A stretch of 62,760 nucleotides of DNA, taken from the IMG/VR virus record IMGVR_UViG_3300044707_000497, positions 1-62,760 of that record; one strand, written 5' to 3'. This DNA comes from a virus. Made by a program: the position numbers and the translations under genes. The notes beneath the pieces were generated by a model. It saw only the letters and a list, made by a program, of their open reading frames with translations. It was not told the DNA's origin and made no database searches. Below are positions 1 through 62,760 of this stretch, one piece after another; the stretch's first letter is position 1, and each line of letters starts with the position of its first letter.

Positions 1-20
1 GTGCGTTGAGGTGCGTTGAG
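1..20. repeat. Perfect 10-bp tandem duplication at the window end
   Basis: GTGCGTTGAG occurs twice in a row at the extreme left edge, within the portal reading frame. It may be a real short repeat or an assembly artefact at a contig end. Confidence 0.5.
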
Positions 21-1834
21 GCGTGGATGAAATGGTTTTCGCCTGGGCTTGTCGGAATTGGGCTGCCGGAAGACATCGTGGCGTTCTCCAGCACCGCGAT
101 CTTGAAATCCAACGGCGGGCGAAGGCTCGTCTGCGGAGGGGGCAAGTAACGATCTACGACTTCCTGCCCGAAGCGGCACGCGATGCGATCACGCAGAAGG
201 TTGACGCGGCCCTGCTCATCGAGGCTCCCAAGGATTTGCATAGTCTCATCGACCGCTGCCATACGCATAGAGGGGCTTCCGTAGCCGATGGCGCGGACAG
301 GATCGACCTGTTTGACCTTGAGAATCGCTTCGATTGGGACGCCGCGCTTAACGCAGCGTTTGCGGAACTCCACAGCCTCTTTCCCGCCTGGCTCTAGGGC
401 GGTGTAATCGCGGCGGGCAAGGCGGCGATACACTTCGGTCAGAAGCCGCTTCCACGGGTGGTAAAAAAGATTGATGCTCGCTGAAGAGAGGGTCGCTTCT
501 TTCTGTAACTGCGAACGGACTTCGTATGCCGTGCGGGCTTGGCCGTCAGCGGTCGTGGCGCGGGTCTGGTAGGAACCCGTGTTGTTCTGCATCTGCATCG
601 CCATGTCGGAGATGACGGGGATAATGTTTTGTTGTAAATTTGGGACTGCTTTTTCAACAATCTTGAGCCCTGGCGGGAAGAGTGCGTAGGGGCCGTAGTA
701 GGTGAGCGTCAGGTCATCAAGCGCCCTAGAGGAACTGTCGCTTGGCTGCACAATCAGTGAAGAGGAAAGGAGCGCCCCGTCCACCATGCCGCACCGCAAG
801 CGGTTCAAAACTTGGATGTGCGGATAGATTTTAAAGCCCAGCCCACGGATGCCGTGGTAAGTGCCGTTCCCGACTCCGTAGCAGAAGGTCACGAAGCAAT
901 TCGTAGGTGAGTCGAAGCGGTTCTCCCGCTTGAAAAGAAAGCCTTCTCCTTTATCGAGCGGAGCATCAAGAGGCTCTTGAAGGAAAATCAAATGCGACAC
1001 TTTGCCAGAAAACTCGCGCACCCACATGTGGACAACCTTCACAACCTTGCTCTTGGCTTGCCCGTAAAGGAGGTCGTTGTTTTTCAGCTCGACTTCCAGC
1101 TTCTCCCAGTCGGCGAGGGTCACGGTGGTTTGGTTGGCGTAGCACGCCCGCTGGATGGCGGCGCGGGTTGTCTTCACATCCCACCCCAGTTCCGCTGCGA
1201 CTTCGGGATCGCGGATAAAGGAGTAAAGTTCGTCAGCGCGGTATTCACGGTCAGCGGTTGCTACCTCGATCTCCGATTCATTGGCGCGGGTTGCCCTAGG
1301 GATTCGGAACTCCGAAAGTCCTGCCACGCGGTAGCGCCAGTCCACCTCGTCCTCGAAAAAGGTGATGCCTACTCCGTGCGAAACGAAATAGTCTGAAAGC
1401 CTCTGGTGGTTGAACTCAAACTCACGCCACTCGCGCAGCGTGTGGTGAAACTCCTCGCTGATAATCTCACTCCACTCCGAAGCCTGCTCCGGCGTGCCGT
1501 GGGCGGTCTGCACACGGGCCAGCTTGTCCACAGAGCTTGTGAGGTCGTAGTAGCCTGCAAGAGCCTGCTCCTTGATTGCCGCCGCATCTCCGAAGTCAAG
1601 GTTGGTTCGGTCTGCCTGCCCCATCTCAATTAGATCGTTCGCATTGAATGGGGGGTTCCCGTTGAACATGCCGTCGATCAAAGCGCGGTTGCGGCTGCTG
1701 CCCTCATCGGATTTCTTGATCGCGAGATAGACGGATCGGGCGGCGTCCACCTTCTCAATGCGGCACTTAGGCGCGGCCCCCGTTACAGGGTCTAAGCCTT
1801 TAATGTCGAGTGGGGATTGGCTACTTTCCGGCAT
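1..1834 (-). CDS. Portal (head-tail connector) protein, 3' end cut by window edge
   Basis: The frame stays open from the ATG at 1834 to the window edge, giving 611 residues without a stop. The start has a good ribosome site (AGGAG about 6 nt upstream) and overlaps the upstream gene by 14 nt. Length, charge and layout fit podovirus-type portals, which form the dodecameric ring through which DNA is packaged and ejected. Visible stretches include ISEEFHHTLREWREFEFN (residues about 130-150), an acidic middle domain with FFEDEVDWRYRV, and the late segment SASINLFYHPWKRLLTEVYRR (broadly residues 480-500), which resembles the long helical wing of portals. Assignment rests on these features plus position in the late run; no homology search was possible. 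The C-terminus lies outside the window. Confidence 0.72.
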   Translation of the reverse strand, partial: MPESSQSPLDIKGLDPVTGAAPKCRIEKVDAARSVYLAIKKSDEGSSRNRALIDGMFNGNPPFNANDLIEMGQADRTNLDFGDAAAIKEQALAGYYDLTSSVDKLARVQTAHGTPEQASEWSEIISEEFHHTLREWREFEFNHQRLSDYFVSHGVGITFFEDEVDWRYRVAGLSEFRIPRATRANESEIEVATADREYRADELYSFIRDPEVAAELGWDVKTTRAAIQRACYANQTTVTLADWEKLEVELKNNDLLYGQAKSKVVKVVHMWVREFSGKVSHLIFLQEPLDAPLDKGEGFLFKRENRFDSPTNCFVTFCYGVGNGTYHGIRGLGFKIYPHIQVLNRLRCGMVDGALLSSSLIVQPSDSSSRALDDLTLTYYGPYALFPPGLKIVEKAVPNLQQNIIPVISDMAMQMQNNTGSYQTRATTADGQARTAYEVRSQLQKEATLSSASINLFYHPWKRLLTEVYRRLARRDYTALEPGGKEAVEFRKRCVKRGVPIEAILKVKQVDPVRAIGYGSPSMRMAAVDETMQILGSLDEQGRVNLLRDRIACRFGQEVVDRYLPPPQTSLRPPLDFKIAVLENATMSSGSPIPTSPGENHFIHASTHLNA

Positions 1835-2507
1835 TGTCTTTCTCCTTTTTTGCGGGCTTGTTCATCCATTCAAGTTCCTCAATCACATCCACATTTGCGT
1901 AAACTGCGATCTTCGGGGTCACAGGAACCTTGCCGCCGTGTTGAATAAACTCACTTTGAGTAGCCTCGGGGCGCATCTCGAATCGCATGAGCGAGTGCCA
2001 CGGCTCCCCACCGACGCGGTAGGAAAGCTGACGTATTAAAAGGCTGCGGTGCCACAGGTCAGGCGGGTAAACGCTTGCTCCAAGAAGGCGGGGCGGCTCC
2101 TCTTCCCACTTGCGAGTGCCAGGGTTCCACCCAGGGACAGTCTGGGTCGCGCCCAAGTAAGGCATCTGCTTGGTGCCGTATTCCTGCGCGATTTCCGAAA
2201 GCCAAGAAGACTTTACTGGCACGCTGTCGGCAAACCAATAAAAAGGCTCGTCGTTACCAACGGAATCCAGCCACCGCACGGTATCGGCAAAAAGTTTGTT
2301 CGCGCTGGTGTATTCGTCATCCCCTGTAAAAATATCAGCGTGCGCGAAAGCTCCTTTTAAGATATTTAGAGCCCCCTCCATTTCATAGACTTGGGTGTGC
2401 GGGCCAGCGAGCAAAACATCGTGTCGAGCGCCCCCTTTCAAGGCCAGAATGTGTTTGTAGAGAGGGAGGTGCTTTGGGTTGTAAGGTATAACGAGAAGCA
2501 TCGGCAT
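1821..2507 (-). CDS. Putative glycosyltransferase-like protein
   Basis: 228 residues. It begins with the hydrophobic strand MLLVIPYNPKHLPLYKHI, followed by a helix and TGDDEYTSANKLFADTVRWL and then PFYWFADSVPVKSSWLSEI. This beta-alpha order with an acidic motif before a conserved substrate loop resembles GT-A sugar transferases found in phages, which modify virion proteins or DNA. That is fold-level pattern recognition only. It sits between the HNH gene and the portal, so a role in virion modification is possible. A Lys-rich tail (KPAKKEKDNAGK) ends the protein. TAATAACCGC lies about 12 nt upstream of the start. Confidence 0.45.
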   Translation of the reverse strand: MPMLLVIPYNPKHLPLYKHILALKGGARHDVLLAGPHTQVYEMEGALNILKGAFAHADIFTGDDEYTSANKLFADTVRWLDSVGNDEPFYWFADSVPVKSSWLSEIAQEYGTKQMPYLGATQTVPGWNPGTRKWEEEPPRLLGASVYPPDLWHRSLLIRQLSYRVGGEPWHSLMRFEMRPEATQSEFIQHGGKVPVTPKIAVYANVDVIEELEWMNKPAKKEKDNAGK

Positions 2508-2509
2508 GG

Positions 2510-2827
2510 TTAGGTTACGCGGTTATTAAGTTTTCGCAATGGTTTTTTCTTAGCTTTTTTTCTGGCGCTCTCCGCGTGCATCTTTCGATGGCAGTTGGAG
2601 CAAAGGACAACGCATTTTTCAATCTCGTCGAGCATAGCCAAAATCCCTGAAGAGCGAACCATAGAAGACAACGGAAGTAACTTTGTGTTAGGGTTTATAT
2701 GATGAAAGTCAAGCGCATCTGGCGAACTATTTTCGCCGCACAAGCGGCAGCCGGACCTTTGCTTGTAGCGGCGAAGGAACTCCAACACCTTCGACCTCGA
2801 TTTTTTCTTACGGTCGCTAGATAGCAC
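2510..2827 (-). CDS. HNH endonuclease
   Basis: 105 residues. An N-terminal basic helix is followed by CRLC (about residue 28), then DFHHINP carrying the catalytic HH, and CSNCHRKMH near residue 75. These form the usual zinc-stabilised beta-beta-alpha-metal HNH nuclease. HNH proteins near the packaging genes often assist terminase at cos sites; the alternative is a free-standing homing nuclease. The start is GTG and overlaps the last bases of a TAATAACCGT motif, so this mRNA may be nearly leaderless or the true start may lie slightly downstream. Confidence 0.85.
   Translation of the reverse strand: MLSSDRKKKSRSKVLEFLRRYKQRSGCRLCGENSSPDALDFHHINPNTKLLPLSSMVRSSGILAMLDEIEKCVVLCSNCHRKMHAESARKKAKKKPLRKLNNRVT
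2519..2528 (-). promoter_or_regulatory. Variant of the recurrent TAATAACCGT motif
   Basis: On the minus strand this reads TAATAACCGC, 11 nt upstream of the ATG at 2507. It belongs to the motif set discussed in the findings. Confidence 0.5.
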
Positions 2828-2835
2828 GGTTATTA
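2826..2835 (-). promoter_or_regulatory. TAATAACCGT motif at the HNH start
   Basis: Exact TAATAACCGT on the minus strand. Its last two bases form the beginning of the GTG used as HNH start codon. Confidence 0.55.
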
Positions 2836-3417
2836 TGTTCTAGGGCGACAAGCCTCGAAGTGCATGGCATCATAGCCCCAGAACGCTCCGGCACTCTGCC
2901 AGCCCTCTTTGGCAAACTCTTCCATAACGGCAAACGGCATGTCTGCGACGAGGGGCCAAGGGTCTTTGAAAGTGTTGTCGTCAGCGTCCAAGTCAATCGC
3001 AGCGCCCCATGCGTGAACGGACAAACTTGTTCCGCCGCGCTTGTTTCTGAAATTGTAAACCCCGCCGTAGTCCTCGGCGGCTTCCATGACTTCGCGGGTG
3101 CCTGCGTGCCGTTGCCCTATAGCGGTTAGGATACGGAGCAACGAAGCGGCGACTTTTTTATGGCAGCGCGTCTTTGTAACTCTCTGCCCTCCATAGAACA
3201 TAGGGAACGGGAACTCGATTGAAACCAAATTGCTTTCGTCTCCTGGTTCACCGTAAAAATCACGCAACCCTTCACGAGTTCCGAACGGCCAAGGGTTCGG
3301 CGTCGGCATGAGGCTCTTGAGGTGGTCTTTGCAACGCTGGATTGATTTTGGCCCCCAGAACCCATCAGGGTTTACCCCGATAATGCGTTGGATTTTTTGA
3401 ATTTGTTCGGGTGTCAT
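2833..3417 (-). CDS. Endolysin: peptidoglycan-binding domain plus M15 (VanY-like) peptidase
   Basis: 194 residues. Residues 1-35 (IQKIQRIIGVNPDGFWGPKSIQ) are a short PG_binding_1-type repeat. The C-terminal half has the M15 LD-carboxypeptidase/endopeptidase signature SVHAWGAAIDLD, with zinc ligands H135 and D142, and the distal MHFE with H186 after a Trp-Gly turn. The enzyme cleaves peptide cross-links in peptidoglycan at lysis. There is no signal peptide, so release depends on the holin two genes upstream. The start overlaps the preceding 26-residue gene by ATGA. Confidence 0.92.
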   Translation of the reverse strand: MTPEQIQKIQRIIGVNPDGFWGPKSIQRCKDHLKSLMPTPNPWPFGTREGLRDFYGEPGDESNLVSIEFPFPMFYGGQRVTKTRCHKKVAASLLRILTAIGQRHAGTREVMEAAEDYGGVYNFRNKRGGTSLSVHAWGAAIDLDADDNTFKDPWPLVADMPFAVMEEFAKEGWQSAGAFWGYDAMHFEACRPRT

Positions 3418-3494
3418 CGTGTAATAAATGCGAGCCCTAGGAGGATGAACGAAACGAGGATCATCAATATAGCTATTATATTTGGGTTTATCAT
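3414..3494 (-). CDS. 26-residue single-span membrane peptide in the lysis cassette
   Basis: A very short reading frame lies exactly between holin and endolysin. Its ATG overlaps the holin stop (ATGA at 3491-3494) and its TGA overlaps the endolysin ATG (3414-3417), so it is translationally coupled on both sides. The product is almost entirely one hydrophobic helix (NIIAILMILVSFILLGLAFI) with a short polar N-terminus and a C-terminal Thr-Arg. It could be a second small holin, an antiholin or another lysis regulator. Double coupling and membrane character make it a credible gene although it is too short for most gene finders. Confidence 0.7.
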   Translation of the reverse strand: MINPNIIAILMILVSFILLGLAFITR

Positions 3495-3898
3495 TTTGCG
3501 GCGACCGATTTAATTTTTTCGAGTGTTCTGAGAGTTCCCAAACCTAACATCCCTAACAATGTGGTCATCAACATTTCTGTTGGAAGCTCCACCACAGGAG
3601 CGGGTTGTTTTGTTGTCAGCACATAAATCCACGAAAACAAAGGTTGCCCAAAGCAAATCCACGCGAAGCTGAACCCGCACACCCATCCCACGAAAGGACG
3701 CCACCCCGAAATAAATAACGATGAATGAGAGGCTTCTACTGTATTTGTTGCGGATTGTTGAGTGGCTTCCTGTGCCGCGATTTCGAGAACGCGAAGTTGC
3801 CATGCCTCTTTCGCTCGGTTTTTTGCGTCGGTGTCGGGAATGAATTTGTCGATGAGATCGACGCCCGATTTTATCATTGCTGGTATGTCCCAAGTCAT
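3491..3898 (-). CDS. Holin, 3TM family
   Basis: 135 residues matching the pattern of 3TM holins (family first described in gene transfer agents). An amphipathic N-terminal part (SGVDLIDKFIPDTDAKNRAK, then Gln/Glu-rich helix) is followed by SGWRPFVGWVCGFSFAWICF, a second span around PLFSWIYVL, and MLMTTLLGMLGLGTLRTLEK. These give three membrane segments and the typical C-terminal GLGTLRTLEKIK. Holins form the timed inner-membrane lesion that releases endolysin. The start overlaps the upstream gene by ATGA. Confidence 0.88.
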   Translation of the reverse strand: MTWDIPAMIKSGVDLIDKFIPDTDAKNRAKEAWQLRVLEIAAQEATQQSATNTVEASHSSLFISGWRPFVGWVCGFSFAWICFGQPLFSWIYVLTTKQPAPVVELPTEMLMTTLLGMLGLGTLRTLEKIKSVAAK

Positions 3899-4098
3899 TT
3901 TCGTTCAATAGTTCGGATGCGAGTTTCTTCAGCGCGGCACTCTTCCTCCGTGTCGCAGATGACCATGGTGTGCGGGGAGGAGGTGCGCCCACTGCATTGC
4001 TGTGGCGGTATTACGAGGGTGAGCGTGGATGTGTCATAAACGAACCACCACTCGTCTGCTGTGGTTTCTACTTCGCTGGGTTGTGTGATGCTTCGCAT
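3895..4098 (-). CDS. Small protein at the head of the lysis cassette, unknown function
   Basis: 67 residues starting at ATG 4098, 4 nt after the LRR fibre gene and overlapping the holin start by ATGA. The sequence is polar with EWWFVYDTSTLTLVIPP early and an acidic/basic C-terminal helix (DTEEECRAEETRIRTIER). No family recognised. The tight coupling to the holin suggests a structural or lysis role. Confidence 0.65.
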   Translation of the reverse strand: MRSITQPSEVETTADEWWFVYDTSTLTLVIPPQQCSGRTSSPHTMVICDTEEECRAEETRIRTIERK

Positions 4099-4102
4099 AA
4101 AA

Positions 4103-6115
4103 TTAGTTGGTAGTGACAGTCCAGCCACGGCTTTCAAGGGTGGCTTTGTCGGTGATCCCTTGACCTGTCGGGGCTGCATTCCCCGTCCCGCCGAGGTTGA
4201 GCGTGCAGGTGTTTGTAGCTGTCTTGACGCGCCCTGCGGCGACAAATGCGGCGAGGATGGCGTCCACTGCGGCTGCGGGGAGTTGATTGCTGTCTGCCCA
4301 AAAATCGCCGAGTGTCGCGGATACCGTGCCGCCTGCGAATCCTGTGAGTTTGGTCGTGCCACGCTGTCCAGAAACGCGGAATACGGCGAGGGCGGTGTTG
4401 GAAGAAAGATTCGGAATGTTTCCAGTGTGTAAACACCCAGTACACCAGAAATTCGTCAGCGTCGGTCGCACGCTTAAATCCTGTATAGGGCCAGTAACAT
4501 CGTTGTTGGAATACGCAAGGCTAGTGCAAGCAGGGTGATCCGTGAGGAGTGGAGGAGTCCCCGTGAAGCGCGTAATCCTTTGGCCTAAATTTATGGTAAT
4601 AAGTTTCGAGTTTGCGCCAGTGGGAAGAATAGGGAACGCGCCGGACAGTAGGTTGGCGTGGATAGATAAACTCGTAAGATTCGTCAGCGCGGAGAGATTC
4701 AGATTGCTGCCCGTCAATGAGGAGTTGTTGATATTGACTGTTACCAGAGTTGTAATAGCCGAGAGGTCTGGGAATGCTCCTGTCCAATTTATGTATTGGT
4801 TGGCTATGGTGGCCGCAAAATTCAAAGTGCGCAGCCCCGGCTTGTTGGAAAGAGTCTCAAAGCCAACTTGATTGAGTTCGTTGTTACTTAAATTTATCTC
4901 AATCAGATTTGTAAGCGATCCGTAACCCTGAAATTTTGTGATTCCATTACCCGCACAAGTGATGCTGGTGAGATTCGGGAATGACGAAACATCTATCGTG
5001 CCGCCCAGCTTGGGTGAGCTTGTGCCGCAAGTGATGCTGGTGACGCTGGATGGCGAGAAAAGCGATAGAGTCGGCGTGCTGGAGGAGGGGCTGTGGTTGC
5101 TGGAGGCATTACTGGTGAGGGCCGTGGATGTATTGCCGAGGAGGAGGTTTACGGCCCCCGTAAAGACGGCACGGAAGCCAGTGATCGTGCCAGACAAGCC
5201 GGAGGCAAAAGTCCACAACGCTTTCTCCAGAGGGCTTACAGACACAACATTTCCGTAGTTATCGTATTCGATTTGTGTGCTGAAAGAGCTTCCATCGCTG
5301 CGGGTTTGAGAAATCTTGGATGGGCCGAAGAACGGCTTGTTTTCCACCGCTTGAGAATACCCGACCTCAACGCCAAAAGCTCTGCTTGATGCCGTGGGGA
5401 GCTTACCTTCGACTGGAGTGAGCAACCTCTGAGTTAAAAACGTCTGAGTGTCGTCGCTCTCAGTCTTGACCTCGTTCTTAAAGACGGTTAGGAGCGTCTG
5501 CGTCTCATTAAATTCATCTTGGAGGGTCGTTTGCGTATCGTCGCTCTCGTCTTTGACTTCCTTTTTGAAACCAGTCAGGAGTGTCTGCGTCTCGTTAAAC
5601 TCAGTCTGAAGGAGCGTCTGCGTCTCATCACTTTCAGTCTTTATCAACTCATCCAAATACACCCCATCGTCATAAAATACCGCCACCTCATCCGTGTCGT
5701 TATGAGGATCGCAGTCTTTAAAGGGTGCGAAGCGAATCGTCGTGGATTTATTTACATCTATGACGAGTCGAGTTCCGCCGCTTGTATTTACAATCCCCGA
5801 TCTATACCCTGAACCTGACGATACTACAGTTGCAACGCCGCCAGTTATATCTAAAACCCCGCCTTTGTCGATTCCGTCTTGGAAGATGCTATACAACCCA
5901 CTAAAAGACGCGATGGAATCATACTGGGATGCTGAAATAATCGAGCTAGAAATAACAACCTGCGCTGGGTCATCCGCGTAGAAATTATGGTAAACATGCC
6001 CCACCGTCGCGTTGTAGGCCAGCATCACTTGGTCAGAGGTCAATTCGATCCCATGCAACACGATCTCCCTAGCGGCCACATTGAGAGTCAGAGAGCCTTT
6101 AAACTGCTGTTTCAT
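4103..6115 (-). CDS. Tail fibre with anchor domain, coiled-coil repeats and leucine-rich-repeat tip
   Basis: 670 residues in three parts. Residues 1-150 (from MKQQFKGSLTLNVAAREI) match the N-terminus of the gene at 11999-12691 and are probably a common virion anchor. Residues about 157-235 are a 29-residue repeat ([25 protein letters not shown]) present about 2.5 times, predicted coiled coil. From about residue 350 the protein has leucine-rich repeats, for example LTNLIEINLSNNELNQ, PGLRTLNFA and LTNLTSLSIHANLLSGAFP, with periodic Leu and Asn. LRR tips bind proteins or glycans, so this is a likely receptor-binding fibre. Its start overlaps the preceding small gene by ATGA. Confidence 0.8.
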   Translation of the reverse strand: MKQQFKGSLTLNVAAREIVLHGIELTSDQVMLAYNATVGHVYHNFYADDPAQVVISSSIISASQYDSIASFSGLYSIFQDGIDKGGVLDITGGVATVVSSGSGYRSGIVNTSGGTRLVIDVNKSTTIRFAPFKDCDPHNDTDEVAVFYDDGVYLDELIKTESDETQTLLQTEFNETQTLLTGFKKEVKDESDDTQTTLQDEFNETQTLLTVFKNEVKTESDDTQTFLTQRLLTPVEGKLPTASSRAFGVEVGYSQAVENKPFFGPSKISQTRSDGSSFSTQIEYDNYGNVVSVSPLEKALWTFASGLSGTITGFRAVFTGAVNLLLGNTSTALTSNASSNHSPSSSTPTLSLFSPSSVTSITCGTSSPKLGGTIDVSSFPNLTSITCAGNGITKFQGYGSLTNLIEINLSNNELNQVGFETLSNKPGLRTLNFAATIANQYINWTGAFPDLSAITTLVTVNINNSSLTGSNLNLSALTNLTSLSIHANLLSGAFPILPTGANSKLITINLGQRITRFTGTPPLLTDHPACTSLAYSNNDVTGPIQDLSVRPTLTNFWCTGCLHTGNIPNLSSNTALAVFRVSGQRGTTKLTGFAGGTVSATLGDFWADSNQLPAAAVDAILAAFVAAGRVKTATNTCTLNLGGTGNAAPTGQGITDKATLESRGWTVTTN

Positions 6116-6357
6116 TTGGTGCGCTCCAAATTGCGAATCCGGTGTTCGTGGTCGTTGAGGATATTATCGTGCCTAGCGTCCGTTACGGCGTTCTGCTCCA
6201 TACGGATAAGAACGGCTTCGATTTTCTCGATGCGAGAGTTCGCCGCCGTAAACTCCTCCTTCGTAACAAACTTGGTGCCGAGGAGGGCCACGGCGAGGAG
6301 GGCGACCGTCGTGGCGATTTTGAGGCCGAAGTCAAAATGTTTTCCGAGGTCGCTCAT
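6112..6357 (-). CDS. Small membrane-anchored coiled-coil protein
   Basis: 81 residues from the ATG at 6357. One membrane span (LKIATTVALLAVALLG, residues 11-26) is followed by a coiled coil (TAANSRIEKIEAVLIRMEQN, then EHRIRNLE). The layout resembles XhlA-like lysis accessories, but the family cannot be fixed by eye. An upstream in-frame ATG at 6462 would overlap the whole neighbouring gene, so the ATGA-coupled start at 6357 is preferred. The stop overlaps the next start by ATGA. Confidence 0.65.
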   Translation of the reverse strand: MSDLGKHFDFGLKIATTVALLAVALLGTKFVTKEEFTAANSRIEKIEAVLIRMEQNAVTDARHDNILNDHEHRIRNLERTK

Positions 6358-6524
6358 TGCGGCTCCTCCGGTTTGGGTTGGATTTTCGAGTAGTCTAATT
6401 CGCTTCGCCGCACGGCGTATGTGCCTTCTGGAAGAGGCCAAGTTTCGGTATTCCCGTCCCACCTAATGACCATCTCGATCCAGTTGTGTTCCTGATTGAT
6501 GATTGCCCAGTCGTCGATTTCCAT
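6354..6524 (-). CDS. Small hypothetical protein
   Basis: 56 residues, start at 6524 four nt after the Gly-rich fibre gene, stop coupled by ATGA to the next gene. Aromatic and acidic: MEIDDWAIINQEHNWIEMVI, WPLPEGTYAVRR, Pro-rich end. It resembles short inserts found among fibre genes; function unknown. Confidence 0.6.
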   Translation of the reverse strand: MEIDDWAIINQEHNWIEMVIRWDGNTETWPLPEGTYAVRRSELDYSKIQPKPEEPQ

Positions 6525-6527
6525 TGG

Positions 6528-7685
6528 TTAGAAATAAGTTGTAATTAGCATTGCTCCCGGCGCACCGTTGCCCCCGTTGCTGCGCTCGCCGGAACCGATG
6601 GTTGATCCCCCGCCTCCGCCGCCACAGCCATGTCCAGTTCCGTTTGCCCCATTTCCTCCAGAACCAGTTGCAAACGAGCAAGCCCCACCACCACCGCCAC
6701 CGCATCCGTTAATTAAAAGTGATGATAATGTCCTTGGAGCAGTTGATGTTGCTGAACCTCCATTTGCTGTTGCGCTTGCAACGCCTCCATTGCTTATCAA
6801 ACCGACAGTGTGGTTTGTCCCGCCAGTCCCGCCATTAAATACACCTGTGGAACTCCCAACAACTGCCGCCGCAGTTATACCGCCGCCAGCACCGCCACTT
6901 GATGCCGCAAAATTGTTTCCACCACCAACACCTCCGGTTCCAGTTATGTTTGCCGCACCTCCACCATTTCCTGATGGCGCACCAGCACCACCTGATGTCG
7001 GCTGGACTGTGCCTCCATTTCCAGCAACAGTTCCACCAGCAGATGCTCTAACGAGTGTTCCTTGAGTGACGCCAGAAAAAGCAGTCAATGTTCCGAGAGT
7101 AGCGCTTGTTAAAGTGGCTCCAATTCCTCCATTGCCTCCGCTACCAATCGTTATTGTGTAACTAGAATCGGTAAGTTGCGATGCGTCGATTGTTGCGCGG
7201 GCATACCCGCCAGAACCTCCGCCCGCTCCTCCAAAAACTGCCGTTCCAGCAGACTGCTTTCCCCCAAACCCACCACCACTTCCGCCAGATACGCATTCAA
7301 CTACAACGAGCGTTGCTCCTGCGGGCTTTGTCCAAGTCGTCGATGCGGCATAGAAGTTAATCTGCGGGGACTTCGCCCCCAGAGCGTCTCGCGCCGCTGC
7401 GGCAGTCGTTTCTCCCGTGCCGCCTTTGGAAATCGGGAGCGTGGTGATGGTCGGCTCTGCGCCAATATCCGCAGGCGTGAGCGCATCCGCTCCACCTGTG
7501 GCATGGGTGGATTTGTGCGAGGTGCTTGCCGCGACCTGCACAACTGCGCCGGAGCCAGGATGCTTGCCGTAGATTTTTTTGTCGGCGTAATTAACCGCCA
7601 ACTCGCCGACCGCCATGGCGGAAGCTGCGGGGATAACCCCCACAGCTTCACTTTTTAGAATCGAGATTCTATTTGCCTTTGCCAT
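6528..7685 (-). CDS. Glycine-rich tail fibre adhesin
   Basis: 385 residues. Residues 1-110 are a fibre shaft start (MAKANRISILKSEAVGVIP, GELAVNYADKKIYGKHPG, then ADIGAEPTITTLPISKGGTG), a module seen at the N-terminus of many phage fibres. From about residue 120 the protein is mostly Gly with Ala/Ser/Asn (GGAGGGSGG, GTGGVGGG, GCGGGGGGA), ending GAMLITTYF. Gly-rich tips of this kind form polyglycine sandwiches in receptor-binding adhesins. Composition is very biased, so the opposite strand encodes a spurious Pro-rich frame. Confidence 0.8.
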   Translation of the reverse strand: MAKANRISILKSEAVGVIPAASAMAVGELAVNYADKKIYGKHPGSGAVVQVAASTSHKSTHATGGADALTPADIGAEPTITTLPISKGGTGETTAAAARDALGAKSPQINFYAASTTWTKPAGATLVVVECVSGGSGGGFGGKQSAGTAVFGGAGGGSGGYARATIDASQLTDSSYTITIGSGGNGGIGATLTSATLGTLTAFSGVTQGTLVRASAGGTVAGNGGTVQPTSGGAGAPSGNGGGAANITGTGGVGGGNNFAASSGGAGGGITAAAVVGSSTGVFNGGTGGTNHTVGLISNGGVASATANGGSATSTAPRTLSSLLINGCGGGGGGACSFATGSGGNGANGTGHGCGGGGGGSTIGSGERSNGGNGAPGAMLITTYF

Positions 7686-7691
7686 TACGGA

Positions 7692-8717
7692 TCAGAATGT
7701 TCCGGCGTCGATGATGCAGTCTTGGATTTCGGTCAAACCATCACCCACAATGTTGCCATTGAAGGTCACGTCGCCGGAGGCCGAAACTGTGCTGAACGCA
7801 CCTGCGGCGGGAGTCGTGCCGCCGATTGCCATGCCATTGATGGTGCCGCCCGTGAGGGTAGCGCCGGAACTGGCGAAGGTGTTCAGGGTAGCGGTCGAGG
7901 AAGCCGTGAGCGTGGTGAACGCGCCAGCCGCCGCAGTCGTTCCGCCGATTGCAGTGCCGTTGACCGTGCCGCCTGTGATGGCGACCGAGTCGGCTGCCTG
8001 AGTGGCAATCGAGCCGAGACCTAGGTTGGTGCGGGAAGTGGCCGCGTTAGCGAGGTCGGAAAGGTTGCTGGCCTTGGCGAGCTTACCGTCCACCGAAGTC
8101 TTAAACTCGGCGGCGATAGCTACCGTATAGCCAGTGTCAGCGGAGCCTGAAACCGAGATTTCACTGGCCGTTCCGGCAACCGAGCTATCGGTGTTGTCGA
8201 TCTTGTCGATGCCCGAGGAAAGGTTGAAAACGAGCCCGTCATTGGCATTGGCGTAGAACGCAGCAGCAGGGGCAAGGACAAAAAAGCCAGCAGCGGCCAC
8301 TTTGTAGTAATCGCCCGCGTCTTTTTGGGTGAGTGAGGCGAGGTTTGTCGCAGCGCCGGAGGTAGCCCCACCGGAGACGGTGCCAACATAGTTGAAGGCG
8401 CTCCCTAGGGCGTCGATGCGAAGGCCGAGCGCGGTGACTTCGGTGTCTAGGTCGGTCTTACGAACGACATCGGTCGTGCCGGAAGGGGCTGTGGAGACGG
8501 TGGCAGTGGTGAAGTTCTTCTTACCTGTCACCGATTGCTCGGAGCCTTTGTCCACGAACTCGCCCTTGCCCGCCACGGGGATTGCGGAAGTGCCGTTGTG
8601 GATGTAAACTTTTTCATCAACGGAATTTATTGCGATTTGTCCCGCTACCATATCGGAAGGGGCACCTGCCGCGCCGCTCAAACGGCGACGGACTACTTTG
8701 AGATTTGCATTAGGCAT
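7692..8717 (-). CDS. Tail fibre/appendage protein
   Basis: 341 residues. The start is VVRRRLSGAAGAPSDMVAGQ followed by INSVDEKVYIHNG, the same shaft-entry module as in the preceding fibre. Ala/Thr/Gly-rich beta repeats follow (VAITGGTVNGTAIGGTTAAA and TLTGGTINGMAIGGTTPAAG form a direct repeat of about 37 residues). It ends in IIDAGTF, closely similar to the FDAGTF end of the collagen-like neighbour. It is probably a trimeric beta-helical fibre. A TAATAACCGT motif lies 21 nt upstream. Confidence 0.72.
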   Translation of the reverse strand: MPNANLKVVRRRLSGAAGAPSDMVAGQIAINSVDEKVYIHNGTSAIPVAGKGEFVDKGSEQSVTGKKNFTTATVSTAPSGTTDVVRKTDLDTEVTALGLRIDALGSAFNYVGTVSGGATSGAATNLASLTQKDAGDYYKVAAAGFFVLAPAAAFYANANDGLVFNLSSGIDKIDNTDSSVAGTASEISVSGSADTGYTVAIAAEFKTSVDGKLAKASNLSDLANAATSRTNLGLGSIATQAADSVAITGGTVNGTAIGGTTAAAGAFTTLTASSTATLNTFASSGATLTGGTINGMAIGGTTPAAGAFSTVSASGDVTFNGNIVGDGLTEIQDCIIDAGTF

Positions 8718-8738
8718 ATTGTTTTATTATTTTGTTAT

Positions 8739-8748
8739 ACGGTTATTA
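8739..8748 (-). promoter_or_regulatory. TAATAACCGT motif upstream of fibre gene
   Basis: Exact motif on the minus strand, 21 nt before the ATG at 8717, in a 50-nt AT-rich gap. Confidence 0.55.
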
Positions 8749-8767
8749 CTACTTATTCTAGGGAAAG

Positions 8768-9106
8768 TCAAAAAGTTCCAGCATCAAAGTCCAAAGTGGA
8801 TGAAGCCACACCACTCTCCACATACACAAACCCCGTGCCAGAAGGGGCAGGGCCAGCCGGACCTTGAAGACCTACTGCCCCAGCCGCCCCAGGAGGACCT
8901 GCGGGGCCAGGTAAACCCACGCCTGCATTGCCTTGCGGCCCCTGCGGACCCACGGGCCCCTGCGGCCCTACCGGACCCACTGCCCCAGGGGGGCCTGCCG
9001 CGCCAGTAGTGGGAACCGCCGCCCAGAAAGACCCGTTCCATTGCCACACACGGTCGCCCACATTAAAGGTCTGACCGATGCTAGGGCTGTTGGGAAAGTC
9101 AATCAT
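8768..9106 (-). CDS. Collagen-like fibre protein
   Basis: 112 residues. Residues 1-33 ([25 protein letters not shown]) are a short carbohydrate-binding-like head common in phage fibres. It is followed by about 18 Gly-X-Y triplets ([19 protein letters not shown]) forming a collagen triple helix. It ends [10 protein letters not shown]. It starts by ATGA-type overlap with the tail chaperone gene. Confidence 0.8.
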
Positions 9107-9519
9107 TTGGTTATTAAAATTTCAGGCCGTATTTTACTAAGCTCAAAAAGATCATCTGGCAATGGAGTCAAAGTCACGTCACGCAGTTTTTGTTTTCTCT
9201 CCGCGATTTCTTTTTTTAACTCGACATCGCCGCGCTCGTCAGCCCGCAAATACTCTAAATCCAACCTCTTCAAAATAGGCTCCCTCGCGTCACGAAATTT
9301 GCCCAAGGTTATTTCTTTAGCTTTCTCCACATCGACGATAAGTTTCCCATCCTCAAATGAATAGACGGAAATAAAACTTGTTTCGACATCTTCAGAATTT
9401 AGCACTAAATACTCGCACCCAGATGGAACTAAATTTTTAACCCCCTCATCAACAGTTACTTCTTGATGAAGTTCATATCTTTGAATGTTGCCGTTTTGTT
9501 TGACCCAAATATACTTCAT
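9103..9519 (-). CDS. Tail fibre assembly chaperone-like protein
   Basis: 138 residues from the internal ATG at 9519, which overlaps the stop of the long fibre gene by ATGA; an in-frame ATG at 9531 is the alternative. The C-terminal half has [20 protein letters not shown] and [20 protein letters not shown], then [13 protein letters not shown]. This is the pattern of phage tail assembly chaperones of the DUF4376/XkdW type, normally encoded right after the fibre they fold. Confidence 0.72.
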
Positions 9520-12002
9520 AAAACAATACACGAAGCTCGCACACTGTAACTAAAAGTGCTACCGTCCTCTCGAAAAGCTGTAATTCTATCAAAATTGGCT
9601 AGTTCAAACATGCAGGACCCTACAAAAAAGCCTGATGTAGCATATGCCCCCCAAGCATACATAGAATATCTATTAGTAGTTCCATATTTAATAAAAGTAG
9701 CGTTAAAACTTACAAAGTCCGTAGCAGAATTGCTGCTAGCGATATACCCATTCTCAGCGCTGAAATTAGCAACACTGTTACCATTAAACCTAGCGCCGGA
9801 GCTAACGTAACTTGTCAAATTTGCCGTGCTGGAGCCGACCCTGAAATAAATAATAGAGCTTTGATCGGAGCCGGTTAGAGTGACTGCAAAACGAAGATTG
9901 ATAATGTTGGCGTTCGATACCGGAAATATATGGGTATGAGAGCCAGTAACGCCAGTAAAGCCCGAGGAAACGGCGTTGTTTTCATGAACTCTAGGCAATA
10001 AGTTTGTTATTTCTGTATGCGTATGCCCAAGTTGGCTGTAACGAGCGTCTTGTTGTGCTTCCGTCAGACGCATAATTGCCCATGGCGTCCAACCATTTGA
10101 ATGATTTCTATGGCGGACATAAACAGCGTTGCTAGAATTTGAAGGGCCATTCAAATCTAAGTGGCTGTATAGTGTTTGTCTAAGCCAACTACTATTATGG
10201 CCCTGAACAAACCCAATCCAACTTGTATTGTTATTCTGCGCGGGAGGGGAATTTGAAGCGTTAAGCCCAGTATAAAACCCTTGCTGCGTAGCATTGTCCC
10301 AGTTGCTAGTTAAATTATCTTGACTTTCATCCGACAAACGGGTGAGGAGATCGTAAGGAAGTGGGGTTCCGATTGTAATGTCCGAACTGCCGTCAAAAGA
10401 AACGCCATTGATGCTTCTGGCGGTTGTGAGCTTGCCAGCGGTAGTTGCACTGGTTGCGGTTCCAGTCAAATCCGCTGTGATTGTTCCTGCCGAAAAGTTC
10501 CCTAGGGCATCCCTTGCTACAATGGCGCTGACAGTATTGGCGCTGGCCGCTGTGGTGGCAGAGTTCAGCACTTTCCCTGATGTCGAAATCGTGGCGAGCT
10601 TGGTGTCGGCAATCGCAGCGGTGGCATTGATGTCCGCGTCCACAATCACCCCTGCTGTAATTTGAACAGGGATTGTTAAGTTAGCGCCGCCATCGAAAGT
10701 TTGCGCGGTTCCAGTGAGATCGCCGGAGACATTAACATTGCGTGCCGTTTCGAGCTTGGTCGCCGTTGCAGCATTTCCCGTACATGAAGTAGAGGAGCCT
10801 GTCAGGCTTGCGGTGATCGTGCCTGCCGAGAAGTTGCCCGAGGCGTCGCGTTGAACGAGGCTGCTGACTGTGTTAGTCGAGCCATAGGCAACAGGAGTTG
10901 CCAGTAGGCCGTTGCTTACCACGACCGCGCCTGTTCCGGCTGGGGCGGGGCCAGCGGGGCCTTGACCGCCCGTATCGCCCTTGTCGCCCTTGTCGCCTTT
11001 GACGCCTTGCGGGACAGTGAATTTAAGAACTGCGGCGGACGCGGTACCTGTGTTTTCAACAAGAGCGCTCGTTCCTGCCGCTCCAGTTACAGTCTGCCCT
11101 ACAGAAATAGTGGCTAGCGGGCCTTGCGGGCCTCGTATTGGCCCTGTATTTGTCCAAGCAGTGCCGCTCCAGACATACCCATCCCCCGTATCTGAAACCA
11201 CCCATAGGTCGCCTTGAGTGCGGTTGGCGGCAGGAAGTGCGCTAAAAGTAGCAACTGCGCCTTTCAATACGACGCTCGTGCCGTCTTTTCCCGCCACGCC
11301 CTGAATACCTTGCGGGATGGTGAAATTCAGAACGGCGGCAGAGGTCGTGCCGGAGTTTGAGACTGCGGCGTTTGTTCCTGCTGCTCCCGTCGTAGTCGTT
11401 CCGACTGCAATGGTCGCTGCGGTGCCAGTATCGCCCTTGGGGACTGTGAAATTCAGAACGGCGGCAGAGGTCGTGCCGGAGTTTGAGACTGCCGCGTTTG
11501 TTCCTGCCGCGCCTGTCGTAGTTGTTCCGACTGCGAGCGTCGCTGCATCGCCTTTGACACCTTGAGGGATGGTGAAGTTTAAAACGGCGGCGGAAGTTGT
11601 GCCGGAGTTTGAGACTGCGGCATTCGTGCCTGCCGCGCCTGTCGTAGTCGTTCCGACTGCAACCGTGGCTGCTGTTCCGGTATCTCCTTTAGGAACTGTA
11701 AAGTTTAAAACAGCGGCAGAGGTCGTGCCGGAGTTTGCGACTGCTGCGCTTGTCCCTGCCGCGCCTGTCGTGGTCGTGCCGACTGCTACCGTCGCTGCGT
11801 CTCCTTTGTCGCCCTGTTTTCCGGCAGGACCAACTCCGACTTCGACCCACTGCCCGTTGATGTAAAGATACTCGCGCAGGGTTTGAGTATTGGCCCACCG
11901 CGTCCCGAAAGGCGGGTTCACTGGGGCTGTCGCCGCGTAGATCGTATCCCTCGGAGGAGCGGCGTTGAGTTGATTTGTTACAGGGTTAAATAAAAATCTC
12001 AT
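9516..12002 (-). CDS. Long repeat-rich tail fibre with pyocin-knob-like domain
   Basis: 828 residues. After a short head (residues 1-60, YAATAPVNPPFGTRWANTQT) come four near-identical 42-residue repeats (AVGTTTTGAAGTNAAVSNSG, TTSAAVLNFTIPQG), then a diverged copy near residue 315 and short collagen-like stretches. Repeated FSAGTITADLTGTATSAT shaft modules follow. Near residue 560 is a pyocin-knob-like segment (QQGFYTGLNASNSP, YVRHRNHSNGWTPWAIM), then LGHTHTEITNLL and a C-terminal beta tip. Knob and shaft domains are typical of receptor-binding fibres. Its start overlaps the previous gene by ATGA. Confidence 0.82.
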   Translation of the reverse strand: MRFLFNPVTNQLNAAPPRDTIYAATAPVNPPFGTRWANTQTLREYLYINGQWVEVGVGPAGKQGDKGDAATVAVGTTTTGAAGTSAAVANSGTTSAAVLNFTVPKGDTGTAATVAVGTTTTGAAGTNAAVSNSGTTSAAVLNFTIPQGVKGDAATLAVGTTTTGAAGTNAAVSNSGTTSAAVLNFTVPKGDTGTAATIAVGTTTTGAAGTNAAVSNSGTTSAAVLNFTIPQGIQGVAGKDGTSVVLKGAVATFSALPAANRTQGDLWVVSDTGDGYVWSGTAWTNTGPIRGPQGPLATISVGQTVTGAAGTSALVENTGTASAAVLKFTVPQGVKGDKGDKGDTGGQGPAGPAPAGTGAVVVSNGLLATPVAYGSTNTVSSLVQRDASGNFSAGTITASLTGSSTSCTGNAATATKLETARNVNVSGDLTGTAQTFDGGANLTIPVQITAGVIVDADINATAAIADTKLATISTSGKVLNSATTAASANTVSAIVARDALGNFSAGTITADLTGTATSATTAGKLTTARSINGVSFDGSSDITIGTPLPYDLLTRLSDESQDNLTSNWDNATQQGFYTGLNASNSPPAQNNNTSWIGFVQGHNSSWLRQTLYSHLDLNGPSNSSNAVYVRHRNHSNGWTPWAIMRLTEAQQDARYSQLGHTHTEITNLLPRVHENNAVSSGFTGVTGSHTHIFPVSNANIINLRFAVTLTGSDQSSIIYFRVGSSTANLTSYVSSGARFNGNSVANFSAENGYIASSNSATDFVSFNATFIKYGTTNRYSMYAWGAYATSGFFVGSCMFELANFDRITAFREDGSTFSYSVRASCIVL
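11321..11825 (-). repeat. Four tandem 126-bp coding repeats in the fibre gene
   Basis: The segment beginning TGAAATTCAG recurs at about 11321, 11447, 11573 and 11699, each time 126 bp apart. Each unit encodes 42 residues of the fibre. A related single unit lies in the collagen-like gene at 12688-13275. Such repeats allow fibre length change by recombination. Confidence 0.8.
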
Positions 12003-12691
12003 ACCGGGGTAATAAAAGTTACCTGCCCGTTTGCGTCATACGACAAGGCTACCCGCAAGGCGTTCACGCCGCCGCGTGTGTAGGTGATTAAAGTGGGGCC
12101 GTATTGCCCGTTGACGACAGACATTGAATACCCGTTGGCGGGGCTGTAGGCGTCGAAGTTTAAAACTGGGTATTTGCCGTCCACTAAGGCAGGCAGTTTG
12201 TTATTGAGGAGCGTCTGTGTTTCGTCGCTTTCGGTTTTGACCTCGGTCTTGAATGCGGTCAGGAGCGTCTGCGTCTCGTTAAATTCGTTTTGGAGGAGCG
12301 TCTGTGTCGCATCGCTTTCATCTTTGACCTCGGTCTTAAATGCGGTGAGGAGTGTCTGCGTCTCGTTAAACTCAGTCTGAAGGAGCGTCTGCGTCTCATC
12401 ACTCTCGTCTTTGATGAGCTTCCCTAAGTCAACCCCGTCTTCGTAGAAAACTGCAACCTTGTCGGTGTCGCGGTGAACATCGCAGTCCTTGAAATCTGTA
12501 AAATGGATGACCGTATTTCCAGCAACCACGGAAATCTCTGCGGGGTCGTCTATCGAAAAATTGTGGTAAACAAAACCCACCGTCGCATTGACGACGAGCA
12601 GAACGCGCTCGGCGCTCAGTTCAATGCCGACCAGAGTGACCGTGCGGGCGGCGACATCCAGATTAACAGTGCCTTTGAATTGCTGTTTCAT
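11999..12691 (-). CDS. Fibre anchor protein paralogous to the LRR fibre N-terminus
   Basis: 230 residues. Residues 1-100 ([55 protein letters not shown]) closely match the start of the fibre at 4103-6115. They are followed by the same 29-residue coiled-coil repeat ([20 protein letters not shown]). The C-terminal about 55 residues differ and lack LRRs. It is probably a short fibre or adaptor using the same docking site as the LRR fibre. Confidence 0.75.
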
Positions 12692-13275
12692 ACTCCTCCT
12701 AGGGCAATCGCCAGTGCCATGACCGATGCTTTGCTTACTTCCCCCTGCCGCCCCATAGGGCCAGCGGGGCCGACGCTGCCACGAGGGCCAGCTAACCCGC
12801 GAGGGCCTTCAGGGCCGAACGGGCCAGGAATGCCTTGCGGGCCTGGGGGGCCAAAATCACCAGGAATGCCTTGAAACCCGCGCTCGCCGCGATCTCCTTG
12901 CAACCCCCTAGGGCCGGGCAAGCCGCGCTCGCCTTGTAACCCGCGAGGGCCTTCGGGGCCTTCGGGGCCTTCGGGGCCGATTGGTCCCCTCGGCCCAACA
13001 ACAGTATCCCCCTTTAGCCCTTGCAAACCGCGTTCTCCCTGCAACCCGCGAAGTCCATCAGGGCCGCGAGGGCCTTCTGGCCCCCTAGGGCCCGCAACGC
13101 CTGATGGAATGGTAAAATTTAAAATCCGGTTGCTCGCCGTGCCGGACTGCGTCACGGAAGCGGTTCCGCCAGCGGTTCCGGTGGTGACGACGCCAACAGT
13201 AATTGTGGCAGCGTCTCCCTTGGGGCCTTGTGGCCCTGTCAAGCCGGAGCCGATGATTTCAATAATGTCGCTCAT
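12688..13275 (-). CDS. Collagen-like virion protein
   Basis: 195 residues. After [12 protein letters not shown] there is one 42-residue module shared with the long fibre ([25 protein letters not shown]). About 33 Gly-X-Y triplets follow ([19 protein letters not shown] and similar), rich in charged Arg/Glu pairs that stabilise triple helices. A short helical tail ([14 protein letters not shown]) ends the protein. It is a likely rigid fibre segment, coupled by overlapping starts and stops to both neighbours. Confidence 0.82.
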
Positions 13276-13613
13276 ACTGTCACCTCCGCGACAACTACCA
13301 CCGTTCCACGAATGAGCTTCCGAACCACTGAACCAAAAGAAACCTCCAGGTCGTAAACAAAATTCCCTGCGGGGATGGATGCGGTCTCCTGCGGGGTCAA
13401 CTCTAGAGAAACGATACCCGTGCTGCCGCCGAGAAGGATGCGGCTGTTCGTATTTGAAAGCTCAAAAACAACTGGAGTTGAGTAACTTCTACGCAACTGC
13501 ATCTTGGCAGTAGCTCCAGTCAAATTCATAATAGCCCCATCCACCTTCCAGCGAAATTGCGTCTGGAACGTCGAACCCTGCTCAATAGTTAGCGGATATT
13601 CAGTGGCCTCCAT
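13272..13613 (-). CDS. Ig-like baseplate/fibre-associated protein
   Basis: 113 residues with the pattern [33 protein letters not shown], then [20 protein letters not shown]. This matches a common phage beta-sandwich domain of the BppU N-terminal type, found next to fibre genes. It is the first gene after terminase in the late direction. The 24-nt gap before it carries a TTAATA-rich imperfect dyad. Confidence 0.7.
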
Positions 13614-13637
13614 TATTAACCTTATAGGTTAATACAC

Positions 13638-15416
13638 CTAACTCGACAAAAGACAAGGGGAATTTCGCCTTGGGGCAAACTTTTTATCCATCATCCGCCG
13701 CCATGTCGTCCCTGCCCTGTTGCCCGCACCGCCCTCCTGGGGCGGTCGGATGCCGAGCCGTTCCCGAACCACTTCCAGCAAAACAAACGCCGCGTCCGCC
13801 ACGTCAGGCGAGCGACCCATGCGGGCTTTCATATCCGCCTTTGGCTCGACACACAATTTCATGCCCCCTGATTTGCGGGTCTCGAAGTTGCGGGCGGTCA
13901 TCTCCTGCGCGAGGTCGGGGCAGATTCCGCGAAGTTGTCCATTTTGAAGATACTCCTTCGCGCCGAACCAAAGTTCGGTGACTCGGTTGGTGTATTTGTC
14001 TTTCGCCAGAGTCGAGTCGTAGGCCGACAAAGAACGCTCAGTCGGCGAGCCCCCGAAATGCACCCGCAGAAATTCATTGCTCCCTAGGACCCGCGAGAGC
14101 GCATCGCAGAACGGCACGCCGCCGCCCGTGACATCGACGCCGACATATTGAAACCGCACGCGCTCCCGCTCCAGAATAGCGGCAATCTTCTGCGCCACCT
14201 GGAACGTGCGGGGTTCTCGGGAACTGGCCTCGTCCTCGATGTAATGGAAGGTATCAAATGATACTTGCTCATTGCCATCACGGTTCAACCCGTAGGAGCC
14301 GATATAAAGAACGCAGCGGTCGCCACCAGAAACGAAAGATGGATCAATGCCCGCGATGCGAGTCGTAGCGCCTTGCCAGACGGGCGGCTGGTCGCCCTTA
14401 AATTTGATAATCTCGGACTCGGAGTAGATCGCTTTGGAAATTCCTTGAGGCGGCCAGAACCCACGGAAGTCACGCCAGAACATCGGTGAGTCCTCACCTA
14501 GGCGTTCGACGGCATCGTCAATCTTTTCAAATTTTTGGATCGGCCAGAGATTTTCACGGGCGATGTAGTTCGGGTTCCGCAGCGCGTCAAAGTGCAGGCA
14601 AACCCCTCCCAGCTTGGTTTCCCAGCGGTCGTCGTTCACCGAAATCGAAGTCCACCCATCTAGCGGTTCCACAAATTTTCCGAAGGGATCGTAGTAGGAA
14701 ACCGGATTCGCTGCCGCGCAAATATGCAGCACCGCATTGTTGCTCAAGTTCGAGATCGCAGTGTCGAGAAGCGAGTGCGACAATTCACTCAACTCATCCG
14801 CTGCCAGAAAGACTCGCGGAGCTTTCATGCCTCGCATTTTTCCGGTGACTTCGGAGGTTTTTTTAGCCTCAGCGGGGATCAAATAAATCCCAGCCTGCTC
14901 CATGCGGACGCCATCGCGGAGGACGTAGATCGCCGGAGTGGGAGTGTCAGTGAGCTTCGCGGGGCTCACAGGCTTGATCGCGGGCCAATAGCGTTGCACT
15001 GCGCCCCAAACGCGCTTCTTAGAATCGCGGATGGAAGTCGAGGTCAACAGCCCCAGCGTGTGAAAGGGAGCCGCGAGCCAGTTGAGCAAAATCCAAACCG
15101 CCATGAAATCCGACTTACCCGAAGAACCGCAGCCAGCGAACCCGACGAACTGATTCGTGCAACACTCATGCAGCATCTCCTCGGCCCACGGATGCCAAAC
15201 AAAAGGCTCTGTGCTTTTAGAAAAAAACATTTGAGCGGCGCGGCGAAAATTATCTTCGCGAGGTGTGCCGTCCGGTGCCACACTTCGGTAAGCGTGCAAC
15301 TCAATCGTCCAATCCGCCGTCGATTCAGGGTAAACAAACCCATACCGAACTTTGCTTCCTTTAGGGACGGGCGTCTTACCGTCATCGACAAAAATTCCCG
15401 CGCTCTGCTTGAACAT
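13638..15416 (-). CDS. terL: Terminase large subunit
   Basis: 592 residues from the ATG at 15416; an in-frame TTG at 15437 would extend it by seven residues. The N-terminal ATPase has Walker A FAGCGSSGKSD (about residue 95-103) and a Walker B-like segment RVFLAADELSEL near residue 210. The C-terminal RNase H-like nuclease begins at RIAGIDPSFVSGGDR with its first acidic residue in IDPS. The enzyme cuts concatemers and pumps DNA into the prohead. The ATG start leaves the TCTGGACAAA repeats immediately upstream and untranslated. The presumed small subunit lies far away at 43871-44425. Confidence 0.9.
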   Translation of the reverse strand: MFKQSAGIFVDDGKTPVPKGSKVRYGFVYPESTADWTIELHAYRSVAPDGTPREDNFRRAAQMFFSKSTEPFVWHPWAEEMLHECCTNQFVGFAGCGSSGKSDFMAVWILLNWLAAPFHTLGLLTSTSIRDSKKRVWGAVQRYWPAIKPVSPAKLTDTPTPAIYVLRDGVRMEQAGIYLIPAEAKKTSEVTGKMRGMKAPRVFLAADELSELSHSLLDTAISNLSNNAVLHICAAANPVSYYDPFGKFVEPLDGWTSISVNDDRWETKLGGVCLHFDALRNPNYIARENLWPIQKFEKIDDAVERLGEDSPMFWRDFRGFWPPQGISKAIYSESEIIKFKGDQPPVWQGATTRIAGIDPSFVSGGDRCVLYIGSYGLNRDGNEQVSFDTFHYIEDEASSREPRTFQVAQKIAAILERERVRFQYVGVDVTGGGVPFCDALSRVLGSNEFLRVHFGGSPTERSLSAYDSTLAKDKYTNRVTELWFGAKEYLQNGQLRGICPDLAQEMTARNFETRKSGGMKLCVEPKADMKARMGRSPDVADAAFVLLEVVRERLGIRPPQEGGAGNRAGTTWRRMMDKKFAPRRNSPCLLSS

Positions 15417-15417
15417 T

Positions 15418-15668
15418 TCTGGACAAAGTCTGTCCAACTCTGGACAAAGTCAATACCGACTTTGTGAAAACATATAGCCTATAAGAGTTTATACAAAACC
15501 GTAAACGAATTCGAGCCCCGTAGGCTCCGCTCTTTTTTGTCCAAATTTTTTCTGGACAAAAATTCGGTTCTCCTACGCAAGACTACGGGTTTTCCGTTTG
15601 CGGTTGTATAAAAAGTGTAATAGGTTATTACACCTGAAACACGTTTTGTCCAGACTTTCTGGACAAAA
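15418..15668. promoter_or_regulatory. Divergent control region with six TCTGGACAAA sites
   Basis: The decamer TCTGGACAAA or its complement (allowing one mismatch) occurs at 15418, 15439, 15533, 15551, 15644 and 15658. The first two are direct repeats 21 bp apart next to the terminase start. The last two form a perfect 11-bp inverted repeat (15644-15654 and 15658-15668, 3-nt spacer) ending 14 nt before the integrase ATG. A separate dyad, GTGTAATA/TATTACAC, lies at 15615-15633. This pattern fits operators for a shared regulator, or recombinase arm sites. Confidence 0.72.
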
Positions 15669-15682
15669 TCACAAACCAAAAA

Positions 15683-16882
15683 ATGAAAATCCAAACTCAA
15701 AACCCTGACGAAAAAACAACCGTTCTGCGCTGCGGACACGCCAACGTGCGCGTGCAAAAATTAGAGCGCGGGCGCTACACCACCTTCCGACTCTTTTGGA
15801 AAGTGGGACGCAAGACCTACACGCGAGCCTACAATGACGAAGTATCCGCTCTGGCAGAAGCGGAGCGGGTGATACGGCATCTGGCGACATGCGACGGAAA
15901 CGCTACCGCGCTGCGCGGCGAGGATGTGAGCTACTTCAACGAGTGCAAGGAGCGGCTTGGCTCAATCCCCATGCACGCTGCCGTGGAGTTCTATTTGAAG
16001 TTTCACGAGAAGACTTCGCAGAACCCGCAAACTTTCGCGGAGGTGTGGGATTTGTTTTATCAAAAAGTTCAGGAACGCCAACTCTCCAACCGTTACTACC
16101 AGACGCTTCGCCATCATCGCAACGTGTGGGCTCCCGAGTTTGGAAAAAGATTCATCGACACAATTTCCAACGAAGAATACTTGACCTTTTTGCGCGGGCT
16201 CAAATACCAGCCCCGCACGAAACACAATTTATTTGGATCGCTTGTTGCGCTCCTGCGCTTCGCTCGCAAACAGCGTTTCATCAGTCAAGACAAGTTGGAG
16301 ATCGAAGCGGATTTTCCTGCCATCGGTGATGAGACCCCCGAGTTCTACAGCCCGAAAGAACTTCTCGCGGTGTTCGCAGCAACCGACAAGCGATACCTCG
16401 CCTACACGGCGCTGATGGCGTTTGGCGGGTCGCGCCGCTCGGAAGCGGGTAGCCGAAAACTCAAGATGTCAAACATTCTTTTTGAGGAAAAAATGATTCG
16501 CCTCTCGCCCGAGATCACGAAGACACGCACCGGACGCACGCTGGACATCACGCCGAACCTTGAAGCCTGGCTCAAAGAGTTTGGGCCGGAGGATGGGCCG
16601 CTTGTTGCCACACACAAAATCCACCCGCCTGACGCCGACTTGCTCAAGACGCTCGGAGTCCAAACAAAAGACAACGCTCTGCGTCACTCGTTCTGCTCCT
16701 ATCATCTCGCGCTCCATCGCAACTCAGCCATGACCGCCGAGGTCGCTGGAAACTCCCCCACCATGTTAGCCAAGCATTACAAGGCGCTCGTCTCGCGAGC
16801 AGCAGCCGAGGAGTGGTTTGGCATAACCCCTGACAGTGTGAGAAAGTTTGCACTCGAAAAAGGTATTCGGTTAGAGTGGTAA
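15683..16882 (+). CDS. int: Tyrosine recombinase (phage integrase family)
   Basis: 399 residues. An N-terminal arm/core-binding part (residues 1-210) precedes a catalytic domain with GGSRRSEAGSRKL (first Arg, about residue 240), LRHSFCSYHLAL (R334, H335) and AGNSPTMLAKHY, where Y366 is the nucleophile. The usual GH before Ser is here GN (N357), a tolerated substitution in some members. It would catalyse phage integration or resolution of genome multimers. It stands alone, divergent from terminase, with an operator-like inverted repeat just upstream and a large inverted repeat just downstream. Confidence 0.85.
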   Translation: MKIQTQNPDEKTTVLRCGHANVRVQKLERGRYTTFRLFWKVGRKTYTRAYNDEVSALAEAERVIRHLATCDGNATALRGEDVSYFNECKERLGSIPMHAAVEFYLKFHEKTSQNPQTFAEVWDLFYQKVQERQLSNRYYQTLRHHRNVWAPEFGKRFIDTISNEEYLTFLRGLKYQPRTKHNLFGSLVALLRFARKQRFISQDKLEIEADFPAIGDETPEFYSPKELLAVFAATDKRYLAYTALMAFGGSRRSEAGSRKLKMSNILFEEKMIRLSPEITKTRTGRTLDITPNLEAWLKEFGPEDGPLVATHKIHPPDADLLKTLGVQTKDNALRHSFCSYHLALHRNSAMTAEVAGNSPTMLAKHYKALVSRAAAEEWFGITPDSVRKFALEKGIRLEW

Positions 16883-16894
16883 TAAGTTAGACGG

Positions 16895-16967
16895 AGACGC
16901 GGAGGTTTTTTGCAAAGTTTTTGAAAAAAAAAAAATAAATTTGAACACTTGCGTAACCTCCGCGTCT
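16895..16967. repeat. Perfect 13-bp inverted repeat with A-rich loop after the integrase
   Basis: AGACGCGGAGGTT (16895-16907) and its exact complement (16955-16967) flank a 47-nt A/T-rich loop containing a 12-base A run. No T run follows on the plus strand, so it is not a typical terminator. Its position directly 3' of the integrase makes it a candidate attachment region or recombinase site. Confidence 0.6.
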
Positions 16968-17046
16968 AATCTCACAACCCGCCTGCCTACGCAGATGTCG
17001 GACAGAAAATGCGGTGACAAACAATCAACCAACAAAAGAAAAAAAA

Positions 17047-17331
17047 ATGCCTAATAAACTCAAAGAAGGAACACTTCGCGTGTCCTATGTAGAAAGCCAG
17101 ATCAACAACAAAGCCGTCGCGTTGCTTGCTGGACTCAAAAGCGTGACCATATCCGCCGTTATTCGAGAGGCAGTGATTAAGCTCCTAGAAGTAGAAGACC
17201 CAAGCGGCGAAATTCGCGCTACCGCAAAAGACTTGATCCAGCGCCAAAGTGACAGCGCGGATGAACGCCTCCAAACTAGACTAGACGACAAAATTCTTGA
17301 ACGACTCAAGAAACTTGCAACCCTTAGATAG
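17047..17331 (+). CDS. Small putative DNA-binding protein
   Basis: 94 residues from the ATG at 17047; a GTG at 17014 is in frame but less likely. The segment LKSVTISAVIREAVIKLLEV has the strand-helix-helix look of ribbon-helix-helix regulators, followed by a charged coiled-coil tail (RQSDSADERLQTRLDDKI). It may regulate the integrase or early genes. Function inferred only from pattern. Confidence 0.55.
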   Translation: MPNKLKEGTLRVSYVESQINNKAVALLAGLKSVTISAVIREAVIKLLEVEDPSGEIRATAKDLIQRQSDSADERLQTRLDDKILERLKKLATLR

Positions 17332-17396
17332 TGTTGTATTAAAATTTTCCCCTAGAGCCCCTAAATAGAGTTGGGCAAACTCTACAACCCGAAAGT

Positions 17397-17406
17397 AAAT
17401 AACCGT
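17397..17406 (+). promoter_or_regulatory. Variant TAATAACCGT motif
   Basis: AAATAACCGT, 11 nt before the ATG at 17418. A small hairpin (AGAGTT/AACTCT) lies just upstream. Confidence 0.45.
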
Positions 17407-17417
17407 TCCGAATAACT

Positions 17418-17576
17418 ATGCAACTAACACTGGCCGTCAACGAAACCACCGCAACGCACCTCAAAGCTCTTGCCGAAGCCTCGGGGGATACCCCTGAATC
17501 ACTGGCTGAGTTTTTATTGAACGATGCCGTGTTATCCGCCGCAGAAGACCCAGAACTAATTGGCGTGGATGAATAA
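17418..17576 (+). CDS. Small hypothetical helical protein
   Basis: 52 residues, MQLTLAVNETTATHLKALAE followed by an acidic helix (TPESLAEFLLNDAVLSAAED). The pattern resembles a short RHH-type regulator lacking basic strand residues. Its stop overlaps the next gene (ATG at 17569), so the two are coupled. Confidence 0.6.
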   Translation: MQLTLAVNETTATHLKALAEASGDTPESLAEFLLNDAVLSAAEDPELIGVDE

Positions 17577-17703
17577 AAAACTCATTCGCTCTTTTCCCTC
17601 GACTCCAACCATTGAAAAGTGGTTGGAGGCCGAGCGGAAAGCCACCGGAAAATCCATATCAGAAATCGTGCGAGAAGCCCTTCGCGCTTGGTTCAAACAA
17701 TGA
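17569..17703 (+). CDS. Ribbon-helix-helix (CopG-like) regulator
   Basis: 44 residues. The strand KKLIRSFPSTP is followed by TIEKWLEAERKATGKSISEI and VREALRAWFK, which is the classic RHH fold. Such dimers repress early promoters in phages and toxin-antitoxin loci. No toxin gene is adjacent. It overlaps the genes on both sides (the next by ATGA). Confidence 0.7.
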   Translation: MNKKLIRSFPSTPTIEKWLEAERKATGKSISEIVREALRAWFKQ

Positions 17704-17996
17704 CAACACTAATTTTTGAGTGCCGTTCTTTCACTGCGACTCCACTGGAGGACGGGAAGATGCGGCTAGAGATAGCAGGCGCTATCCAAAAAGCCAAAGA
17801 CGCCGAAGCCTCTTACGAAGCGGACGGCGCAATGGAGCGCCTGGGAGAGCTTCTGAACCGCAAGGTCACACGAAGTAAGCTCGCGTATTGGCGGGATAAC
17901 ATGAACCTGCCCTATCGTAAGCTGGGGCTTAAAAAATTCGTTTACCGCGAGGCTGATTTGGTCAAGTGGGCCAAGGGTCAAGTTGCAATAGGTTAA
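17700..17996 (+). CDS. Putative excisionase/MerR-like DNA-binding protein
   Basis: 98 residues from the coupled ATG at 17700. The C-terminal half (ERLGELLNRKVTRSKLAYWR, then KKFVYREADLVKWAKGQVA) fits the winged-helix excisionase or HTH_17 pattern, where a helix reads DNA and the YREADLVKW segment forms the wing. Downstream of an integrase this could be a recombination directionality factor or an early regulator. Confidence 0.55.
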   Translation: MTTLIFECRSFTATPLEDGKMRLEIAGAIQKAKDAEASYEADGAMERLGELLNRKVTRSKLAYWRDNMNLPYRKLGLKKFVYREADLVKWAKGQVAIG

Positions 17997-18003
17997 TAAC
18001 CGT
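17994..18003 (+). promoter_or_regulatory. TAATAACCGT motif
   Basis: Exact motif, 12 nt before the ATG at 18016, in a 19-nt intergenic gap. Confidence 0.55.
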
Positions 18004-18015
18004 GTATTAGAACAG

Positions 18016-18357
18016 ATGGCAAAAATCAATTCACGCGCCAAGGGCGCACGCGGCGAGCGAGAGCTGGCCGCTTTTCTTTCCGACCAGGGGTTCCCCGCGA
18101 AGCGTGGGGTTCAATTCTCGCAAGGGCGCTTCGGTCTGACCGAGAGCGATGTGGTCTGCGACTCTCTTCCGCTTCACATTGAAGTGAAACGAGTGGAGGC
18201 GGGGAACCCTTACAACTGGCTCGCACAAGCCGTGCGAGACGCCAAGGAGGGAAAAATCCCAGCCGTTTTTCACAAGCGCAACGACCACGAATGGATCGTC
18301 GTGATCCGCGCTGAAGATTTCATTTCGATCCTCCGAGAATCCTCACTAATAAAATGA
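18016..18357 (+). CDS. Holliday-junction-resolvase-like PD-(D/E)XK nuclease
   Basis: 113 residues. GARGERELAAFLSDQGFPAK supplies the first conserved Glu. GLTESDVVCDSLPLHIEVKR supplies the D and the ExK pair of the PD-(D/E)XK site (about residues 44-59), and the rest (NWLAQAVRDAKEGKIPAVFH) fits Hjc-like phage nucleases. It would resolve recombination intermediates or trim DNA for packaging. It overlaps the next gene by ATGA. Confidence 0.78.
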   Translation: MAKINSRAKGARGERELAAFLSDQGFPAKRGVQFSQGRFGLTESDVVCDSLPLHIEVKRVEAGNPYNWLAQAVRDAKEGKIPAVFHKRNDHEWIVVIRAEDFISILRESSLIK

Positions 18358-18638
18358 CTGAAAGCATCCTCGAAACGGCAATTAAGGTCACGACCGGAGA
18401 CCGCCGCCGAGACTACGACAAAGCCTCCTCGAACCATGAAAGAATCGCAGACGGTTGGAACTGGTATCTAGCGGCTCGAAAAGACCCGTCCGCCCCCATT
18501 TCCGCTCTGGATGCGGCTCACATGATGATCGTGTTGAAGCTGGCGCGTGCCTGCTACACGCCGACCAAGGACACCTATGTTGACATCGCGGGCTACGCAA
18601 AATGCGCCTCGCAAATTTCTGGTTTCGAGGTCGAGTGA
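18354..18638 (+). CDS. DUF6378-like phage protein
   Basis: 94 residues with TGDRRRDYDKASSNHERIAD early and AHMMIVLKLARACY followed by KDTYVDIAGYAKCA. This is the recognisable pattern of a small all-helical family common in phage replication regions (MazG-like in shape, but no phosphohydrolase site identified). Function unknown. Confidence 0.7.
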   Translation: MTESILETAIKVTTGDRRRDYDKASSNHERIADGWNWYLAARKDPSAPISALDAAHMMIVLKLARACYTPTKDTYVDIAGYAKCASQISGFEVE

Positions 18639-21010
18639 AATACGAACTCTACCAATTCCAGCAAGACGCCGTAGAGGCGAATTTAAAAAGTCTTGACAGC
18701 AACGGAGCCTCGCTGGAGGCCACTGGATGCGGAGGCGGCAAGACAATCATTGCCTGCGAAGTGGCGAAGCGTTACGCACTACCAGTCGGAGTTGTGTGTC
18801 CAAAGAGCGTCAAAGCCAAGTGGCAAGCCACTCTGGAGGCGTTTGGGATTTCTCCAGTGTTCGTCGAGAACCCCGAAAAACTTCGCACAGGCAACACTCC
18901 TTGGATCAAAAAAGCAGGTAAGAATTTCAAATGGGTTCCCGAATCGCTCCTTCTCATCGTGGATGAAGTTCACATGTGCGCGGGGATGAAAAGCCAGAAC
19001 GGCCAAATGCTCGAAGACGCTCCCTACCGCGTGCTGATGCTCAGTGCCACAGCGGCAGAAAGCCCGCTGCGAATGAAAAGCATTGGAGCCAAGCTGGGGC
19101 TCTTTCATCCGCGCCAGTTCTGGAGTTGGGCGCGAAAGATGGGTGCTGAAAACGGGCAATGGGGTGGTCTGCAATGGGACCCGAAAACAGCCGACAACAA
19201 AGACCGCATGGAGCATTTGCACCATTCGATTTTCACCGCTCGCGGCAACCGGACGCCTGACGCGGTTCTGAGCGAACAACTCCCCGACCTCCTCCTCTCG
19301 GACGAGCCCATTTTCATTTCCCCGACCGATAAGACGGAGATTCAAAAGCTCTACGGCGAAATGGTTGATCCGAACGATCCAGGTGCGGTCAAGAACCTGC
19401 GGCAACGGCAAGCTATCGAACTCATCAAGGTTCCCTACCTCGTCGAGCGGGCCACGCAGATCGTGGAAGACGGCGGCAGTGCGGTCGTGTTTCTCAATTT
19501 CCATGAATCTATCGACGCGGCTTCCAAGCTGCTCGGCGAGATGAGCGAGACGATTGACGGGCGGGTTAAGCAAGAACATCGGCAACAAAGCCGCGACAAG
19601 TTTCAAGCAAACATTCTCCGCTGCCTTGTCGTGCAAATCGGCGCTGGGGGCCAATCCATCGACCTTCACGATGTCCACGGCAACGCGCCTCGCACGGCGC
19701 TCATCTGCCCGCAATTTAGCGGCACGGCGGAAGAGCAAGCTATCGGGCGCATCCGACGCTTTGGCGGCAAGAACCGCGCTCTCGCGCTCCGGCTCTACGC
19801 TCCAGGCACGGTCGAGCAAGCGGCTCTCCACCTCACGCGCCACAAACGCGAAAACCAAAACTTGTTTAACGAAGGAAAAATTATGACAGACGAACAACCA
19901 CGCGATGTGAAAGAAGTTTCACTCGCCGTAGTAGAACACAGCGAGAGAGAACACGCGGAGCATTCCCCGTCCTCTCTGAAAGAAAAAGCGAAATGCCCAG
20001 GCTTTCGTAATGACAACACCCGCGACACAACCGCAGCAGATCGAGGAACCCTAGGGCACCTCGCCGTTGAAAAGGAAAACCTCGATGTCATCCCCGCTGA
20101 TGATGAGTTTCTCCGCAAATGTGCGGGGCTTTGCTTGCAGTATCTCCGCACGTTGCGAGCCAAGTGCGAAGCGCCTATTGAGGATATTCGTGAGAGGCGC
20201 TACAAAGTCCTCGATCAGTTCGGGCACATAGACCACATCATGCTCCACGGAACGAGCGCCGAAATGGTGGACTACAAATTTGCTTGGGGGAAATATGAAG
20301 CAGATTCGCCTCAATTTTGGGCCTATGCCGTTGGAATATGGGACGCGCACCCCAAGATAAACAAGCTTTCTGTTCATGTGCTGCTTCCGTTCCAAGGCGT
20401 CATTGATGTCGTGGAGTGGACCCGCGAGGGGGATTACGACCGCCTCGTAGCTCAAGTTGCCGCCATCATCGAAGCCGCCAAGCGCAACGACCCTGCCTCA
20501 TATCTCACAGGCGGGCATTGTGCATGGTGCGACCACCGCGCCGAGTGTCACAAGCTCAACTCACTCGCGCTCACCATCGCCAGCAAATATCAGCCTGAAG
20601 AACTCGCGCTTCCACCGGAATACGACCCTGCGCTCATCACCGACCCAGAGAAGATGGCGTTGGCGAAACGCCTCTCGCCGATTCTCAAAGGATGGGCTGA
20701 AAAGGTGGACGCCCGCGCCCTAGAGTTGCGTTTGTCGGGAGTAGAAATCCCAGGTTACGAACTCGGAGAGCGAGCAAGCGCGTTTGAAATCACCGACGCG
20801 CAAGCCGCTTGGGAAGTCGTCAAAAACAAGATCACGCCGGAGGCTTTTGCTGCCTGCGCGAAATTGAAAATCGGCGAACTTGAAAAAGCAATCGCTCGCA
20901 CCGCAGAGCGAGGCCAGATGGCAAAGGCCAAACTTGCGCTTCGGGACTCATTGATTGACGCCAACGCGGCAAAAATTGAGGGCACTGTAAAATTCTTAAA
21001 AAAGATTTGA
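18635..21010 (+). CDS. Fused SF2 helicase and PD-(D/E)XK (DUF2800-like) nuclease
   Basis: 791 residues from GTG 18635 (GTGA overlap); an ATG at 18602 is the alternative. The N-terminal half is an SF2 helicase: ATGCGGGKT (about 28-36), IVDEVHM (about 107-113), SAT (about 137) and EQAIGRIRRFG (about 366-376). From about residue 417 a second module starts: SLKEKAKCPGF, the invariant-looking RGTLGHLAVEKE, MVDYKFAWGKY (D and K of the active site) and CAWCDHRAEC. This is the DUF2800/Cas4-like exonuclease pattern. In many phages these are separate genes. At the joint an ATG at 19883 is preceded by AAGGA at good spacing, so a separate nuclease product is possible. Confidence 0.85.
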   Translation: MKYELYQFQQDAVEANLKSLDSNGASLEATGCGGGKTIIACEVAKRYALPVGVVCPKSVKAKWQATLEAFGISPVFVENPEKLRTGNTPWIKKAGKNFKWVPESLLLIVDEVHMCAGMKSQNGQMLEDAPYRVLMLSATAAESPLRMKSIGAKLGLFHPRQFWSWARKMGAENGQWGGLQWDPKTADNKDRMEHLHHSIFTARGNRTPDAVLSEQLPDLLLSDEPIFISPTDKTEIQKLYGEMVDPNDPGAVKNLRQRQAIELIKVPYLVERATQIVEDGGSAVVFLNFHESIDAASKLLGEMSETIDGRVKQEHRQQSRDKFQANILRCLVVQIGAGGQSIDLHDVHGNAPRTALICPQFSGTAEEQAIGRIRRFGGKNRALALRLYAPGTVEQAALHLTRHKRENQNLFNEGKIMTDEQPRDVKEVSLAVVEHSEREHAEHSPSSLKEKAKCPGFRNDNTRDTTAADRGTLGHLAVEKENLDVIPADDEFLRKCAGLCLQYLRTLRAKCEAPIEDIRERRYKVLDQFGHIDHIMLHGTSAEMVDYKFAWGKYEADSPQFWAYAVGIWDAHPKINKLSVHVLLPFQGVIDVVEWTREGDYDRLVAQVAAIIEAAKRNDPASYLTGGHCAWCDHRAECHKLNSLALTIASKYQPEELALPPEYDPALITDPEKMALAKRLSPILKGWAEKVDARALELRLSGVEIPGYELGERASAFEITDAQAAWEVVKNKITPEAFAACAKLKIGELEKAIARTAERGQMAKAKLALRDSLIDANAAKIEGTVKFLKKI

Positions 21011-21016
21011 ACGGTG

Positions 21017-21026
21017 TAATAACCGT
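21017..21026 (+). promoter_or_regulatory. TAATAACCGT motif
   Basis: Exact motif 50 nt before the ATG at 21077, followed by an A/C-rich leader (CCCAGAACACAACAAC). Confidence 0.55.
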
Positions 21027-21076
21027 GCTGTCTATTCCCACAACCCAGAACACAACAACAAACTAAAAATCCAAAA

Positions 21077-21838
21077 ATGGCTACAATATCATTCAGCGAA
21101 ATCGAAACCACCACCACCGAGTCCAAAGCACTCACCACAACAGAGCCTAACACGCTCGCCAACATCGCAACCCCCAACACTCTTGCAGACAAGGGGCTCG
21201 TCGGGGATTGGGACAGCAGCGACACACGCCTGCCACGCATCAACCTTGTCAATAAGACAGGTGTCTTGGCCGACCAGTTCAGTCCTGGCACTTGGGTCCT
21301 AGACAAGCAGCACCAAATCTCAAAGCTCGACCCGAAGGACAAAAAGAAGGGGCTCCCCGTCCGCGTGATCGCGCTTCAGATGATGAAGCAGTATCAAGAA
21401 AACATTCCTTACGACGACAGGGAACAAAACCCTGCTCGCATGTTCTCAACGGCGGCGCAGGTGCGTGAGGCAGGCGGTCAAGTTCATTGGACACGCGGCA
21501 TCGGGTTCTTCTCGGAGATGGCAACGGTCGAGTTTCTGATTCAGGCAATCGACGGACTCTCAGAGGACAGCGAGAGCTTGTTCTACAACGTCGCGAGCGA
21601 CGGCACAAAATACACCCGCGCTGTGGCAACATTCGCCAGCACTTCCTACAGCGGAATCGCCGTGCCACTCGCAACAAGTCTCCGCACTCACCTCGCTGCC
21701 GTGGGGCTCAAAGGCGGGCAGTGGGACTTGGGCAGCGTGATTGTGACCAAGGCCGACAAATCGTGGTGGACACCAACGATTCGGACGGCTGGGCTCGTCA
21801 CCGAGGCTCAGAAGGAACTTATCGCTAACCTCGCTTAA
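21077..21838 (+). CDS. Hypothetical replication-region protein, possibly ssDNA-binding
   Basis: 253 residues. A Thr/Glu-rich flexible N-terminus (residues 1-40) is followed by a globular part with LPRINLVNKTGVLADQFSPG and WTRGIGFFSEMATVEFLIQA, and repeated beta-rich segments. It lies between the helicase-nuclease and DNA polymerase, which is where DUF2815-type single-strand-binding proteins are often found. The function is inferred from place only. Confidence 0.45.
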   Translation: MATISFSEIETTTTESKALTTTEPNTLANIATPNTLADKGLVGDWDSSDTRLPRINLVNKTGVLADQFSPGTWVLDKQHQISKLDPKDKKKGLPVRVIALQMMKQYQENIPYDDREQNPARMFSTAAQVREAGGQVHWTRGIGFFSEMATVEFLIQAIDGLSEDSESLFYNVASDGTKYTRAVATFASTSYSGIAVPLATSLRTHLAAVGLKGGQWDLGSVIVTKADKSWWTPTIRTAGLVTEAQKELIANLA

Positions 21839-21843
21839 CAAAT

Positions 21844-21897
21844 TGGGTTGCAGGGGAGTAACCGTCGCTTGGGTATCTATGTAGCCCCTGCAACCCA
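21844..21897 (+). terminator. Strong 13-bp hairpin before DNA polymerase
   Basis: TGGGTTGCAGGGG (21844-21856) pairs perfectly with 21885-21897 across a 28-nt loop, and a CCCTTTTT tract follows, ending at the polymerase ATG. It could act as an attenuator or partial terminator, or as a translational cover of the polymerase start. The loop carries the partial motif GTAACCGT. Confidence 0.65.
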
Positions 21898-21905
21898 CCC
21901 TTTTT

Positions 21906-23654
21906 ATGATCTGTGCTATCGACTTTGAATCTTACTACGACAATGACCTATCCGTCTCCACGATGGGAGCTTGGCACTACGCTAGAGCCACCGATATTTA
22001 TCTTGTATCAATGGCTTCCGATACTGGACTCAGATTTGTCGGGCACCCGAAAGATGCTCCGTGGGAACAGGTTCACGGGGAGACTTGGATCATGCACAAT
22101 GCGGCGTTCGATTTGACGCTCCTCGACGCACTAATTGAGAAAGCCATTGTCCCTTTCTCGTATGCACATCATGTCTTTGACACCGCTGACATGACCGCCT
22201 ACTTCGGATACCCTCGCTCGCTTAAAGAGGCGAGTCATCACCTTCTCGGAGTCGAAATGTCGAAAGATGTTCGCGACAAGATGAAAAAGAAGCAGTGGGC
22301 GACCATGACGCCCGAATTTCAAGAGGAAGTTTGCAAATATGCCCTTGGAGACGCTGAAAACACACTAAATTTGTGGTTGAAACACGGGGAAAAGTGGCCG
22401 GAGAAGGAGAGGGAAATATCACGCCTCACTCGCGATATGACAATGCGAGGAGTTCCAGTCAACCGCGAAAAACTCCGAGTCGCCGAAGAAATTTTAGAAC
22501 GCGCCTCGCGGTTTACCCTCGGTTTCCTGCCGTGGCACCCTTCGAGGCCCGCTCTAAGCCTTCATGCTGTGCGCGACGAGTGCAAAAAATGCGGGATTTG
22601 GGCTCCAGACAGCTTCGCGGAGAAGGAAGAGCAAGCTCAGAAGTGGGAAGATGAGTTTGCAGACAAGTTTCAATGGGTTAAAGCGATGCGGGAACACCGC
22701 AAAGCCAACAAACACCTAAAAACCGTAAAAACTATGCTCACCCGCGCCCGTCCAGACGGTCGAATGGGCTACGATCTCAAGTATTTCGGCGCTACCACTG
22801 GACGAGACTCAGGTTCAGGCGGCTGGAACGCTCAAAACCTGCCGCGTGATGTCGTCGCTGGGGTCAATATCCGCTCCTTAATTGAAGCGCCAGAAGGAAA
22901 AACGCTCGTCGTCTGCGATCTTTCACAAATCGAGGCGCGTTGCATACTTTATCTCGCCAAAGATCAAGCCACGCTTGATGTTCTCCGCACCGGAGTCGAT
23001 GTTTACGAAGCTCATGCGAGGGCGACAATGGGCTACACAGACCCCCGCCCCCTCAAAGATGTCGATAAAGCATTACGCCAACTGGCAAAAGCTCGCGTTC
23101 TAGGGCTGGGATTCGGCTGCGGAGCAAAAAAATTTCAGTTAGTCGCGAAAATGATGGCAGGGTTAGAGATTTCAGAGGATGAAGCCGAGCGCATCGTGGC
23201 TGATTATCGGGCGTCCAACCCTGCAATCGTCCGGCTGTGGCTGAGACTTGAACAAAAGCTCAGGGAATCCCGAGGGTCACACTTAGAGGTAGAGCTTCCC
23301 AATCTCCGCAGGCTCATTTACCGAGATGTTCAGGGCGGCTTTGATTCAAGTGGCACCGTCCCGCGTAACGGTAAAATGATGCGCTGCAAACTTTACGGCG
23401 GGCTGTTAGCTGAGAATCTTACTCAGGCTTTCGCCCGCGACATCTTCATGGATCGCGTAGTCGCTCTCAATACTAAAGGTTACGAGGTCATCATGCGGGT
23501 TCACGACGAAGCGGTCTGTTTAGTCGAGGAGGATGAGGCATCTGCGGAAGAATCGCGTAAGGACATCGAAGCTATTATGTCCACGCCGCCTGAATGGTGC
23601 AAGAACCTCCCAATGGGCGCGGAAGCCACGGTCATGCGATACTATGCCAAATAA
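21906..23654 (+). CDS. polA: DNA polymerase I-type (family A) DNA polymerase
   Basis: 582 residues. The N-terminal 3'-5' exonuclease shows the DxE site (AIDFESYY, D6 and E8) and MHNAAFDLTLL. The polymerase domain has motif A VCDLSQIEARC (about residue 336), motif B as KARVLGLGFGCGAKKF (about 396-411) and motif C VHDEAV (about 531). It lacks the 5' nuclease domain, as usual in phages. It copies the phage genome together with the primase and helicases downstream. It is shorter than bacterial Pol I but normal for compact phage enzymes. Confidence 0.93.
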   Translation: MICAIDFESYYDNDLSVSTMGAWHYARATDIYLVSMASDTGLRFVGHPKDAPWEQVHGETWIMHNAAFDLTLLDALIEKAIVPFSYAHHVFDTADMTAYFGYPRSLKEASHHLLGVEMSKDVRDKMKKKQWATMTPEFQEEVCKYALGDAENTLNLWLKHGEKWPEKEREISRLTRDMTMRGVPVNREKLRVAEEILERASRFTLGFLPWHPSRPALSLHAVRDECKKCGIWAPDSFAEKEEQAQKWEDEFADKFQWVKAMREHRKANKHLKTVKTMLTRARPDGRMGYDLKYFGATTGRDSGSGGWNAQNLPRDVVAGVNIRSLIEAPEGKTLVVCDLSQIEARCILYLAKDQATLDVLRTGVDVYEAHARATMGYTDPRPLKDVDKALRQLAKARVLGLGFGCGAKKFQLVAKMMAGLEISEDEAERIVADYRASNPAIVRLWLRLEQKLRESRGSHLEVELPNLRRLIYRDVQGGFDSSGTVPRNGKMMRCKLYGGLLAENLTQAFARDIFMDRVVALNTKGYEVIMRVHDEAVCLVEEDEASAEESRKDIEAIMSTPPEWCKNLPMGAEATVMRYYAK

Positions 23655-23967
23655 TAGCCATGAAGAGTTGGACATGCTCGGCGTTCGCTCAGTTCTGTGC
23701 GCGATCATTGAGCAATCCATTGTTCAGGCGAGATCGCGGAGCGCCGTAATCCGAGGCGAGGCGCTAAGTTTTTTGCATAGCAAGACCTATGAGGGTATTT
23801 GCTACGCGCTAGATTTACCCGCAGACAATTTAAGACAAGCAGCTTATGACACAAGACATAATAAGAGTAAGAAACGGAAAAGGAGACAAGCCCCGCAAGG
23901 GGGTCAATTACGGGAAGTATCGAGAAAACTACGACCTGATATTCAAGAAGAAGGATACGAACAATGA
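23644..23967 (+). CDS. Small hypothetical protein after DNA polymerase
   Basis: 107 residues from the ATG at 23644, overlapping the polymerase end, with its TGA overlapping the primase ATG (23964). N-terminal part LGVRSVLCAIIEQSIVQARS and AVIRGEALSFLHSKTYEGIC looks globular. The last 35 residues are very basic and overlap another plausible frame. It probably folds as a small DNA-binding helical protein; family not recognised. Confidence 0.55.
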   Translation: MPNNSHEELDMLGVRSVLCAIIEQSIVQARSRSAVIRGEALSFLHSKTYEGICYALDLPADNLRQAAYDTRHNKSKKRKRRQAPQGGQLREVSRKLRPDIQEEGYEQ

Positions 23968-23986
23968 CGCTCAAAAGCCCAAGTGA
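23846..23986 (+). CDS. 46-residue overlapping frame, candidate gene
   Basis: This frame lies within the end of the 107-residue gene. It encodes a basic peptide, with MTQDIIRVRNGKGDKPRKGV and NYGKYRENYDLIFKKK. The KYRENYDLIF pattern is familiar from small phage proteins, so the frame may be real and dual coding. Confidence 0.35.
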   Translation: MTQDIIRVRNGKGDKPRKGVNYGKYRENYDLIFKKKDTNNDAQKPK

Positions 23987-24887
23987 GTTCGGGATCGCAG
24001 AATGCCCCGAGGCGGGCGAGGGTTGCCACCGCTGGCTCATGTCGGCAGTGAACGCCCTGATCCGAAACGAGATCGAAGAAGACGAAATCATCGACCTCGT
24101 TACAGAGTGGATGACGCGCCCACCGCAGCCTAGCGAGATTGAGAACACGATCAGGAGGGCAACGCAGGGTGCAGCCCCAAGTGGAGAATACATACCCAAA
24201 TTCCTACCTGACCCAACCGGAATCGAGCGGCTTACCGCCAAAGGCCCAACCAGCTTTGAGGAGATCAAGGCTCTGAGCCCGATTGACCCCGACTGGATTT
24301 CGACCACCGGAGCCCTCCGTGCCCTCTACGGGGCTAACGAAAAAACTATTATCTTCACGAACGAGCGCAGTCAAGGGCAGATCGTTTGGAACCATGCAAC
24401 ACCGCAGGAGTATCTTGACCGCCTACTCCAGCACAACCAAAACGGCGCTTGGTTCCTTATGAACCCTGTGACCGGACTATACCAGAAAAACGAACGACTT
24501 GGAAAAGCCTCCCGCCGCTCCGAAGAAAACACAACCTCATTCAAATACCTGCTCGTTGAGAGCGACAACACTGAAATAAACCTATGGCTCACGATCCTGA
24601 AGCAACTCCCACTCCGAATCTCGTCTATAACCTTGTCGGGGAACTCGTCGGCGCATGCCCTAGTTCAAGTGGGAGCGGCGACAAAGGAGGAGTGGACGAG
24701 GTGTGCGAGGGACATAGCAGCGATGGTAGTCCCACTGGGAGCGTGCCCAGGGAGCCTGACAGCAGTGAGGTTGACGAGGTTGCCCAAGGTGACGAGGAAG
24801 GACAACGGGAAGGAACAGAGCCTCATCTATCTGAACCCGAAGCCCTCGCTGCTGCCGCTAGAGCTTTTACCCAAGCGAACGGCATAG
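23964..24887 (+). CDS. Primase of the archaeo-eukaryotic (AEP/PrimPol) type
   Basis: 307 residues. The N-terminal helical region has ECPEAGEGCHRWLMSAV. The catalytic half has LLVESDN (about 197-203), the SGNSSAHALVQV segment (about 223-234, SxxxxH pattern) and RLTRLPKV (about 268-275), in the order seen in phage AEP primases fused to or next to SF3 helicases. It makes RNA or DNA primers. Its last 304 nt overlap the helicase frame. The conserved Arg-rich motif lies inside the overlap, so this frame is really translated there. Confidence 0.75.
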   Translation: MTLKSPSEFGIAECPEAGEGCHRWLMSAVNALIRNEIEEDEIIDLVTEWMTRPPQPSEIENTIRRATQGAAPSGEYIPKFLPDPTGIERLTAKGPTSFEEIKALSPIDPDWISTTGALRALYGANEKTIIFTNERSQGQIVWNHATPQEYLDRLLQHNQNGAWFLMNPVTGLYQKNERLGKASRRSEENTTSFKYLLVESDNTEINLWLTILKQLPLRISSITLSGNSSAHALVQVGAATKEEWTRCARDIAAMVVPLGACPGSLTAVRLTRLPKVTRKDNGKEQSLIYLNPKPSLLPLELLPKRTA

Positions 24888-26236
24888 GCTCGGTTCTCGA
24901 CCCCGCCAGCTTTCAAGACTTCGCATTCGACGGCAAGAACTTCTACGACAAGGCCGAGGACGGCTGGTGGAGGCCCCTTGCATCCAGCATGGTTCATGTG
25001 GAACTCAAGGGTCGAGGTCTAAGCGCCAAAGCAGCAAAGGGTCAAGTCGCCTCGCAGATTGACATCGCGCTGCGGACGATCCTGAAAAGTCGCCGCGTTG
25101 ATGGCGCGGCTCCGTTCCTCTACCACAAGGAAGACATTGTGGATAAAAGCGGTCGCAAGTTTCTCAACATGAGCATGGTAAAAGCCATGCTGCCCGCCGA
25201 AAGCGCAGGGGCTTGGGGAGAAAAATTCCCGATCATCGCGCAGGTTTACGATAATGTCTTTGCGTCAGACCTATACAGAAACTTGTTTCTAGCTTGGTTC
25301 AAACGCTTCTACTCCACGGCACTTGCCGGAGACCCCGCCCTAGGACAAATTTTAGCTCTTGTTGGGCCGGTTCACTGCTACAAAAGTTGGACGATCCATA
25401 AGGTTCTCAAGCCTGCGATGGGCGGGTTTGCCGACATGAGCAATATGGCTGCGGGACAGTCAGGCGGGTTCAATGCCGAGGTGTTCAGAGCGCCACTGGC
25501 AGTAATCGACGACAGCCAAGGGGCAAGCTCCGAGGACAAGCGCCTCGCCTACGCCAGTGCCCTCAAGAAGCTCGTCGCTCACGGCAGCCACATGTATCAC
25601 GAAAAATACCTGACACCTACAGAAGTCGAGTGGAAGGGACGAGTGGTGCTGGCGCTTAACGACGACCCCGTCTCAATCCGCCTCATGCCGACGATGGAAC
25701 TCTCCAACGCGGACAAAATCGTAGGCGTTTACTTGAAAACATGGGCCGATCACCCGCCTTCCGATGTCTTTGACAACCTTGAAAATACGGAACTCCCGCA
25801 CTTCCTTGCATGGTTACTCAACTGGGAGCCGCCAGAGGATGTTGTTGATAGACGCGGGCGCTATGGAATCCGCGCCATTGTCGCCGATGAGATCAAGGAA
25901 AAGCAGTTCCAGTCCTCCACCACAGGGGCTACCCATGAAAAACTCAACGAGTGGTGGGCGCGTAGAACTGCCGACGATAGAGCAAAACCCTTTATAGGAA
26001 CAGCTTCGGCTTTGCTTGATGAACTCGGGGCGTGTTTCCGAAACAGCCCAGAACAACTTCGCGGGCTCACGCAAATCATACTCTCATCAAAGCTGCGTGA
26101 ACTCGCGGCCAAGGGAGACATGGGGGTAGAGGTCGTTCCGAAGTCCCCACTCTCAAAGAAATCTCTCAAATTTAAAATCTTCATGCCTTGGGTCGATGCA
26201 CCTGAGCCTGTGGTATTTGCTCCTATGAAAGAGTAA
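24584..26236 (+). CDS. Superfamily 3 (D5-like) replicative helicase
   Basis: 550 residues. Walker A is GPVHCYKSWTI (about 260-270) and Walker B LAVIDDSQG (about 305-313), followed by WKGRVVLALNDDPVS, the sensor Asn region typical of virus SF3/DUF5906 helicases. The first about 100 residues lie out of frame (-1) inside the primase gene and are acidic and disordered (SSGSGDKGGVDEV, SSEVDEVAQGDEEG). Either it starts at ATG 24584 or it is reached by frameshifting; no classic slippery heptamer was seen. Confidence 0.82.
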   Translation: MAHDPEATPTPNLVYNLVGELVGACPSSSGSGDKGGVDEVCEGHSSDGSPTGSVPREPDSSEVDEVAQGDEEGQREGTEPHLSEPEALAAAARAFTQANGIGSVLDPASFQDFAFDGKNFYDKAEDGWWRPLASSMVHVELKGRGLSAKAAKGQVASQIDIALRTILKSRRVDGAAPFLYHKEDIVDKSGRKFLNMSMVKAMLPAESAGAWGEKFPIIAQVYDNVFASDLYRNLFLAWFKRFYSTALAGDPALGQILALVGPVHCYKSWTIHKVLKPAMGGFADMSNMAAGQSGGFNAEVFRAPLAVIDDSQGASSEDKRLAYASALKKLVAHGSHMYHEKYLTPTEVEWKGRVVLALNDDPVSIRLMPTMELSNADKIVGVYLKTWADHPPSDVFDNLENTELPHFLAWLLNWEPPEDVVDRRGRYGIRAIVADEIKEKQFQSSTTGATHEKLNEWWARRTADDRAKPFIGTASALLDELGACFRNSPEQLRGLTQIILSSKLRELAAKGDMGVEVVPKSPLSKKSLKFKIFMPWVDAPEPVVFAPMKE

Positions 26237-26243
26237 TAACCGT
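26234..26243 (+). promoter_or_regulatory. TAATAACCGT motif before RNA A
   Basis: Exact motif overlapping the helicase stop codon, 11 nt before the conserved RNA block. Confidence 0.5.
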
Positions 26244-26254
26244 GAAATTTGGAT

Positions 26255-26367
26255 AAGCCGTGAGTGTCCTGGTCAAGGTGCAGTCGTTTGGTTTGGTTGG
26301 CTGATACCTTTTTCATCACGCAAGCCCGCCGCGTGTGGCCTAACCACGGAAGGCGGGCACCTTTTTT
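26255..26367 (+). ncRNA. Candidate structured RNA A, ending in a terminator
   Basis: AAGCCGTGAGTG (26255-26266) is followed by a short hairpin, then CCCGCC (26325-26330), CCACGG (26344-26349) and GGCGGG (26352-26357) with a T6 tract at 26362-26367. CCCGCC/GGCGGG forms the terminal stem, and CCGTG can pair with CACGG over about 85 nt. The same blocks, same order and same pairings recur at 44444-44522. No coding frame explains it. Confidence 0.65.
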
Positions 26368-26393
26368 GAACATCCACAACCCCACATTGTCAG

Positions 26394-26403
26394 TAATAAC
26401 CTC
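26394..26403 (+). promoter_or_regulatory. Variant TAATAACCGT motif
   Basis: TAATAACCTC, 7 nt before the ATG at 26411, after the RNA A terminator. Confidence 0.4.
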
Positions 26404-26410
26404 GCAACCT

Positions 26411-26680
26411 ATGCAACAAGAACAACTCGAACTCTTCAACGGCTCAGACTACGAACCGTGCCGAGACAGCGTAAGGCTTTCAGCCCAGCACAATAGAATT
26501 AAAAACCTCATGCTCGACGGGCAAGCCCGCACGCTCGGGCAGATCGCCGAAGTCACCGGAGACCCCGAAGCAAGCATCTCGGCTCAACTGCGACACATGA
26601 GAAAAGAACGCTTCGGGGCTTACACCGTAAGCAAAAACCATTTAGGAAACGGACTTTATACTTACAAAGTAACAAAATGA
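26411..26680 (+). CDS. Winged-helix DNA-binding protein
   Basis: 89 residues from ATG 26411. SAQHNRIKNLMLDGQARTLG and QIAEVTGDPEASISAQLRHM form a helix-turn-helix. FGAYTVSKNHLGNGLYTYKV is the wing. It is a likely phage transcription regulator, and it starts the block that leads to the sigma factor. Confidence 0.7.
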   Translation: MQQEQLELFNGSDYEPCRDSVRLSAQHNRIKNLMLDGQARTLGQIAEVTGDPEASISAQLRHMRKERFGAYTVSKNHLGNGLYTYKVTK

Positions 26681-26925
26681 GACCTATAACTGAAGCAATG
26701 CAGGAGAGCGAAAGAACAATAATCGTAGAGAAGCGGTTGCTCACCCAGCTGCAAAAATTAGCAGCCAAGAACATGAGAGTTAGGCGTCTCGCTAAAAGGA
26801 TAACAATGCGAGGGGCTGCTAAGATGCTTGGGATCAGTGCTTCACACTACTCGGACATCGAGAACGGACACCGCAACCTGAGCGTCAAACTCGCAATCAA
26901 GGCCGACAAATCATTCTGGGTATGA
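26677..26925 (+). CDS. Cro/C1-type HTH protein
   Basis: 82 residues. The C-terminal half has KRITMRGAAKMLGISASHYS followed by DIENGHRNLSVKLAIKAD, an XRE-type HTH. It is coupled to the previous gene by ATGA. A candidate repressor, although it is shorter than typical CI proteins and lacks a cleavage domain. Confidence 0.78.
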   Translation: MRPITEAMQESERTIIVEKRLLTQLQKLAAKNMRVRRLAKRITMRGAAKMLGISASHYSDIENGHRNLSVKLAIKADKSFWV

Positions 26926-27110
26926 ATAAAGACTACCCCAACTGGGCATGCTGGGACTGCGGAACCAAGCACGGCGCGAACAAGAAACAAGACCGCGTAT
27001 CAACTTGGCACTACGGCAAATGTGATGTCTGTGACGAGAACAAGAACGTAACTGAACCTAGGGACTACGGGCACTTCCCTAACTGGTTCAAGGAGAAAGG
27101 AAATAAATGA
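26922..27110 (+). CDS. Zinc-ribbon phage protein
   Basis: 62 residues with two CxxC pairs (WACWDCG and CDVCDEN) and the sequence WHYGKCDVCDENKNVTEPRD, which is common in small phage proteins. It probably binds zinc; role unknown. ATGA overlap on both sides. Confidence 0.75.
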   Translation: MNKDYPNWACWDCGTKHGANKKQDRVSTWHYGKCDVCDENKNVTEPRDYGHFPNWFKEKGNK

Positions 27111-27529
27111 AAATTGAAGTAACCAACGGCGTTGAAACCCCCGTAACGAAGTTTTTTTCCACTACGCCACAGACAGATGCCGCCATCAAAGCTCAAGCGG
27201 AATGGAGAAGGCCATTTATATCCTACACAATGAATGGCGTTACATGGGATGGGCCGGTTGCTGATTTGTGTCGAAGACTGGAACGCGAGCGCGACGAGTG
27301 GCGCAATAAATTTGATCTATCTGTTGATGCCGTCGAAATAGCTGCATGTTTAGCGCGAGCCGAAAGCGAGCGCGACGAAGCGCGTAAGCACTGCGAGTCC
27401 ATTGTCGATAAAGCCAAGGAACTCATCGCCCGATGGGACCAGCCATCATGGAAAGACACCGCTCCGACTGCAAGGTTCATTAACGCTTTGCGTATTGCCG
27501 TGAGAGCCTACGAGGAGAGACTGAAATGA
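27107..27529 (+). CDS. Hypothetical coiled-coil protein
   Basis: 140 residues. The middle is a long charged helix (ADLCRRLERERDEWRNKFDL, ARAESERDEARKHCES) of the kind seen in many accessory phage proteins. It ends with a short aromatic/basic helix. No family assigned. Confidence 0.65.
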   Translation: MKIEVTNGVETPVTKFFSTTPQTDAAIKAQAEWRRPFISYTMNGVTWDGPVADLCRRLERERDEWRNKFDLSVDAVEIAACLARAESERDEARKHCESIVDKAKELIARWDQPSWKDTAPTARFINALRIAVRAYEERLK

Positions 27530-27780
27530 AAATATACCTATTATCCAGCGGCCTAATTGGTAACGGGAGCGCCGCGCCTGAAGCCGCCTTCACAACCAAA
27601 AAGGCGATGCTGGCCTACATCAAGAAAGAATACCCCGACGCGAGGGGCACAAACCGAATGGAGAAGGACGAACTTTACTGGGAATACGAATTGGGCTGGG
27701 TCATGGCAGAAAAAATACCCTTCTTTTCTGACATACAAGAGAAAATTGAAGCAATGAATCAAAGACTCAGGGAGCCATGA
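27526..27780 (+). CDS. Hypothetical protein
   Basis: 84 residues, MKIYLLSSGLIGNGSAAPEA with AFTTKKAMLAYIKKEYPDAR and ELYWEYELGWVMAEKIPF. Mixed alpha/beta small protein, coupled on both sides by ATGA. Not recognised. Confidence 0.62.
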   Translation: MKIYLLSSGLIGNGSAAPEAAFTTKKAMLAYIKKEYPDARGTNRMEKDELYWEYELGWVMAEKIPFFSDIQEKIEAMNQRLREP

Positions 27781-27974
27781 AGCTACCAGAGTCGTGTCAG
27801 AGGAAAAAGCGGTATTCCGAACTCTTAACCGCCCGAAGACAAGCTACGAAGGCATGGGTTTTCGATGGGACACCGCTTTGGCCTTACCGCTGTAGGTTTT
27901 GCATGGAATGGCATCTCACCTCGCAGTCCCCCGACAAGCAACTTAAGAACGGCTACAACACGATACTGAAATGA
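27777..27974 (+). CDS. Small zinc-finger-like protein
   Basis: 65 residues, very basic, with YRCRFCMEWHLTS suggesting one treble-clef or finger with C, C and H ligands. This CxxC...WH pattern is frequent in small phage proteins placed beside sigma or resolvase genes. Function unknown. Confidence 0.62.
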   Translation: MKLPESCQRKKRYSELLTARRQATKAWVFDGTPLWPYRCRFCMEWHLTSQSPDKQLKNGYNTILK

Positions 27975-28465
27975 CAGAGGAAGAATTTAACCAAGCCGTC
28001 GCCGACAATTTTGCGAAGCTGGTGAGGACCGCCGAGGCAGTCCTAGGGTGCCACGATTCCGCCAAGGATTCGGTGCAGCAAGCGGTCATCCGAGTTTGGA
28101 AGAATATCGCCACTTTTGATCCGAAGAAGGGAGCCTTTGTAACACTGCTGCATGTCGCGGTGAAGCGCCAAGCCATAAGCCATCAAATCTCGCGCAAGCG
28201 TAGGCTTACGGCTATGGAACGCTTCTGGGTAGATATTATCCCCGAGCGCCCGAGGAAGGCCGACCCACGCTTGCAAGGTTTGATGGACGCCTTGGACGAG
28301 TTGCCCGAGAAGAAACAGGCGCTCCTTCGGGAACACTTCTTCGAGGGCAAGACCGTAGCGGAAATCGCCGAAGAGATGGGGCTGTCGCGAGCCGCCACGG
28401 GCGCACGGATCAAGACTCTCAAAGGGGCGCTGAAGCGGCAGTATAGAAAAAAGATACGCACATAA
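27971..28465 (+). CDS. ECF-like RNA polymerase sigma factor
   Basis: 164 residues. Region 2 (DSVQQAVIRVWKNIATFDPK and FVTLLHVAVKRQAISHQISR, about 30-78) binds core polymerase and the -10. Region 4 (LDELPEKKQALLREHFFEGK, then VAEIAEEMGLSRAATGARIK, about 105-155) reads the -35. It probably redirects host polymerase to middle or late phage promoters; the recurrent TAATAACCGT motif is a candidate target. It is the last gene before a strong terminator. Confidence 0.85.
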   Translation: MTEEEFNQAVADNFAKLVRTAEAVLGCHDSAKDSVQQAVIRVWKNIATFDPKKGAFVTLLHVAVKRQAISHQISRKRRLTAMERFWVDIIPERPRKADPRLQGLMDALDELPEKKQALLREHFFEGKTVAEIAEEMGLSRAATGARIKTLKGALKRQYRKKIRT

Positions 28466-28494
28466 CGGCGCTACGCCAGATATGCGTATAGAAT

Positions 28495-28525
28495 AACCCT
28501 CGGTAGTGGTGCCGAGGGTTTTTTC
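28495..28525 (+). terminator. Rho-independent terminator after the sigma factor gene
   Basis: AACCCTCGG (28495-28503) and CCGAGGGTT (28512-28520) form a 9-bp stem with an 8-nt loop, followed directly by TTTT. Confidence 0.9.
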
Positions 28526-28915
28526 TTGCCCCGAGGGTGGGGGGTCTGGGGGGAGTTATTAACTTTCACCAAAAAATAAGTAACTCCGAGTGATGACATT
28601 ACATCAAAATGGGGGGAAGGGGGGGGGGGGGGGGTGGGAGAAATAAAAATAAAAAAAACTACGGCGACGAGAAAAAACCCCTAATATATTATATTTTTTT
28701 AAACGGTAGAATAGGACAAACCCCCTTTCCCCCCGAGAGGGGTTAAAAGCCTCCACTCGTATCGGTTAGTGTGGGGGGTTTGAGAAAAAACTGACCCCCC
28801 GAGACCCCCCGTTTTTTACAAACCCCCCGCTTGCGCTCGGCCCCTCCACTCGGCCTAAAAATAAATATGCGTATGAATGTATATTTCCAAAAATCGACAA
28901 AAAATTTATTTGGGG
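28526..28915. other. Gene-free G-tract and AT-rich segment, possible origin
   Basis: No plausible gene. It holds a run of 16 G (28619-28634), an A/T-rich block around 28640-28710 (including AATATATTATATTTTTTTAA) and repeated AAACCCCC/GGGGGTTT segments able to pair (about 28731 with 28775, again near 28820). Sharp strand asymmetry next to AT-rich DNA is typical of replication origins or packaging signals; no iterons were found. Confidence 0.4.
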
Positions 28916-30010
28916 TCAAATGATAGTCGCCACCGGCGATAGCCGGTGATAGCCCCCTACCCTGGTGGGGTGGGTGGTGGGGTCGAATTTCCGTCCATAA
29001 GTGCCTCTACGGGTTTTCAACCCGTATCCCCTGAATCCATAAACCATTGATTCACAGCAAGTTAGCACATCTGCCGCTTTGCTTTGTCCAGCATTGCACA
29101 GCATTTCCAGCGTAGAAAGCCCGTTTTTGCAAAGTTTTCATTGCCCTAGGGCACAAGGGTTTATGGCTACTTTGTTCAAAAGTTAATAACTGGCAATTTT
29201 TGCAGAAAAGCCGTAGATTGGCAAGGCAAAGCCTTGAAAATGAGTAGCTTGCAAAGATTCCGTATAGAGAAGTGTCGGAGACGACATTAAACATCAGTCG
29301 GGGCTGGCTCGCCAGTCCTCGCAAGTGATCTTTTTAGTTTGCGGGAATGACCTACGGATGAGGATGGAAGCCCTCACATTGGTTCAAGTCGGAACGGGCT
29401 TTAGCTCATAAGTTTCTGACGGACTTCAGTCCAACTGAACCAAAGTAGAATGCTGCCTGCATCAATGCTGAATTGATTTTCGGTCTTTGACATTTTGACG
29501 GAGTGAATCTCCAAGTGGCGGTTGGTTGAGACGCGGCGGTATATCGGGCAGTCCGAATCCGCTGAAGCGGTAAACCTATAAAGGCTTCAGGGCAATAATC
29601 TGGAAACGGGTTGAACCTCATTTCGGGGCGTGTTCGGGGCGCATTGTGGCGGATTTATCCGCTGGCGGCTACTCCCTCGCAACTCTCTCGCAATGATCCG
29701 TAGCATCCAATTATTGAAAATTTTAGTTTAGGAGAGCCCTTGCGCTATGCAAGCAAGGGGAAGCGGCCAAAGGCCGACGCGGCGGCGATGCCTCACCGCG
29801 TTAGTTCAACTTAAACGGCGACAATAGAAGCCAACCCGAATCTGATCAACGGCAATGTCTAACAGTGTTGCCACCAGTAGCGCGGTTCGATCAGTGAAGG
29901 CAATCACTCTTCAGGCGGTGGAAGAGTGAGGTTAATGCAACCAAGAATCCATGTGGATTCTTGCCAGTCACAAGTCTGGAGAGAATGCAGAGTGACCAAC
30001 CCGCAGTAAA
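28916..30010 (+). ncRNA. Candidate long structured non-coding RNA, about 1.1 kb
   Basis: No gene fits here, yet there are many perfect hairpins: ACCGGC/GCCGGT near 28932, ACGGG/CCCGT near 29010, AAGGC/GCCTT near 29220, CTGGC/GCCAG near 29300, CCGC/GCGG near 29560, GCGGAT/ATCCGC at 29649-29662, CCCTTGC/GCAAGGG near 29738, CGGCC/GGCCG near 29765, CACTCTTC/GAAGAGTG at 29905-29928 and CAAGAATCC/GGATTCTTG at 29942-29963. Base composition is balanced. Size and location (phage, gene-free) resemble large phage RNAs such as GOLLD or ROOL, but identity is not established. Confidence 0.45.
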
Positions 30011-30025
30011 ATAGAAAGTAAAACC

Positions 30026-30457
30026 ATGCAAGTTATTGAAACACAAATCACAGCCCCAGCCGTCGCAGCAGCAGTCACCCGCGACATTGTCACATCCAAG
30101 GGCAAAGTCACTGGGACTGAATTCATCTTCGAGATGGGCGATACCAAAGCCCTCAAAGAAGCGATCAAATCGGCTCATCCAGATTGGGGCAACAAGCGGA
30201 TCAGCCGTGAGGTTGCTGTCCTCCGTGCCGACAAGATGGCGGCAAGCCGCCTCCAAGCGGATGCCTTCGTCGGAATGCAGTTCGCCAAAGGCCGCACGGC
30301 TGTCCTCGGTAAGGATCGCAACAGCGGCAAGTCTTCCCTCCACTTCGAGGATTGCAATGTCGAGGCTGATGGCACTGCCATCCTCAAGGCTGCCGCTCAA
30401 AAGCTGGCCGACAAGATGGGCTGGACATTGGAGGCTGCCATCGAAGCTCTCAAGTAA
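30026..30457 (+). CDS. Hypothetical protein, first gene of the second early block
   Basis: 143 residues. GTEFIFEMGDTKALKEAIKS, PDWGNKRISREVAVLRADKM and LKAAAQKLADKMGWTLEAAI suggest a mainly helical protein with a possible helix-turn-helix. It directly follows the long non-coding region. Unknown function. Confidence 0.68.
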   Translation: MQVIETQITAPAVAAAVTRDIVTSKGKVTGTEFIFEMGDTKALKEAIKSAHPDWGNKRISREVAVLRADKMAASRLQADAFVGMQFAKGRTAVLGKDRNSGKSSLHFEDCNVEADGTAILKAAAQKLADKMGWTLEAAIEALK

Positions 30458-30541
30458 GGTCGAAACACCCCGCAAGGGGTGTCTGTCCGTAATGCGGACA
30501 CTGATGATGACCATCTGCAAAACCTTAACAAGAAAGAAGAT

Positions 30542-30757
30542 ATGACAGAAATTATCGCAATCGCTTTAGACAATCTCAAGGATGCCCGTGACAATGGGCA
30601 ATCCCAATTCCCAAGCAATGATATTCTCGCCGCTTGCATCACCATCGCCAAGTCAAAGGCTTCTCAAGTAGAAGAAGACTTATATGGAATCATATGCCGT
30701 GGAAACACTGGCGAATTCCGTTTCACTGATCACTCCTTTCGGTTTTTCCCTCTCTAA
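30542..30757 (+). CDS. Hypothetical protein
   Basis: 71 residues from ATG 30542, which has an AAGAAAGAAG purine-rich ribosome site; an upstream in-frame start at 30479 is less likely. NLKDARDNGQSQFPSNDILA is followed by a helix and a short aromatic C-terminus (HSFRFFPL). Not recognised. Confidence 0.6.
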   Translation: MTEIIAIALDNLKDARDNGQSQFPSNDILAACITIAKSKASQVEEDLYGIICRGNTGEFRFTDHSFRFFPL

Positions 30758-30759
30758 TT

Positions 30760-31284
30760 ATGACATCCAACTTCCAACAAATCCGCGAGCATGGAATCCT
30801 GAAGGCTGATCCAATGCTCGACCGCAAGGATTGGTCTTTCGACCATCGCGGCGAGATCATCGCCAGGTATAAAAACAAGGTGGCGGGCAACAAGACATCC
30901 AAGTATAAGGAAATCCGCAAGCCTCTCCCGACTCCCCTCGAAACAAGGCTTGCCCTCCAGTCTCGGCTTCTCATTGCCGCCCAAGAGCGGGGCAATGTGC
31001 CACTGAATCATGCACCAAAGAAGCCTGCACCAGTGCATTTCGTTCTCATTGTAGAGAATAAGACTTTCTTCCCTGAAGTAGAGAAGGATGGAGAAACCGT
31101 AAGAATGCCCCTCCGTGTTGTGAAGGGCACGATTATCGGCACGAATAAATTCCGCGAGGAGTTTTCCATCGTGAAGCGGTCTTGCAACCTGAAGGTTGCC
31201 AAGATCAGGGCAAGAGTTGCCCGAGTTTGCGGCGACGCTGCCGCCAAAGAATTAGATCAGTGCATCATCAACCTATACAAATAA
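30760..31284 (+). CDS. Hypothetical basic protein
   Basis: 174 residues, basic, with ARYKNKVAGNKTSKYKEIRK and VHFVLIVENKTFFPEVEKDG. A beta-rich centre and helical end with two Cys. It starts 2 nt after the previous stop and its TAA overlaps the next ATG. Possibly nucleic-acid binding by charge; no family recognised. Confidence 0.65.
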   Translation: MTSNFQQIREHGILKADPMLDRKDWSFDHRGEIIARYKNKVAGNKTSKYKEIRKPLPTPLETRLALQSRLLIAAQERGNVPLNHAPKKPAPVHFVLIVENKTFFPEVEKDGETVRMPLRVVKGTIIGTNKFREEFSIVKRSCNLKVAKIRARVARVCGDAAAKELDQCIINLYK

Positions 31285-31691
31285 TGAAAGACCTCGTTAT
31301 GACACAATACTGCAAAATAAATCCTATGTTAATCGAAGCAACGCTGTTTCAAATCACCCACACTCATAATCGGTATAACGACCGCCATAATTGGTCATGG
31401 CCCCGACAACGCACCAGCACCTTTGTTCTTAGGGACAAGCCAAAAACCTCTTGGCAAGATGTAGCCGAAGAGTGTTTCCACATCACCAATGCGCCCGAGG
31501 AAATGCTTTCAGAGTCGCAGATGCAGCTTGCTGCATCGCACAAGAAAGCATCTTTGTCAGTCGGCGACATCGTTCAGGTGACGCATCCATGCGGCACTGA
31601 GTTCTTCATGTGCCTTTCTTCGGGGTGGAAGAGGGCTGAAGCCGACGAGCTTTCGCAGTTCTTTGGCTGCCTCGTCACAACAGAAAAATAA
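31284..31691 (+). CDS. Hypothetical protein
   Basis: 135 residues from ATG 31284 (TAATG coupling). TLFQITHTHNRYNDRHNWSW, then AEECFHITNAPEEMLSESQM and a small barrel-like end (SLSVGDIVQVTHPCGTEFFM). The last part resembles a short SH3-like domain seen in phage proteins. Function unknown. Confidence 0.6.
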   Translation: MKDLVMTQYCKINPMLIEATLFQITHTHNRYNDRHNWSWPRQRTSTFVLRDKPKTSWQDVAEECFHITNAPEEMLSESQMQLAASHKKASLSVGDIVQVTHPCGTEFFMCLSSGWKRAEADELSQFFGCLVTTEK

Positions 31692-31702
31692 TTCCTATCA
31701 TA

Positions 31703-31870
31703 ATGAAAATTATATCCATCCTGCTCATCATCGCATGGTGTTTGGCTTTCCCGACGGCGTTCTTCGTCGTCTGGGCTTGCAACATGTCAGTTGGCGAAGC
31801 CCTCCCACTCCTTTCTGCGACGAGTGCCCTTGGCCTCATCGCTGGAATCATCCACGAAAAATACGCTTGA
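31703..31870 (+). CDS. Small two-span membrane protein
   Basis: 55 residues with two hydrophobic helices, IISILLIIAWCLAFPTAFFV and LPLLSATSALGLIAGII, separated by a short polar loop. It may be an early membrane protein such as a superinfection-exclusion factor; that is only a guess from its form. Confidence 0.65.
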   Translation: MKIISILLIIAWCLAFPTAFFVVWACNMSVGEALPLLSATSALGLIAGIIHEKYA

Positions 31871-31873
31871 AGT

Positions 31874-31883
31874 TAATAACCGT
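31874..31883 (+). promoter_or_regulatory. TAATAACCGT motif
   Basis: Exact motif 29 nt before the ATG at 31913, followed by an A/C-rich leader without Shine-Dalgarno. Confidence 0.55.
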
Positions 31884-31912
31884 TTCACTAAAACCACAAC
31901 CAAACAACCAGA

Positions 31913-32083
31913 ATGAACCCGAACCTTGACCCTGACGACGACGAGCGGCCTGCACGCTCATTCCGCCGTGACCCCGACGACCAACCAACGAGTGAAGACT
32001 TGTTGAAAGAAGCGCGAGAATTCCATGATGAGTGGTCTCGCCGCAACCCTAACCGAGTCTATGGCTACTCATACCCCGACTGA
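31913..32083 (+). CDS. Small acidic/basic hypothetical protein
   Basis: 56 residues: MNPNLDPDDDERPARSFRRD, then a helix (SEDLLKEAREFHDEWSRR) and a Tyr-rich end. It follows a TAATAACCGT motif and an A/C-rich leader. Unknown. Confidence 0.6.
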   Translation: MNPNLDPDDDERPARSFRRDPDDQPTSEDLLKEAREFHDEWSRRNPNRVYGYSYPD

Positions 32084-32087
32084 ACCA

Positions 32088-32249
32088 ATGAATCAAAGAA
32101 CCACTGATCCATTGAACGAGTGGCGTCTTGGCAAGCGTATTGCCGAGGCGCTAGGGCTCAAGCCCGTCGGAGAAAACAAATACAAAACCCAGTGGGGCGT
32201 GAAGAACCCCATCGCATTAACCAAGGCGCTCCGCGCCATTCTCAAATGA
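32088..32249 (+). CDS. Small hypothetical protein
   Basis: 53 residues from ATG 32088. LNEWRLGKRIAEALGLKPVG, then YKTQWGVKNPIALTKALRAI; looks like a compact HTH-like phage peptide. Its stop is coupled to the next gene by ATGA. Confidence 0.55.
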   Translation: MNQRTTDPLNEWRLGKRIAEALGLKPVGENKYKTQWGVKNPIALTKALRAILK

Positions 32250-32485
32250 ACGAAGACATCACACTTCCTTGGTATGGCGGCGTGCCGTGCCTCATCTCGC
32301 AGTATCGAATCGTCGCCAGCAACACCGGCTTCGGCTGGTTTGCTGTCGAGAGGTGGGACTTCGGCTTAGGGCAGTATGCCCCGCTGACATCGTTCCGCGA
32401 CTTTGACCAGGCCAGAGAGTTCATCCGTCTGGAGTCTTTTAGAGAGAAGTCCCTTTCCCCAGAACAACAAACCACAAACCAATAG
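32246..32485 (+). CDS. Hypothetical protein
   Basis: 79 residues from the coupled ATG at 32246. WYGGVPCLISQYRIVASNTG and GFGWFAVERWDFGLGQYAPL show a beta-rich aromatic core. No family recognised. Confidence 0.58.
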   Translation: MNEDITLPWYGGVPCLISQYRIVASNTGFGWFAVERWDFGLGQYAPLTSFRDFDQAREFIRLESFREKSLSPEQQTTNQ

Positions 32486-32497
32486 AAAACCAAAACC

Positions 32498-32944
32498 ATG
32501 TCATGCTTCATTGTTAGCAACGAAACAATCGGTCGCGTCGCCCTAGCCACAGATGCCAAGGGTAAATACAACGAACGACTCAGCACAGCGTTCGAGGAAA
32601 TTGGCTACGACCTTTTTGATGTCGAGCGCCTTGCCCGAGACCTATTCGACCTCAATGTGGATGCGTTCTGTGAACGCTACCCCGCCGACGAAGATGCCCC
32701 AGAGGGTCAGCGCACCCGATACCCCGAGGACATCCCCGAGTTCGAGTTTATCCCATTCACAGGCAAGTTGGATCGGGCAGCACTGATCCAAGCCCACAAG
32801 TCGGCATGTTGCCTACACTACCAGTGCAGTGAAGGGGATGTTCCCGAGCGCCCACTATACAAGGCTCTCAAGAAGTTCATCCGCGACCTCGAAAGAGACC
32901 TCGTCACCAACACCCCCGAATGGGAAGAAGCCCTTTGGGGGTGA
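32498..32944 (+). CDS. Conserved-looking phage protein of unknown function
   Basis: 148 residues. N-terminal MSCFIVSNETIGRVALATDA, an acidic middle (RYPADEDAPEGQ) and a helical end with SACCLHYQCSEGDVPERPLY. The leader CAAAACCATG has no Shine-Dalgarno. The protein may bind metal through its CC...C cluster; unverified. Confidence 0.68.
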   Translation: MSCFIVSNETIGRVALATDAKGKYNERLSTAFEEIGYDLFDVERLARDLFDLNVDAFCERYPADEDAPEGQRTRYPEDIPEFEFIPFTGKLDRAALIQAHKSACCLHYQCSEGDVPERPLYKALKKFIRDLERDLVTNTPEWEEALWG

Positions 32945-32946
32945 AG

Positions 32947-32993
32947 TCATAACCGTTCCCCTCAGAACACAACCATCAACCAATAGAAAAGAA
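32947..32993 (+). promoter_or_regulatory. Motif plus shared A/C-rich leader
   Basis: TCATAACCGT (32947-32956) begins a leader whose 25-nt core (from AACCGTTCCCCTCAG to CACAACCA) is identical to that before 37502. It precedes the ATG at 32994 and lacks a Shine-Dalgarno. Confidence 0.55.
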
Positions 32994-33626
32994 ATGACAA
33001 CTACAACAGCACCAGCAATTAAGAAAATAAACCTCGGAGGCATTGCCACCAAGAAAGAGGGCAGCAAGACAAGCTACCCCACTCTGCCTGATCCATGCGG
33101 CGATGTCGCCAAGTTGACGAGCGACATTGTCAATGAAACCCGAGAGATTGAAGCCATAGAGGCCAGCATCGGCATCAAGACAAGGGAGTTGAAGGCTCTT
33201 GCTCAAGACTTCTACTTCAACCACCACCACAACAAGCATGATGTTCCATCAAGCGTGGAGGCTGTCGGAGTGAACAGTGAGAAAGTGCTTATCAGTATCC
33301 AAAACCGATACGCAACTCTGGCCGACGAAACTCCTATCATAGAGGTGCTTGGCGAGGAGCGCACGGCGCAGTTCTTCCGGCAGTCCTTCGAGCTAAAGAT
33401 TGACGGCGACAAGATTCCCGCCGACAGCGCCGAGTCGCTTATTATGGCGGTGCAAGCATTGTTCGCTGAATACAATGCAACCGAAGCGTTGACAGCCAAG
33501 GCCGTCATCAAGCCGACATCGGAGTTCCACGCCGCACGCCACACGGCGCTGTCGGTAGAGGAGAACATGGCCGTCGAACGGGTTTGCCCCGCTCGCATTG
33601 CACTCAGCACGAAAGGACGGAAATGA
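32994..33626 (+). CDS. Hypothetical protein with coiled-coil
   Basis: 210 residues. A flexible Thr/Lys start (TAPAIKKINLGGIATKKEGS), a helix DIVNETREIEAIEASIGIKT, a His-rich loop (FNHHHNKHDVPSS) and a C-terminal alpha/beta part (DETPIIEVLGEERTAQFFRQ). Unknown; it heads a block behind a motif-bearing leader shared with the gene at 37502. Confidence 0.65.
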   Translation: MTTTTAPAIKKINLGGIATKKEGSKTSYPTLPDPCGDVAKLTSDIVNETREIEAIEASIGIKTRELKALAQDFYFNHHHNKHDVPSSVEAVGVNSEKVLISIQNRYATLADETPIIEVLGEERTAQFFRQSFELKIDGDKIPADSAESLIMAVQALFAEYNATEALTAKAVIKPTSEFHAARHTALSVEENMAVERVCPARIALSTKGRK

Positions 33627-33865
33627 AACTCATTAAGTTCACACAAGTTGTAAAAAGCCGTGAAGAGTATCCCGTTTACATAAACCCAGATACCGTGTCC
33701 AGAGTCCGAATCTTGACTCGCCATGAGAAACTATCGGCGGCCCCCGAGGCGACCACCTACCTCGTTATGGGCAGTGCCAGTATTCATCTCAGCGAGAGCT
33801 TAGAGGAAGTCATTGCCGCGCTCACATCACCCACCTTAGCAACCCGATTAGCATCAAAACTATGA
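33623..33865 (+). CDS. Hypothetical protein
   Basis: 80 residues, ATGA-coupled. The pattern MKLIKFTQVVKSREEYPVYI, NPDTVSRVRI and YLVMGSASIHLSESLEEVIA is that of small single-domain proteins (flagellar FlbD-like fold) often seen in phages. Role unknown. Confidence 0.62.
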   Translation: MKLIKFTQVVKSREEYPVYINPDTVSRVRILTRHEKLSAAPEATTYLVMGSASIHLSESLEEVIAALTSPTLATRLASKL

Positions 33866-34017
33866 ACGACGACGACGGTTACGACCTGAGCAGCGAGATT
33901 GAGGAGGAGCGCCGAGAGCGTTACTTCCACAAATGCGCCATGCGCGACATGGATCAAGGCATCCGCCCTACTTACTGGGATGAACCGGAAAAGGAGGAAG
34001 ACAATGAAGATGTATGA
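33862..34017 (+). CDS. Small acidic protein
   Basis: 51 residues: DDDGYDLSSEIEEERRERYF, then CAMRDMDQGIRPTYWDEPEK. Coupled to both neighbours. Unknown. Confidence 0.55.
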   Translation: MNDDDGYDLSSEIEEERRERYFHKCAMRDMDQGIRPTYWDEPEKEEDNEDV

Positions 34018-34192
34018 AGTTGACATCCTCGTTACGGGAACGCGCCGAGAGATTTACCACATCCTCGCCGAGTCTCAAGAATCCGCTGTCAATCAAGCCG
34101 TGGAGGGTTTGGTGCATGCGTATAATGAAAATTATGAGCCTCAAGACCATAGCCGCGAACTCTACGCAGTAGAGGAGATCGAGTCTAAATGA
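34004..34192 (+). CDS. Small hypothetical protein
   Basis: 62 residues from ATG 34004, overlapping the end of the previous gene by 14 nt. MYEVDILVTGTRREIYHILA then a helix (ESQESAVNQAVEGLVHA). The strand-helix layout is shared with those at 39357, 39735 and 41052, a recurrent small fold in this genome. Confidence 0.6.
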   Translation: MKMYEVDILVTGTRREIYHILAESQESAVNQAVEGLVHAYNENYEPQDHSRELYAVEEIESK

Positions 34193-34806
34193 AGCCTCCA
34201 TCCTACCCGCTGCGTCCGATCAACGGCGGTCCTCTCCCTAGGGCGAGGATCAAGCCGGGGGTCTGGAGCTATGAACCAAAGATTAACGGATGGCGTGCAG
34301 TAGTGAACACGCAAACCGGAGAAATGTGGAACCGCAAAGGCGAGCGCCTGTCAATAGAGAAGGAGTTCGCCGAGGTTCTTGACACCCTGCGATCTGCAAG
34401 TCTGCCCGAGTCGATGACTTGGTTGGACTGCGAGGCGCTAGAGCGTCGCCACAATGTCGGTCGCGGTAGCCTTGTCGTTCTCGACTATATGCCGACGAGA
34501 TACGACAAGACTACCTACTTGCAGCGCCGTGAGGTTATCCGCCTGGCGCTGTGCAACACCCCCGCCTGGGAAGCCTGGCGTGTGGAGGACTGCCCTAGGG
34601 AGAACAAGCTAATGTTCCTTGACTGCTGTTATGACGACGGCGGCAAGGCTGCGGCTTGGGATCACTTGCAGCGCCTCAACACCCGCTTCCATGCGGAACT
34701 CTTTGAGGGGTTGGTCGCAAAACGCACCGACTCCCTCTATCCCCCACAACTCCGATCACCCAGCTTGGAGTTTCCGCTGTGGGTTAAACACCGCTGGGAA
34801 TTTTAG
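34189..34806 (+). CDS. Minimal ATP-dependent DNA ligase (nucleotidyltransferase domain only)
   Basis: 205 residues. Motif I is EPKINGWRA with the adenylated Lys at K31. Motif III-like WLDCEALERR, motif IV EGLVAKR (about 173-179) and motif V WVKHRW (K200) follow in the right order. No OB-fold follows, so this is a minimal ligase domain. It would seal nicks in replicating or recombining phage DNA. Lack of the OB-fold is unusual for a functional ligase and suggests a partner or a reduced clamp. Confidence 0.78.
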   Translation: MKPPSYPLRPINGGPLPRARIKPGVWSYEPKINGWRAVVNTQTGEMWNRKGERLSIEKEFAEVLDTLRSASLPESMTWLDCEALERRHNVGRGSLVVLDYMPTRYDKTTYLQRREVIRLALCNTPAWEAWRVEDCPRENKLMFLDCCYDDGGKAAAWDHLQRLNTRFHAELFEGLVAKRTDSLYPPQLRSPSLEFPLWVKHRWEF

Positions 34807-34818
34807 AAAGAAAACCGA

Positions 34819-35013
34819 ATGAAAAAGCTATCTAAAGAATACTACTGGGAGCTTGCCCAGTTCTGCATGGATTACCACGGAGGCCAATGGTCTCGCGGAT
34901 ACCGCCTGCTTTGCAGGCTCTCCCCCTCAAACTGGCCCTCTTCCCTCTCCGAAGAGTTAAGAGAGTCGGAGGCATATCAATGGCTCGTGGATAACTACGC
35001 CAACAAGGTATGA
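34819..35013 (+). CDS. Small hypothetical protein
   Basis: 64 residues, helical: MKKLSKEYYWELAQFCMDYH, then SNWPSSLSEELRESEAYQWL. Coupled to the next gene by ATGA. Unknown. Confidence 0.58.
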   Translation: MKKLSKEYYWELAQFCMDYHGGQWSRGYRLLCRLSPSNWPSSLSEELRESEAYQWLVDNYANKV

Positions 35014-35204
35014 GCGCCGACCTCCACGACCTCTACACAGTCACTTGTGAAGAACTCCCACACCCTGAACCCCTAGCGTATTACGACGGGGCTCTCGGTT
35101 ACGAAGCTTATGTGTGTCGCAAGTGCGGCACATATTTCGACCACTACGGTCAACAGAAACCCGACGATTGGAGCCTACGCTTCATCGGCAAAACAAAACC
35201 ATGA
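35010..35204 (+). CDS. Small protein with CxxC motif
   Basis: 64 residues with VCRKCGTYFDHYG, a half zinc ribbon, after an acidic N-terminus. It may pair with a second protein or dimerise to bind zinc. Unknown. Confidence 0.58.
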   Translation: MSADLHDLYTVTCEELPHPEPLAYYDGALGYEAYVCRKCGTYFDHYGQQKPDDWSLRFIGKTKP

Positions 35205-35362
35205 ACACAGCAGAAGCAGAAGCAGCCGCCCTCGCCACGCTCAACAAAGCCGCCGAACAATTATACAACATTGAAGGCGATCAATGGCAGGAGGCTTATG
35301 AAATGATTGAAGCCGTAATAAATAAACTAAACCCAACCAATGAAAACCAAAAAGACACCTAA
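35201..35362 (+). CDS. Small helical protein
   Basis: 53 residues from the coupled ATG at 35201: Ala-rich helix AEAEAAALATLNKAAEQLYN, then QEAYEMIEAVINKLNP. Unknown. Confidence 0.55.
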   Translation: MNTAEAEAAALATLNKAAEQLYNIEGDQWQEAYEMIEAVINKLNPTNENQKDT

Positions 35363-35750
35363 CCCCGCGTCGGTTGCACGCCGCGCCATGCTAACAGAAC
35401 TCGCTAACCAAGCGTCAGCTATGACACCGGAGGAACTCAAAGCATTCCTCCCTGTGGATGTGATGACTATTGAGAAGAAACCACTCAGCCCCAAGAACAC
35501 CTACCTCGTCCTCAACCAGTTGAAGACCGCTACCATAGTCGGCGGCTATGACCAATGGAAGAACGCTGGGCGTTTTGTTCGCAAGGGTGCCAAGTCCCTC
35601 GGAATCTGGGTTCCCTTGAAGCCAAGAACCAGTGCAACAACCCCTGATCCCACCCCTGATGAGAAGAAACCAACCTTTCGGTTCACTTTCGCGAGTGTCT
35701 TTGACATCTCACAAACTGAACCAGTGCAGCAAGAAGCAAAGAACAACTGA
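35340..35750 (+). CDS. ArdC N-terminal-like ssDNA-binding (possible anti-restriction) protein
   Basis: 136 residues. The core LSPKNTYLVLNQLKTATIVG, then YDQWKNAGRFVRKGAKSLGI and WVPL, ending FRFTFASVFDISQTEP, follows the ArdC N-terminal pattern (N..L.LQ...A..V.G...W...GR.VRKG.K...I..P, ending VFDvsQT). ArdC proteins bind single-stranded DNA and protect incoming DNA from type I restriction. Here the C-terminal zinc protease domain is absent, so only the DNA-binding half is kept. Confidence 0.72.
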   Translation: MKTKKTPNPASVARRAMLTELANQASAMTPEELKAFLPVDVMTIEKKPLSPKNTYLVLNQLKTATIVGGYDQWKNAGRFVRKGAKSLGIWVPLKPRTSATTPDPTPDEKKPTFRFTFASVFDISQTEPVQQEAKNN

Positions 35751-35751
35751 T

Positions 35752-35943
35752 ATGAGATACACCGTCATCATTGCCGATAGCGACTTTGAATTCGACTCAG
35801 CCATTCAAGCCGTTTGGATATTCGATACAGTCGAAGCCGCCAATCAATACGCGGCGGAATGGAACCGAGCAGAGCGCACCAAAGCGTTCTCTGAAGACCG
35901 CGACCAGACTGCTTTTGCGAATATATTTGTAGCTAACAATTAA
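35752..35943 (+). CDS. Small hypothetical protein
   Basis: 63 residues from ATG 35752. MRYTVIIADSDFEFDSAIQA, then a helix around EAANQYAAEWNRAERTKAFS. Unknown. Confidence 0.58.
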   Translation: MRYTVIIADSDFEFDSAIQAVWIFDTVEAANQYAAEWNRAERTKAFSEDRDQTAFANIFVANN

Positions 35944-35980
35944 CCCCAGAACACAAAACCACAACCATAGAAACAAAACC

Positions 35981-37453
35981 ATGCCAACAACATCACTAAC
36001 ACCAACAGAAATCGACGGCCTCAACTACGACGCCGCCAAGAAAGAGGTCTATGCCTGCGGATTCAAGGGCACATGGATCGCTAACGCCAACAGCGCAACG
36101 CTCAGGTCTCTTCTCAAGGGAGAGGTTGACCCCATCGAAGCTGCAACCATCACCCTCAACGCGATGGCAACCAAGAGCGGAGGGACGCCAGCGCCTATCA
36201 TCAGTGCTGCTGCTCCTACGCCGCCGCCCGCTCCTGCCCCAGCGGCTCCTGTCTCACTCGACGGGATGTTCGGTGCAGCCATCGGCGCTGCGGTTGACGC
36301 CCACCTCAAGGGTATCCACGACCGACTCGACGAGATCAGCGACGCCGTCGGCTCCACGCCGCCTGACATCGAGGATCGCTTGCAGAAAGTGCAAGACACC
36401 GTCTTGAGTCAGTGCAGCGTGATTGACAGTTCGCTCGAAACCTTGAAGACAAAGATCGCTGACGCGCTCGCCACAGGTGGCGCTGCTGCTGCGCGTGTCA
36501 TCGCTCCCATCCTCGGGGTCGCCGCGAGCGGCACGCTCGACCCAATCAAGCGTGCCCTAGAGTATTACTGCGCCCCAGGCGCATCGCTCAAACCAGTCCT
36601 GGTCAAAGGCGGCCCTGGCTCTGGTAAAACCTACGCCGCTCGCGAGCATGGCAAGTCCTTCGACCGCTATGTTGAGATCGGCGTTTACCCTGAGACTCAG
36701 TCCAGCGACTTGATCGGCTACATGACTCCTGTGGAGCCTTGGGTTGACGGCCCGCTCACCGACGCGTTCCGCGCTGCGGCTGCGGGTCAGCGTGTCTTGC
36801 TTGTCATCGACGAGCTTTACCGCGCCAGCGGCCCCGCCCGTCAGTGCTTGCTCACGCCGCTTGTCCCAGCGGTAATTGATGACAAGTCCTACTACCGCCT
36901 CCGCACAGGCAAGCCTGTTGTTGACTCGGTCACGGGTGCCACGACAAGCGAGGTGCTTCTTGCTCCGCAAGAAAACCTTGCCATCGTTGCCACGACCAAT
37001 GTCGGCGGCAAGTTCGATGTCAGCCCTGCTGATCCGGCTGAGAAGGAACGCTTTGTTCCTGTCCATGTTGAGGTGCAAGAGTCCAAGCTGCGCGGTATCC
37101 TCGATTCGTGGACTACTGCGAAGGGTTTCAACCCCTTTGTCACTGATGCGGTCGTCAAGTTCTGGAAGGCGTGCAAGGTTCTTGTCGCTGACAACTTCCT
37201 TGAGCAGTGCCCTTCCACTCGCATCCTCTCCGAGGCGTTGAAATACAGTAGGGACGAGGCTGATGTTCCAAACCGCATCCTCGACATGGGCTTGCACATC
37301 TGGGTTGCCGAGACCCTCGACGGTCTGCCCGAGCCCGAGCAGTGCAAGCGCGTAGTCGATGCGTTGCGGGGTGCATTCCCTGCCTTCAAGCCCGAACCCA
37401 CCGGAGACCCTGCAATCGACGCAATAATCCTGCCGACTCCATCTCCATTCTGA
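35981..37453 (+). CDS. CobS/MoxR-like AAA+ ATPase
   Basis: 490 residues. An N-terminal helical domain, a Pro/Ala linker (TPPPAPAPAAP, about 83-94) and a coiled-coil region precede a AAA+ core. Walker A is KGGPGSGKTYAA (about 208-218), Walker B LLVIDELYR (about 274-282), followed by an insertion and sensor 1 IVATTN (about 336-341). MoxR/CobS ATPases work with VWA-domain partners as metal-insertion or remodelling chaperones; the VWA gene is two genes downstream. The A/C-rich leader has no Shine-Dalgarno. Confidence 0.82.
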   Translation: MPTTSLTPTEIDGLNYDAAKKEVYACGFKGTWIANANSATLRSLLKGEVDPIEAATITLNAMATKSGGTPAPIISAAAPTPPPAPAPAAPVSLDGMFGAAIGAAVDAHLKGIHDRLDEISDAVGSTPPDIEDRLQKVQDTVLSQCSVIDSSLETLKTKIADALATGGAAAARVIAPILGVAASGTLDPIKRALEYYCAPGASLKPVLVKGGPGSGKTYAAREHGKSFDRYVEIGVYPETQSSDLIGYMTPVEPWVDGPLTDAFRAAAAGQRVLLVIDELYRASGPARQCLLTPLVPAVIDDKSYYRLRTGKPVVDSVTGATTSEVLLAPQENLAIVATTNVGGKFDVSPADPAEKERFVPVHVEVQESKLRGILDSWTTAKGFNPFVTDAVVKFWKACKVLVADNFLEQCPSTRILSEALKYSRDEADVPNRILDMGLHIWVAETLDGLPEPEQCKRVVDALRGAFPAFKPEPTGDPAIDAIILPTPSPF

Positions 37454-37461
37454 TTCAGGTG

Positions 37462-37501
37462 TAAGAACCGTTCCCCTCAGAACACAACCAAAACCATAAC
37501 C
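37462..37501 (+). promoter_or_regulatory. Motif plus shared A/C-rich leader
   Basis: TAAGAACCGT (37462-37471) starts a leader that shares a 25-nt identical core with the leader before 32994, ending at the ATG of 37502. Confidence 0.55.
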
Positions 37502-37705
37502 ATGTATTACGGAAAAAATAATAGCCAACCTTCAGACAACGGCAGCACACGCCGTTACGACCCCTCAAGAGCGCAACTAGAAGACAGCTTGCATTGGGCG
37601 CGGAAAAAAGAAGAGCGCGTTTGGGGGAGTGGAGAACACGAAGCCGCCCGCGCCGAAGTTCAACGCCTTGAAGCAGCCATCTTAAAAACAACCAACAAGA
37701 AATAA
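37502..37705 (+). CDS. Small hypothetical protein between the ATPase and VWA genes
   Basis: 67 residues, polar: MYYGKNNSQPSDNGSTRRYD, then a charged helix (ARKKEERVWGSGEHEAARAE). It may be an accessory of the AAA+/VWA pair by position only. Confidence 0.58.
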   Translation: MYYGKNNSQPSDNGSTRRYDPSRAQLEDSLHWARKKEERVWGSGEHEAARAEVQRLEAAILKTTNKK

Positions 37706-37720
37706 ACCAACAAGAAATAA
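37691..37720 (+). repeat. Perfect 15-bp tandem duplication
   Basis: ACCAACAAGAAATAA occurs at 37691-37705 (ending the previous gene with its TAA) and again at 37706-37720 (forming the next leader). A recent slippage duplication is the simple explanation. Confidence 0.85.
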
Positions 37721-37723
37721 ACC

Positions 37724-39286
37724 ATGCCAACTGCAACATTAAGAATACGACGCGAAGTTGATGACCACCACATCGGCTACCGCACCAAGGGCACACTGCC
37801 CGAAACCTACGACTTGCGCTGGGACAAAGCATCTCAGACGGGTTGCTGGCGCTACGACCACGCATCCAAGCGCCATGTCATATCAATTAGCCCTGATGCC
37901 TACAATGTCATTGCTGACAAGGGTCTGACCCGATGCCAGACCGAGCTATACAAGAACATCTACGAGCATGAGGCATCGCACTCGCTCTACACCACCAAGC
38001 ATCTCAAAGACCTTGGCGACACGCTCAAGGCCGAGAAGATTCCGTGGCGGTTGATGAACCTCTTCGAGGATGTCCGCATCGAGCGTCTGTGGTGGGTTCA
38101 CCAGCGATCCAAGAAACACTGGCGCTGGACTCGCTGGACCAAACATCCCGCCGACATCATGACGGTGACTCCGACCCAGTTGCTTTTCCGTTTCAAGTGC
38201 GGCGATGTGGGGCGCAGACCCCCTAGGGCGCTGATGTCGTATCGTGCGCTCCCGTTCTTTGACAAGGTCTGGAACTACTTCAACCGTATCGTGTGCCTTG
38301 CCCGTATCAAATGCACCACAAACGAGTTGCTACCTGTCCTCAAAGACTGGCTCAAGGATTTCCCTGAGACTGGTGACGACACCATTGAGGCAGAGGGCGG
38401 CGATGGAACTGGTGATCTGGCCGAGGCTGTCGCCAAGGATGGCGGCAAGGTCGAGGACGTCAAGGGCGGTGCCCCAGCCCCCGCGCCTGCCCCTGTTGAC
38501 GACCCCTCTCACGCCAAGGGTGGCGCTACTGACGAAGGTGTCGCACCGAAGTCTATGATCCGCAACGAGCCCGTTGTTGCGCGTCAGGTTGCGAAGATGC
38601 TCGCCAGTGCGTTCCGCGCCTTCGGCCCGACCAAGGCACCCACATCCAACCCGTCAAAGCGACTCAACCTCAAAGGTCTGTTGCGCGGTGACTGGAGCCT
38701 CCCGTTTGTTGGCAAGACGATTGCCGACAACGGTGCCCCATACATCTCGCTGATCTTTGACGGCAGCGGCTCGATGTCCGGTCAGTTGGCTTACCTCGAC
38801 CGCGAGAGGCGCAACGAGTGCCGCGCCGCCGATGCTGGCCGCGTCTTGGTTCGCGCCCTATCCGACCTCGCATCCAAGGGTCACATCCAAGGCAAGGTTT
38901 ACTTGTCCGGCTGTCTCGGAGTCATGGCCGAGTTCCCACTTCCTGTTAAGGATGTGAAGAACTTCGCTGTCCTCTGGGGCAACGATTGCAGTGAGGGCAT
39001 CGGCATCACGTTGAGCCCAACTGCTACGACGGGGTATAAGTCAGCGTTCCACGAGATCACCTCGAAGTCCAAGCTCGCTATCGTTTACACCGACGGCGAG
39101 ATCACCGACGCGCCGGTCAATCGCGCTGCGCTCAAAGCCAAGGGGCTTTACACCCTAGGGATTTGCTGCGCCTCCCGCGACAAAACTCCGTGTCTCAGGA
39201 AGCACTTCGATTCCTTCATCAGCCGCGACTCGCTCTTCGGTCTTGCCGATGCGCTTGTCCGGTTCCTCCGCAGCCGCAAATTCTAA
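37724..39286 (+). CDS. CobT-like protein: HExxH domain plus VWA domain
   Basis: 520 residues. The N-terminal half has an HExxH zincin-like motif, YEHEASHSLYT (about 80-90), and NLFEDVRIERLW (about 113-124), the pairing of motifs seen in CobT-type proteins. A Pro/Ala/Gly-rich linker follows (about 225-270). The C-terminal VWA domain has the MIDAS motif DGSGSMSG (about 348-355) and IVYTDGEITD (about 453-462). It should be the metal-dependent partner of the AAA+ ATPase at 35981-37453. Substrate unknown. Confidence 0.8.
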   Translation: MPTATLRIRREVDDHHIGYRTKGTLPETYDLRWDKASQTGCWRYDHASKRHVISISPDAYNVIADKGLTRCQTELYKNIYEHEASHSLYTTKHLKDLGDTLKAEKIPWRLMNLFEDVRIERLWWVHQRSKKHWRWTRWTKHPADIMTVTPTQLLFRFKCGDVGRRPPRALMSYRALPFFDKVWNYFNRIVCLARIKCTTNELLPVLKDWLKDFPETGDDTIEAEGGDGTGDLAEAVAKDGGKVEDVKGGAPAPAPAPVDDPSHAKGGATDEGVAPKSMIRNEPVVARQVAKMLASAFRAFGPTKAPTSNPSKRLNLKGLLRGDWSLPFVGKTIADNGAPYISLIFDGSGSMSGQLAYLDRERRNECRAADAGRVLVRALSDLASKGHIQGKVYLSGCLGVMAEFPLPVKDVKNFAVLWGNDCSEGIGITLSPTATTGYKSAFHEITSKSKLAIVYTDGEITDAPVNRAALKAKGLYTLGICCASRDKTPCLRKHFDSFISRDSLFGLADALVRFLRSRKF

Positions 39287-39292
39287 CCAATT

Positions 39293-39345
39293 ACGCATGG
39301 TCCCCTGTCGCCGTGAACAAGTGATTCACGGGGCAGGGGTTGCGT
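39293..39345 (+). other. Strong two-tier hairpin after the VWA gene
   Basis: ACGCA (39293-39297) pairs with TGCGT (39341-39345). Inside it CCCCTG pairs with CAGGGG and CCGTGAA with TTCACGG around a 7-nt loop. No T run follows, so it is more likely a 3'-end stabiliser or processing site than an intrinsic terminator. Confidence 0.65.
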
Positions 39346-39356
39346 GAACCTTTAAC

Positions 39357-39521
39357 ATGAAAACTTACCTAGTCACCATTAAATCCCAAGTCATCAAGAC
39401 AATAAAAGTCGAAGCCCCCTCCAGCGAGGAAGCCGAGATCGTAGCCCACGAGTTGTTCCACCATCACCCCGAGAACTCTGAGAAATACAACCAAGAAACA
39501 ATCAGCATCAACACATTATGA
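39357..39521 (+). CDS. Small hypothetical protein
   Basis: 54 residues: MKTYLVTIKSQVIKTIKVEA, then a helix (SSEEAEIVAHELFHHHPE). Same strand-helix layout as several neighbours. It is coupled to the next gene by ATGA. Confidence 0.6.
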   Translation: MKTYLVTIKSQVIKTIKVEAPSSEEAEIVAHELFHHHPENSEKYNQETISINTL

Positions 39522-39730
39522 AAATAGAAGAAGCAATCGCACAACTAATTCAAGAGAAAAACAACGGAACCAAGAGCATCATCTTGGCCTATTGGAAGGC
39601 CGACCTGTTCGACCGACAGGACGACTATGAATGGGAGTCCGACACCGAGTTAGTAGAGAATGAGATGGATTGGTCGAAAGCGCACGACCAAATGGACGAC
39701 CTGATCGGAAGCCTCAATGAAGAAGACTAA
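39518..39730 (+). CDS. Small acidic protein
   Basis: 70 residues, strongly acidic (YEWESDTELVENEMDWSK). Acidic phage proteins of this size may mimic DNA; that is speculation here. Confidence 0.58.
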   Translation: MKIEEAIAQLIQEKNNGTKSIILAYWKADLFDRQDDYEWESDTELVENEMDWSKAHDQMDDLIGSLNEED

Positions 39731-39734
39731 ACCT

Positions 39735-39941
39735 ATGAAAAATAAAAAATACGCAGTCATCGTCCACGCCGCAGCAGTCAACGAGTGGACATACGAAGTC
39801 CTCGCCACCTCGCAAAAGGAGGCCGAGAAAATCATCCGCGAAGGGTTGAAAGGCGACCGAGAGTTGCCCGACCCCACCAACTACGAACAGGGCAACGAGG
39901 TCGATGGCGAACTCGTAGTCGCTGACTCCTACGAAATCTAA
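39735..39941 (+). CDS. Small hypothetical protein
   Basis: 68 residues from ATG 39735; an ATG at 39717 is in frame. KYAVIVHAAAVNEWTYEVLA, then KEAEKIIREGLKGDRELPD: strand-helix-strand small protein, paralogue-like to 39357 and 41052. Confidence 0.58.
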   Translation: MKNKKYAVIVHAAAVNEWTYEVLATSQKEAEKIIREGLKGDRELPDPTNYEQGNEVDGELVVADSYEI

Positions 39942-39962
39942 AAACCTAAACAACAAAATAAT

Positions 39963-40202
39963 ATGAAAAATTGGAAAATATCCTTCGGAAAAATTGTCGA
40001 TCAAGACGATAAAGTTATCTGCGGCTTGCCCAAACGGGAAAACAACGATGCCGCCCACCTCATCGCCAGCGCCCCCGAGTTGCTGGATTCGCTGAAGGAC
40101 TTGGAAAATATCCTGTCCTGCAAACCATACGATAGGGACGAGCAAAAACTTTTGGTTATTGCCCGTGCCGCCATCGCCAAAGCGAAAGGAGAAATCAAAT
40201 GA
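39963..40202 (+). CDS. Small phage protein of the 'APELL' family, copy 1
   Basis: 79 residues with NDAAHLIASAPELLDSLKDL and VIARAAIAKAKGE. The next gene shares both blocks, so the two are paralogues. This family is common in phages and has no known function. Confidence 0.68.
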   Translation: MKNWKISFGKIVDQDDKVICGLPKRENNDAAHLIASAPELLDSLKDLENILSCKPYDRDEQKLLVIARAAIAKAKGEIK

Positions 40203-40522
40203 ACGCCCAACACACACCTGGCCCTTGGGCTGTCGCAGGCGAATCCTATAACGACCACGAAGCCTATGTTATTGAGGCGGGGGGCCGGACGATCTGTTGG
40301 ACTGCCAGCAGTTTAGACGATGCAGGTATCGAAGTTATCACCGCCGAAGACGATGCTAACGCCGATCTCATTGCTGCTGCTCCCGAGTTGCTTATCGCAC
40401 TAAAACAAATTGCAGATTGGGACCCCAGCGCAGCGCCAAGCGAACCAAAAGGCCTGTCGATTATCGACGCAATCGACATTGCCCGCGCTGCAATCGCCAA
40501 AGCGAAAGGAGAATCCAAATGA
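40199..40522 (+). CDS. Small phage protein of the 'APELL' family, copy 2
   Basis: 107 residues with HTPGPWAVAGESYNDHEAYV, NADLIAAAPELLIALKQIAD and IARAAIAKAKGE. It is adjacent to its paralogue and coupled by ATGA; a third relative is at 41765. Confidence 0.7.
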   Translation: MNAQHTPGPWAVAGESYNDHEAYVIEAGGRTICWTASSLDDAGIEVITAEDDANADLIAAAPELLIALKQIADWDPSAAPSEPKGLSIIDAIDIARAAIAKAKGESK

Positions 40523-40806
40523 CAACAATCCAAGGCGGCTTTCCCTATGAGGAAATCCGGCGACCAGATGGAGATTACTTCCAAAGTTGGAAGGAAGCTA
40601 AAGACGCAGGCTTTGACGACGACCAGATATGGTCAGTTACAACATCCGATGGTGACGATGGTTCCGAGTGGATTATTACCGGCCCGCCGCACCACTTCTG
40701 CAACCACATAGGTCATATCGCAACCCTAGAGCGACATGACCACAACACCTATTACGAAGAATGCTGGCTCACCGCAGAAGAAGCCGCAGAAAACGATGAA
40801 GACTAA
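40519..40806 (+). CDS. Hypothetical protein
   Basis: 95 residues from the coupled ATG at 40519. FPYEEIRRPDGDYFQSWKEA, PPHHFCNHIGHIATLERHDH and an acidic end. Clustered His/Cys could bind metal. Unknown. Confidence 0.62.
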   Translation: MTTIQGGFPYEEIRRPDGDYFQSWKEAKDAGFDDDQIWSVTTSDGDDGSEWIITGPPHHFCNHIGHIATLERHDHNTYYEECWLTAEEAAENDED

Positions 40807-40809
40807 ATT

Positions 40810-41055
40810 ATGAAACCATTAGAAACAATACAAACCGCTCTTGAAGCCTATGTTCAAGAGTGCCCATCCGAAGCAAAGTCCATCGACAAGGCGTGGGGCA
40901 AGGTAACACTTACCCTGCGCTGCGCCCTCGCCGACCTCGAAGGCATCATGCCCGAGTTCGATCCGAGCGGAGACAGAGAACACCCCGCTTGGAAAACCAT
41001 TAAAGACCTTAGAAAGCTAGGTGTTACCCTTCTCGGGAACCTTAAACAACAATGA
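40810..41055 (+). CDS. Small helical protein
   Basis: 81 residues: MKPLETIQTALEAYVQECPS, KAWGKVTLTLRCALADLEGI, then a basic helix. Coupled to the next gene. Unknown. Confidence 0.6.
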   Translation: MKPLETIQTALEAYVQECPSEAKSIDKAWGKVTLTLRCALADLEGIMPEFDPSGDREHPAWKTIKDLRKLGVTLLGNLKQQ

Positions 41056-41441
41056 AGACAATACAACACACACCTACTATGAAATTCAAATTTCACGCCA
41101 CTTACGAAGAATACCTCTCACTCGAAGTCGAAGCCGAGTCCTTAGAAGCTGCCCAAGAAATCGCCGAGAAAAGCGATGGCGGCGATTGGAAACATGAAGA
41201 CAGCAGCGATTGGGTAATAGAACACGACCTTACCGAGAACTTAGATACCCAAGTGCAGCGGGCATGGTTAATAGACTTCAAAGCAGAGTTCATGCGCCGA
41301 ACTGGAATCACTTGGGAAGACGCAGGCAATACAGATCAAGACGCACTTGATCGGTATTTCGAGGTCGGGCGTGAGCGGGTCGCAGAAGAAGCGGTCTCAC
41401 AATACATAGAAAAATACGACCTCAACGACATTACCTTATGA
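41052..41441 (+). CDS. Hypothetical protein
   Basis: 129 residues; a second in-frame ATG at 41079 would start at MKFKFHATYEEYLSLEVEAE. It has the recurrent strand-helix start and an acidic helical end (RVAEEAVSQYIEKYDL). Unknown. Confidence 0.62.
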   Translation: MKTIQHTPTMKFKFHATYEEYLSLEVEAESLEAAQEIAEKSDGGDWKHEDSSDWVIEHDLTENLDTQVQRAWLIDFKAEFMRRTGITWEDAGNTDQDALDRYFEVGRERVAEEAVSQYIEKYDLNDITL

Positions 41442-41725
41442 CAACAGACATCATTGGAGAATACCGGTTCGACCTAGGGCAAATCTTTGTCACCCCAGGT
41501 GTGGAAGAACTCATCGACAAAGGACTCTTGCTTGACCTCTACATCGACCGCCACTGGCGGGGCGATTGGGGCAATCTTGACGACGAAGACAAACAAACCA
41601 ACGAAGACGCGGTTCTCCACGGAGACCGCATCCTATCATCATATCAGTCACCAGTCGGGAAGTTTTGGATCATCACCGAAGCCGACCGCTCAACCACCAC
41701 AGCAATCACACCAGACGAATACTGA
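41438..41725 (+). CDS. Conserved small protein of the plasmid/phage accessory type
   Basis: 95 residues. The blocks FDLGQIFVTPGVEELIDKG, RHWRGDWGNLDDEDKQTNED and ILSSYQSPVGKFWIITEADR followed by TTTAITPDEY match a small family widespread on plasmids and phages. Its function is unknown, though it is sometimes mis-annotated as restriction-related. Confidence 0.7.
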   Translation: MTTDIIGEYRFDLGQIFVTPGVEELIDKGLLLDLYIDRHWRGDWGNLDDEDKQTNEDAVLHGDRILSSYQSPVGKFWIITEADRSTTTAITPDEY

Positions 41726-41764
41726 CGCTTGACAGCTACCAAAAAACCAATCAAACAAAATCAA

Positions 41765-41959
41765 ATGCGACACATGTATCCACCAAACCCCGAAAAACTC
41801 GCAGCAGCCGCCCCTGAATTGTTGGCTTTGCTCTACGAAGCAAATCTCACAATGAGCCACATGGCGCTTCTAATCCCCAAAGGGGTAGGCGACGAAGATC
41901 ATTACGAAAAGCTTTACAAAGAAATCCAGCAAGCAATCTCGAAAGTTTACGACAAATGA
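41765..41959 (+). CDS. Small phage protein related to the 'APELL' family
   Basis: 64 residues from ATG 41765; a TTG at 41729 is in frame. KLAAAAPELLALLYEANLTM is the same block as in 39963 and 40199, with a different C-terminus. Confidence 0.6.
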   Translation: MRHMYPPNPEKLAAAAPELLALLYEANLTMSHMALLIPKGVGDEDHYEKLYKEIQQAISKVYDK

Positions 41960-42180
41960 AACCACACGACGACCTTTTAGACATGCTACGCCGCCACGGC
42001 GCAGCTGAATTAGCCGACCGCGTTGATGAGTGTGAACGCGGAACCGTTGGATTAGAAGCCCACGAATGGCGCGACGATCTCGGACAGTCCGTTATTAGCA
42101 GACACAACATCCACGCCGACATGATCGAGGATTTTGAATCCGCCCAGATTGACGGGTTGGATTTTATTATCCGACCATAA
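41956..42180 (+). CDS. Small hypothetical protein
   Basis: 74 residues, MKPHDDLLDMLRRHGAAELA, then DRVDECERGTVGLEAHEW. Compact helical; unknown. Confidence 0.58.
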   Translation: MKPHDDLLDMLRRHGAAELADRVDECERGTVGLEAHEWRDDLGQSVISRHNIHADMIEDFESAQIDGLDFIIRP

Positions 42181-42211
42181 CAAAAAATTCTAAAAAAAAA
42201 GTTTGAACAAG

Positions 42212-42240
42212 TAATAACCGTTCACTGTCTAAATAACCGC
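42212..42240 (+). promoter_or_regulatory. Two TAATAACCGT-type motifs
   Basis: Exact TAATAACCGT at 42212-42221 and AAATAACCGC at 42231-42240, just before the ATG at 42242. An A-rich run (42192-42200) lies upstream. Confidence 0.55.
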
Positions 42241-42241
42241 C

Positions 42242-42721
42242 ATGACATCCACATGCCTACCACCAGCAGCCTACTACCATATCAACCGCAACACTGAATC
42301 AGTGAAGCCAAGATTCAAAGAACCAGTTGACCCTGAGATACAAACAGCCCTTGATGGTCTGGGCGTATGGGTCGGAACCTCCCATGAATGGGAGGCGGCA
42401 TACCGCCTTGTGTTCGGGGAGAAATCCTTTGAAGAGGATTACTCCTGCATCGACTGGGTTGACCCGCTTTCTTGGTCGCACGACGCAGGGCAGTTTCGAG
42501 ACGCTTTCATCATGGCTGATGAGTTTGTCTTTAATATCATGCACCGCCTGTTTCCTTTCCAGCAAAAAGAACTTATCCCCGCGCTCACCTATGTTTTGAT
42601 CGCGAGTAGTTGGAGCCGCAGGAGCCCGCTACCCCGCAACATCGAGGAGCAAGACGCCATAACCCTTTTGAACCGTTTCAGCTATGACAACATGGCTGAC
42701 TGGCTCAAACAACAACACTAA
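42242..42721 (+). CDS. Hypothetical protein
   Basis: 159 residues with HINRNTESVKPRFKEPVDPE, GVWVGTSHEWEAAYRLVFGE and a helical end (FSYDNMADWLKQQH). Aromatic-rich. No family recognised. Confidence 0.62.
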   Translation: MTSTCLPPAAYYHINRNTESVKPRFKEPVDPEIQTALDGLGVWVGTSHEWEAAYRLVFGEKSFEEDYSCIDWVDPLSWSHDAGQFRDAFIMADEFVFNIMHRLFPFQQKELIPALTYVLIASSWSRRSPLPRNIEEQDAITLLNRFSYDNMADWLKQQH

Positions 42722-42732
42722 ACACAAACACA

Positions 42733-42861
42733 ATGAAAAGACTAATCATACTAGCAATCGCTCTTGTAGCAGCAGCTAACTACGACCCTAAACCCGCAAA
42801 GAAAGACACCCCGAAAAAGGTTGTCACCACCAAACAAGGCCCAACTAAATTCACATTCTAA
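42733..42861 (+). CDS. 42-residue membrane or secreted peptide
   Basis: Starts MKRLIILAIALVAAANYD, a short signal or membrane helix, followed by a Lys/Pro/Thr-rich tail. It could be a periplasmic or membrane-anchored peptide. Short, but it fits exactly between its neighbours. Confidence 0.55.
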   Translation: MKRLIILAIALVAAANYDPKPAKKDTPKKVVTTKQGPTKFTF

Positions 42862-42864
42862 ATT

Positions 42865-43131
42865 ATGGAAAATAACCTAAATGAGTTTACCTCACTTGCA
42901 GAAGAAGCAGAAGCTACGCCTTTTGAAGGTTGGGCGGATATACTCACCGTCGGAAAACTGATCGAACTACTTCACGCGCATGACGTAAATACGCCTGTTG
43001 GTTTTACTAATTGGGAAGACGGGGAATGCCACTTCATTACTGGTTTAGAAATCCGACAAGTTGAACCCGACGGGGGAATACTTACGCGAGACATGGAAGG
43101 TGCCTCTCCTAAAGTTCTTGTATTGTGGTAG
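42865..43131 (+). CDS. Small hypothetical protein
   Basis: 88 residues: acidic start, then ADILTVGKLIELLHAHDVNT and PVGFTNWEDGECHFITGLEI, ending PKVLVLW. The pattern LTVgeLi..L.....pV.f....G....I.gI resembles a family of small phage proteins that share it. Function unknown. Confidence 0.65.
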   Translation: MENNLNEFTSLAEEAEATPFEGWADILTVGKLIELLHAHDVNTPVGFTNWEDGECHFITGLEIRQVEPDGGILTRDMEGASPKVLVLW

Positions 43132-43149
43132 AGTGCCCTTGCCATTACT

Positions 43150-43159
43150 TAATAACCGT
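43150..43159 (+). promoter_or_regulatory. TAATAACCGT motif
   Basis: Exact motif 13 nt before the ATG at 43173. Confidence 0.55.
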
Positions 43160-43172
43160 GTAACCATGAAGC

Positions 43173-43436
43173 ATGGCTACATGGAAAGGTAAACAAGTGA
43201 CGCTGAACTCCCCCCGCAAAATAGCGGGGGTGACGCCAGCAGGTAAAAAGAAATCAGTGTTCGTGAAATCCGATAAAGGAAATGTCAAAGTGGTTCACTT
43301 CGGCGACTCCTCTATGTCGGATTTCACGCAGCACCACAACGAGAAGCGCAGAAAGAACTTTCACGCCCGTCACAACTGCGCTGACAAAAAAGACAAAACC
43401 AAAGCTGGTTACTGGGCGTGTAAAAATCTCTGGTGA
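43173..43436 (+). CDS. Conserved phage protein (DUF5872/5754-like)
   Basis: 87 residues, very basic. KKKSVFVKSDKGNVKVVHFG, then HHNEKRRKNFHARHNCADKK and AGYWACKNLW fit a family found across phages and some large viruses, of unknown function. A strong hairpin (CCCCCGC/GCGGGGG, about 43207-43226) lies in the coding sequence near the start and may control translation. Confidence 0.72.
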   Translation: MATWKGKQVTLNSPRKIAGVTPAGKKKSVFVKSDKGNVKVVHFGDSSMSDFTQHHNEKRRKNFHARHNCADKKDKTKAGYWACKNLW

Positions 43437-43615
43437 AATACATTAACCAAAAAAACTGCCGTGAATTTACACTCGAAGCTGCTCACACTCACCGCCCTGC
43501 TCATCCTTTTGATCGTGTCAGTCGAGAATTTCTTGAGCAACTTGATCGAGAAGTTCGCAACCTCATTATTCAGAAAGTGAAAGCCCTCCCGAGCGTCGGG
43601 AAAACAATCAAATGA
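43433..43615 (+). CDS. Small hypothetical protein
   Basis: 60 residues, ATGA-coupled at both ends. HRPAHPFDRVSREFLEQLDR, then NLIIQKVKALPSVGKTIK. Unknown. Confidence 0.55.
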   Translation: MKYINQKNCREFTLEAAHTHRPAHPFDRVSREFLEQLDREVRNLIIQKVKALPSVGKTIK

Positions 43616-43869
43616 AAAGCTACCTACTTGAAGCAATCGCCAAGCATCTCGGCGAACATGACGCCGCACTCGAATACGACAGTGAAGACCGCAAATACCT
43701 GCGGCAACTCTTCGTGCAGCACGCATTCATCTTGAACGCCATCGAGTCGGAGCCCGAGTGTCAGGCCCTCGTTGAAAAAGTGATGACTTCGTTCATAGAA
43801 GCGCAGCGGGTCGAGTTGAAACCTGCCGATGACGAGAGTCCCAAGATCATAACCCCCGACAGGTTTTAA
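43612..43869 (+). CDS. Small hypothetical protein
   Basis: 85 residues: MKSYLLEAIAKHLGEHDAAL, then LRQLFVQHAFILNAIESEPE. Helical and acidic, directly before the putative small terminase, so a packaging accessory is possible. Confidence 0.6.
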   Translation: MKSYLLEAIAKHLGEHDAALEYDSEDRKYLRQLFVQHAFILNAIESEPECQALVEKVMTSFIEAQRVELKPADDESPKIITPDRF

Positions 43870-43870
43870 T

Positions 43871-44425
43871 ATGGGAATGGCTAAACTCAGCCCCGAGGTC
43901 AAGAAGGCCAGGGCAGAAAGAAAGAAACGCAAAGCCCCGCGAGTGGCCGACTGGGTTGCGATCCGCGCCCTCTATTTGGGCGGTATGAAGTCTGAGGAGA
44001 TCGGGCAGAAGTTCGGCGTGACTGGCAACTTGATTCGCGCCCGTGCCCATGACGAGCGGTGGTTTGAGGTCGCCCTAGAACAGACCCCGAGGATGGTTGT
44101 GGACAAGATTATGAAGCAGGAAGCCGAGGCGACCGGAGCCATGCTTACTGAGATATGGGCCGAGCGGGGGAAATTGATTCGGGAAAAAGAATTTCGCATT
44201 GCCGAGAAGGCCGCGACCCACGCGGAGATGATGGATGACACGACGCTCCTCAACAAGATCGACAAGGTCAAAGTTGCTATCGACATGGGCCGTCGCTCCA
44301 CGGGGCTTGATAAAGTCGAAGCCAACCCGAACGCCGTGAACATCGCCGTGCTTGGCGACATCGGGATGTTTGAGAATGAGGCGAACGCCTTTAAAAAGGT
44401 AAAGCCCGTTCAACCCCCAGAGTAG
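43871..44425 (+). CDS. Candidate terminase small subunit
   Basis: 184 residues. A basic start (ARAERKKRKAPR) is followed by an HTH (WVAIRALYLGGMKSEEIGQK, FGVTGNLIRARAHDERW, about 26-65), a long coiled-coil (about 75-125) and a flexible end. HTH plus oligomerising coil is the terminase small-subunit layout. It lies 28 kb from the large subunit and on the opposite strand, which is unusual. A general regulator is the alternative. Confidence 0.55.
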   Translation: MGMAKLSPEVKKARAERKKRKAPRVADWVAIRALYLGGMKSEEIGQKFGVTGNLIRARAHDERWFEVALEQTPRMVVDKIMKQEAEATGAMLTEIWAERGKLIREKEFRIAEKAATHAEMMDDTTLLNKIDKVKVAIDMGRRSTGLDKVEANPNAVNIAVLGDIGMFENEANAFKKVKPVQPPE

Positions 44426-44443
44426 TCAATTTGGTAAACTGGT

Positions 44444-44522
44444 AAGCCGTGAGTGCCACCGAGGACGTTCGGCAATACATCTATGCTACCCCGCCAAGCA
44501 TACCTCAAACCACGGAGGCGGG
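44444..44522 (+). ncRNA. Candidate structured RNA B, second copy
   Basis: AAGCCGTGAGTG (44444-44455) is followed by hairpin CCGA/TCGG, then CCCGCC (44490-44495), CCACGG (44510-44515) and GGCGGG (44517-44522). The two stems are the same as in RNA A at 26255-26367, with different loop sequences. It precedes the secreted repeat protein. No T run follows, so if it terminates or switches it does so differently from RNA A. Confidence 0.62.
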
Positions 44523-44567
44523 AATCCCCCCATTTGCTACACCTCAAAAAGGTGATTTGTTTTAACT

Positions 44568-44981
44568 ATGAAACTACCCACTCTACTCTTCGTTCTCTCA
44601 GCATCCGCTCTCCTCGCTTGGGAGGATGACTGCCTCCTCGACCCCGTCGTGACGAAGGTTGGCGACAACACTTTCTTTTCCACTGGCGGCTCGGCGCTCA
44701 ATGTCGGGCGCAACACTTTCTTCTCCGATGGCGAGTCCGCTACGACCGTAGGGAAAAATACTTTTTTCTCAGACGGCGTGACTGCGACCAAGATCGGGAA
44801 GAACACCTTCTTCTCTGACGGCGATGTTGCGACGACCATCGGCAAAAATACTTTTTTCTCAGACGGGGCGGTTGCAACAAAGATTGGCAAGAACACCTTT
44901 GTTGACGGCGGGGACTGCGCTGAACAGGAACTTGTCATCAAAGCCATCGCGATCCCTGACCTTCTCGGGGAAGACGAATAG
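44568..44981 (+). CDS. Secreted protein with six 15-residue repeats
   Basis: 137 residues. A signal peptide (MKLPTLLFVLSASALLA) is followed by six tandem repeats of consensus ATxIGKNTFFSDGxx (residues about 28-118), probably a small beta-hairpin or solenoid array, and an acidic end. Nothing in the repeats looks catalytic. It is the last plus-strand gene before the convergent late genes. It may act in the periplasm or at the cell surface, for example in superinfection exclusion or lysis; the role is unknown. Confidence 0.75.
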   Translation: MKLPTLLFVLSASALLAWEDDCLLDPVVTKVGDNTFFSTGGSALNVGRNTFFSDGESATTVGKNTFFSDGVTATKIGKNTFFSDGDVATTIGKNTFFSDGAVATKIGKNTFVDGGDCAEQELVIKAIAIPDLLGEDE

Positions 44982-44985
44982 AACA

Positions 44986-45035
44986 TACGACTTTGCAGAG
45001 TTGCCTTACGACTTTGCAGAGTTGCCTTACGACTT
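44986..45035. repeat. 21-bp tandem repeats between convergent genes
   Basis: TACGACTTTGCAGAGTTGCC plus T occurs at 44986-45006 and 45007-45027, with a partial third copy (TACGACTT) from 45028. This is the meeting point of the plus-strand early run and the minus-strand late run. It could be a protein-binding or termination site. No intrinsic terminator is visible in the 44982-45064 gap. Confidence 0.75.
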
Positions 45036-45064
45036 ACGACGCAGCATGCGACATATCGCTTTGC

Positions 45065-45292
45065 TTAGACTTCTTCCCAGCCATCGAACTCCTCTGGAGC
45101 CTTCAGGATAATCTGTTCCTGAATGTCCTCTTCGACTCGGTCTTCGCGTCCGAGGTAGTTGACCTCTCGGTGAAGTTTGACCTTCGCGGCGAGGTCTTGA
45201 AGCGATGAACCCCTGAAGCGAAAACCCGTGGAGGGTTCTTCAAAGTTCCATCCTCCAGGGGGCCATTGATTCGGATTCTTGAGGCGTCTCAT
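45065..45292 (-). CDS. Small conserved-looking protein after the giant gene
   Basis: 75 residues. RRLKNPNQWPPGGWNFEEPS, TGFRFRGSSLQDLAAKVKLH, then EDIQEQIILKAPEEFDGW. This Pro/Gly/aromatic pattern occurs in small phage proteins near structural genes. It overlaps the end of the giant gene by ATGA. It is the last gene of the late run in this window. Confidence 0.65.
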   Translation of the reverse strand: MRRLKNPNQWPPGGWNFEEPSTGFRFRGSSLQDLAAKVKLHREVNYLGREDRVEEDIQEQIILKAPEEFDGWEEV

Positions 45293-48200
45293 AGCGGAGT
45301 GTCCTTGGCTCGTTTGACGGCGGCGTCGGCTGCTTTGATGCGATCCTTGGGAGCGATCTTCTTCGCGGCATCGCTCGGCTCGTATTTCTTGTAGCGCCCG
45401 CTACGAATCATCGCGATGTCCTCCTTGCCGATGCGATTGGCTTTAAGAATTTCCTCGGCCTTCTTCGGAGAGATTTTGCCCAGCCCGATAGCCGCCAGCA
45501 CATCGTCGCGGAAATCAGCGGTGAGGCGGTAGGTCGCGTCGTTGGCTCGTTCGTAGGCATCGGCAATCTGGTCGGGCGAGCGAGTGCCCTTGGAGTTAAA
45601 CTCGCGGGTGAAGAGGGATGAGGCATCGCGGATGTCGCGGCTGAACTTTGAAGCCTTGAATCCAAGAGCCGCTTCGACATCGACCTCGGTGATGCGTTGC
45701 CCTGCTGCCAAGCCGAGGAGTTCGTTGGCGAGATTGTAGGCGCGTCCGCTGTCGCTCACAGCCCCCGCTCCTGCCTTAATGATTCGGCCTGCGGTGTCAA
45801 ATGCCCCAGGGCTGAAAGCCTTCCAAATCCGCTCGGTGGTTTTCGCTGCAATGTTTGCTCCGGTGTCCTGCGGGTTGTAAATCGGGCGTCCGGTGGCGTC
45901 TTGGTTGCGGAGGACATCGACAATCGCTCCGCTGACCAACTGCTCGCTCTTGAATGGACGGATCAATTCGCTTGCCGCCTCCATTGCGCCTCGGGTAATG
46001 CGCTCCATTGCTTCCGCGTCGTCGCGGGCTGTGAGCGAACGCACAAAAGCGCCAGATGCTTTTTTCCAGTAGTCGTAAGGATCGAGGAAACTCACATCCA
46101 CATAGCTCACCTTGCCGTCCTTGTTTTTAGTCAAGAGAAGCTGCGAGTTCTTCTGCCAGTTAGGCAGGAAGCGGCGAAGGCGCTCTTCGTCGTCTCGTCC
46201 AATGCCCGCCAGCGCCATCATGCCAGTTGCCACTGCTCCAGGGCCGAATGCCGCAAACACCATCCCGCGAGCCCTTTTCCAGCCGATAGCCTGTAGCTCT
46301 TTATTGCCTGTTCGATTACCCTCGGTGATCTCGTAGCGGGCGAGCTTCATCAGGTTGATCGAGGTGCGAATGACTTCGGTAGTGAAAGTGATGAATGGAG
46401 CTACAAACGGGAACGCCTTGACCTTATCAAGTGCGGCGGGAGAGAGGCTGTAGGTCGGGCGGATGTCGCGAACGATCTTTGCCGCATGATCTTTGACCTG
46501 TTCGGGGCTCCAGCCTGGCATCGCTTTCGTGTATTTATCGACCTCGGCCATGTAGCCCATGACCTTCCAGAAGTCGTCACTTGAAGCGTAGGCTTTCTGT
46601 GCGGTATCCCATACTGCTCCGGCTGATTTTTGCAGCTTTCCAATCAAGTGATTTGAGAACTGCTCTTCAGTCTTGGAGAAGCGTTTTGCCTCCATGAGTT
46701 GACCAAGCATGTTTCCTACAATCGACTCGCCGATGACACCACGGCGAACGAGTTCCTGCATCTCGTTCATCATCGCCTTTCGGAAATCCGCTTCTTTTGG
46801 GTAGGCGTTAAAGGCGCTGCGGAAGCTCATGTTGAAGGCTGTGCCCATGCGGTCTTTGAGCTTCGGAATGTCGGAGAACCCGAAGTTTCCTGCTGCCACA
46901 TCAAAGAGAATGTTGCCGAGGTTGTTTCGGACTTGCGCGACGGGGGACAGCACGGTCTTCGCCGCCATCGACCAACCCGTGACCTTCGAGAGCGCCCGCA
47001 CCCAAGCGTAATTGTCGGAGACTCCGTTCTGTGGAAACATCTGGTAGAGCGCCTCGACGAGGAGCTTGTCGCCGTGAAGCCCTGCAAGGGGAGCCAGTGA
47101 TTTATTGTTGTCAGAGGAAATTTTCAGGTAGCCCCTAGGGCGGTCTGCTTCAGGGCCGTTGTAGAGCCAGCCTTCTTTTAGGCCCAACCCGCGAAGATCG
47201 GAGAGGAACTGGTGGTTGGCTACGAGAGAGGACATCTTCATCACGCTCTTGGCGTAGTTGATCGTAGGGTCTTCATAGCGGCCCCAGAGGGCTTGAATCT
47301 CGGGGGAGATGTTGCCGCGAGTGTCGAAAATCGAGAGGTCTTTTTGCCCAGGGATGCGCCCGCGCAAGATCACGCTGCCCATGCCGTCTTCGCCGATAGC
47401 GAGGAGGTCGTCTATGGCTTTGTCGATCTGCTCCTGCTTGGCTGTGCCCTTGGTCTGCGCCTGCGCGTCGGCCTTGGAAATAAACCCGCCTTCGCTCTCG
47501 GTCTGGCGGATGAGTTCGGCGGCGTTGCGTTGCTCGATGTTGCGCTTGATAAGACGCTCGGCGGCCTGCATGACCTTGGTGTTTTCCCGCACCTGCTTGG
47601 CCCACTTTTCATTGTCGAAGATTTCGTAGGAGCGGTGGAGGTAGATGCCGAGATTAGCTTCCACGGTCGCAGCCATGCTGGGATCAAGGATGCCCGAATC
47701 TTTGAGCATCGCTGAGTAGTAGGCGATATGTTCGTTCATCTCGCTGACCGCATCGGCTACATTGGCTGGGAGCGCGGCGAGCGCGGCCCGTTGCTTGACC
47801 TTGAATGCCTCGCGGTTCTTGGCGAGGTGGGCGGCTTCCAATGTGTTTGCCTCCTCCTCGTCGATCTCGCGCATCCGGCGCACTTCGGAACGCTGGGCTT
47901 GGGTGAGCGGGTTGTCGAGGTTGCCGAGTGCCGTATTCATTGTCTCGGTTGAGACTTCGACCCCTGACTTCTTGGCGGCTTTGACGGCGCTAACGAGGCG
48001 CGTCGAAAGAGTGTCGATCACGCGGGCGGCGGCTGTGATCTGCTGGCGCGATGCCCGCCACTTGTCGCCCGCCTGTTTGTCGAGCTTGCCATCGGGCGAA
48101 AGCGCCCCGCCTGCCGTGTAAGTCCCGCCGTTAAATGTCGTCTTCGACTCCGCTCCCGTGAGCTTGGCGATCATCTTCATCGCCTCGCCTGCGGGTGACA

Positions 48201-51200
48201 TCGGCGCTTTTGTCATAGCCCATGGCTCGACAAGGATAGCGTCTTCCGGCGCGATATTTTCGGTTGAATACGGCTCAACCGCTTTTCGTTGATCCTCTGT
48301 AAATTCTATTCTTGCCTCTACATCACGGGACTCAATTTCTCCTGCTATTTTTTTGTAAATTTCAAAATTGGCATTCTTGTTCATTACCCACCCAGCACCA
48401 TATTTTTTCTCAGCTTCAAAAACATGTTTGGCGATTGGGTTCTCTATGGTCTCCTTACTTACCCCATATTTTTTGTAGAGGCCGTCTAGTTGTTTTTTTA
48501 AACTATCTACGAGTGACTTTTGACGTGTAACTTCTGCGGCATCTACTTCACGCCCGAAAACGATAAACTTTTTCTTTTTAGGGGTCTCAGCGATAATTTT
48601 TTCTGCTTTTTCAAGCCATGAACTGAGCTGTGTTTTTTCAGCTAACAATTCTGCTATCCTGCGGGAGTTTTGTTTCATCTCCATAGGGACGACTGTTGAA
48701 GGACTGCCCCCCTGCGCAAAGCCCTCGCGGTCTTGTATCCAATGTTGAACTTCGTGCAATAAAGTCGCTAACGAGTCTTTGCTGATTTGGTCGTTTTGAT
48801 CTAATATGACTGAAGAAGATATAACATCTCCGACCCGCAGAGTGCCGTCCGCCAGCCGCTCAAGGGCGACCTTAAACTTTCTCCCCGACTGAATGTTGCC
48901 CCCGATTGGAAAAAATGGAATCTCTTTGGCTTCTGGATAAGCATCGTAGAGAGCCTTGTGGTTAAGGACATCTGCGAGTTTTAAATAACCCCCGCTGCCT
49001 ATTCTCTCCGTAACACTGTCAAGAGAAACACTGCCAAATACTTCTCCGCCAAAAGCTCGTTTAGCTTTTTTCCGGTAATCGTCCATAGAGACAAACCCCG
49101 CCTTGTCGTCAGGTATCTCCCACCGCATCTTGCCATCATACTTTCCAGGGAACCAACCCGTCACTGCGCGAATCTCCTCAGATGTTTTCCCGTCTGCCGC
49201 CATTGCCCTAGCGGCCTCCAAACTGTCGCGCTTAAATTGCGGCATATCCGCTTTCTCTCCTCCGTAAGTCGCACGAGGCGCGGGCACGCCGATCATTTGC
49301 TCCACGGCGCGTTGCACCCCAGCTTCGGTTTGCGGGGTTTGGATGAACGCGAGGACATTGTCGAGCCCTTGGGTGAGGAGGCTGTCGCCGCTTACATCGA
49401 AGCCGTAGATGATGTCTTTGAAGTAGGCGAAAATTTGATCGAGGAGATTGCGGATGTAGCCGCCCTTCTTCGGCAGACCTTGCATTGGCGCGGCTTGCTG
49501 AAGGAAGATTTGAAACTCTGGATTCGTGAGAATCTCGGTGATGAACTCATCCATGTTGGTGAGCCCGTAGAACAAGTCGCCTGGGGCACGGCGAGCTTTA
49601 GCCTGGCTGAGTGTTTGACCTGCTCTCGTGTATCGCCCTAGAGCGAGTCGCTCGGCATGCTTAAAGATTTTCTCCATATCGCGGAAAGCGGCTCGCTCGA
49701 CACGGTTGAGCGGATACCCCTTCTGCGTTTTCCAGAAAAAGACATGGTGCAAGGCTTCGTGAACAATCGTCTGAGCAATGCCGCCTTCGTGGGGGCTGTC
49801 CAAGTTGACGCTAATTCTTCCGCTCTTTGCTTGAGTGCCTGGCTCGTAGAGTCCAGCATATTTTTCAGTGGTCTCCGTGAAGCGCACCTTCGAGAAATCA
49901 AACCCGAGATCAAGGAGCATCTGTGCCACATGGCGAAGTGGCGCGGGAACAGTGTCGTCGCCCGCAATGTTCGAGAGCATCTTTGGCACATCCTGCATGT
50001 AACCCATCTCGATCTCATTCGGTGTCAGGATTCCTTCGTCAATGAGCTTGTCGTAATCTTCTTCAGTGATTCCGTTGTAGAAAAGAATGTCCGATACGTT
50101 AGCGGCACGAAGATCAGCTTGGTCTTGATCGGCTTGATCTTGGTTTTTAGCTCTGATGATTCGCGGCTTTGCTGCTGGGCTCTGAACTTTTTGAAACTCT
50201 ACCGCATTTCCGTTTTCGTCCGTGTCGAACGAATAAACGGGGTAGCGGTTAATCAACTCCGAAAGCTCTTCGCGGATAGCGTCATCTTCTGTAATCGAAG
50301 GTTTAACTTCTGTTTCAAAGTCTGTTCCTCGAAAATAGGCTCTTTCAGCTTGATCTCTTTTTTGTTCTGCGGCTTTTAATTCTTGTCCCAGTTCTTGAGA
50401 TACCCTTCCAGTGTCGGCTCCTTGTTCATTGACTCGCGACAAGACCGCTCGATAATTAGATTTAGCCTGGTCCCAGTCGCTTTCTAATTTTGTCACCCGC
50501 TCAAGTGACCTGTCTATATCTTCTTGGGTGACGCCAGGTTGTCCATACCCATCTCTATCGACTAAAATTTCTACGATACGAGGCTTTGACTCTTTTGAAA
50601 TGGTCCCTTCATTGCTGTTATACCCTTTAGACTTATACTCAACTGATTGAGGTTCTATAACTAGAGTAATGCCCCCCGCACCGATTGATTGATTTGGCTT
50701 AGTGCTGTCAATAGTGATGTTGGTTCCGTTACGAATCCCATTCAAAATTTTAGGGATGTCTTCGGCGTCTCTTACAGTATGAAGAACGTGGGGCGTCTTA
50801 AACGCTGCGGGGCTCTGTGGCGCGTCCTCCGATTCCATCTTGCTTTCTTGTTCCAATAACTTCTCAAACGCCGCTTTCTCTGCCGCTATCTCTTCTTCAG
50901 TCTTCGGAAGCTCGGTTGCTTCGCGCATCTCGCGGTTTGTCGGGCGGCCTGCTTTTGCACGCTTTGCTTTTTTAGCCGTGGGCTTGGTTACTTGGTTATT
51001 ACCTTCTGGCTTAACTTCTGCCTCGCCCTGGGGCGCGGGAATCGAACTTTTATCACTCTGGCTTTTCGCAGCCTTGGCTGCGGTCTTTGGCTCCGCTTTG
51101 GCTTCAGCCACTCCACGAACGGCTTTTAGAAGCTCACTCGGGGCAGCTTTATACTTGGTGCCACGGAAGGTGAAGTTCCATGAATCCATGAAGGCTTTTC

Positions 51201-54200
51201 CAAGCTCCGAGGAAGGATTGATGTTTACTCCAATGAGCTTGAGGATCGCGTTGAAGGCATCGCGGATCATGCCGTTGAAAGTGCGCTTGTCGGCGTTGAC
51301 CGCTCCGAAACCAAGCTGGGAAAGAAGTTTAACGAAGTCGGGGCTTCCCGTCATCTCAACAATAAACTCGTCGAGGTTCTGGAGTCCGTTGTATCGGCGG
51401 GAGCCTTCCTCGCCGCTTGCGATCATAGCCTTCAGAGCCTTCTCGTAATTAGCGAGGCGGGCTTCCGGCGTGGTCGCTCCGGCCTTGTCGGCTGCTGCCT
51501 TCATCGCGGGGCTGGCGTTGCCTGCCTTGAGAATGGCAGCACGGCGCATCCGTTCTAGGTCTTTGATGATGCGGTCTTCCTGCGCGGTGGTCTTTACCTT
51601 GCCGTGGACTTTTGCAAAAGTAGCGACGTGGGCGAGTTCATGTAGCACAGTCTGCAAAGGAGTCTCGCGGTCGTGGGCTTGATCGAGATTGATGTAAACG
51701 CCGAACGCACTGTAATCGGCATTCCGCCCTAGAAGACCGCCCCAGACTGCACGATCCTTGGTTCCAGTCTTGAGGAAGTTCGCGGCTTGGACTTCGATGT
51801 TGTCGAGCTTGAGCCCGCGCTTTTCCATTTCAAGAAAAGCCTTGGCGCGAACCTGCATGTCGCGTGGTGCTTTGTTCTTTGGATCGGCGAGGCGGGTCAG
51901 GAGTTCACGGGTGGATTCAAACGCTCCGAACCGGACGAGTTCGTTGAAGTTCAGGTCGCGGAGTTTGCCGTAGTCGCCTTCCTTTTCAGCGGCGAGGATT
52001 GCATCGGCGTAAGCCCCGACGAGTTCCTGGTCGCCCAATTCAACGAGGCGTTCGATGCCTGGAGCCACGGAAACCACGGCGTCCTGTGCGGCTGCGGCTT
52101 TGTTCTCGTCGGCTCGGGAGTTGTAAGCGAGGTAGGCGCGATCCACTTCGGCATTGCTCATGCCGACCATTTGCTCGTCGCTCAACCCAACCTTGGCCTG
52201 CAAGAAGCGGCGCTTGATGCGCTGGAGCTTGGGGCTGCTCGGCTTGCGCCCTGGGGCACCTTTGATTTCTTTGGCTGCTCCCTTGGCTTTGCCTGGGGAC
52301 TGTGGGCTCCTTCTCTGGTAGGCTGCGGAAATCAGTTCTGTCGTTTTTTGTTTTACTTTGTTTTCCGCTATTTTTTTAGCCGTTGGCTGATCTATCCCTC
52401 GCTCAATAATTTTTGCTTGAGCCTCTTCGATTCGCGGTTTTTCAAACGCGTCCAACATGCCTTGTTGCTTTTCAGCATCAGGCTCATTTAAATAATCGTC
52501 GGCGAACTTCTCGTCTGGGGTCAGTGCTACTTGCTCTACAGCCGCTTCTGCTTCTGCGACTGGAGTTGCGGTCGCCGCTTTGAAAGTTTTGGTCTCTTGG
52601 TCATAGACCGTTTTTGTTTTTTTAGGCTCCGCTGTTTTAGTTTCCGCTTTGGGGGCTTTTGCCGCCGCATTGTTTAGCGCAAAAAGCTGAACGACTTGCT
52701 GTGAGGCGTCATCATCGGAAAGCGCGGCAATCTCATCTTCCGAAAGCCCTTCTGACTTCAGGATGTTTTGACGGTCTTGAAAAGACAGCTTGGCGTTCTG
52801 TTCTTTGGCAGCGGCTATGTTTTCGGCTGAGATTGCAACGCGGCTTTTCGGTTCTGCTCTTCTCGGGATAGCGTCATCAGCCTTGACACCAGCAACTTCT
52901 TCTGCCAACTCAGCGGCTCGTCGTTCAACGGAAGCGAGAAGTTGCTTGAAGGTTCTTCTGTCTCGGAGGAAGAGGAGTTGTTCTTCGACTGTTCGTTTGA
53001 GTTCATATTGGGATGTTCTATCTGGGGCGTTGAGGTAATCAAGCGCAAGGAGTTCAAGTTTAGTAAGCGATTTTTTCCATTCTTCAAGTTTTTCGAGGAA
53101 CCCTGACTCAAGCGCAGTCTTTGCCAGCTTGTCGGCTTCGACCATTGTTTCCAGTTCTTCAACCGACAATTTGCCTGGGGCTGCTAGTTCTACCTTACTC
53201 GCTCCTTTTTTCCCTTGTTTTGAGTCTTGAATGAGTTGACTCGCGGTAAGATTGTCTCCTTGAGCATCTTCTCCATCCTCTTTTTTAGCGTCCATCGAGA
53301 CATCATCTGGCCGTAAACTAGCGAATTTTAAAGCCTCAGTTTTAACTTGTTCGAGCGCGGCGATATGTTTACTAGGCGACGCAAAAATACTAAGCTCGCC
53401 GCCTAATGCTGTTACCGTTCGGTTTACAAGTTTGGTTTCTTCAGTGTTCTGTGGCCGCCCTTCGAGAACCAATTTCGGTATTTCAGACGCATTCGTGCCT
53501 GAAACAAAAAGCTCGGCGGTTTTAGCAACCAATCCCGCTGCCCCTTTGACCTCGGCACCTTTCTTAGGCTCCAAAGATATTTTAGACAGCGCATTTTGAA
53601 TTTTATTAGCTGCGAGCTTTCGGTATTCTTCCTGCCCTTGGAGTCCCAACCCACTTAAACTATCGCTGGCAATTTGTGACTCTACGCTTTTGAACCACGG
53701 TTTTGAGATCACCGAAAACAGCATCTCGATTAGCGGAGAAGCCCCTTGAATTCTTTTAGCTGCTTTGGTTGTAGCGTCGGTGCCAGCTTTTTCTCGGCTC
53801 GCTCTGTTTTGGTTCGAGGCGTCAACCTTGATGTTCTTGATGGCTTGGTTCTTTTTGTAGGCGTTCTCAAACGAACCTTGAGGGTCTGTGGCGTTGAACG
53901 TCCCGACATTTATCCCATTTTCTTCATACTCGGCTGTGACCACTATAGAGTAGTCCTTACCCTCGACGGGTCGAACCGTCATCCAAGCTGGGGCAGGGGT
54001 ATTATTTGGAACCCGAACCTCGACTCCTTGGTTCATAACCCGAAGAACATTGAGTTTTTCTGCCTGCTGCGTTCTTTCCGCGTTCTGCGGCCTCACCTTT
54101 TTCGGCGCGTATGTGAAGAAAGAGCGGTTTACCGTCGTCCCATCTTTTTTCCTAAAGAGTTTTGTGGATACCGTGAAAGGTTTACCCAGTCCGTCTTTGC

Positions 54201-56727
54201 GTTTGTCTTCGAGAATCTCCCCGCCGTCCTCATCGGTTTCTCCAGTTGGCTTAAACCCAGCGGCACCTAAATCGTTTGTCTCCTCTAGGACTGCAATTTT
54301 AGCTTTTTCTTGGGTCGGCTCGGGGTCGGTAGCTGTGGCGGTAGTGACATTCTGCACGGTCGCGGGGGACATCTTCTGTTTTTTCCCCTTCTGCGCTACT
54401 ACGATCCCGCCGTCTTCAGTTTTTTCGACGAACTCGCCAGTCGTCACCCCGTTTGTGATAACCTGCCCCTGGGTCAAACTATCTACAATGGCTTGTTGCT
54501 GCTCCGGCGTGCGGCTTTCTAAAAGTTTCCGCTGCTCTTCCTTATCCGCTTCGATCTTAGCTTTATGTTCAGCTTGAAGTTGTTCGAGTTTTGTATCAAC
54601 CGCGTCAGGCTCTTCGTCTTCGTCGCTACCCTCCTCGTATTCATCTTCATCTACTACAGCGTTTTCTTCCTCGTTAAGCTCTGCAATTTCTGATTGCGTT
54701 TCGGTCACTTCGGGGGTAGCAGGAGCGGGAGTTGAACCCGCATCTTCAGGATATGAGCCTGATGACGTAGCCGTTTGTCCATCCTGCGGTGTGATTTCGT
54801 CAGAAACTTGTGTTTTTACAGATTCAACCTTGGTCTTAGCCTCCTCAAGCTGCTTGATTGAATCTTCAAGTGCTTTGTCCCCCTCTGCACCAAAAGTTGT
54901 TGTTTCGAGGAGGTCACGACGGGAAGCAATCTCTTTGTCAATCTCCTCGATGGGTGTGCTGTCCGTAAGTATGGGCGCGGGGGGAGGAGGAATTTGAGAT
55001 TGTTTTTTAGCGGCAGCCGTTGCTTTAGCCGCCTCGACGATGTTCTCGTCATCAACCCCGTCGTTCCGCAAATCTTCAATCAGTTCGTCCACCGCATCAG
55101 CCGGAATGCCTGCTTCGACGACCTTCTTCTTGGTCTCGTTCTGCTTTTTAGCCTGAATCACTGATTCATTGCCGCTAAGATCAAGAATTTCAAGGTCGCT
55201 ATCATCAGTCTTTCCCTGCTCTCGGTCATCAATGCCGTCTCCGTCTTCATCAACGATCTCACCTCGGGCTTTGGCAGCAGCAGTTTCCGCACGGTCAAAT
55301 AAGCTCGCACCTTCTTGGGTGTTTGGGAAAACAAACAGCTTGCCGTCTTGGACGATGCCGCCGCGAGCGTTAGCGAGCTTGTCAAAAATCTCTTGCTTCG
55401 CGTTCTCTACGACCCAGCCAGTATCGCCAGTTTCCGCGACGTTCCACCGACGCATGACAAGGCCGCCATCGAGGGTCACGGAATCTTTGTCGTAAACAAT
55501 GTCGCCAGAGGGCGCTGCCGCTCCCGCATCTGGAACTTCAGGGTCTTCAAGTGGCTTTTGAACGAGCCCCTTGAGCGCGTTGGCTGTGACTGGGGCAAGG
55601 CGCTCCACCACGCCCCCCGCACCGCCGATGGCGCTGCCGACAAGCGAGCCCGCCGCCATTGCGTTGAGGCGCTCGCGTTTTGCTTCCTCGGAGTTGATGT
55701 CGAAATTCGGGTCGTTTTCAGCACGGGCCATCTGCTCAAGGTAAGTCTGCGGCAACTCTTCGGCAGGGCCTTCAAGCGCGAGACCTTTTGCAACGCCCTT
55801 GCCGACTTCTTTAAGCAGGGAGCCTTCGGCGGTGTTCTTGGCAACATTAACCCCGAAAGCACGGCGGATGAAAGGCGATCCGATGAGCGTATCCGTGAAG
55901 CCTTCGATAGCTCCAGCAGGGATACCGTATTTCAGCGCCAGCCCTGCATCTTCAGTGTCCCCGTAAATTGATCCAGTCTCCATGCCGACACCCGTCGCCA
56001 GGTTTCCAGCAGCAGCCCCGGCTATCGGAGCGATACGAGCTGTTGCTACTTGCCCTAGAGCGCCCTCGGCGGCTTCCCTGGTTAGCCCGCCTTCCATCAG
56101 ACGCTTGGCGGCATATTTCATTCCGCCGCGAGATGCGACTGCGTTAGCTACGGTAACGGCAGCAGCTTTTTCAGTAAGACCGTTAGCAACGGCTTTTTGA
56201 ACTGCGCTTTGAACGACGCCTTTTGCAAATTGTTTTCCCGCAAGACCGCCTGCTCCACCGAGAGCAATAGTAGGGATAAGTTGGGGAGCCTGCTCAAGAA
56301 GCGTTCCGTAGGCCCACTTCGCCGCGTCTCCAACGCCTTCAATGTCTGTGAAGTCCACCATCCCCGCTTCCTCGCGGGCTATGGCTGCCTCCCTCATGTT
56401 ATCGTTGAAGCCTTCGAGCCCCAACTTCTTGACGCTCTCAACCCCCGCCAAGTCTCCAGCGAGTCCAACCACGCCCATGCCAAGCCCTTGAAGTTGATCG
56501 ACGCCCGCGCCGAACATCTTGCCAGTGAACTCTCCGAGGGTTACTGGCGGCTTGCGGTAAACATCGAGGTTCTTTATGACGTTACCTTCGCTATCACGGC
56601 TTACGATTTCAAATTGATCCTCCCAGCCTCCCTCCGGCGGTTTTTCTTCTTTTGGCGATTCTGGCTCTGGTTTATCCCACCCCAACTCTTCCCGTGTAAC
56701 CGGAACCCAGTTTTTATCAGATAGCAT
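45289..56727 (-). CDS. Giant virion polyprotein (large polyvalent protein) with three HExxH motifs
   Basis: 3812 residues. Residues about 80-390 are rich in Gly/Ala with hydrophobic segments and could insert into membrane during DNA ejection. Residues about 390-950 are acidic and Pro/Thr-rich with coiled-coil. Two related zincin-like modules follow: VLHELAHVATF near 1695 and IVHEALHHVFF near 2322, each with a later NxDEFIxE segment. A third HExxH (LLHEVQHWIQDREGFAQGGS, near 2657) resembles domains of large polyvalent proteins (LPD). The C-terminal region (about 3440-3700, GMVFAAFGPGAVATGMMALA, LDPYDYWKKASGAFVRSL) resembles LPD38. Such proteins are packed in the head and injected with the DNA to act on the host. 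A tRNA-like sequence lies within it. Confidence 0.8.
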   Translation of the reverse strand: MLSDKNWVPVTREELGWDKPEPESPKEEKPPEGGWEDQFEIVSRDSEGNVIKNLDVYRKPPVTLGEFTGKMFGAGVDQLQGLGMGVVGLAGDLAGVESVKKLGLEGFNDNMREAAIAREEAGMVDFTDIEGVGDAAKWAYGTLLEQAPQLIPTIALGGAGGLAGKQFAKGVVQSAVQKAVANGLTEKAAAVTVANAVASRGGMKYAAKRLMEGGLTREAAEGALGQVATARIAPIAGAAAGNLATGVGMETGSIYGDTEDAGLALKYGIPAGAIEGFTDTLIGSPFIRRAFGVNVAKNTAEGSLLKEVGKGVAKGLALEGPAEELPQTYLEQMARAENDPNFDINSEEAKRERLNAMAAGSLVGSAIGGAGGVVERLAPVTANALKGLVQKPLEDPEVPDAGAAAPSGDIVYDKDSVTLDGGLVMRRWNVAETGDTGWVVENAKQEIFDKLANARGGIVQDGKLFVFPNTQEGASLFDRAETAAAKARGEIVDEDGDGIDDREQGKTDDSDLEILDLSGNESVIQAKKQNETKKKVVEAGIPADAVDELIEDLRNDGVDDENIVEAAKATAAAKKQSQIPPPPAPILTDSTPIEEIDKEIASRRDLLETTTFGAEGDKALEDSIKQLEEAKTKVESVKTQVSDEITPQDGQTATSSGSYPEDAGSTPAPATPEVTETQSEIAELNEEENAVVDEDEYEEGSDEDEEPDAVDTKLEQLQAEHKAKIEADKEEQRKLLESRTPEQQQAIVDSLTQGQVITNGVTTGEFVEKTEDGGIVVAQKGKKQKMSPATVQNVTTATATDPEPTQEKAKIAVLEETNDLGAAGFKPTGETDEDGGEILEDKRKDGLGKPFTVSTKLFRKKDGTTVNRSFFTYAPKKVRPQNAERTQQAEKLNVLRVMNQGVEVRVPNNTPAPAWMTVRPVEGKDYSIVVTAEYEENGINVGTFNATDPQGSFENAYKKNQAIKNIKVDASNQNRASREKAGTDATTKAAKRIQGASPLIEMLFSVISKPWFKSVESQIASDSLSGLGLQGQEEYRKLAANKIQNALSKISLEPKKGAEVKGAAGLVAKTAELFVSGTNASEIPKLVLEGRPQNTEETKLVNRTVTALGGELSIFASPSKHIAALEQVKTEALKFASLRPDDVSMDAKKEDGEDAQGDNLTASQLIQDSKQGKKGASKVELAAPGKLSVEELETMVEADKLAKTALESGFLEKLEEWKKSLTKLELLALDYLNAPDRTSQYELKRTVEEQLLFLRDRRTFKQLLASVERRAAELAEEVAGVKADDAIPRRAEPKSRVAISAENIAAAKEQNAKLSFQDRQNILKSEGLSEDEIAALSDDDASQQVVQLFALNNAAAKAPKAETKTAEPKKTKTVYDQETKTFKAATATPVAEAEAAVEQVALTPDEKFADDYLNEPDAEKQQGMLDAFEKPRIEEAQAKIIERGIDQPTAKKIAENKVKQKTTELISAAYQRRSPQSPGKAKGAAKEIKGAPGRKPSSPKLQRIKRRFLQAKVGLSDEQMVGMSNAEVDRAYLAYNSRADENKAAAAQDAVVSVAPGIERLVELGDQELVGAYADAILAAEKEGDYGKLRDLNFNELVRFGAFESTRELLTRLADPKNKAPRDMQVRAKAFLEMEKRGLKLDNIEVQAANFLKTGTKDRAVWGGLLGRNADYSAFGVYINLDQAHDRETPLQTVLHELAHVATFAKVHGKVKTTAQEDRIIKDLERMRRAAILKAGNASPAMKAAADKAGATTPEARLANYEKALKAMIASGEEGSRRYNGLQNLDEFIVEMTGSPDFVKLLSQLGFGAVNADKRTFNGMIRDAFNAILKLIGVNINPSSELGKAFMDSWNFTFRGTKYKAAPSELLKAVRGVAEAKAEPKTAAKAAKSQSDKSSIPAPQGEAEVKPEGNNQVTKPTAKKAKRAKAGRPTNREMREATELPKTEEEIAAEKAAFEKLLEQESKMESEDAPQSPAAFKTPHVLHTVRDAEDIPKILNGIRNGTNITIDSTKPNQSIGAGGITLVIEPQSVEYKSKGYNSNEGTISKESKPRIVEILVDRDGYGQPGVTQEDIDRSLERVTKLESDWDQAKSNYRAVLSRVNEQGADTGRVSQELGQELKAAEQKRDQAERAYFRGTDFETEVKPSITEDDAIREELSELINRYPVYSFDTDENGNAVEFQKVQSPAAKPRIIRAKNQDQADQDQADLRAANVSDILFYNGITEEDYDKLIDEGILTPNEIEMGYMQDVPKMLSNIAGDDTVPAPLRHVAQMLLDLGFDFSKVRFTETTEKYAGLYEPGTQAKSGRISVNLDSPHEGGIAQTIVHEALHHVFFWKTQKGYPLNRVERAAFRDMEKIFKHAERLALGRYTRAGQTLSQAKARRAPGDLFYGLTNMDEFITEILTNPEFQIFLQQAAPMQGLPKKGGYIRNLLDQIFAYFKDIIYGFDVSGDSLLTQGLDNVLAFIQTPQTEAGVQRAVEQMIGVPAPRATYGGEKADMPQFKRDSLEAARAMAADGKTSEEIRAVTGWFPGKYDGKMRWEIPDDKAGFVSMDDYRKKAKRAFGGEVFGSVSLDSVTERIGSGGYLKLADVLNHKALYDAYPEAKEIPFFPIGGNIQSGRKFKVALERLADGTLRVGDVISSSVILDQNDQISKDSLATLLHEVQHWIQDREGFAQGGSPSTVVPMEMKQNSRRIAELLAEKTQLSSWLEKAEKIIAETPKKKKFIVFGREVDAAEVTRQKSLVDSLKKQLDGLYKKYGVSKETIENPIAKHVFEAEKKYGAGWVMNKNANFEIYKKIAGEIESRDVEARIEFTEDQRKAVEPYSTENIAPEDAILVEPWAMTKAPMSPAGEAMKMIAKLTGAESKTTFNGGTYTAGGALSPDGKLDKQAGDKWRASRQQITAAARVIDTLSTRLVSAVKAAKKSGVEVSTETMNTALGNLDNPLTQAQRSEVRRMREIDEEEANTLEAAHLAKNREAFKVKQRAALAALPANVADAVSEMNEHIAYYSAMLKDSGILDPSMAATVEANLGIYLHRSYEIFDNEKWAKQVRENTKVMQAAERLIKRNIEQRNAAELIRQTESEGGFISKADAQAQTKGTAKQEQIDKAIDDLLAIGEDGMGSVILRGRIPGQKDLSIFDTRGNISPEIQALWGRYEDPTINYAKSVMKMSSLVANHQFLSDLRGLGLKEGWLYNGPEADRPRGYLKISSDNNKSLAPLAGLHGDKLLVEALYQMFPQNGVSDNYAWVRALSKVTGWSMAAKTVLSPVAQVRNNLGNILFDVAAGNFGFSDIPKLKDRMGTAFNMSFRSAFNAYPKEADFRKAMMNEMQELVRRGVIGESIVGNMLGQLMEAKRFSKTEEQFSNHLIGKLQKSAGAVWDTAQKAYASSDDFWKVMGYMAEVDKYTKAMPGWSPEQVKDHAAKIVRDIRPTYSLSPAALDKVKAFPFVAPFITFTTEVIRTSINLMKLARYEITEGNRTGNKELQAIGWKRARGMVFAAFGPGAVATGMMALAGIGRDDEERLRRFLPNWQKNSQLLLTKNKDGKVSYVDVSFLDPYDYWKKASGAFVRSLTARDDAEAMERITRGAMEAASELIRPFKSEQLVSGAIVDVLRNQDATGRPIYNPQDTGANIAAKTTERIWKAFSPGAFDTAGRIIKAGAGAVSDSGRAYNLANELLGLAAGQRITEVDVEAALGFKASKFSRDIRDASSLFTREFNSKGTRSPDQIADAYERANDATYRLTADFRDDVLAAIGLGKISPKKAEEILKANRIGKEDIAMIRSGRYKKYEPSDAAKKIAPKDRIKAADAAVKRAKDTPL
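54717..54788 (-). tRNA. tRNA-like sequence, anticodon CAU, inside the giant gene
   Basis: 72 nt on the coding (minus) strand. Acceptor stem 6 of 7 pairs (mismatch C1-T72), D-stem 3 of 4, anticodon stem TCAGG/CCTGA with loop CTCATAT, variable loop AGAT, T-stem GCGGG/CCCGC with loop TTCAACT. The invariant bases T8, A14, G18, G19, A21, T33, G53, T54, T55, C56, A58 and C61 are all present, and A15 can pair with T48. CCA is not encoded. In frame it reads as part of a Pro/Ser/Thr linker (residues 647-670) of the polyprotein. The anticodon means Met or Ile2. Confidence 0.75.
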
Positions 56728-56729
56728 AG

Positions 56730-58610
56730 TTATTTATTAAGAAAACCAACATTTCCCATGCCCCTAATGTTTTGAGAGCGGGGTCTCAGGATGTCCCCCC
56801 AAGGGTTCGACTCATCGTTCGGCGCTATTTTGGCGGCAGGAGTGGATTGCTTGGAAGGGAGACCTCTCATAACAAGCCCAACATTTTCCATACCTTTAAC
56901 GCTTTGGGTGCGGGGGCTCGTAATGCCCTCCCAGTTTTGAAGGAGTGGGTTTGTTTCATCCGCCGCTTCGACTGGGGCAGGTTGAGGCGCAGCAGATTGC
57001 TTGGCAGCGGGCTTCCCTAGCCCCAAAAGTTCTTTCCCTAATCTATGCCCTAGGGGGATTTGTTTACGAAGCTCTTTTATTTGTTTAAGCCGTTCTTTGT
57101 TGAGGCTGGCGTCACCCCTAAAATTAGGATACCCCGTGTCTCGGACTTCTTGCTCCAGCTTGCGAATCTGAGCATAAACCGGAGCTAGATTCTCGTTTAA
57201 TTCTTCTTTAGTCGCAGCGTATTCTTCTCGTTGAGCTTTATCGGGGCTTACCGCATACCCACCTGTCCACATCTTGTCTAATTTTTCTTTGGCAGAAGAC
57301 GCAGTGGTTAAGTTAGCTTTAATTTCTTCTGAGACTGAAACTTTTGAGGTGTCAGTTTTTTGGGCAGCCTTCGACTCGGCAGGCTTTTCAGGTTCTTGCG
57401 TTTTCTGGACTAAGCTATGAGTGATCCACTGGGGGCCTTGTTTACCATTAGCAACATAGGAGGTGACAACATTAGGGTCTTCCGTAGCGTAAACAACTGT
57501 CGGCTTGCCCCCGATAGCCATCTTGAACGGTAGATTTTTTGTTTCTTTGTTCCGTAACCAAGCATCCCGCTCTGCGCTGTCTTTGAATGAGGGGGCATTC
57601 TTAATCGCTATGGCCTGAATCCTGTTCATATTTTCAGCAATCCGCGTGTCAAACTGATCTGCTGTCACTCCATCATAGGTATCCAGCCCCATATTTTTAG
57701 CTTCTTCAAGCTCTTGGTTTTGTCTAAAGTAGCGATTTAGCTGAGCCCCAAGTTTGCTCGCCCCTTGCGGAAGTTGCATCGCCGCGTCTCTTTCCGCTCC
57801 TAATTTCTGCAACGCCATTTCATCTTCGTCAGTTCGATTTTCTTTCTTGGAAATGGCGTCGATCAAACTTTGTGCTTTTGTAGCCCTTTCAATCGAGTCA
57901 TCTTCCTTGGTCTTAGCGGCTTTAACCGACGACGCCCAAACTAGCTTATCCGCTTCAAAGGCTTGGTCCCAGTCCATGTCTTTTGGCAGGGTAATTTCCT
58001 GACCGTCAACTTTTATGGTGGCTCCCTCTCGTCGGATTCGGTCAACGCGGTCGATTTCTTCCGCCGTGCGATACCCGCCTCCAGGGCGCGTTCCGAGCCT
58101 TTCCACGAGGTTGCGATCCAAGTTCCGTTCTTCAAATAGATCACCCATTCGGGAATAAACCATTCCAATAAACTGTTCATCAAGGGCTTTTTCTCTTGCT
58201 ACTTCCCTTGCGTTAGCGCCGGTTCTTCCGTTTTTTAACCCTTTCACTTGGCTTATGATCCCATACCCTTCAGAAATAATTTCCCCTAGGGTGAGTTCTT
58301 TTGGGGGTTCTTGCTGTTCTTGCGGCGCAGGGGTTTTTTTCGGAGGTTCAAAGCTGTCGAATACATTCCCAGTCTCCTCGGCCTTTAATTGCCGTGAAGT
58401 AGAGTTTAATTCCGACCGTGTTCTAGGGTCTTCGAGCGGGGCTATTTTTGAGTCCGGCACAAACGAGCCTTCAGCGGACGTATTTAATTTTCCGGCGTCT
58501 GTCTTTAACATCTCATCTCTGCGAAGTTGAGAGGTTTGAGCGGGTAGATTGTCAAAAACCGATCCCCTTTCGAGGTCGGTATTAAATTGGTCAGCGAGAT
58601 TCCAAGCCAT
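56730..58610 (-). CDS. Large virion-interior coiled-coil protein
   Basis: 626 residues, highly charged and mostly helical: LSEEIKANLTT-type and VYAQIRKLEQEVRDTGYPNF segments and many Glu/Lys/Ala stretches. There are low-complexity Pro/Ala linkers (PAAKQSAAPQPAPVEAADE) and two related short C-terminal repeats (RTQSVKGMENVGLVMRGLPS and RSQNIRGMGNVGFLNK). Located between other internal proteins and the giant gene, it is probably an ejected core protein. No enzymatic motif seen. Confidence 0.65.
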   Translation of the reverse strand: MAWNLADQFNTDLERGSVFDNLPAQTSQLRRDEMLKTDAGKLNTSAEGSFVPDSKIAPLEDPRTRSELNSTSRQLKAEETGNVFDSFEPPKKTPAPQEQQEPPKELTLGEIISEGYGIISQVKGLKNGRTGANAREVAREKALDEQFIGMVYSRMGDLFEERNLDRNLVERLGTRPGGGYRTAEEIDRVDRIRREGATIKVDGQEITLPKDMDWDQAFEADKLVWASSVKAAKTKEDDSIERATKAQSLIDAISKKENRTDEDEMALQKLGAERDAAMQLPQGASKLGAQLNRYFRQNQELEEAKNMGLDTYDGVTADQFDTRIAENMNRIQAIAIKNAPSFKDSAERDAWLRNKETKNLPFKMAIGGKPTVVYATEDPNVVTSYVANGKQGPQWITHSLVQKTQEPEKPAESKAAQKTDTSKVSVSEEIKANLTTASSAKEKLDKMWTGGYAVSPDKAQREEYAATKEELNENLAPVYAQIRKLEQEVRDTGYPNFRGDASLNKERLKQIKELRKQIPLGHRLGKELLGLGKPAAKQSAAPQPAPVEAADETNPLLQNWEGITSPRTQSVKGMENVGLVMRGLPSKQSTPAAKIAPNDESNPWGDILRPRSQNIRGMGNVGFLNK

Positions 58611-58616
58611 AATTAG

Positions 58617-59102
58617 TTACCAGTTTAAAAAATTACTAGTAGAGTTTAATGAAGAGGGGTTAGAGGAGTTAGAGGAGTTAGAGGGGGCTACGGGCCGCGC
58701 CGATCCACCCGCAAAAATAGGGGAGTTGTAATACTCAGGGAATCTCTCCTTAAACATAGCAGCGGCATAGTCGCTACCCGTCAATGACCTTGAATCATAC
58801 ATACCCTTCAGCCGCTCGGCGTTGGCGTTGTTTTCATTGATCTCGGACTGTAGTTTTATGAGGGACAATTCGGCGGCCTTCTTCTTCGTGGGGAAGAGAA
58901 TTTTTTCCAACTCAAACTCCTCTTGCTCGCGGGCTTCTTCCGCTTGCTTGCGACTCTCCTCTTGGTTGCCCTTCATCATGCCATAGGTGGTCTTTGCAGC
59001 GTTCATGCCATCGCTGAAAGGCTTCCAATCCCACTGGGCGAAGTTTGCTCCGTATTGGCTTGCTCCTGTTGACGGGTCGATTATTTGAACTCCTGTTGCC
59101 AT
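58617..59102 (-). CDS. Virion protein, probable internal or adaptor protein
   Basis: 161 residues. MATGVQIIDPSTGASQYGAN, then a helix rich in Glu/Lys (ESRKQAEEAREQEEFELEKI) and a Ser/Asn/Pro tail (APSNSSNSSNPSSLNSTSN). The pattern of a structured head, coiled-coil and low-complexity tail is common among podovirus internal core proteins. Confidence 0.6.
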   Translation of the reverse strand: MATGVQIIDPSTGASQYGANFAQWDWKPFSDGMNAAKTTYGMMKGNQEESRKQAEEAREQEEFELEKILFPTKKKAAELSLIKLQSEINENNANAERLKGMYDSRSLTGSDYAAAMFKERFPEYYNSPIFAGGSARPVAPSNSSNSSNPSSLNSTSNFLNW

Positions 59103-59105
59103 AAA

Positions 59106-60476
59106 TTATGCGTTGTAATACCACCCGCCAGGTGTTCCGCCCATTCCGAGGAAGCCGCCGGATGATTTTTGGTATGAAAGTTGGTTTGGTGCTACCCCAT
59201 GGGCATTTGCTGCCGTTACTTGGTTGCCATAAAATCCAGCCGAGTTAATCCCACCACCACCTCCTCCACCACCCCCGCCCATGGACCCCATACCCATTCC
59301 CATGATCCCCCCGCCGATCTGCGAGGAGGCGTTGCTTACGAGTTGTGCGTTGGCAAGGCCACTCGCGAGCGAGCGGTTGGCGTTGGCGTAAGCTCCGGCG
59401 AGGCCCTGTCCTTGGATTCCAAGTTTCTGATTCGTGCGAGCCTCTGCGGCGGCAGCTTCGAGCGCGGCAGCTTGACGGGCTGTATCTGACTCCTGCCCGT
59501 AAATGTTCGTATTCATCGTGTTGAGGAAGCTGGCGCGGTTTGTGGCCGCGTCGAAGCGTTTATCCAGCGTCGTGTTGAGGCCGACCATCGTGTAGTTAAG
59601 AGGCACTTTCTGAGCCTCAAAGAGTCCGGCGCTGTTTTGGTTATTGACATCAATGACCTTGTTCACATTCAGCCCCATGAAGTTGTAAACATCGTTCACC
59701 CCCATCTGGGTTCCGGCGACAAGTGTGTTGTAGTCCTGAAGTTGACGGTCTTGGAAATTTTTCTGCCCTTGCTGGATTCCTGCATAGGAGGAGAGCCCGA
59801 GGTCTCGCATTGAGAGGTTAGTTCTAAGATCGCTGCCTAATCCTATTCCCGAGCCTAGGGCGCGTTGGGCGCTGGATCGCTCGATCTCCGCTTTCACCGA
59901 TGCGGGGACGATGCCCTGCGTAAGCTGCAAATCATTCAGCGCCATCTGAGAGCGCGTTTCGTCAAAAAGCGGTGTCGCCGCCCTCGCCAAGTCCAAACGG
60001 ATTTGCTGGTTCTTTTGACTCATCCGCTCGGCAAAATTTGCAAAGTCGTCGAACCGCGAAAGGTTGTAATCGTAGGTCTGGTCAGCGGACTTTTCGATAA
60101 CCTCATTGTTCCGCTTTTCAAGATCGGCGACATTTTTGTTCGCCTGATCGACGACCTTATTAACGCCTTCGTTATAGCTTGGAGCCTTCCCGATTGCTTT
60201 GTCTATCGTTTTACTGTAATCATCGACCGTTTTGGTTGTATTCTTTTGATATGTCGATGACAGCCCCCCTTGAGCAGATCGAAGCCCGCTTGTGATTCCT
60301 AGGACAGTCTCAAACCCGCGCTCGGACTCAGCCGCCGCGAGCTTCATGTATTTTTTCGTAGCCGCACTGCTTTGCGCGTTTGCGCGCCTTGTTGAGTCAG
60401 ACTGCATGGCCCCTGCCGCCACGGCTCCGCCTGCTATGATTGTGGCTCCTACGGCTACTGCTGCTATCGCTCCCAT
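59106..60476 (-). CDS. Virion-interior (ejection) protein
   Basis: 456 residues. It starts with a hydrophobic Ala/Gly/Val segment (IAAVAVGATIIAGGAVAAGA) like the membrane-active start of phage ejection proteins. A long helical Gln/Asn/Ala-rich body follows (residues about 40-370). The C-terminus is very Gly-rich (IGGGIMGMGMGSMGGGGGGG). It is likely packed in the head and released with DNA. Confidence 0.65.
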   Translation of the reverse strand: MGAIAAVAVGATIIAGGAVAAGAMQSDSTRRANAQSSAATKKYMKLAAAESERGFETVLGITSGLRSAQGGLSSTYQKNTTKTVDDYSKTIDKAIGKAPSYNEGVNKVVDQANKNVADLEKRNNEVIEKSADQTYDYNLSRFDDFANFAERMSQKNQQIRLDLARAATPLFDETRSQMALNDLQLTQGIVPASVKAEIERSSAQRALGSGIGLGSDLRTNLSMRDLGLSSYAGIQQGQKNFQDRQLQDYNTLVAGTQMGVNDVYNFMGLNVNKVIDVNNQNSAGLFEAQKVPLNYTMVGLNTTLDKRFDAATNRASFLNTMNTNIYGQESDTARQAAALEAAAAEARTNQKLGIQGQGLAGAYANANRSLASGLANAQLVSNASSQIGGGIMGMGMGSMGGGGGGGGGGINSAGFYGNQVTAANAHGVAPNQLSYQKSSGGFLGMGGTPGGWYYNA

Positions 60477-60477
60477 G

Positions 60478-61572
60478 CTAGGCTACTCCTTTCAGATAAA
60501 CTTGTGTCCAAGAAAGCAACCTCCCTTGGAGGAAAAGAAACCCCGCGCAATTTGCAGGGATGCCGAGCGCGATTGCAGCGGCAGCGGTATAGATAGAAGG
60601 GTTTGGCATAATGTTTTTGCCTGCGGCGTGGAGGAACTGGGTGATCTCTTGGATTTTTGTGTGAAGGTCCGAGCGGTGTTTCGCGAGCCAGCCGTCCACT
60701 TTTACCCAGAGCGGGTCGGGCTCACCTCTATGAAATGAATTTCCCCAGCCTGGGATTCTCAAACCGTCTTCAAACATGAGCTTGACGCCTTGCAGCGAGT
60801 GGCTTGACGCAAGTATCTCGTAGGATTGTTCCAGTGGCGCGTGCGTTCCCCCTAGGGTTAGCAGACCAGAGGCGATACTGTTTGTCCACGAGCCGTTGCC
60901 CGCCGAGCAAGCTGCGACAGCGTTGGAAGAAATGTTCCCACGGAAGGCGCTTTCAGCGTGCGCTTCTAAAACCAACTGCAACAACTCTTCCTCCCGCTCG
61001 CTCAGAGGGGAAACGCGCCCTGGGATAGCCGCCCCACCGCGTAGTGCCCCGTGGATGAACTGAGGCTCCATCTGCACGTTGAGGCTGCGGAGAACTTCAA
61101 ATTGTTCTTTTGGAAACTCAACGCCGCCAAGGCAATGATGCCAGATTTTTTCAACCACCTCGGACTTGTCCAAGTTTTTGAAGTTCACTACAAGCGCGAG
61201 CCCTTTAAGCTCCTCCAAGGCTTCAAGTGTGCGATCTACAAATTCATCAAGCGGAAGCTCTTCCACGGTCTTGCCGGACACTTTTGCAAACGACTCTAAA
61301 ACAGAATCTTGGTCGCGCTCCACAATGACCACACGGAGGCTCGGCATCAACTCAAGCAACTCTTTTGCTTTCAACGCCGCGCCGCAATCCGAATTGCCTA
61401 CATACTTTGCCCCAGCGGACATAACCTCGGCCATGCCTTTCGCGTCCAACCCTCTATTGCTAAGTTCATGGTGGCAAAGTGAATCTCCCCTCGTAAAGAG
61501 GTTTGCCAACCAAGCCGTGCGGGAGCGGGGTAGCCCCAGGATTAGAAAATTTCGCTCGGATTGGATTAGCAT
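60478..61572 (-). CDS. Sulfotransferase-like P-loop domain fused to a citrate-synthase-like domain
   Basis: 364 residues from ATG 61572; an upstream in-frame ATG at 61635 would overlap the preceding gene. The N-terminal domain has NFLILGLPRSRTAWLANLF (about 8-26), the PAPS-binding loop of sulfotransferases, and VVIVERDQDSVLESF. From about residue 175 the protein follows citrate synthase: the AGNGSWTNSIASGLLTLGG block with GGTHAPLE (H244), IPGWGNSFHRGEPDP and NIMPNPSIYTAAAAIALGIP, then FLFLQGRLLSWTQVY. In citrate synthase the later two catalytic residues are His and Asp; here they are N278 and S326. It is probably not a citrate synthase but a degenerate or repurposed one. Confidence 0.72.
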   Translation of the reverse strand: MLIQSERNFLILGLPRSRTAWLANLFTRGDSLCHHELSNRGLDAKGMAEVMSAGAKYVGNSDCGAALKAKELLELMPSLRVVIVERDQDSVLESFAKVSGKTVEELPLDEFVDRTLEALEELKGLALVVNFKNLDKSEVVEKIWHHCLGGVEFPKEQFEVLRSLNVQMEPQFIHGALRGGAAIPGRVSPLSEREEELLQLVLEAHAESAFRGNISSNAVAACSAGNGSWTNSIASGLLTLGGTHAPLEQSYEILASSHSLQGVKLMFEDGLRIPGWGNSFHRGEPDPLWVKVDGWLAKHRSDLHTKIQEITQFLHAAGKNIMPNPSIYTAAAAIALGIPANCAGFLFLQGRLLSWTQVYLKGVA

Positions 61573-61597
61573 AACCGTGTATTTATTACACCATACC

Positions 61598-62760
61598 CTA
61601 GCGCATGGCAAGGATTGATCTGTTGTGAACGCCAAAAACTTGTGACTTGAAGTATTGCTGCGTCATCTGGTCGGCGAGCAATTTCTTGCCTGCGTCAAAC
61701 GAGCCTGCCTTACCTTGGGTAAGGATAGCCAGAGCGGCCTGCGACACGGCTTCGTAGTTGTTCAGATACATGGAGTCTGTATCCGCCAGATGCGGCACGA
61801 ATCGGCGCTTGGCGAGGTAACGAACAAGGGTCTCCTTGTTTTCTTGCGGCACTGAAACAAAGTATCTGCGCTTCGTGATTCCGTCATCAGGATCGACAGC
61901 CTCTCCTCGGTCGCTGAACCCGCTGCGCCAAGGCTCCTCAGTAGTCTTGATGCCTGTCCCTCCACGCATGTATTCAGCGAAGCGGTCGTGGACTGGACGG
62001 GGATCACCGTCGAAGGTCACAAACAAGACTGTCTCGACCTCGCGGGGCAGGAATACCTCGCCGGATTGCTCCAGGGTAAAAGAGTAGTCTGCGACTGTGC
62101 CGACCCACTTGCCGCTGTTCATCAAGGCTTCCTCGGCGCTCGTCACAGCGCGTTTGATTGCGTTGTTTGAGAAAGTCAACGCCCCATCGAACCCCAATCC
62201 AATGCGCCCCCAGTAGTAGCCAAAGCTGTTCGGAGAGCCAAGCGAAAGCTCCATGCGAAGGGTGCGTCGGAAAGTTTCGTCGTTTGCCACGACATCGCGC
62301 TCGATTAAATCCAACGCGGATTTCTTGAGCCCTAGGGAAAGTTCCGACTGTCCTTCCAGAGCGGCCAGGTAACTTTCCACCAAGAGACGCTTTTGCTCGT
62401 AGGTTGCTGGCGGGGTTGGAATGTCATCGTCATCGCTACGAGCCACAAATTTTTGATGTGAGATCGCGTCGCTCACCGCTTGGTTTAGCAGCTTCGTCAT
62501 GCGCGAAGTCGGAACCTTGAGCCCCGTGGGGAGTTCATTGTGCAACCGCCCGACCTCCCCGATTACGGCTTTGCGGGACTTTCCTACCACAGCGATAATA
62601 TCTCTTTCAATCAAGTCCAGCGCCTCTTTTTTGAGCGCCATGGCAGGCTCAACTGCCGCTTGGGCTGTGGCGATGTAGCTCTCAACGAGTTTCTTCTTTA
62701 CCTCAAAAGAGACTGTCAGGCTCGGCCCGTCCAACTCCTCCCGCCTTTGTAAAAACTCCA
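61598..62760 (-). CDS. Virion structural protein with internal repeats, 5' end cut by window edge
   Basis: The frame is open to the right edge. The first possible start codon inside the window is a TTG at 62734, but the gene probably begins outside. Two tandem modules share LVESYxAxxxxxxxLxLKKx and ALDLIERDxxA, near residues 12-45 and 103-137 counted from that TTG. The C-terminal part has NNYEAVSQAALAILTQG, then LADQMTQQYFKSQVFGVHN, reminiscent of head-tail or neck proteins that follow the capsid in podoviruses. No capsid signature. Role inferred from place. Confidence 0.55.
   Translation of the reverse strand, partial: EFLQRREELDGPSLTVSFEVKKKLVESYIATAQAAVEPAMALKKEALDLIERDIIAVVGKSRKAVIGEVGRLHNELPTGLKVPTSRMTKLLNQAVSDAISHQKFVARSDDDDIPTPPATYEQKRLLVESYLAALEGQSELSLGLKKSALDLIERDVVANDETFRRTLRMELSLGSPNSFGYYWGRIGLGFDGALTFSNNAIKRAVTSAEEALMNSGKWVGTVADYSFTLEQSGEVFLPREVETVLFVTFDGDPRPVHDRFAEYMRGGTGIKTTEEPWRSGFSDRGEAVDPDDGITKRRYFVSVPQENKETLVRYLAKRRFVPHLADTDSMYLNNYEAVSQAALAILTQGKAGSFDAGKKLLADQMTQQYFKSQVFGVHNRSILAMR

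Follow-up and report, generated by a model that had tools for sequence, protein, structure and literature searches.

A tRNA-grade cloverleaf with a CAU anticodon lies in frame within a giant virion structural gene of an uncultured virus

Introduction

tRNA genes are common in phages. They meet phage biology from a second side as well, for integrases often target tRNA 3' ends. Bacterial initiator tRNAs stand apart from other tRNAs with the same anticodon: positions 1 and 72 are expected to be unpaired, and G2:C71, C3:G70, and A11:U24 act as formylation and initiator determinants.

Initiator tRNAs are also targets of attack. VapC toxins cleave their anticodon stem-loop (PMC7180214). As a rule, phages do not carry a tRNA-fMet gene where the anticodon is the site of VapC cleavage, and phage tRNAs with a changed anticodon loop have been proposed to escape anticodon nucleases (eLife 2023;12:e85183, PMC10264068). 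Our searches, which covered part of the literature, turned up no report of a complete phage tRNA in frame within a protein-coding gene. An uncultured virus carries such a tRNA in its largest structural gene, and we describe it here from a stretch of 62,760 nucleotides analyzed as a whole (the window). Coordinates are collected in Table 1.

Table 1. Features of the window discussed in the text.
Feature	Position	Strand	Basis
Intergenic region, conserved, with TCTGGACAAA direct and inverted repeats; candidate phage attachment/recombination region	15416..15690	.	Alignment, repeats
Integrase (recombinase) gene, kept in four related phages	15683..16882	+	phrog_1, E=1.8e-18
Virion structural protein gene, 3,812 aa, LPD23 domain, two HExxH-type motifs	45289..56727	-	ORF list, Pfam, PHROG
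Hypervariable linker, approximately residues 573-725, no DNA homology to L019	54553..55011	-	BLASTN, protein alignment
tRNA, complete, anticodon CAU, most likely initiator-like	54717..54788	-	ARAGORN, Rfam RF00005 55.1 bits, pair-by-pair check
Anticodon CAU, positions 34-36	54753..54755	-	ARAGORN, per-position numbering

A complete cloverleaf

The segment at 54717-54788(-) is a genuine, tRNA-grade cloverleaf inside the gene. ARAGORN reports tRNA-Met(cat) at 54715-54788(-), its sole tRNA call in the 62.8-kb window. Rfam, scanned over the whole window, matches a single family, RF00005 (tRNA), at 54717-54788(-) along model positions 1-71 of 71, with 55.1 bits and an E value (3.9e-9) that covers the window and all Rfam families. 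This full-length covariance-model match stands above the curated cut-off (gathering score for RF00005, 29) and falls inside the 48.6-71.3 bits spanned by free-standing viral tRNA matches. An earlier note, made from the sequence, had proposed a 72-nt cloverleaf here; both scanners call a tRNA, and neither an empty scan nor a pseudogene score resulted.

Per-position numbering bears out the bases and helices that the note had claimed: T8, A14, G18G19, A21, T33, CAT at 34-36, G53, TTC at 54-56, A58, and C61 are all present, no pair is missing from the anticodon and T stems, and the acceptor forms 6 of its 7 pairs. Further pairs include G2:C71, C3:G70, A11:U24, and the tertiary A15:U48. In total 19 of 21 pairs form, the exceptions being C1·U72 and A13·C22; with every invariant base and full length, the segment lacks the marks of a pseudogene or fragment. 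The A-C mismatch at D-stem 13:22, absent from the earlier note, is likewise unpaired in the phage tRNAs of L010 and Phosso. A 3' CCA is not encoded (CCC comes after A73), neither a sigma-70-like promoter nor a terminator was detected beside the tRNA, and the window holds no second tRNA copy. Minimum free energy does not by itself single out the cloverleaf: the segment has a different MFE structure (-25.2 kcal/mol, z=-2.3), the centroid structure (-24.9) contains acceptor, anticodon, and T stems, and stability is not unusual (z=+0.7) when about 65 nt of flank is folded on each side.

Initiator character and viral counterparts

The nearest bacterial matches are alphaproteobacterial initiator tRNAs, at approximately 75-77% identity. 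Like the tRNA-fMet of Sphingobium and Azospirillum, the nested tRNA combines CAU with an unpaired 1:72 (here C1-U72), G2:C71, C3:G70, A11:U24, and the anticodon stem UCAGG/CCUGA. Bacterial initiators are expected to carry three consecutive G-C pairs at 29-31:39-41; here A29:U41, G30:C40, and G31:C39 give two of the three, and the alphaproteobacterial initiators compared have this stem as well. The nested tRNA differs from these tRNAs in having C1-U72 rather than C1-A72, U38 rather than A38, and A15:U48 rather than G15:C48, in a flipped D-stem pair 12:23, in a shorter variable loop, in the missing CCA, and in its location inside a protein gene. Most of the stem differences are compensatory (4:69, 12:23, 51:63, and the tertiary 15:48). 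An elongator or Ile2 CAU tRNA is disfavored by C1-U72, A11:U24, and the initiator-type anticodon stem; judged by its bases and pairs, the tRNA is most likely an initiator-like tRNA-Met(CAU).

The anticodon arm TCAGGCTCATATCCTGAAG also occurs in nine viral contigs, every one called tRNA-Met and free-standing. Anticodon arm and loop are alike in the phage tRNA-Met genes with a CTCATAT loop, namely those of the nine IMG/VR contigs, Clavibacter phage CN1A, and Nodularia phage kac65v151; the tRNAs of L010 and Sinorhizobium phage Phosso have the D-stem GACA/xGTC in common with the nested tRNA. No comparable long ORF surrounds the IMG/VR tRNAs, whereas the gene around the present one is 11.4 kb long. 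Beyond the anticodon arm, none of the nine is close, and an exact-match scan for ATGCGGGTTCRANTCCCGCTCCTGC returned no viral contig. MT835874, the top tRNA match in the phage collection, was set aside; it lies in a tmRNA/tRNA cluster of bacterial appearance. In an alignment of 16 tRNAs, 94% of cells are paired, versus 37-47% when the alignment is slid. Double changes occur at 15 of 21 pairs against free-standing phage and bacterial tRNA-Met, a comparison of free-standing tRNAs in which the nested copy is a single case (n=1).

Like the loops of the phage tRNAs mentioned above (PMC10264068), the anticodon loop is not of the host form; the difference is that U38 here also keeps the reading frame open. 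We do not conclude that U38 evades VapC: most U38 tRNAs compared were chosen by a U38-containing pattern, and a base needed for the open frame is not readable as evasion here.

The giant gene and its linker

The host gene (ORF of about 11.4 kb) encodes a protein with an LPD23 match (PF18838, E=5e-14), two HExxH-type motifs (HELAH and HEALH), and a match to the virion structural protein family phrog_22602 (E=5e-45), which replaces the label of polyprotein previously attached to it. The tRNA lies wholly within the ORF at 45289-56727(-), on the same strand, in a frame without a stop. It occupies codons 647-671 (nt 1940-2011), and its 72 nt, or 24 codons, are translated as QDGQTATSSGSYPEDAGSTPAPA, a flexible Ser/Pro/Thr linker, as the earlier note had read it. 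In this frame, the loop CTCATAT (A37 U38) gives TCA TAT, Ser Tyr; the host-type loop CTCATAA would give TCA TAA, a stop. The giant gene therefore stays open through two properties, the U38 loop and a unit of 24 codons. Of the 63 synonymous changes that the segment allows, 36 would disrupt a pair or alter an invariant base, so the intact cloverleaf points either to recent arrival or to continued selection.

Relatives were sought with N-terminal and middle baits, which recovered five IMG/VR loci (four close, one distant) and none in bacterial genomes. Four related phages, with terminases 84-91% identical, have the start of the giant gene in common. One of their contigs, L019, is the sole relative crossing the linker: its gene is unbroken, homology is present on both flanks, and the tRNA is absent, which places the tRNA in a hypervariable linker. 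By BLASTN, homology to L019 stops at residue ~572 and restarts at ~726, with the tRNA in the middle. The four contigs hold no tRNA in the portions covered, so these phages can do without one, and no second genome with a nested tRNA was found (n=1). In the known phages Cellulophaga phi13:2 and phi18:3, Pelagibacter HTVC027P, phage 023Pt_psg01, and Pseudoalteromonas vB_Pun_Y3, only the C-terminal part is common, and their giant genes lack a tRNA.

Origin of the nested tRNA

Three things are directly observed: the cloverleaf, its position within an open gene that has homologs, and the lack of a tRNA in the only relative spanning the linker. Our preferred account, which we hold at even odds, is that a phage-type, initiator-like tRNA was captured in the linker and has stayed intact, possibly still being excised. 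A phage-type tRNA-Met(CAU) gene would have entered the disordered, hypervariable linker, where its loop and length would have kept the gene open and let it be translated. Some of the long structural-gene transcripts may then fold, the tRNA ends may be cut by RNase P of the host and by a nuclease acting on tRNA 3' ends (RNase Z in the earlier note), and CCA may be added; the phage would gain an extra initiator tRNA at the loss of the cut mRNAs, and uncut transcripts would yield the virion protein. Against this account stand the cost to the phage of destroying messages for a large structural protein, the lack of a promoter, terminator, and encoded CCA, the ordinary stability of the segment when folded with its flanks, and the four related contigs, which have no tRNA in the portions covered. 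The stronger claim, of a working initiator tRNA excised from virion coding sequence, each transcript being translated or cut and the tRNA-protein dual code under simultaneous selection, is less likely than not.

Somewhat short of an even chance, the tRNA may instead be a recent passenger: captured intact by illegitimate recombination, it would now serve as protein linker only and would in time decay as a tRNA. This presumes a linker tolerant of almost any open sequence, and the linker does vary among relatives, the one spanning it without a tRNA. In-frame capture would need no selection, since each of the nine free-standing phage tRNA-Met genes can be read through without a stop in one or more frames of its own strand, and the lack of a promoter and an encoded CCA fits a passenger. 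A newly arrived tRNA should, however, look like its donor, and no close donor emerged from the viral contigs searched with ATGCGGGTTCRANTCCCGCTCCTGC, the nine arm-sharing contigs, or the bacterial 30-nt 3' half; exact-match scans and unsampled donors weaken the point. That a Ser/Pro/Thr linker came to resemble a tRNA by chance, or through demands on the protein, has a negligible probability. The peptide does look like an ordinary disordered linker, but the scanner scores (E=3.9e-9) refute a chance fold, and an exact anticodon arm and initiator-specific pairs are in common with known tRNAs.

The earlier note had also raised an attachment-site relic. In this scenario, recombination between phage and host tRNA by the integrase would have been followed by imprecise excision, with a tRNA copy remaining in the gene. 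An integrase is indeed conserved across the phage group (63-71% identity in relatives; no Pfam match), and a tRNA sequence in an integrase-carrying phage recalls tRNA-targeted attachment sites. Such a site would be expected to adjoin the integrase and to match the 3' end of a host tRNA exactly; here the 5' half is present too, making the tRNA complete, the integrase is 37 kb away, and the window has no second copy. The proposed search of host genomes for an identical 3' half gave no exact 30-nt match in 84,980 bacterial genomes, although the true host may be unsampled. Integration at the tRNA would split a virion gene, and the conserved TCTGGACAAA-repeat region upstream of the integrase is a better candidate; its candidate core near 15508-15530 gave no informative match in a plasmid search. 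The tRNA is thus probably not an attachment site, and the relic scenario is very unlikely.

Significance

If the captured tRNA is active, a single sequence would satisfy tRNA and protein demands together, and translation and tRNA processing would clash on one RNA, a conflict that is directly testable. Even as a passenger, it shows how an RNA gene can become linker sequence in a giant virion gene, and why this frame admits the U38 loops of phage type and not those of host type.

A tRNA gene nested in a giant virion protein gene

The earlier note described a complete tRNA cloverleaf read in frame within a giant gene, and this is borne out: ARAGORN calls a tRNA-Met (anticodon CAT), the single tRNA on the minus strand of the window, a virus record of 62,760 bases, and Rfam agrees (55.1 bits, E=3.9e-9; gathering score 29), with a score inside the 48.6-71.3 bits span of free-standing viral tRNA matches. 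The 72-nt unit (24 codons) lies wholly within a 3,812-codon ORF on the same strand, at codons 647-671. As proposed for a Ser/Pro/Thr-type linker, the frame is open through the tRNA; it translates as ...TPQDGQTATSSGSYPEDAGSTPAPATPE..., an ordinary, disordered-looking linker. The expected invariant bases (T8, A14, G18, G19, A21, T33, G53, T54, T55, C56, A58, and C61) are all present. Position by position, 19 of the 21 cloverleaf pairs form, the failing ones being 1:72 (C-U) and 13:22 (A-C); A15-U48 replaces the usual G15-C48 tertiary pair, and ACCC follows the 3' end, where an encoded CCA is absent. The unpaired 1:72, G2:C71, C3:G70, and A11:U24 are marks of bacterial initiator tRNA. Because 13:22 is also unpaired in two other phage tRNAs, L010 and that of Sinorhizobium phage Phosso, the A13 mismatch does not clearly represent decay; all three share the D-stem GACA/xGTC.

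The giant gene itself is real. Its product matches PHROG phrog_22602 (virion structural protein, E=5e-45) and Pfam LPD23, its C-terminal part shares 25-30% identity with large virion proteins from phages of Cellulophaga, Pelagibacter, and Pseudoalteromonas, and the annotation of the phi18:3 homologue rests on virion proteomics. A HELAH sequence near residue 1696 and a HEALH sequence near 2323, both of the HExxH type, suggest two metallopeptidase-like domains in one giant virion protein.

Features of the window and of two related or compared genomes
Feature	Position	Strand	Remarks
Giant gene	45289-56727	-	
Nested tRNA, ARAGORN	54715-54788	-	tRNA-Met
Nested tRNA, Rfam	54717-54788	-	
Terminase-integrase intergenic region	15416-15690		Conserved in 5/5 phages; four TCTGGACAAA-type repeats, inverted copies, larger inverted repeat
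Integrase gene	15683-16882		
Predicted protein	60478-61635	-	Weak N-terminal match to sulfotransferase domain; unexpected, weak citrate synthase C-terminal domain match (E=3e-7)
2AV2_95, Nodularia phage vB_NpeS-2AV2 (L031)	781-885		Hypothetical gene where sister phages have tRNA-Met; likely mis-annotation
Giant-gene linker, related contig L018	about 12240-12356		Turns into APVEA peptide repeat; contig end

Origin of the tRNA and probable in-frame capture

The 19-nt anticodon arm TCAGGCTCATATCCTGAAG occurs in nine viral contigs, in all of which ARAGORN calls a tRNA-Met, so the nested tRNA is phage-type. In none of these contigs does the tRNA sit within an ORF of comparable length, no second in-ORF copy was found elsewhere, and a literature search brought up no description of an in-frame tRNA within a phage gene. 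The nearest bacterial matches are initiator tRNAs of Sphingobium and Azospirillum (about 75-77%), with an identical anticodon stem (UCAGG/CCUGA); most stem differences from them are compensatory (4:69, 12:23, 51:63), so the nested sequence evolved as a tRNA. When 16 tRNA-Met sequences from phages and bacteria are aligned, 94% of cells are paired, versus 37-47% in slid controls. Exact-match scans, which diverged donors escape, found neither the 30-nt 3' half among 84,980 genomes of bacteria and archaea nor ATGCGGGTTCRANTCCCGCTCCTGC in IMG/VR.

Placed in the giant-gene frame, a host-type loop (CTCATAA) would bring in a stop codon (TCA GGC TCA TAA); with the phage-type loop (CTCATAT) the frame stays open as TCA GGC TCA TAT. 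Capture in frame is not in itself improbable, since each of the nine free-standing phage tRNAs can be read through without a stop in one or more frames of its own strand. Anticodon-loop changes in phage tRNAs have been proposed as resistance to anticodon nucleases (PMC10264068), and VapC toxins are known to cleave within the anticodon stem-loop of initiator tRNA (PMC7180214). Such a role would fit U38 of the phage-type loop; we do not claim it, because U38 was the criterion for picking the sample and is also required by the frame.

Linker variability and the attachment-site alternative

Four IMG/VR contigs carry the N-terminal part of the giant protein (56-66% identity, best segment). All four also have the same integrase, and their terminases are 84-91% identical to that of the window, so they form one phage group with the window virus. 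In one, L019, DNA homology stops at about residue 572 and restarts at about 726 (window protein numbering), with unalignable linkers between; the other three (L002, L003, L018) terminate within their own linkers, each different again. The linker is thus hypervariable. The breaks in three of the four contigs are probably an assembly effect of repeats. L019, the sole relative spanning the region, has no tRNA by ARAGORN or Rfam. None was found elsewhere in the available parts of the four contigs, and the nested tRNA is known from one genome only.

That the tRNA is an attachment-site relic of a tRNA-targeting integrase, as the earlier note alternatively proposed, is unlikely, because the integrase lies 37 kb away and has its own conserved, better-placed repeat region. 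There, TCTGGACAAA motifs occur in both orientations and could resemble arm-type integrase sites, making the region a candidate attachment or recombination site. It also holds TTCGAGCCCCGTAGGCTCCGC, resembling a tRNA 3' end; no tie to any tRNA was established.

Working tRNA or passenger

All tRNA features are intact, although of the 63 single-base changes that would be synonymous, 36 would disrupt a pair or alter an invariant or anticodon base; the nested tRNA is thus either young or maintained. A recent passenger, now serving solely as protein linker, is a real possibility, if somewhat short of an even chance. Against a working molecule, the tRNA occurs once, lacks CCA, folds unremarkably in context, and has no promoter- or terminator-like signal adjoining it. 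Its intact features and a score within the range of free-standing viral tRNAs speak for one. That a captured phage-type tRNA in the giant-gene linker still yields some tRNA product is about an even bet; the stronger form of this reading, a dual tRNA/protein code under selection, is rather unlikely.
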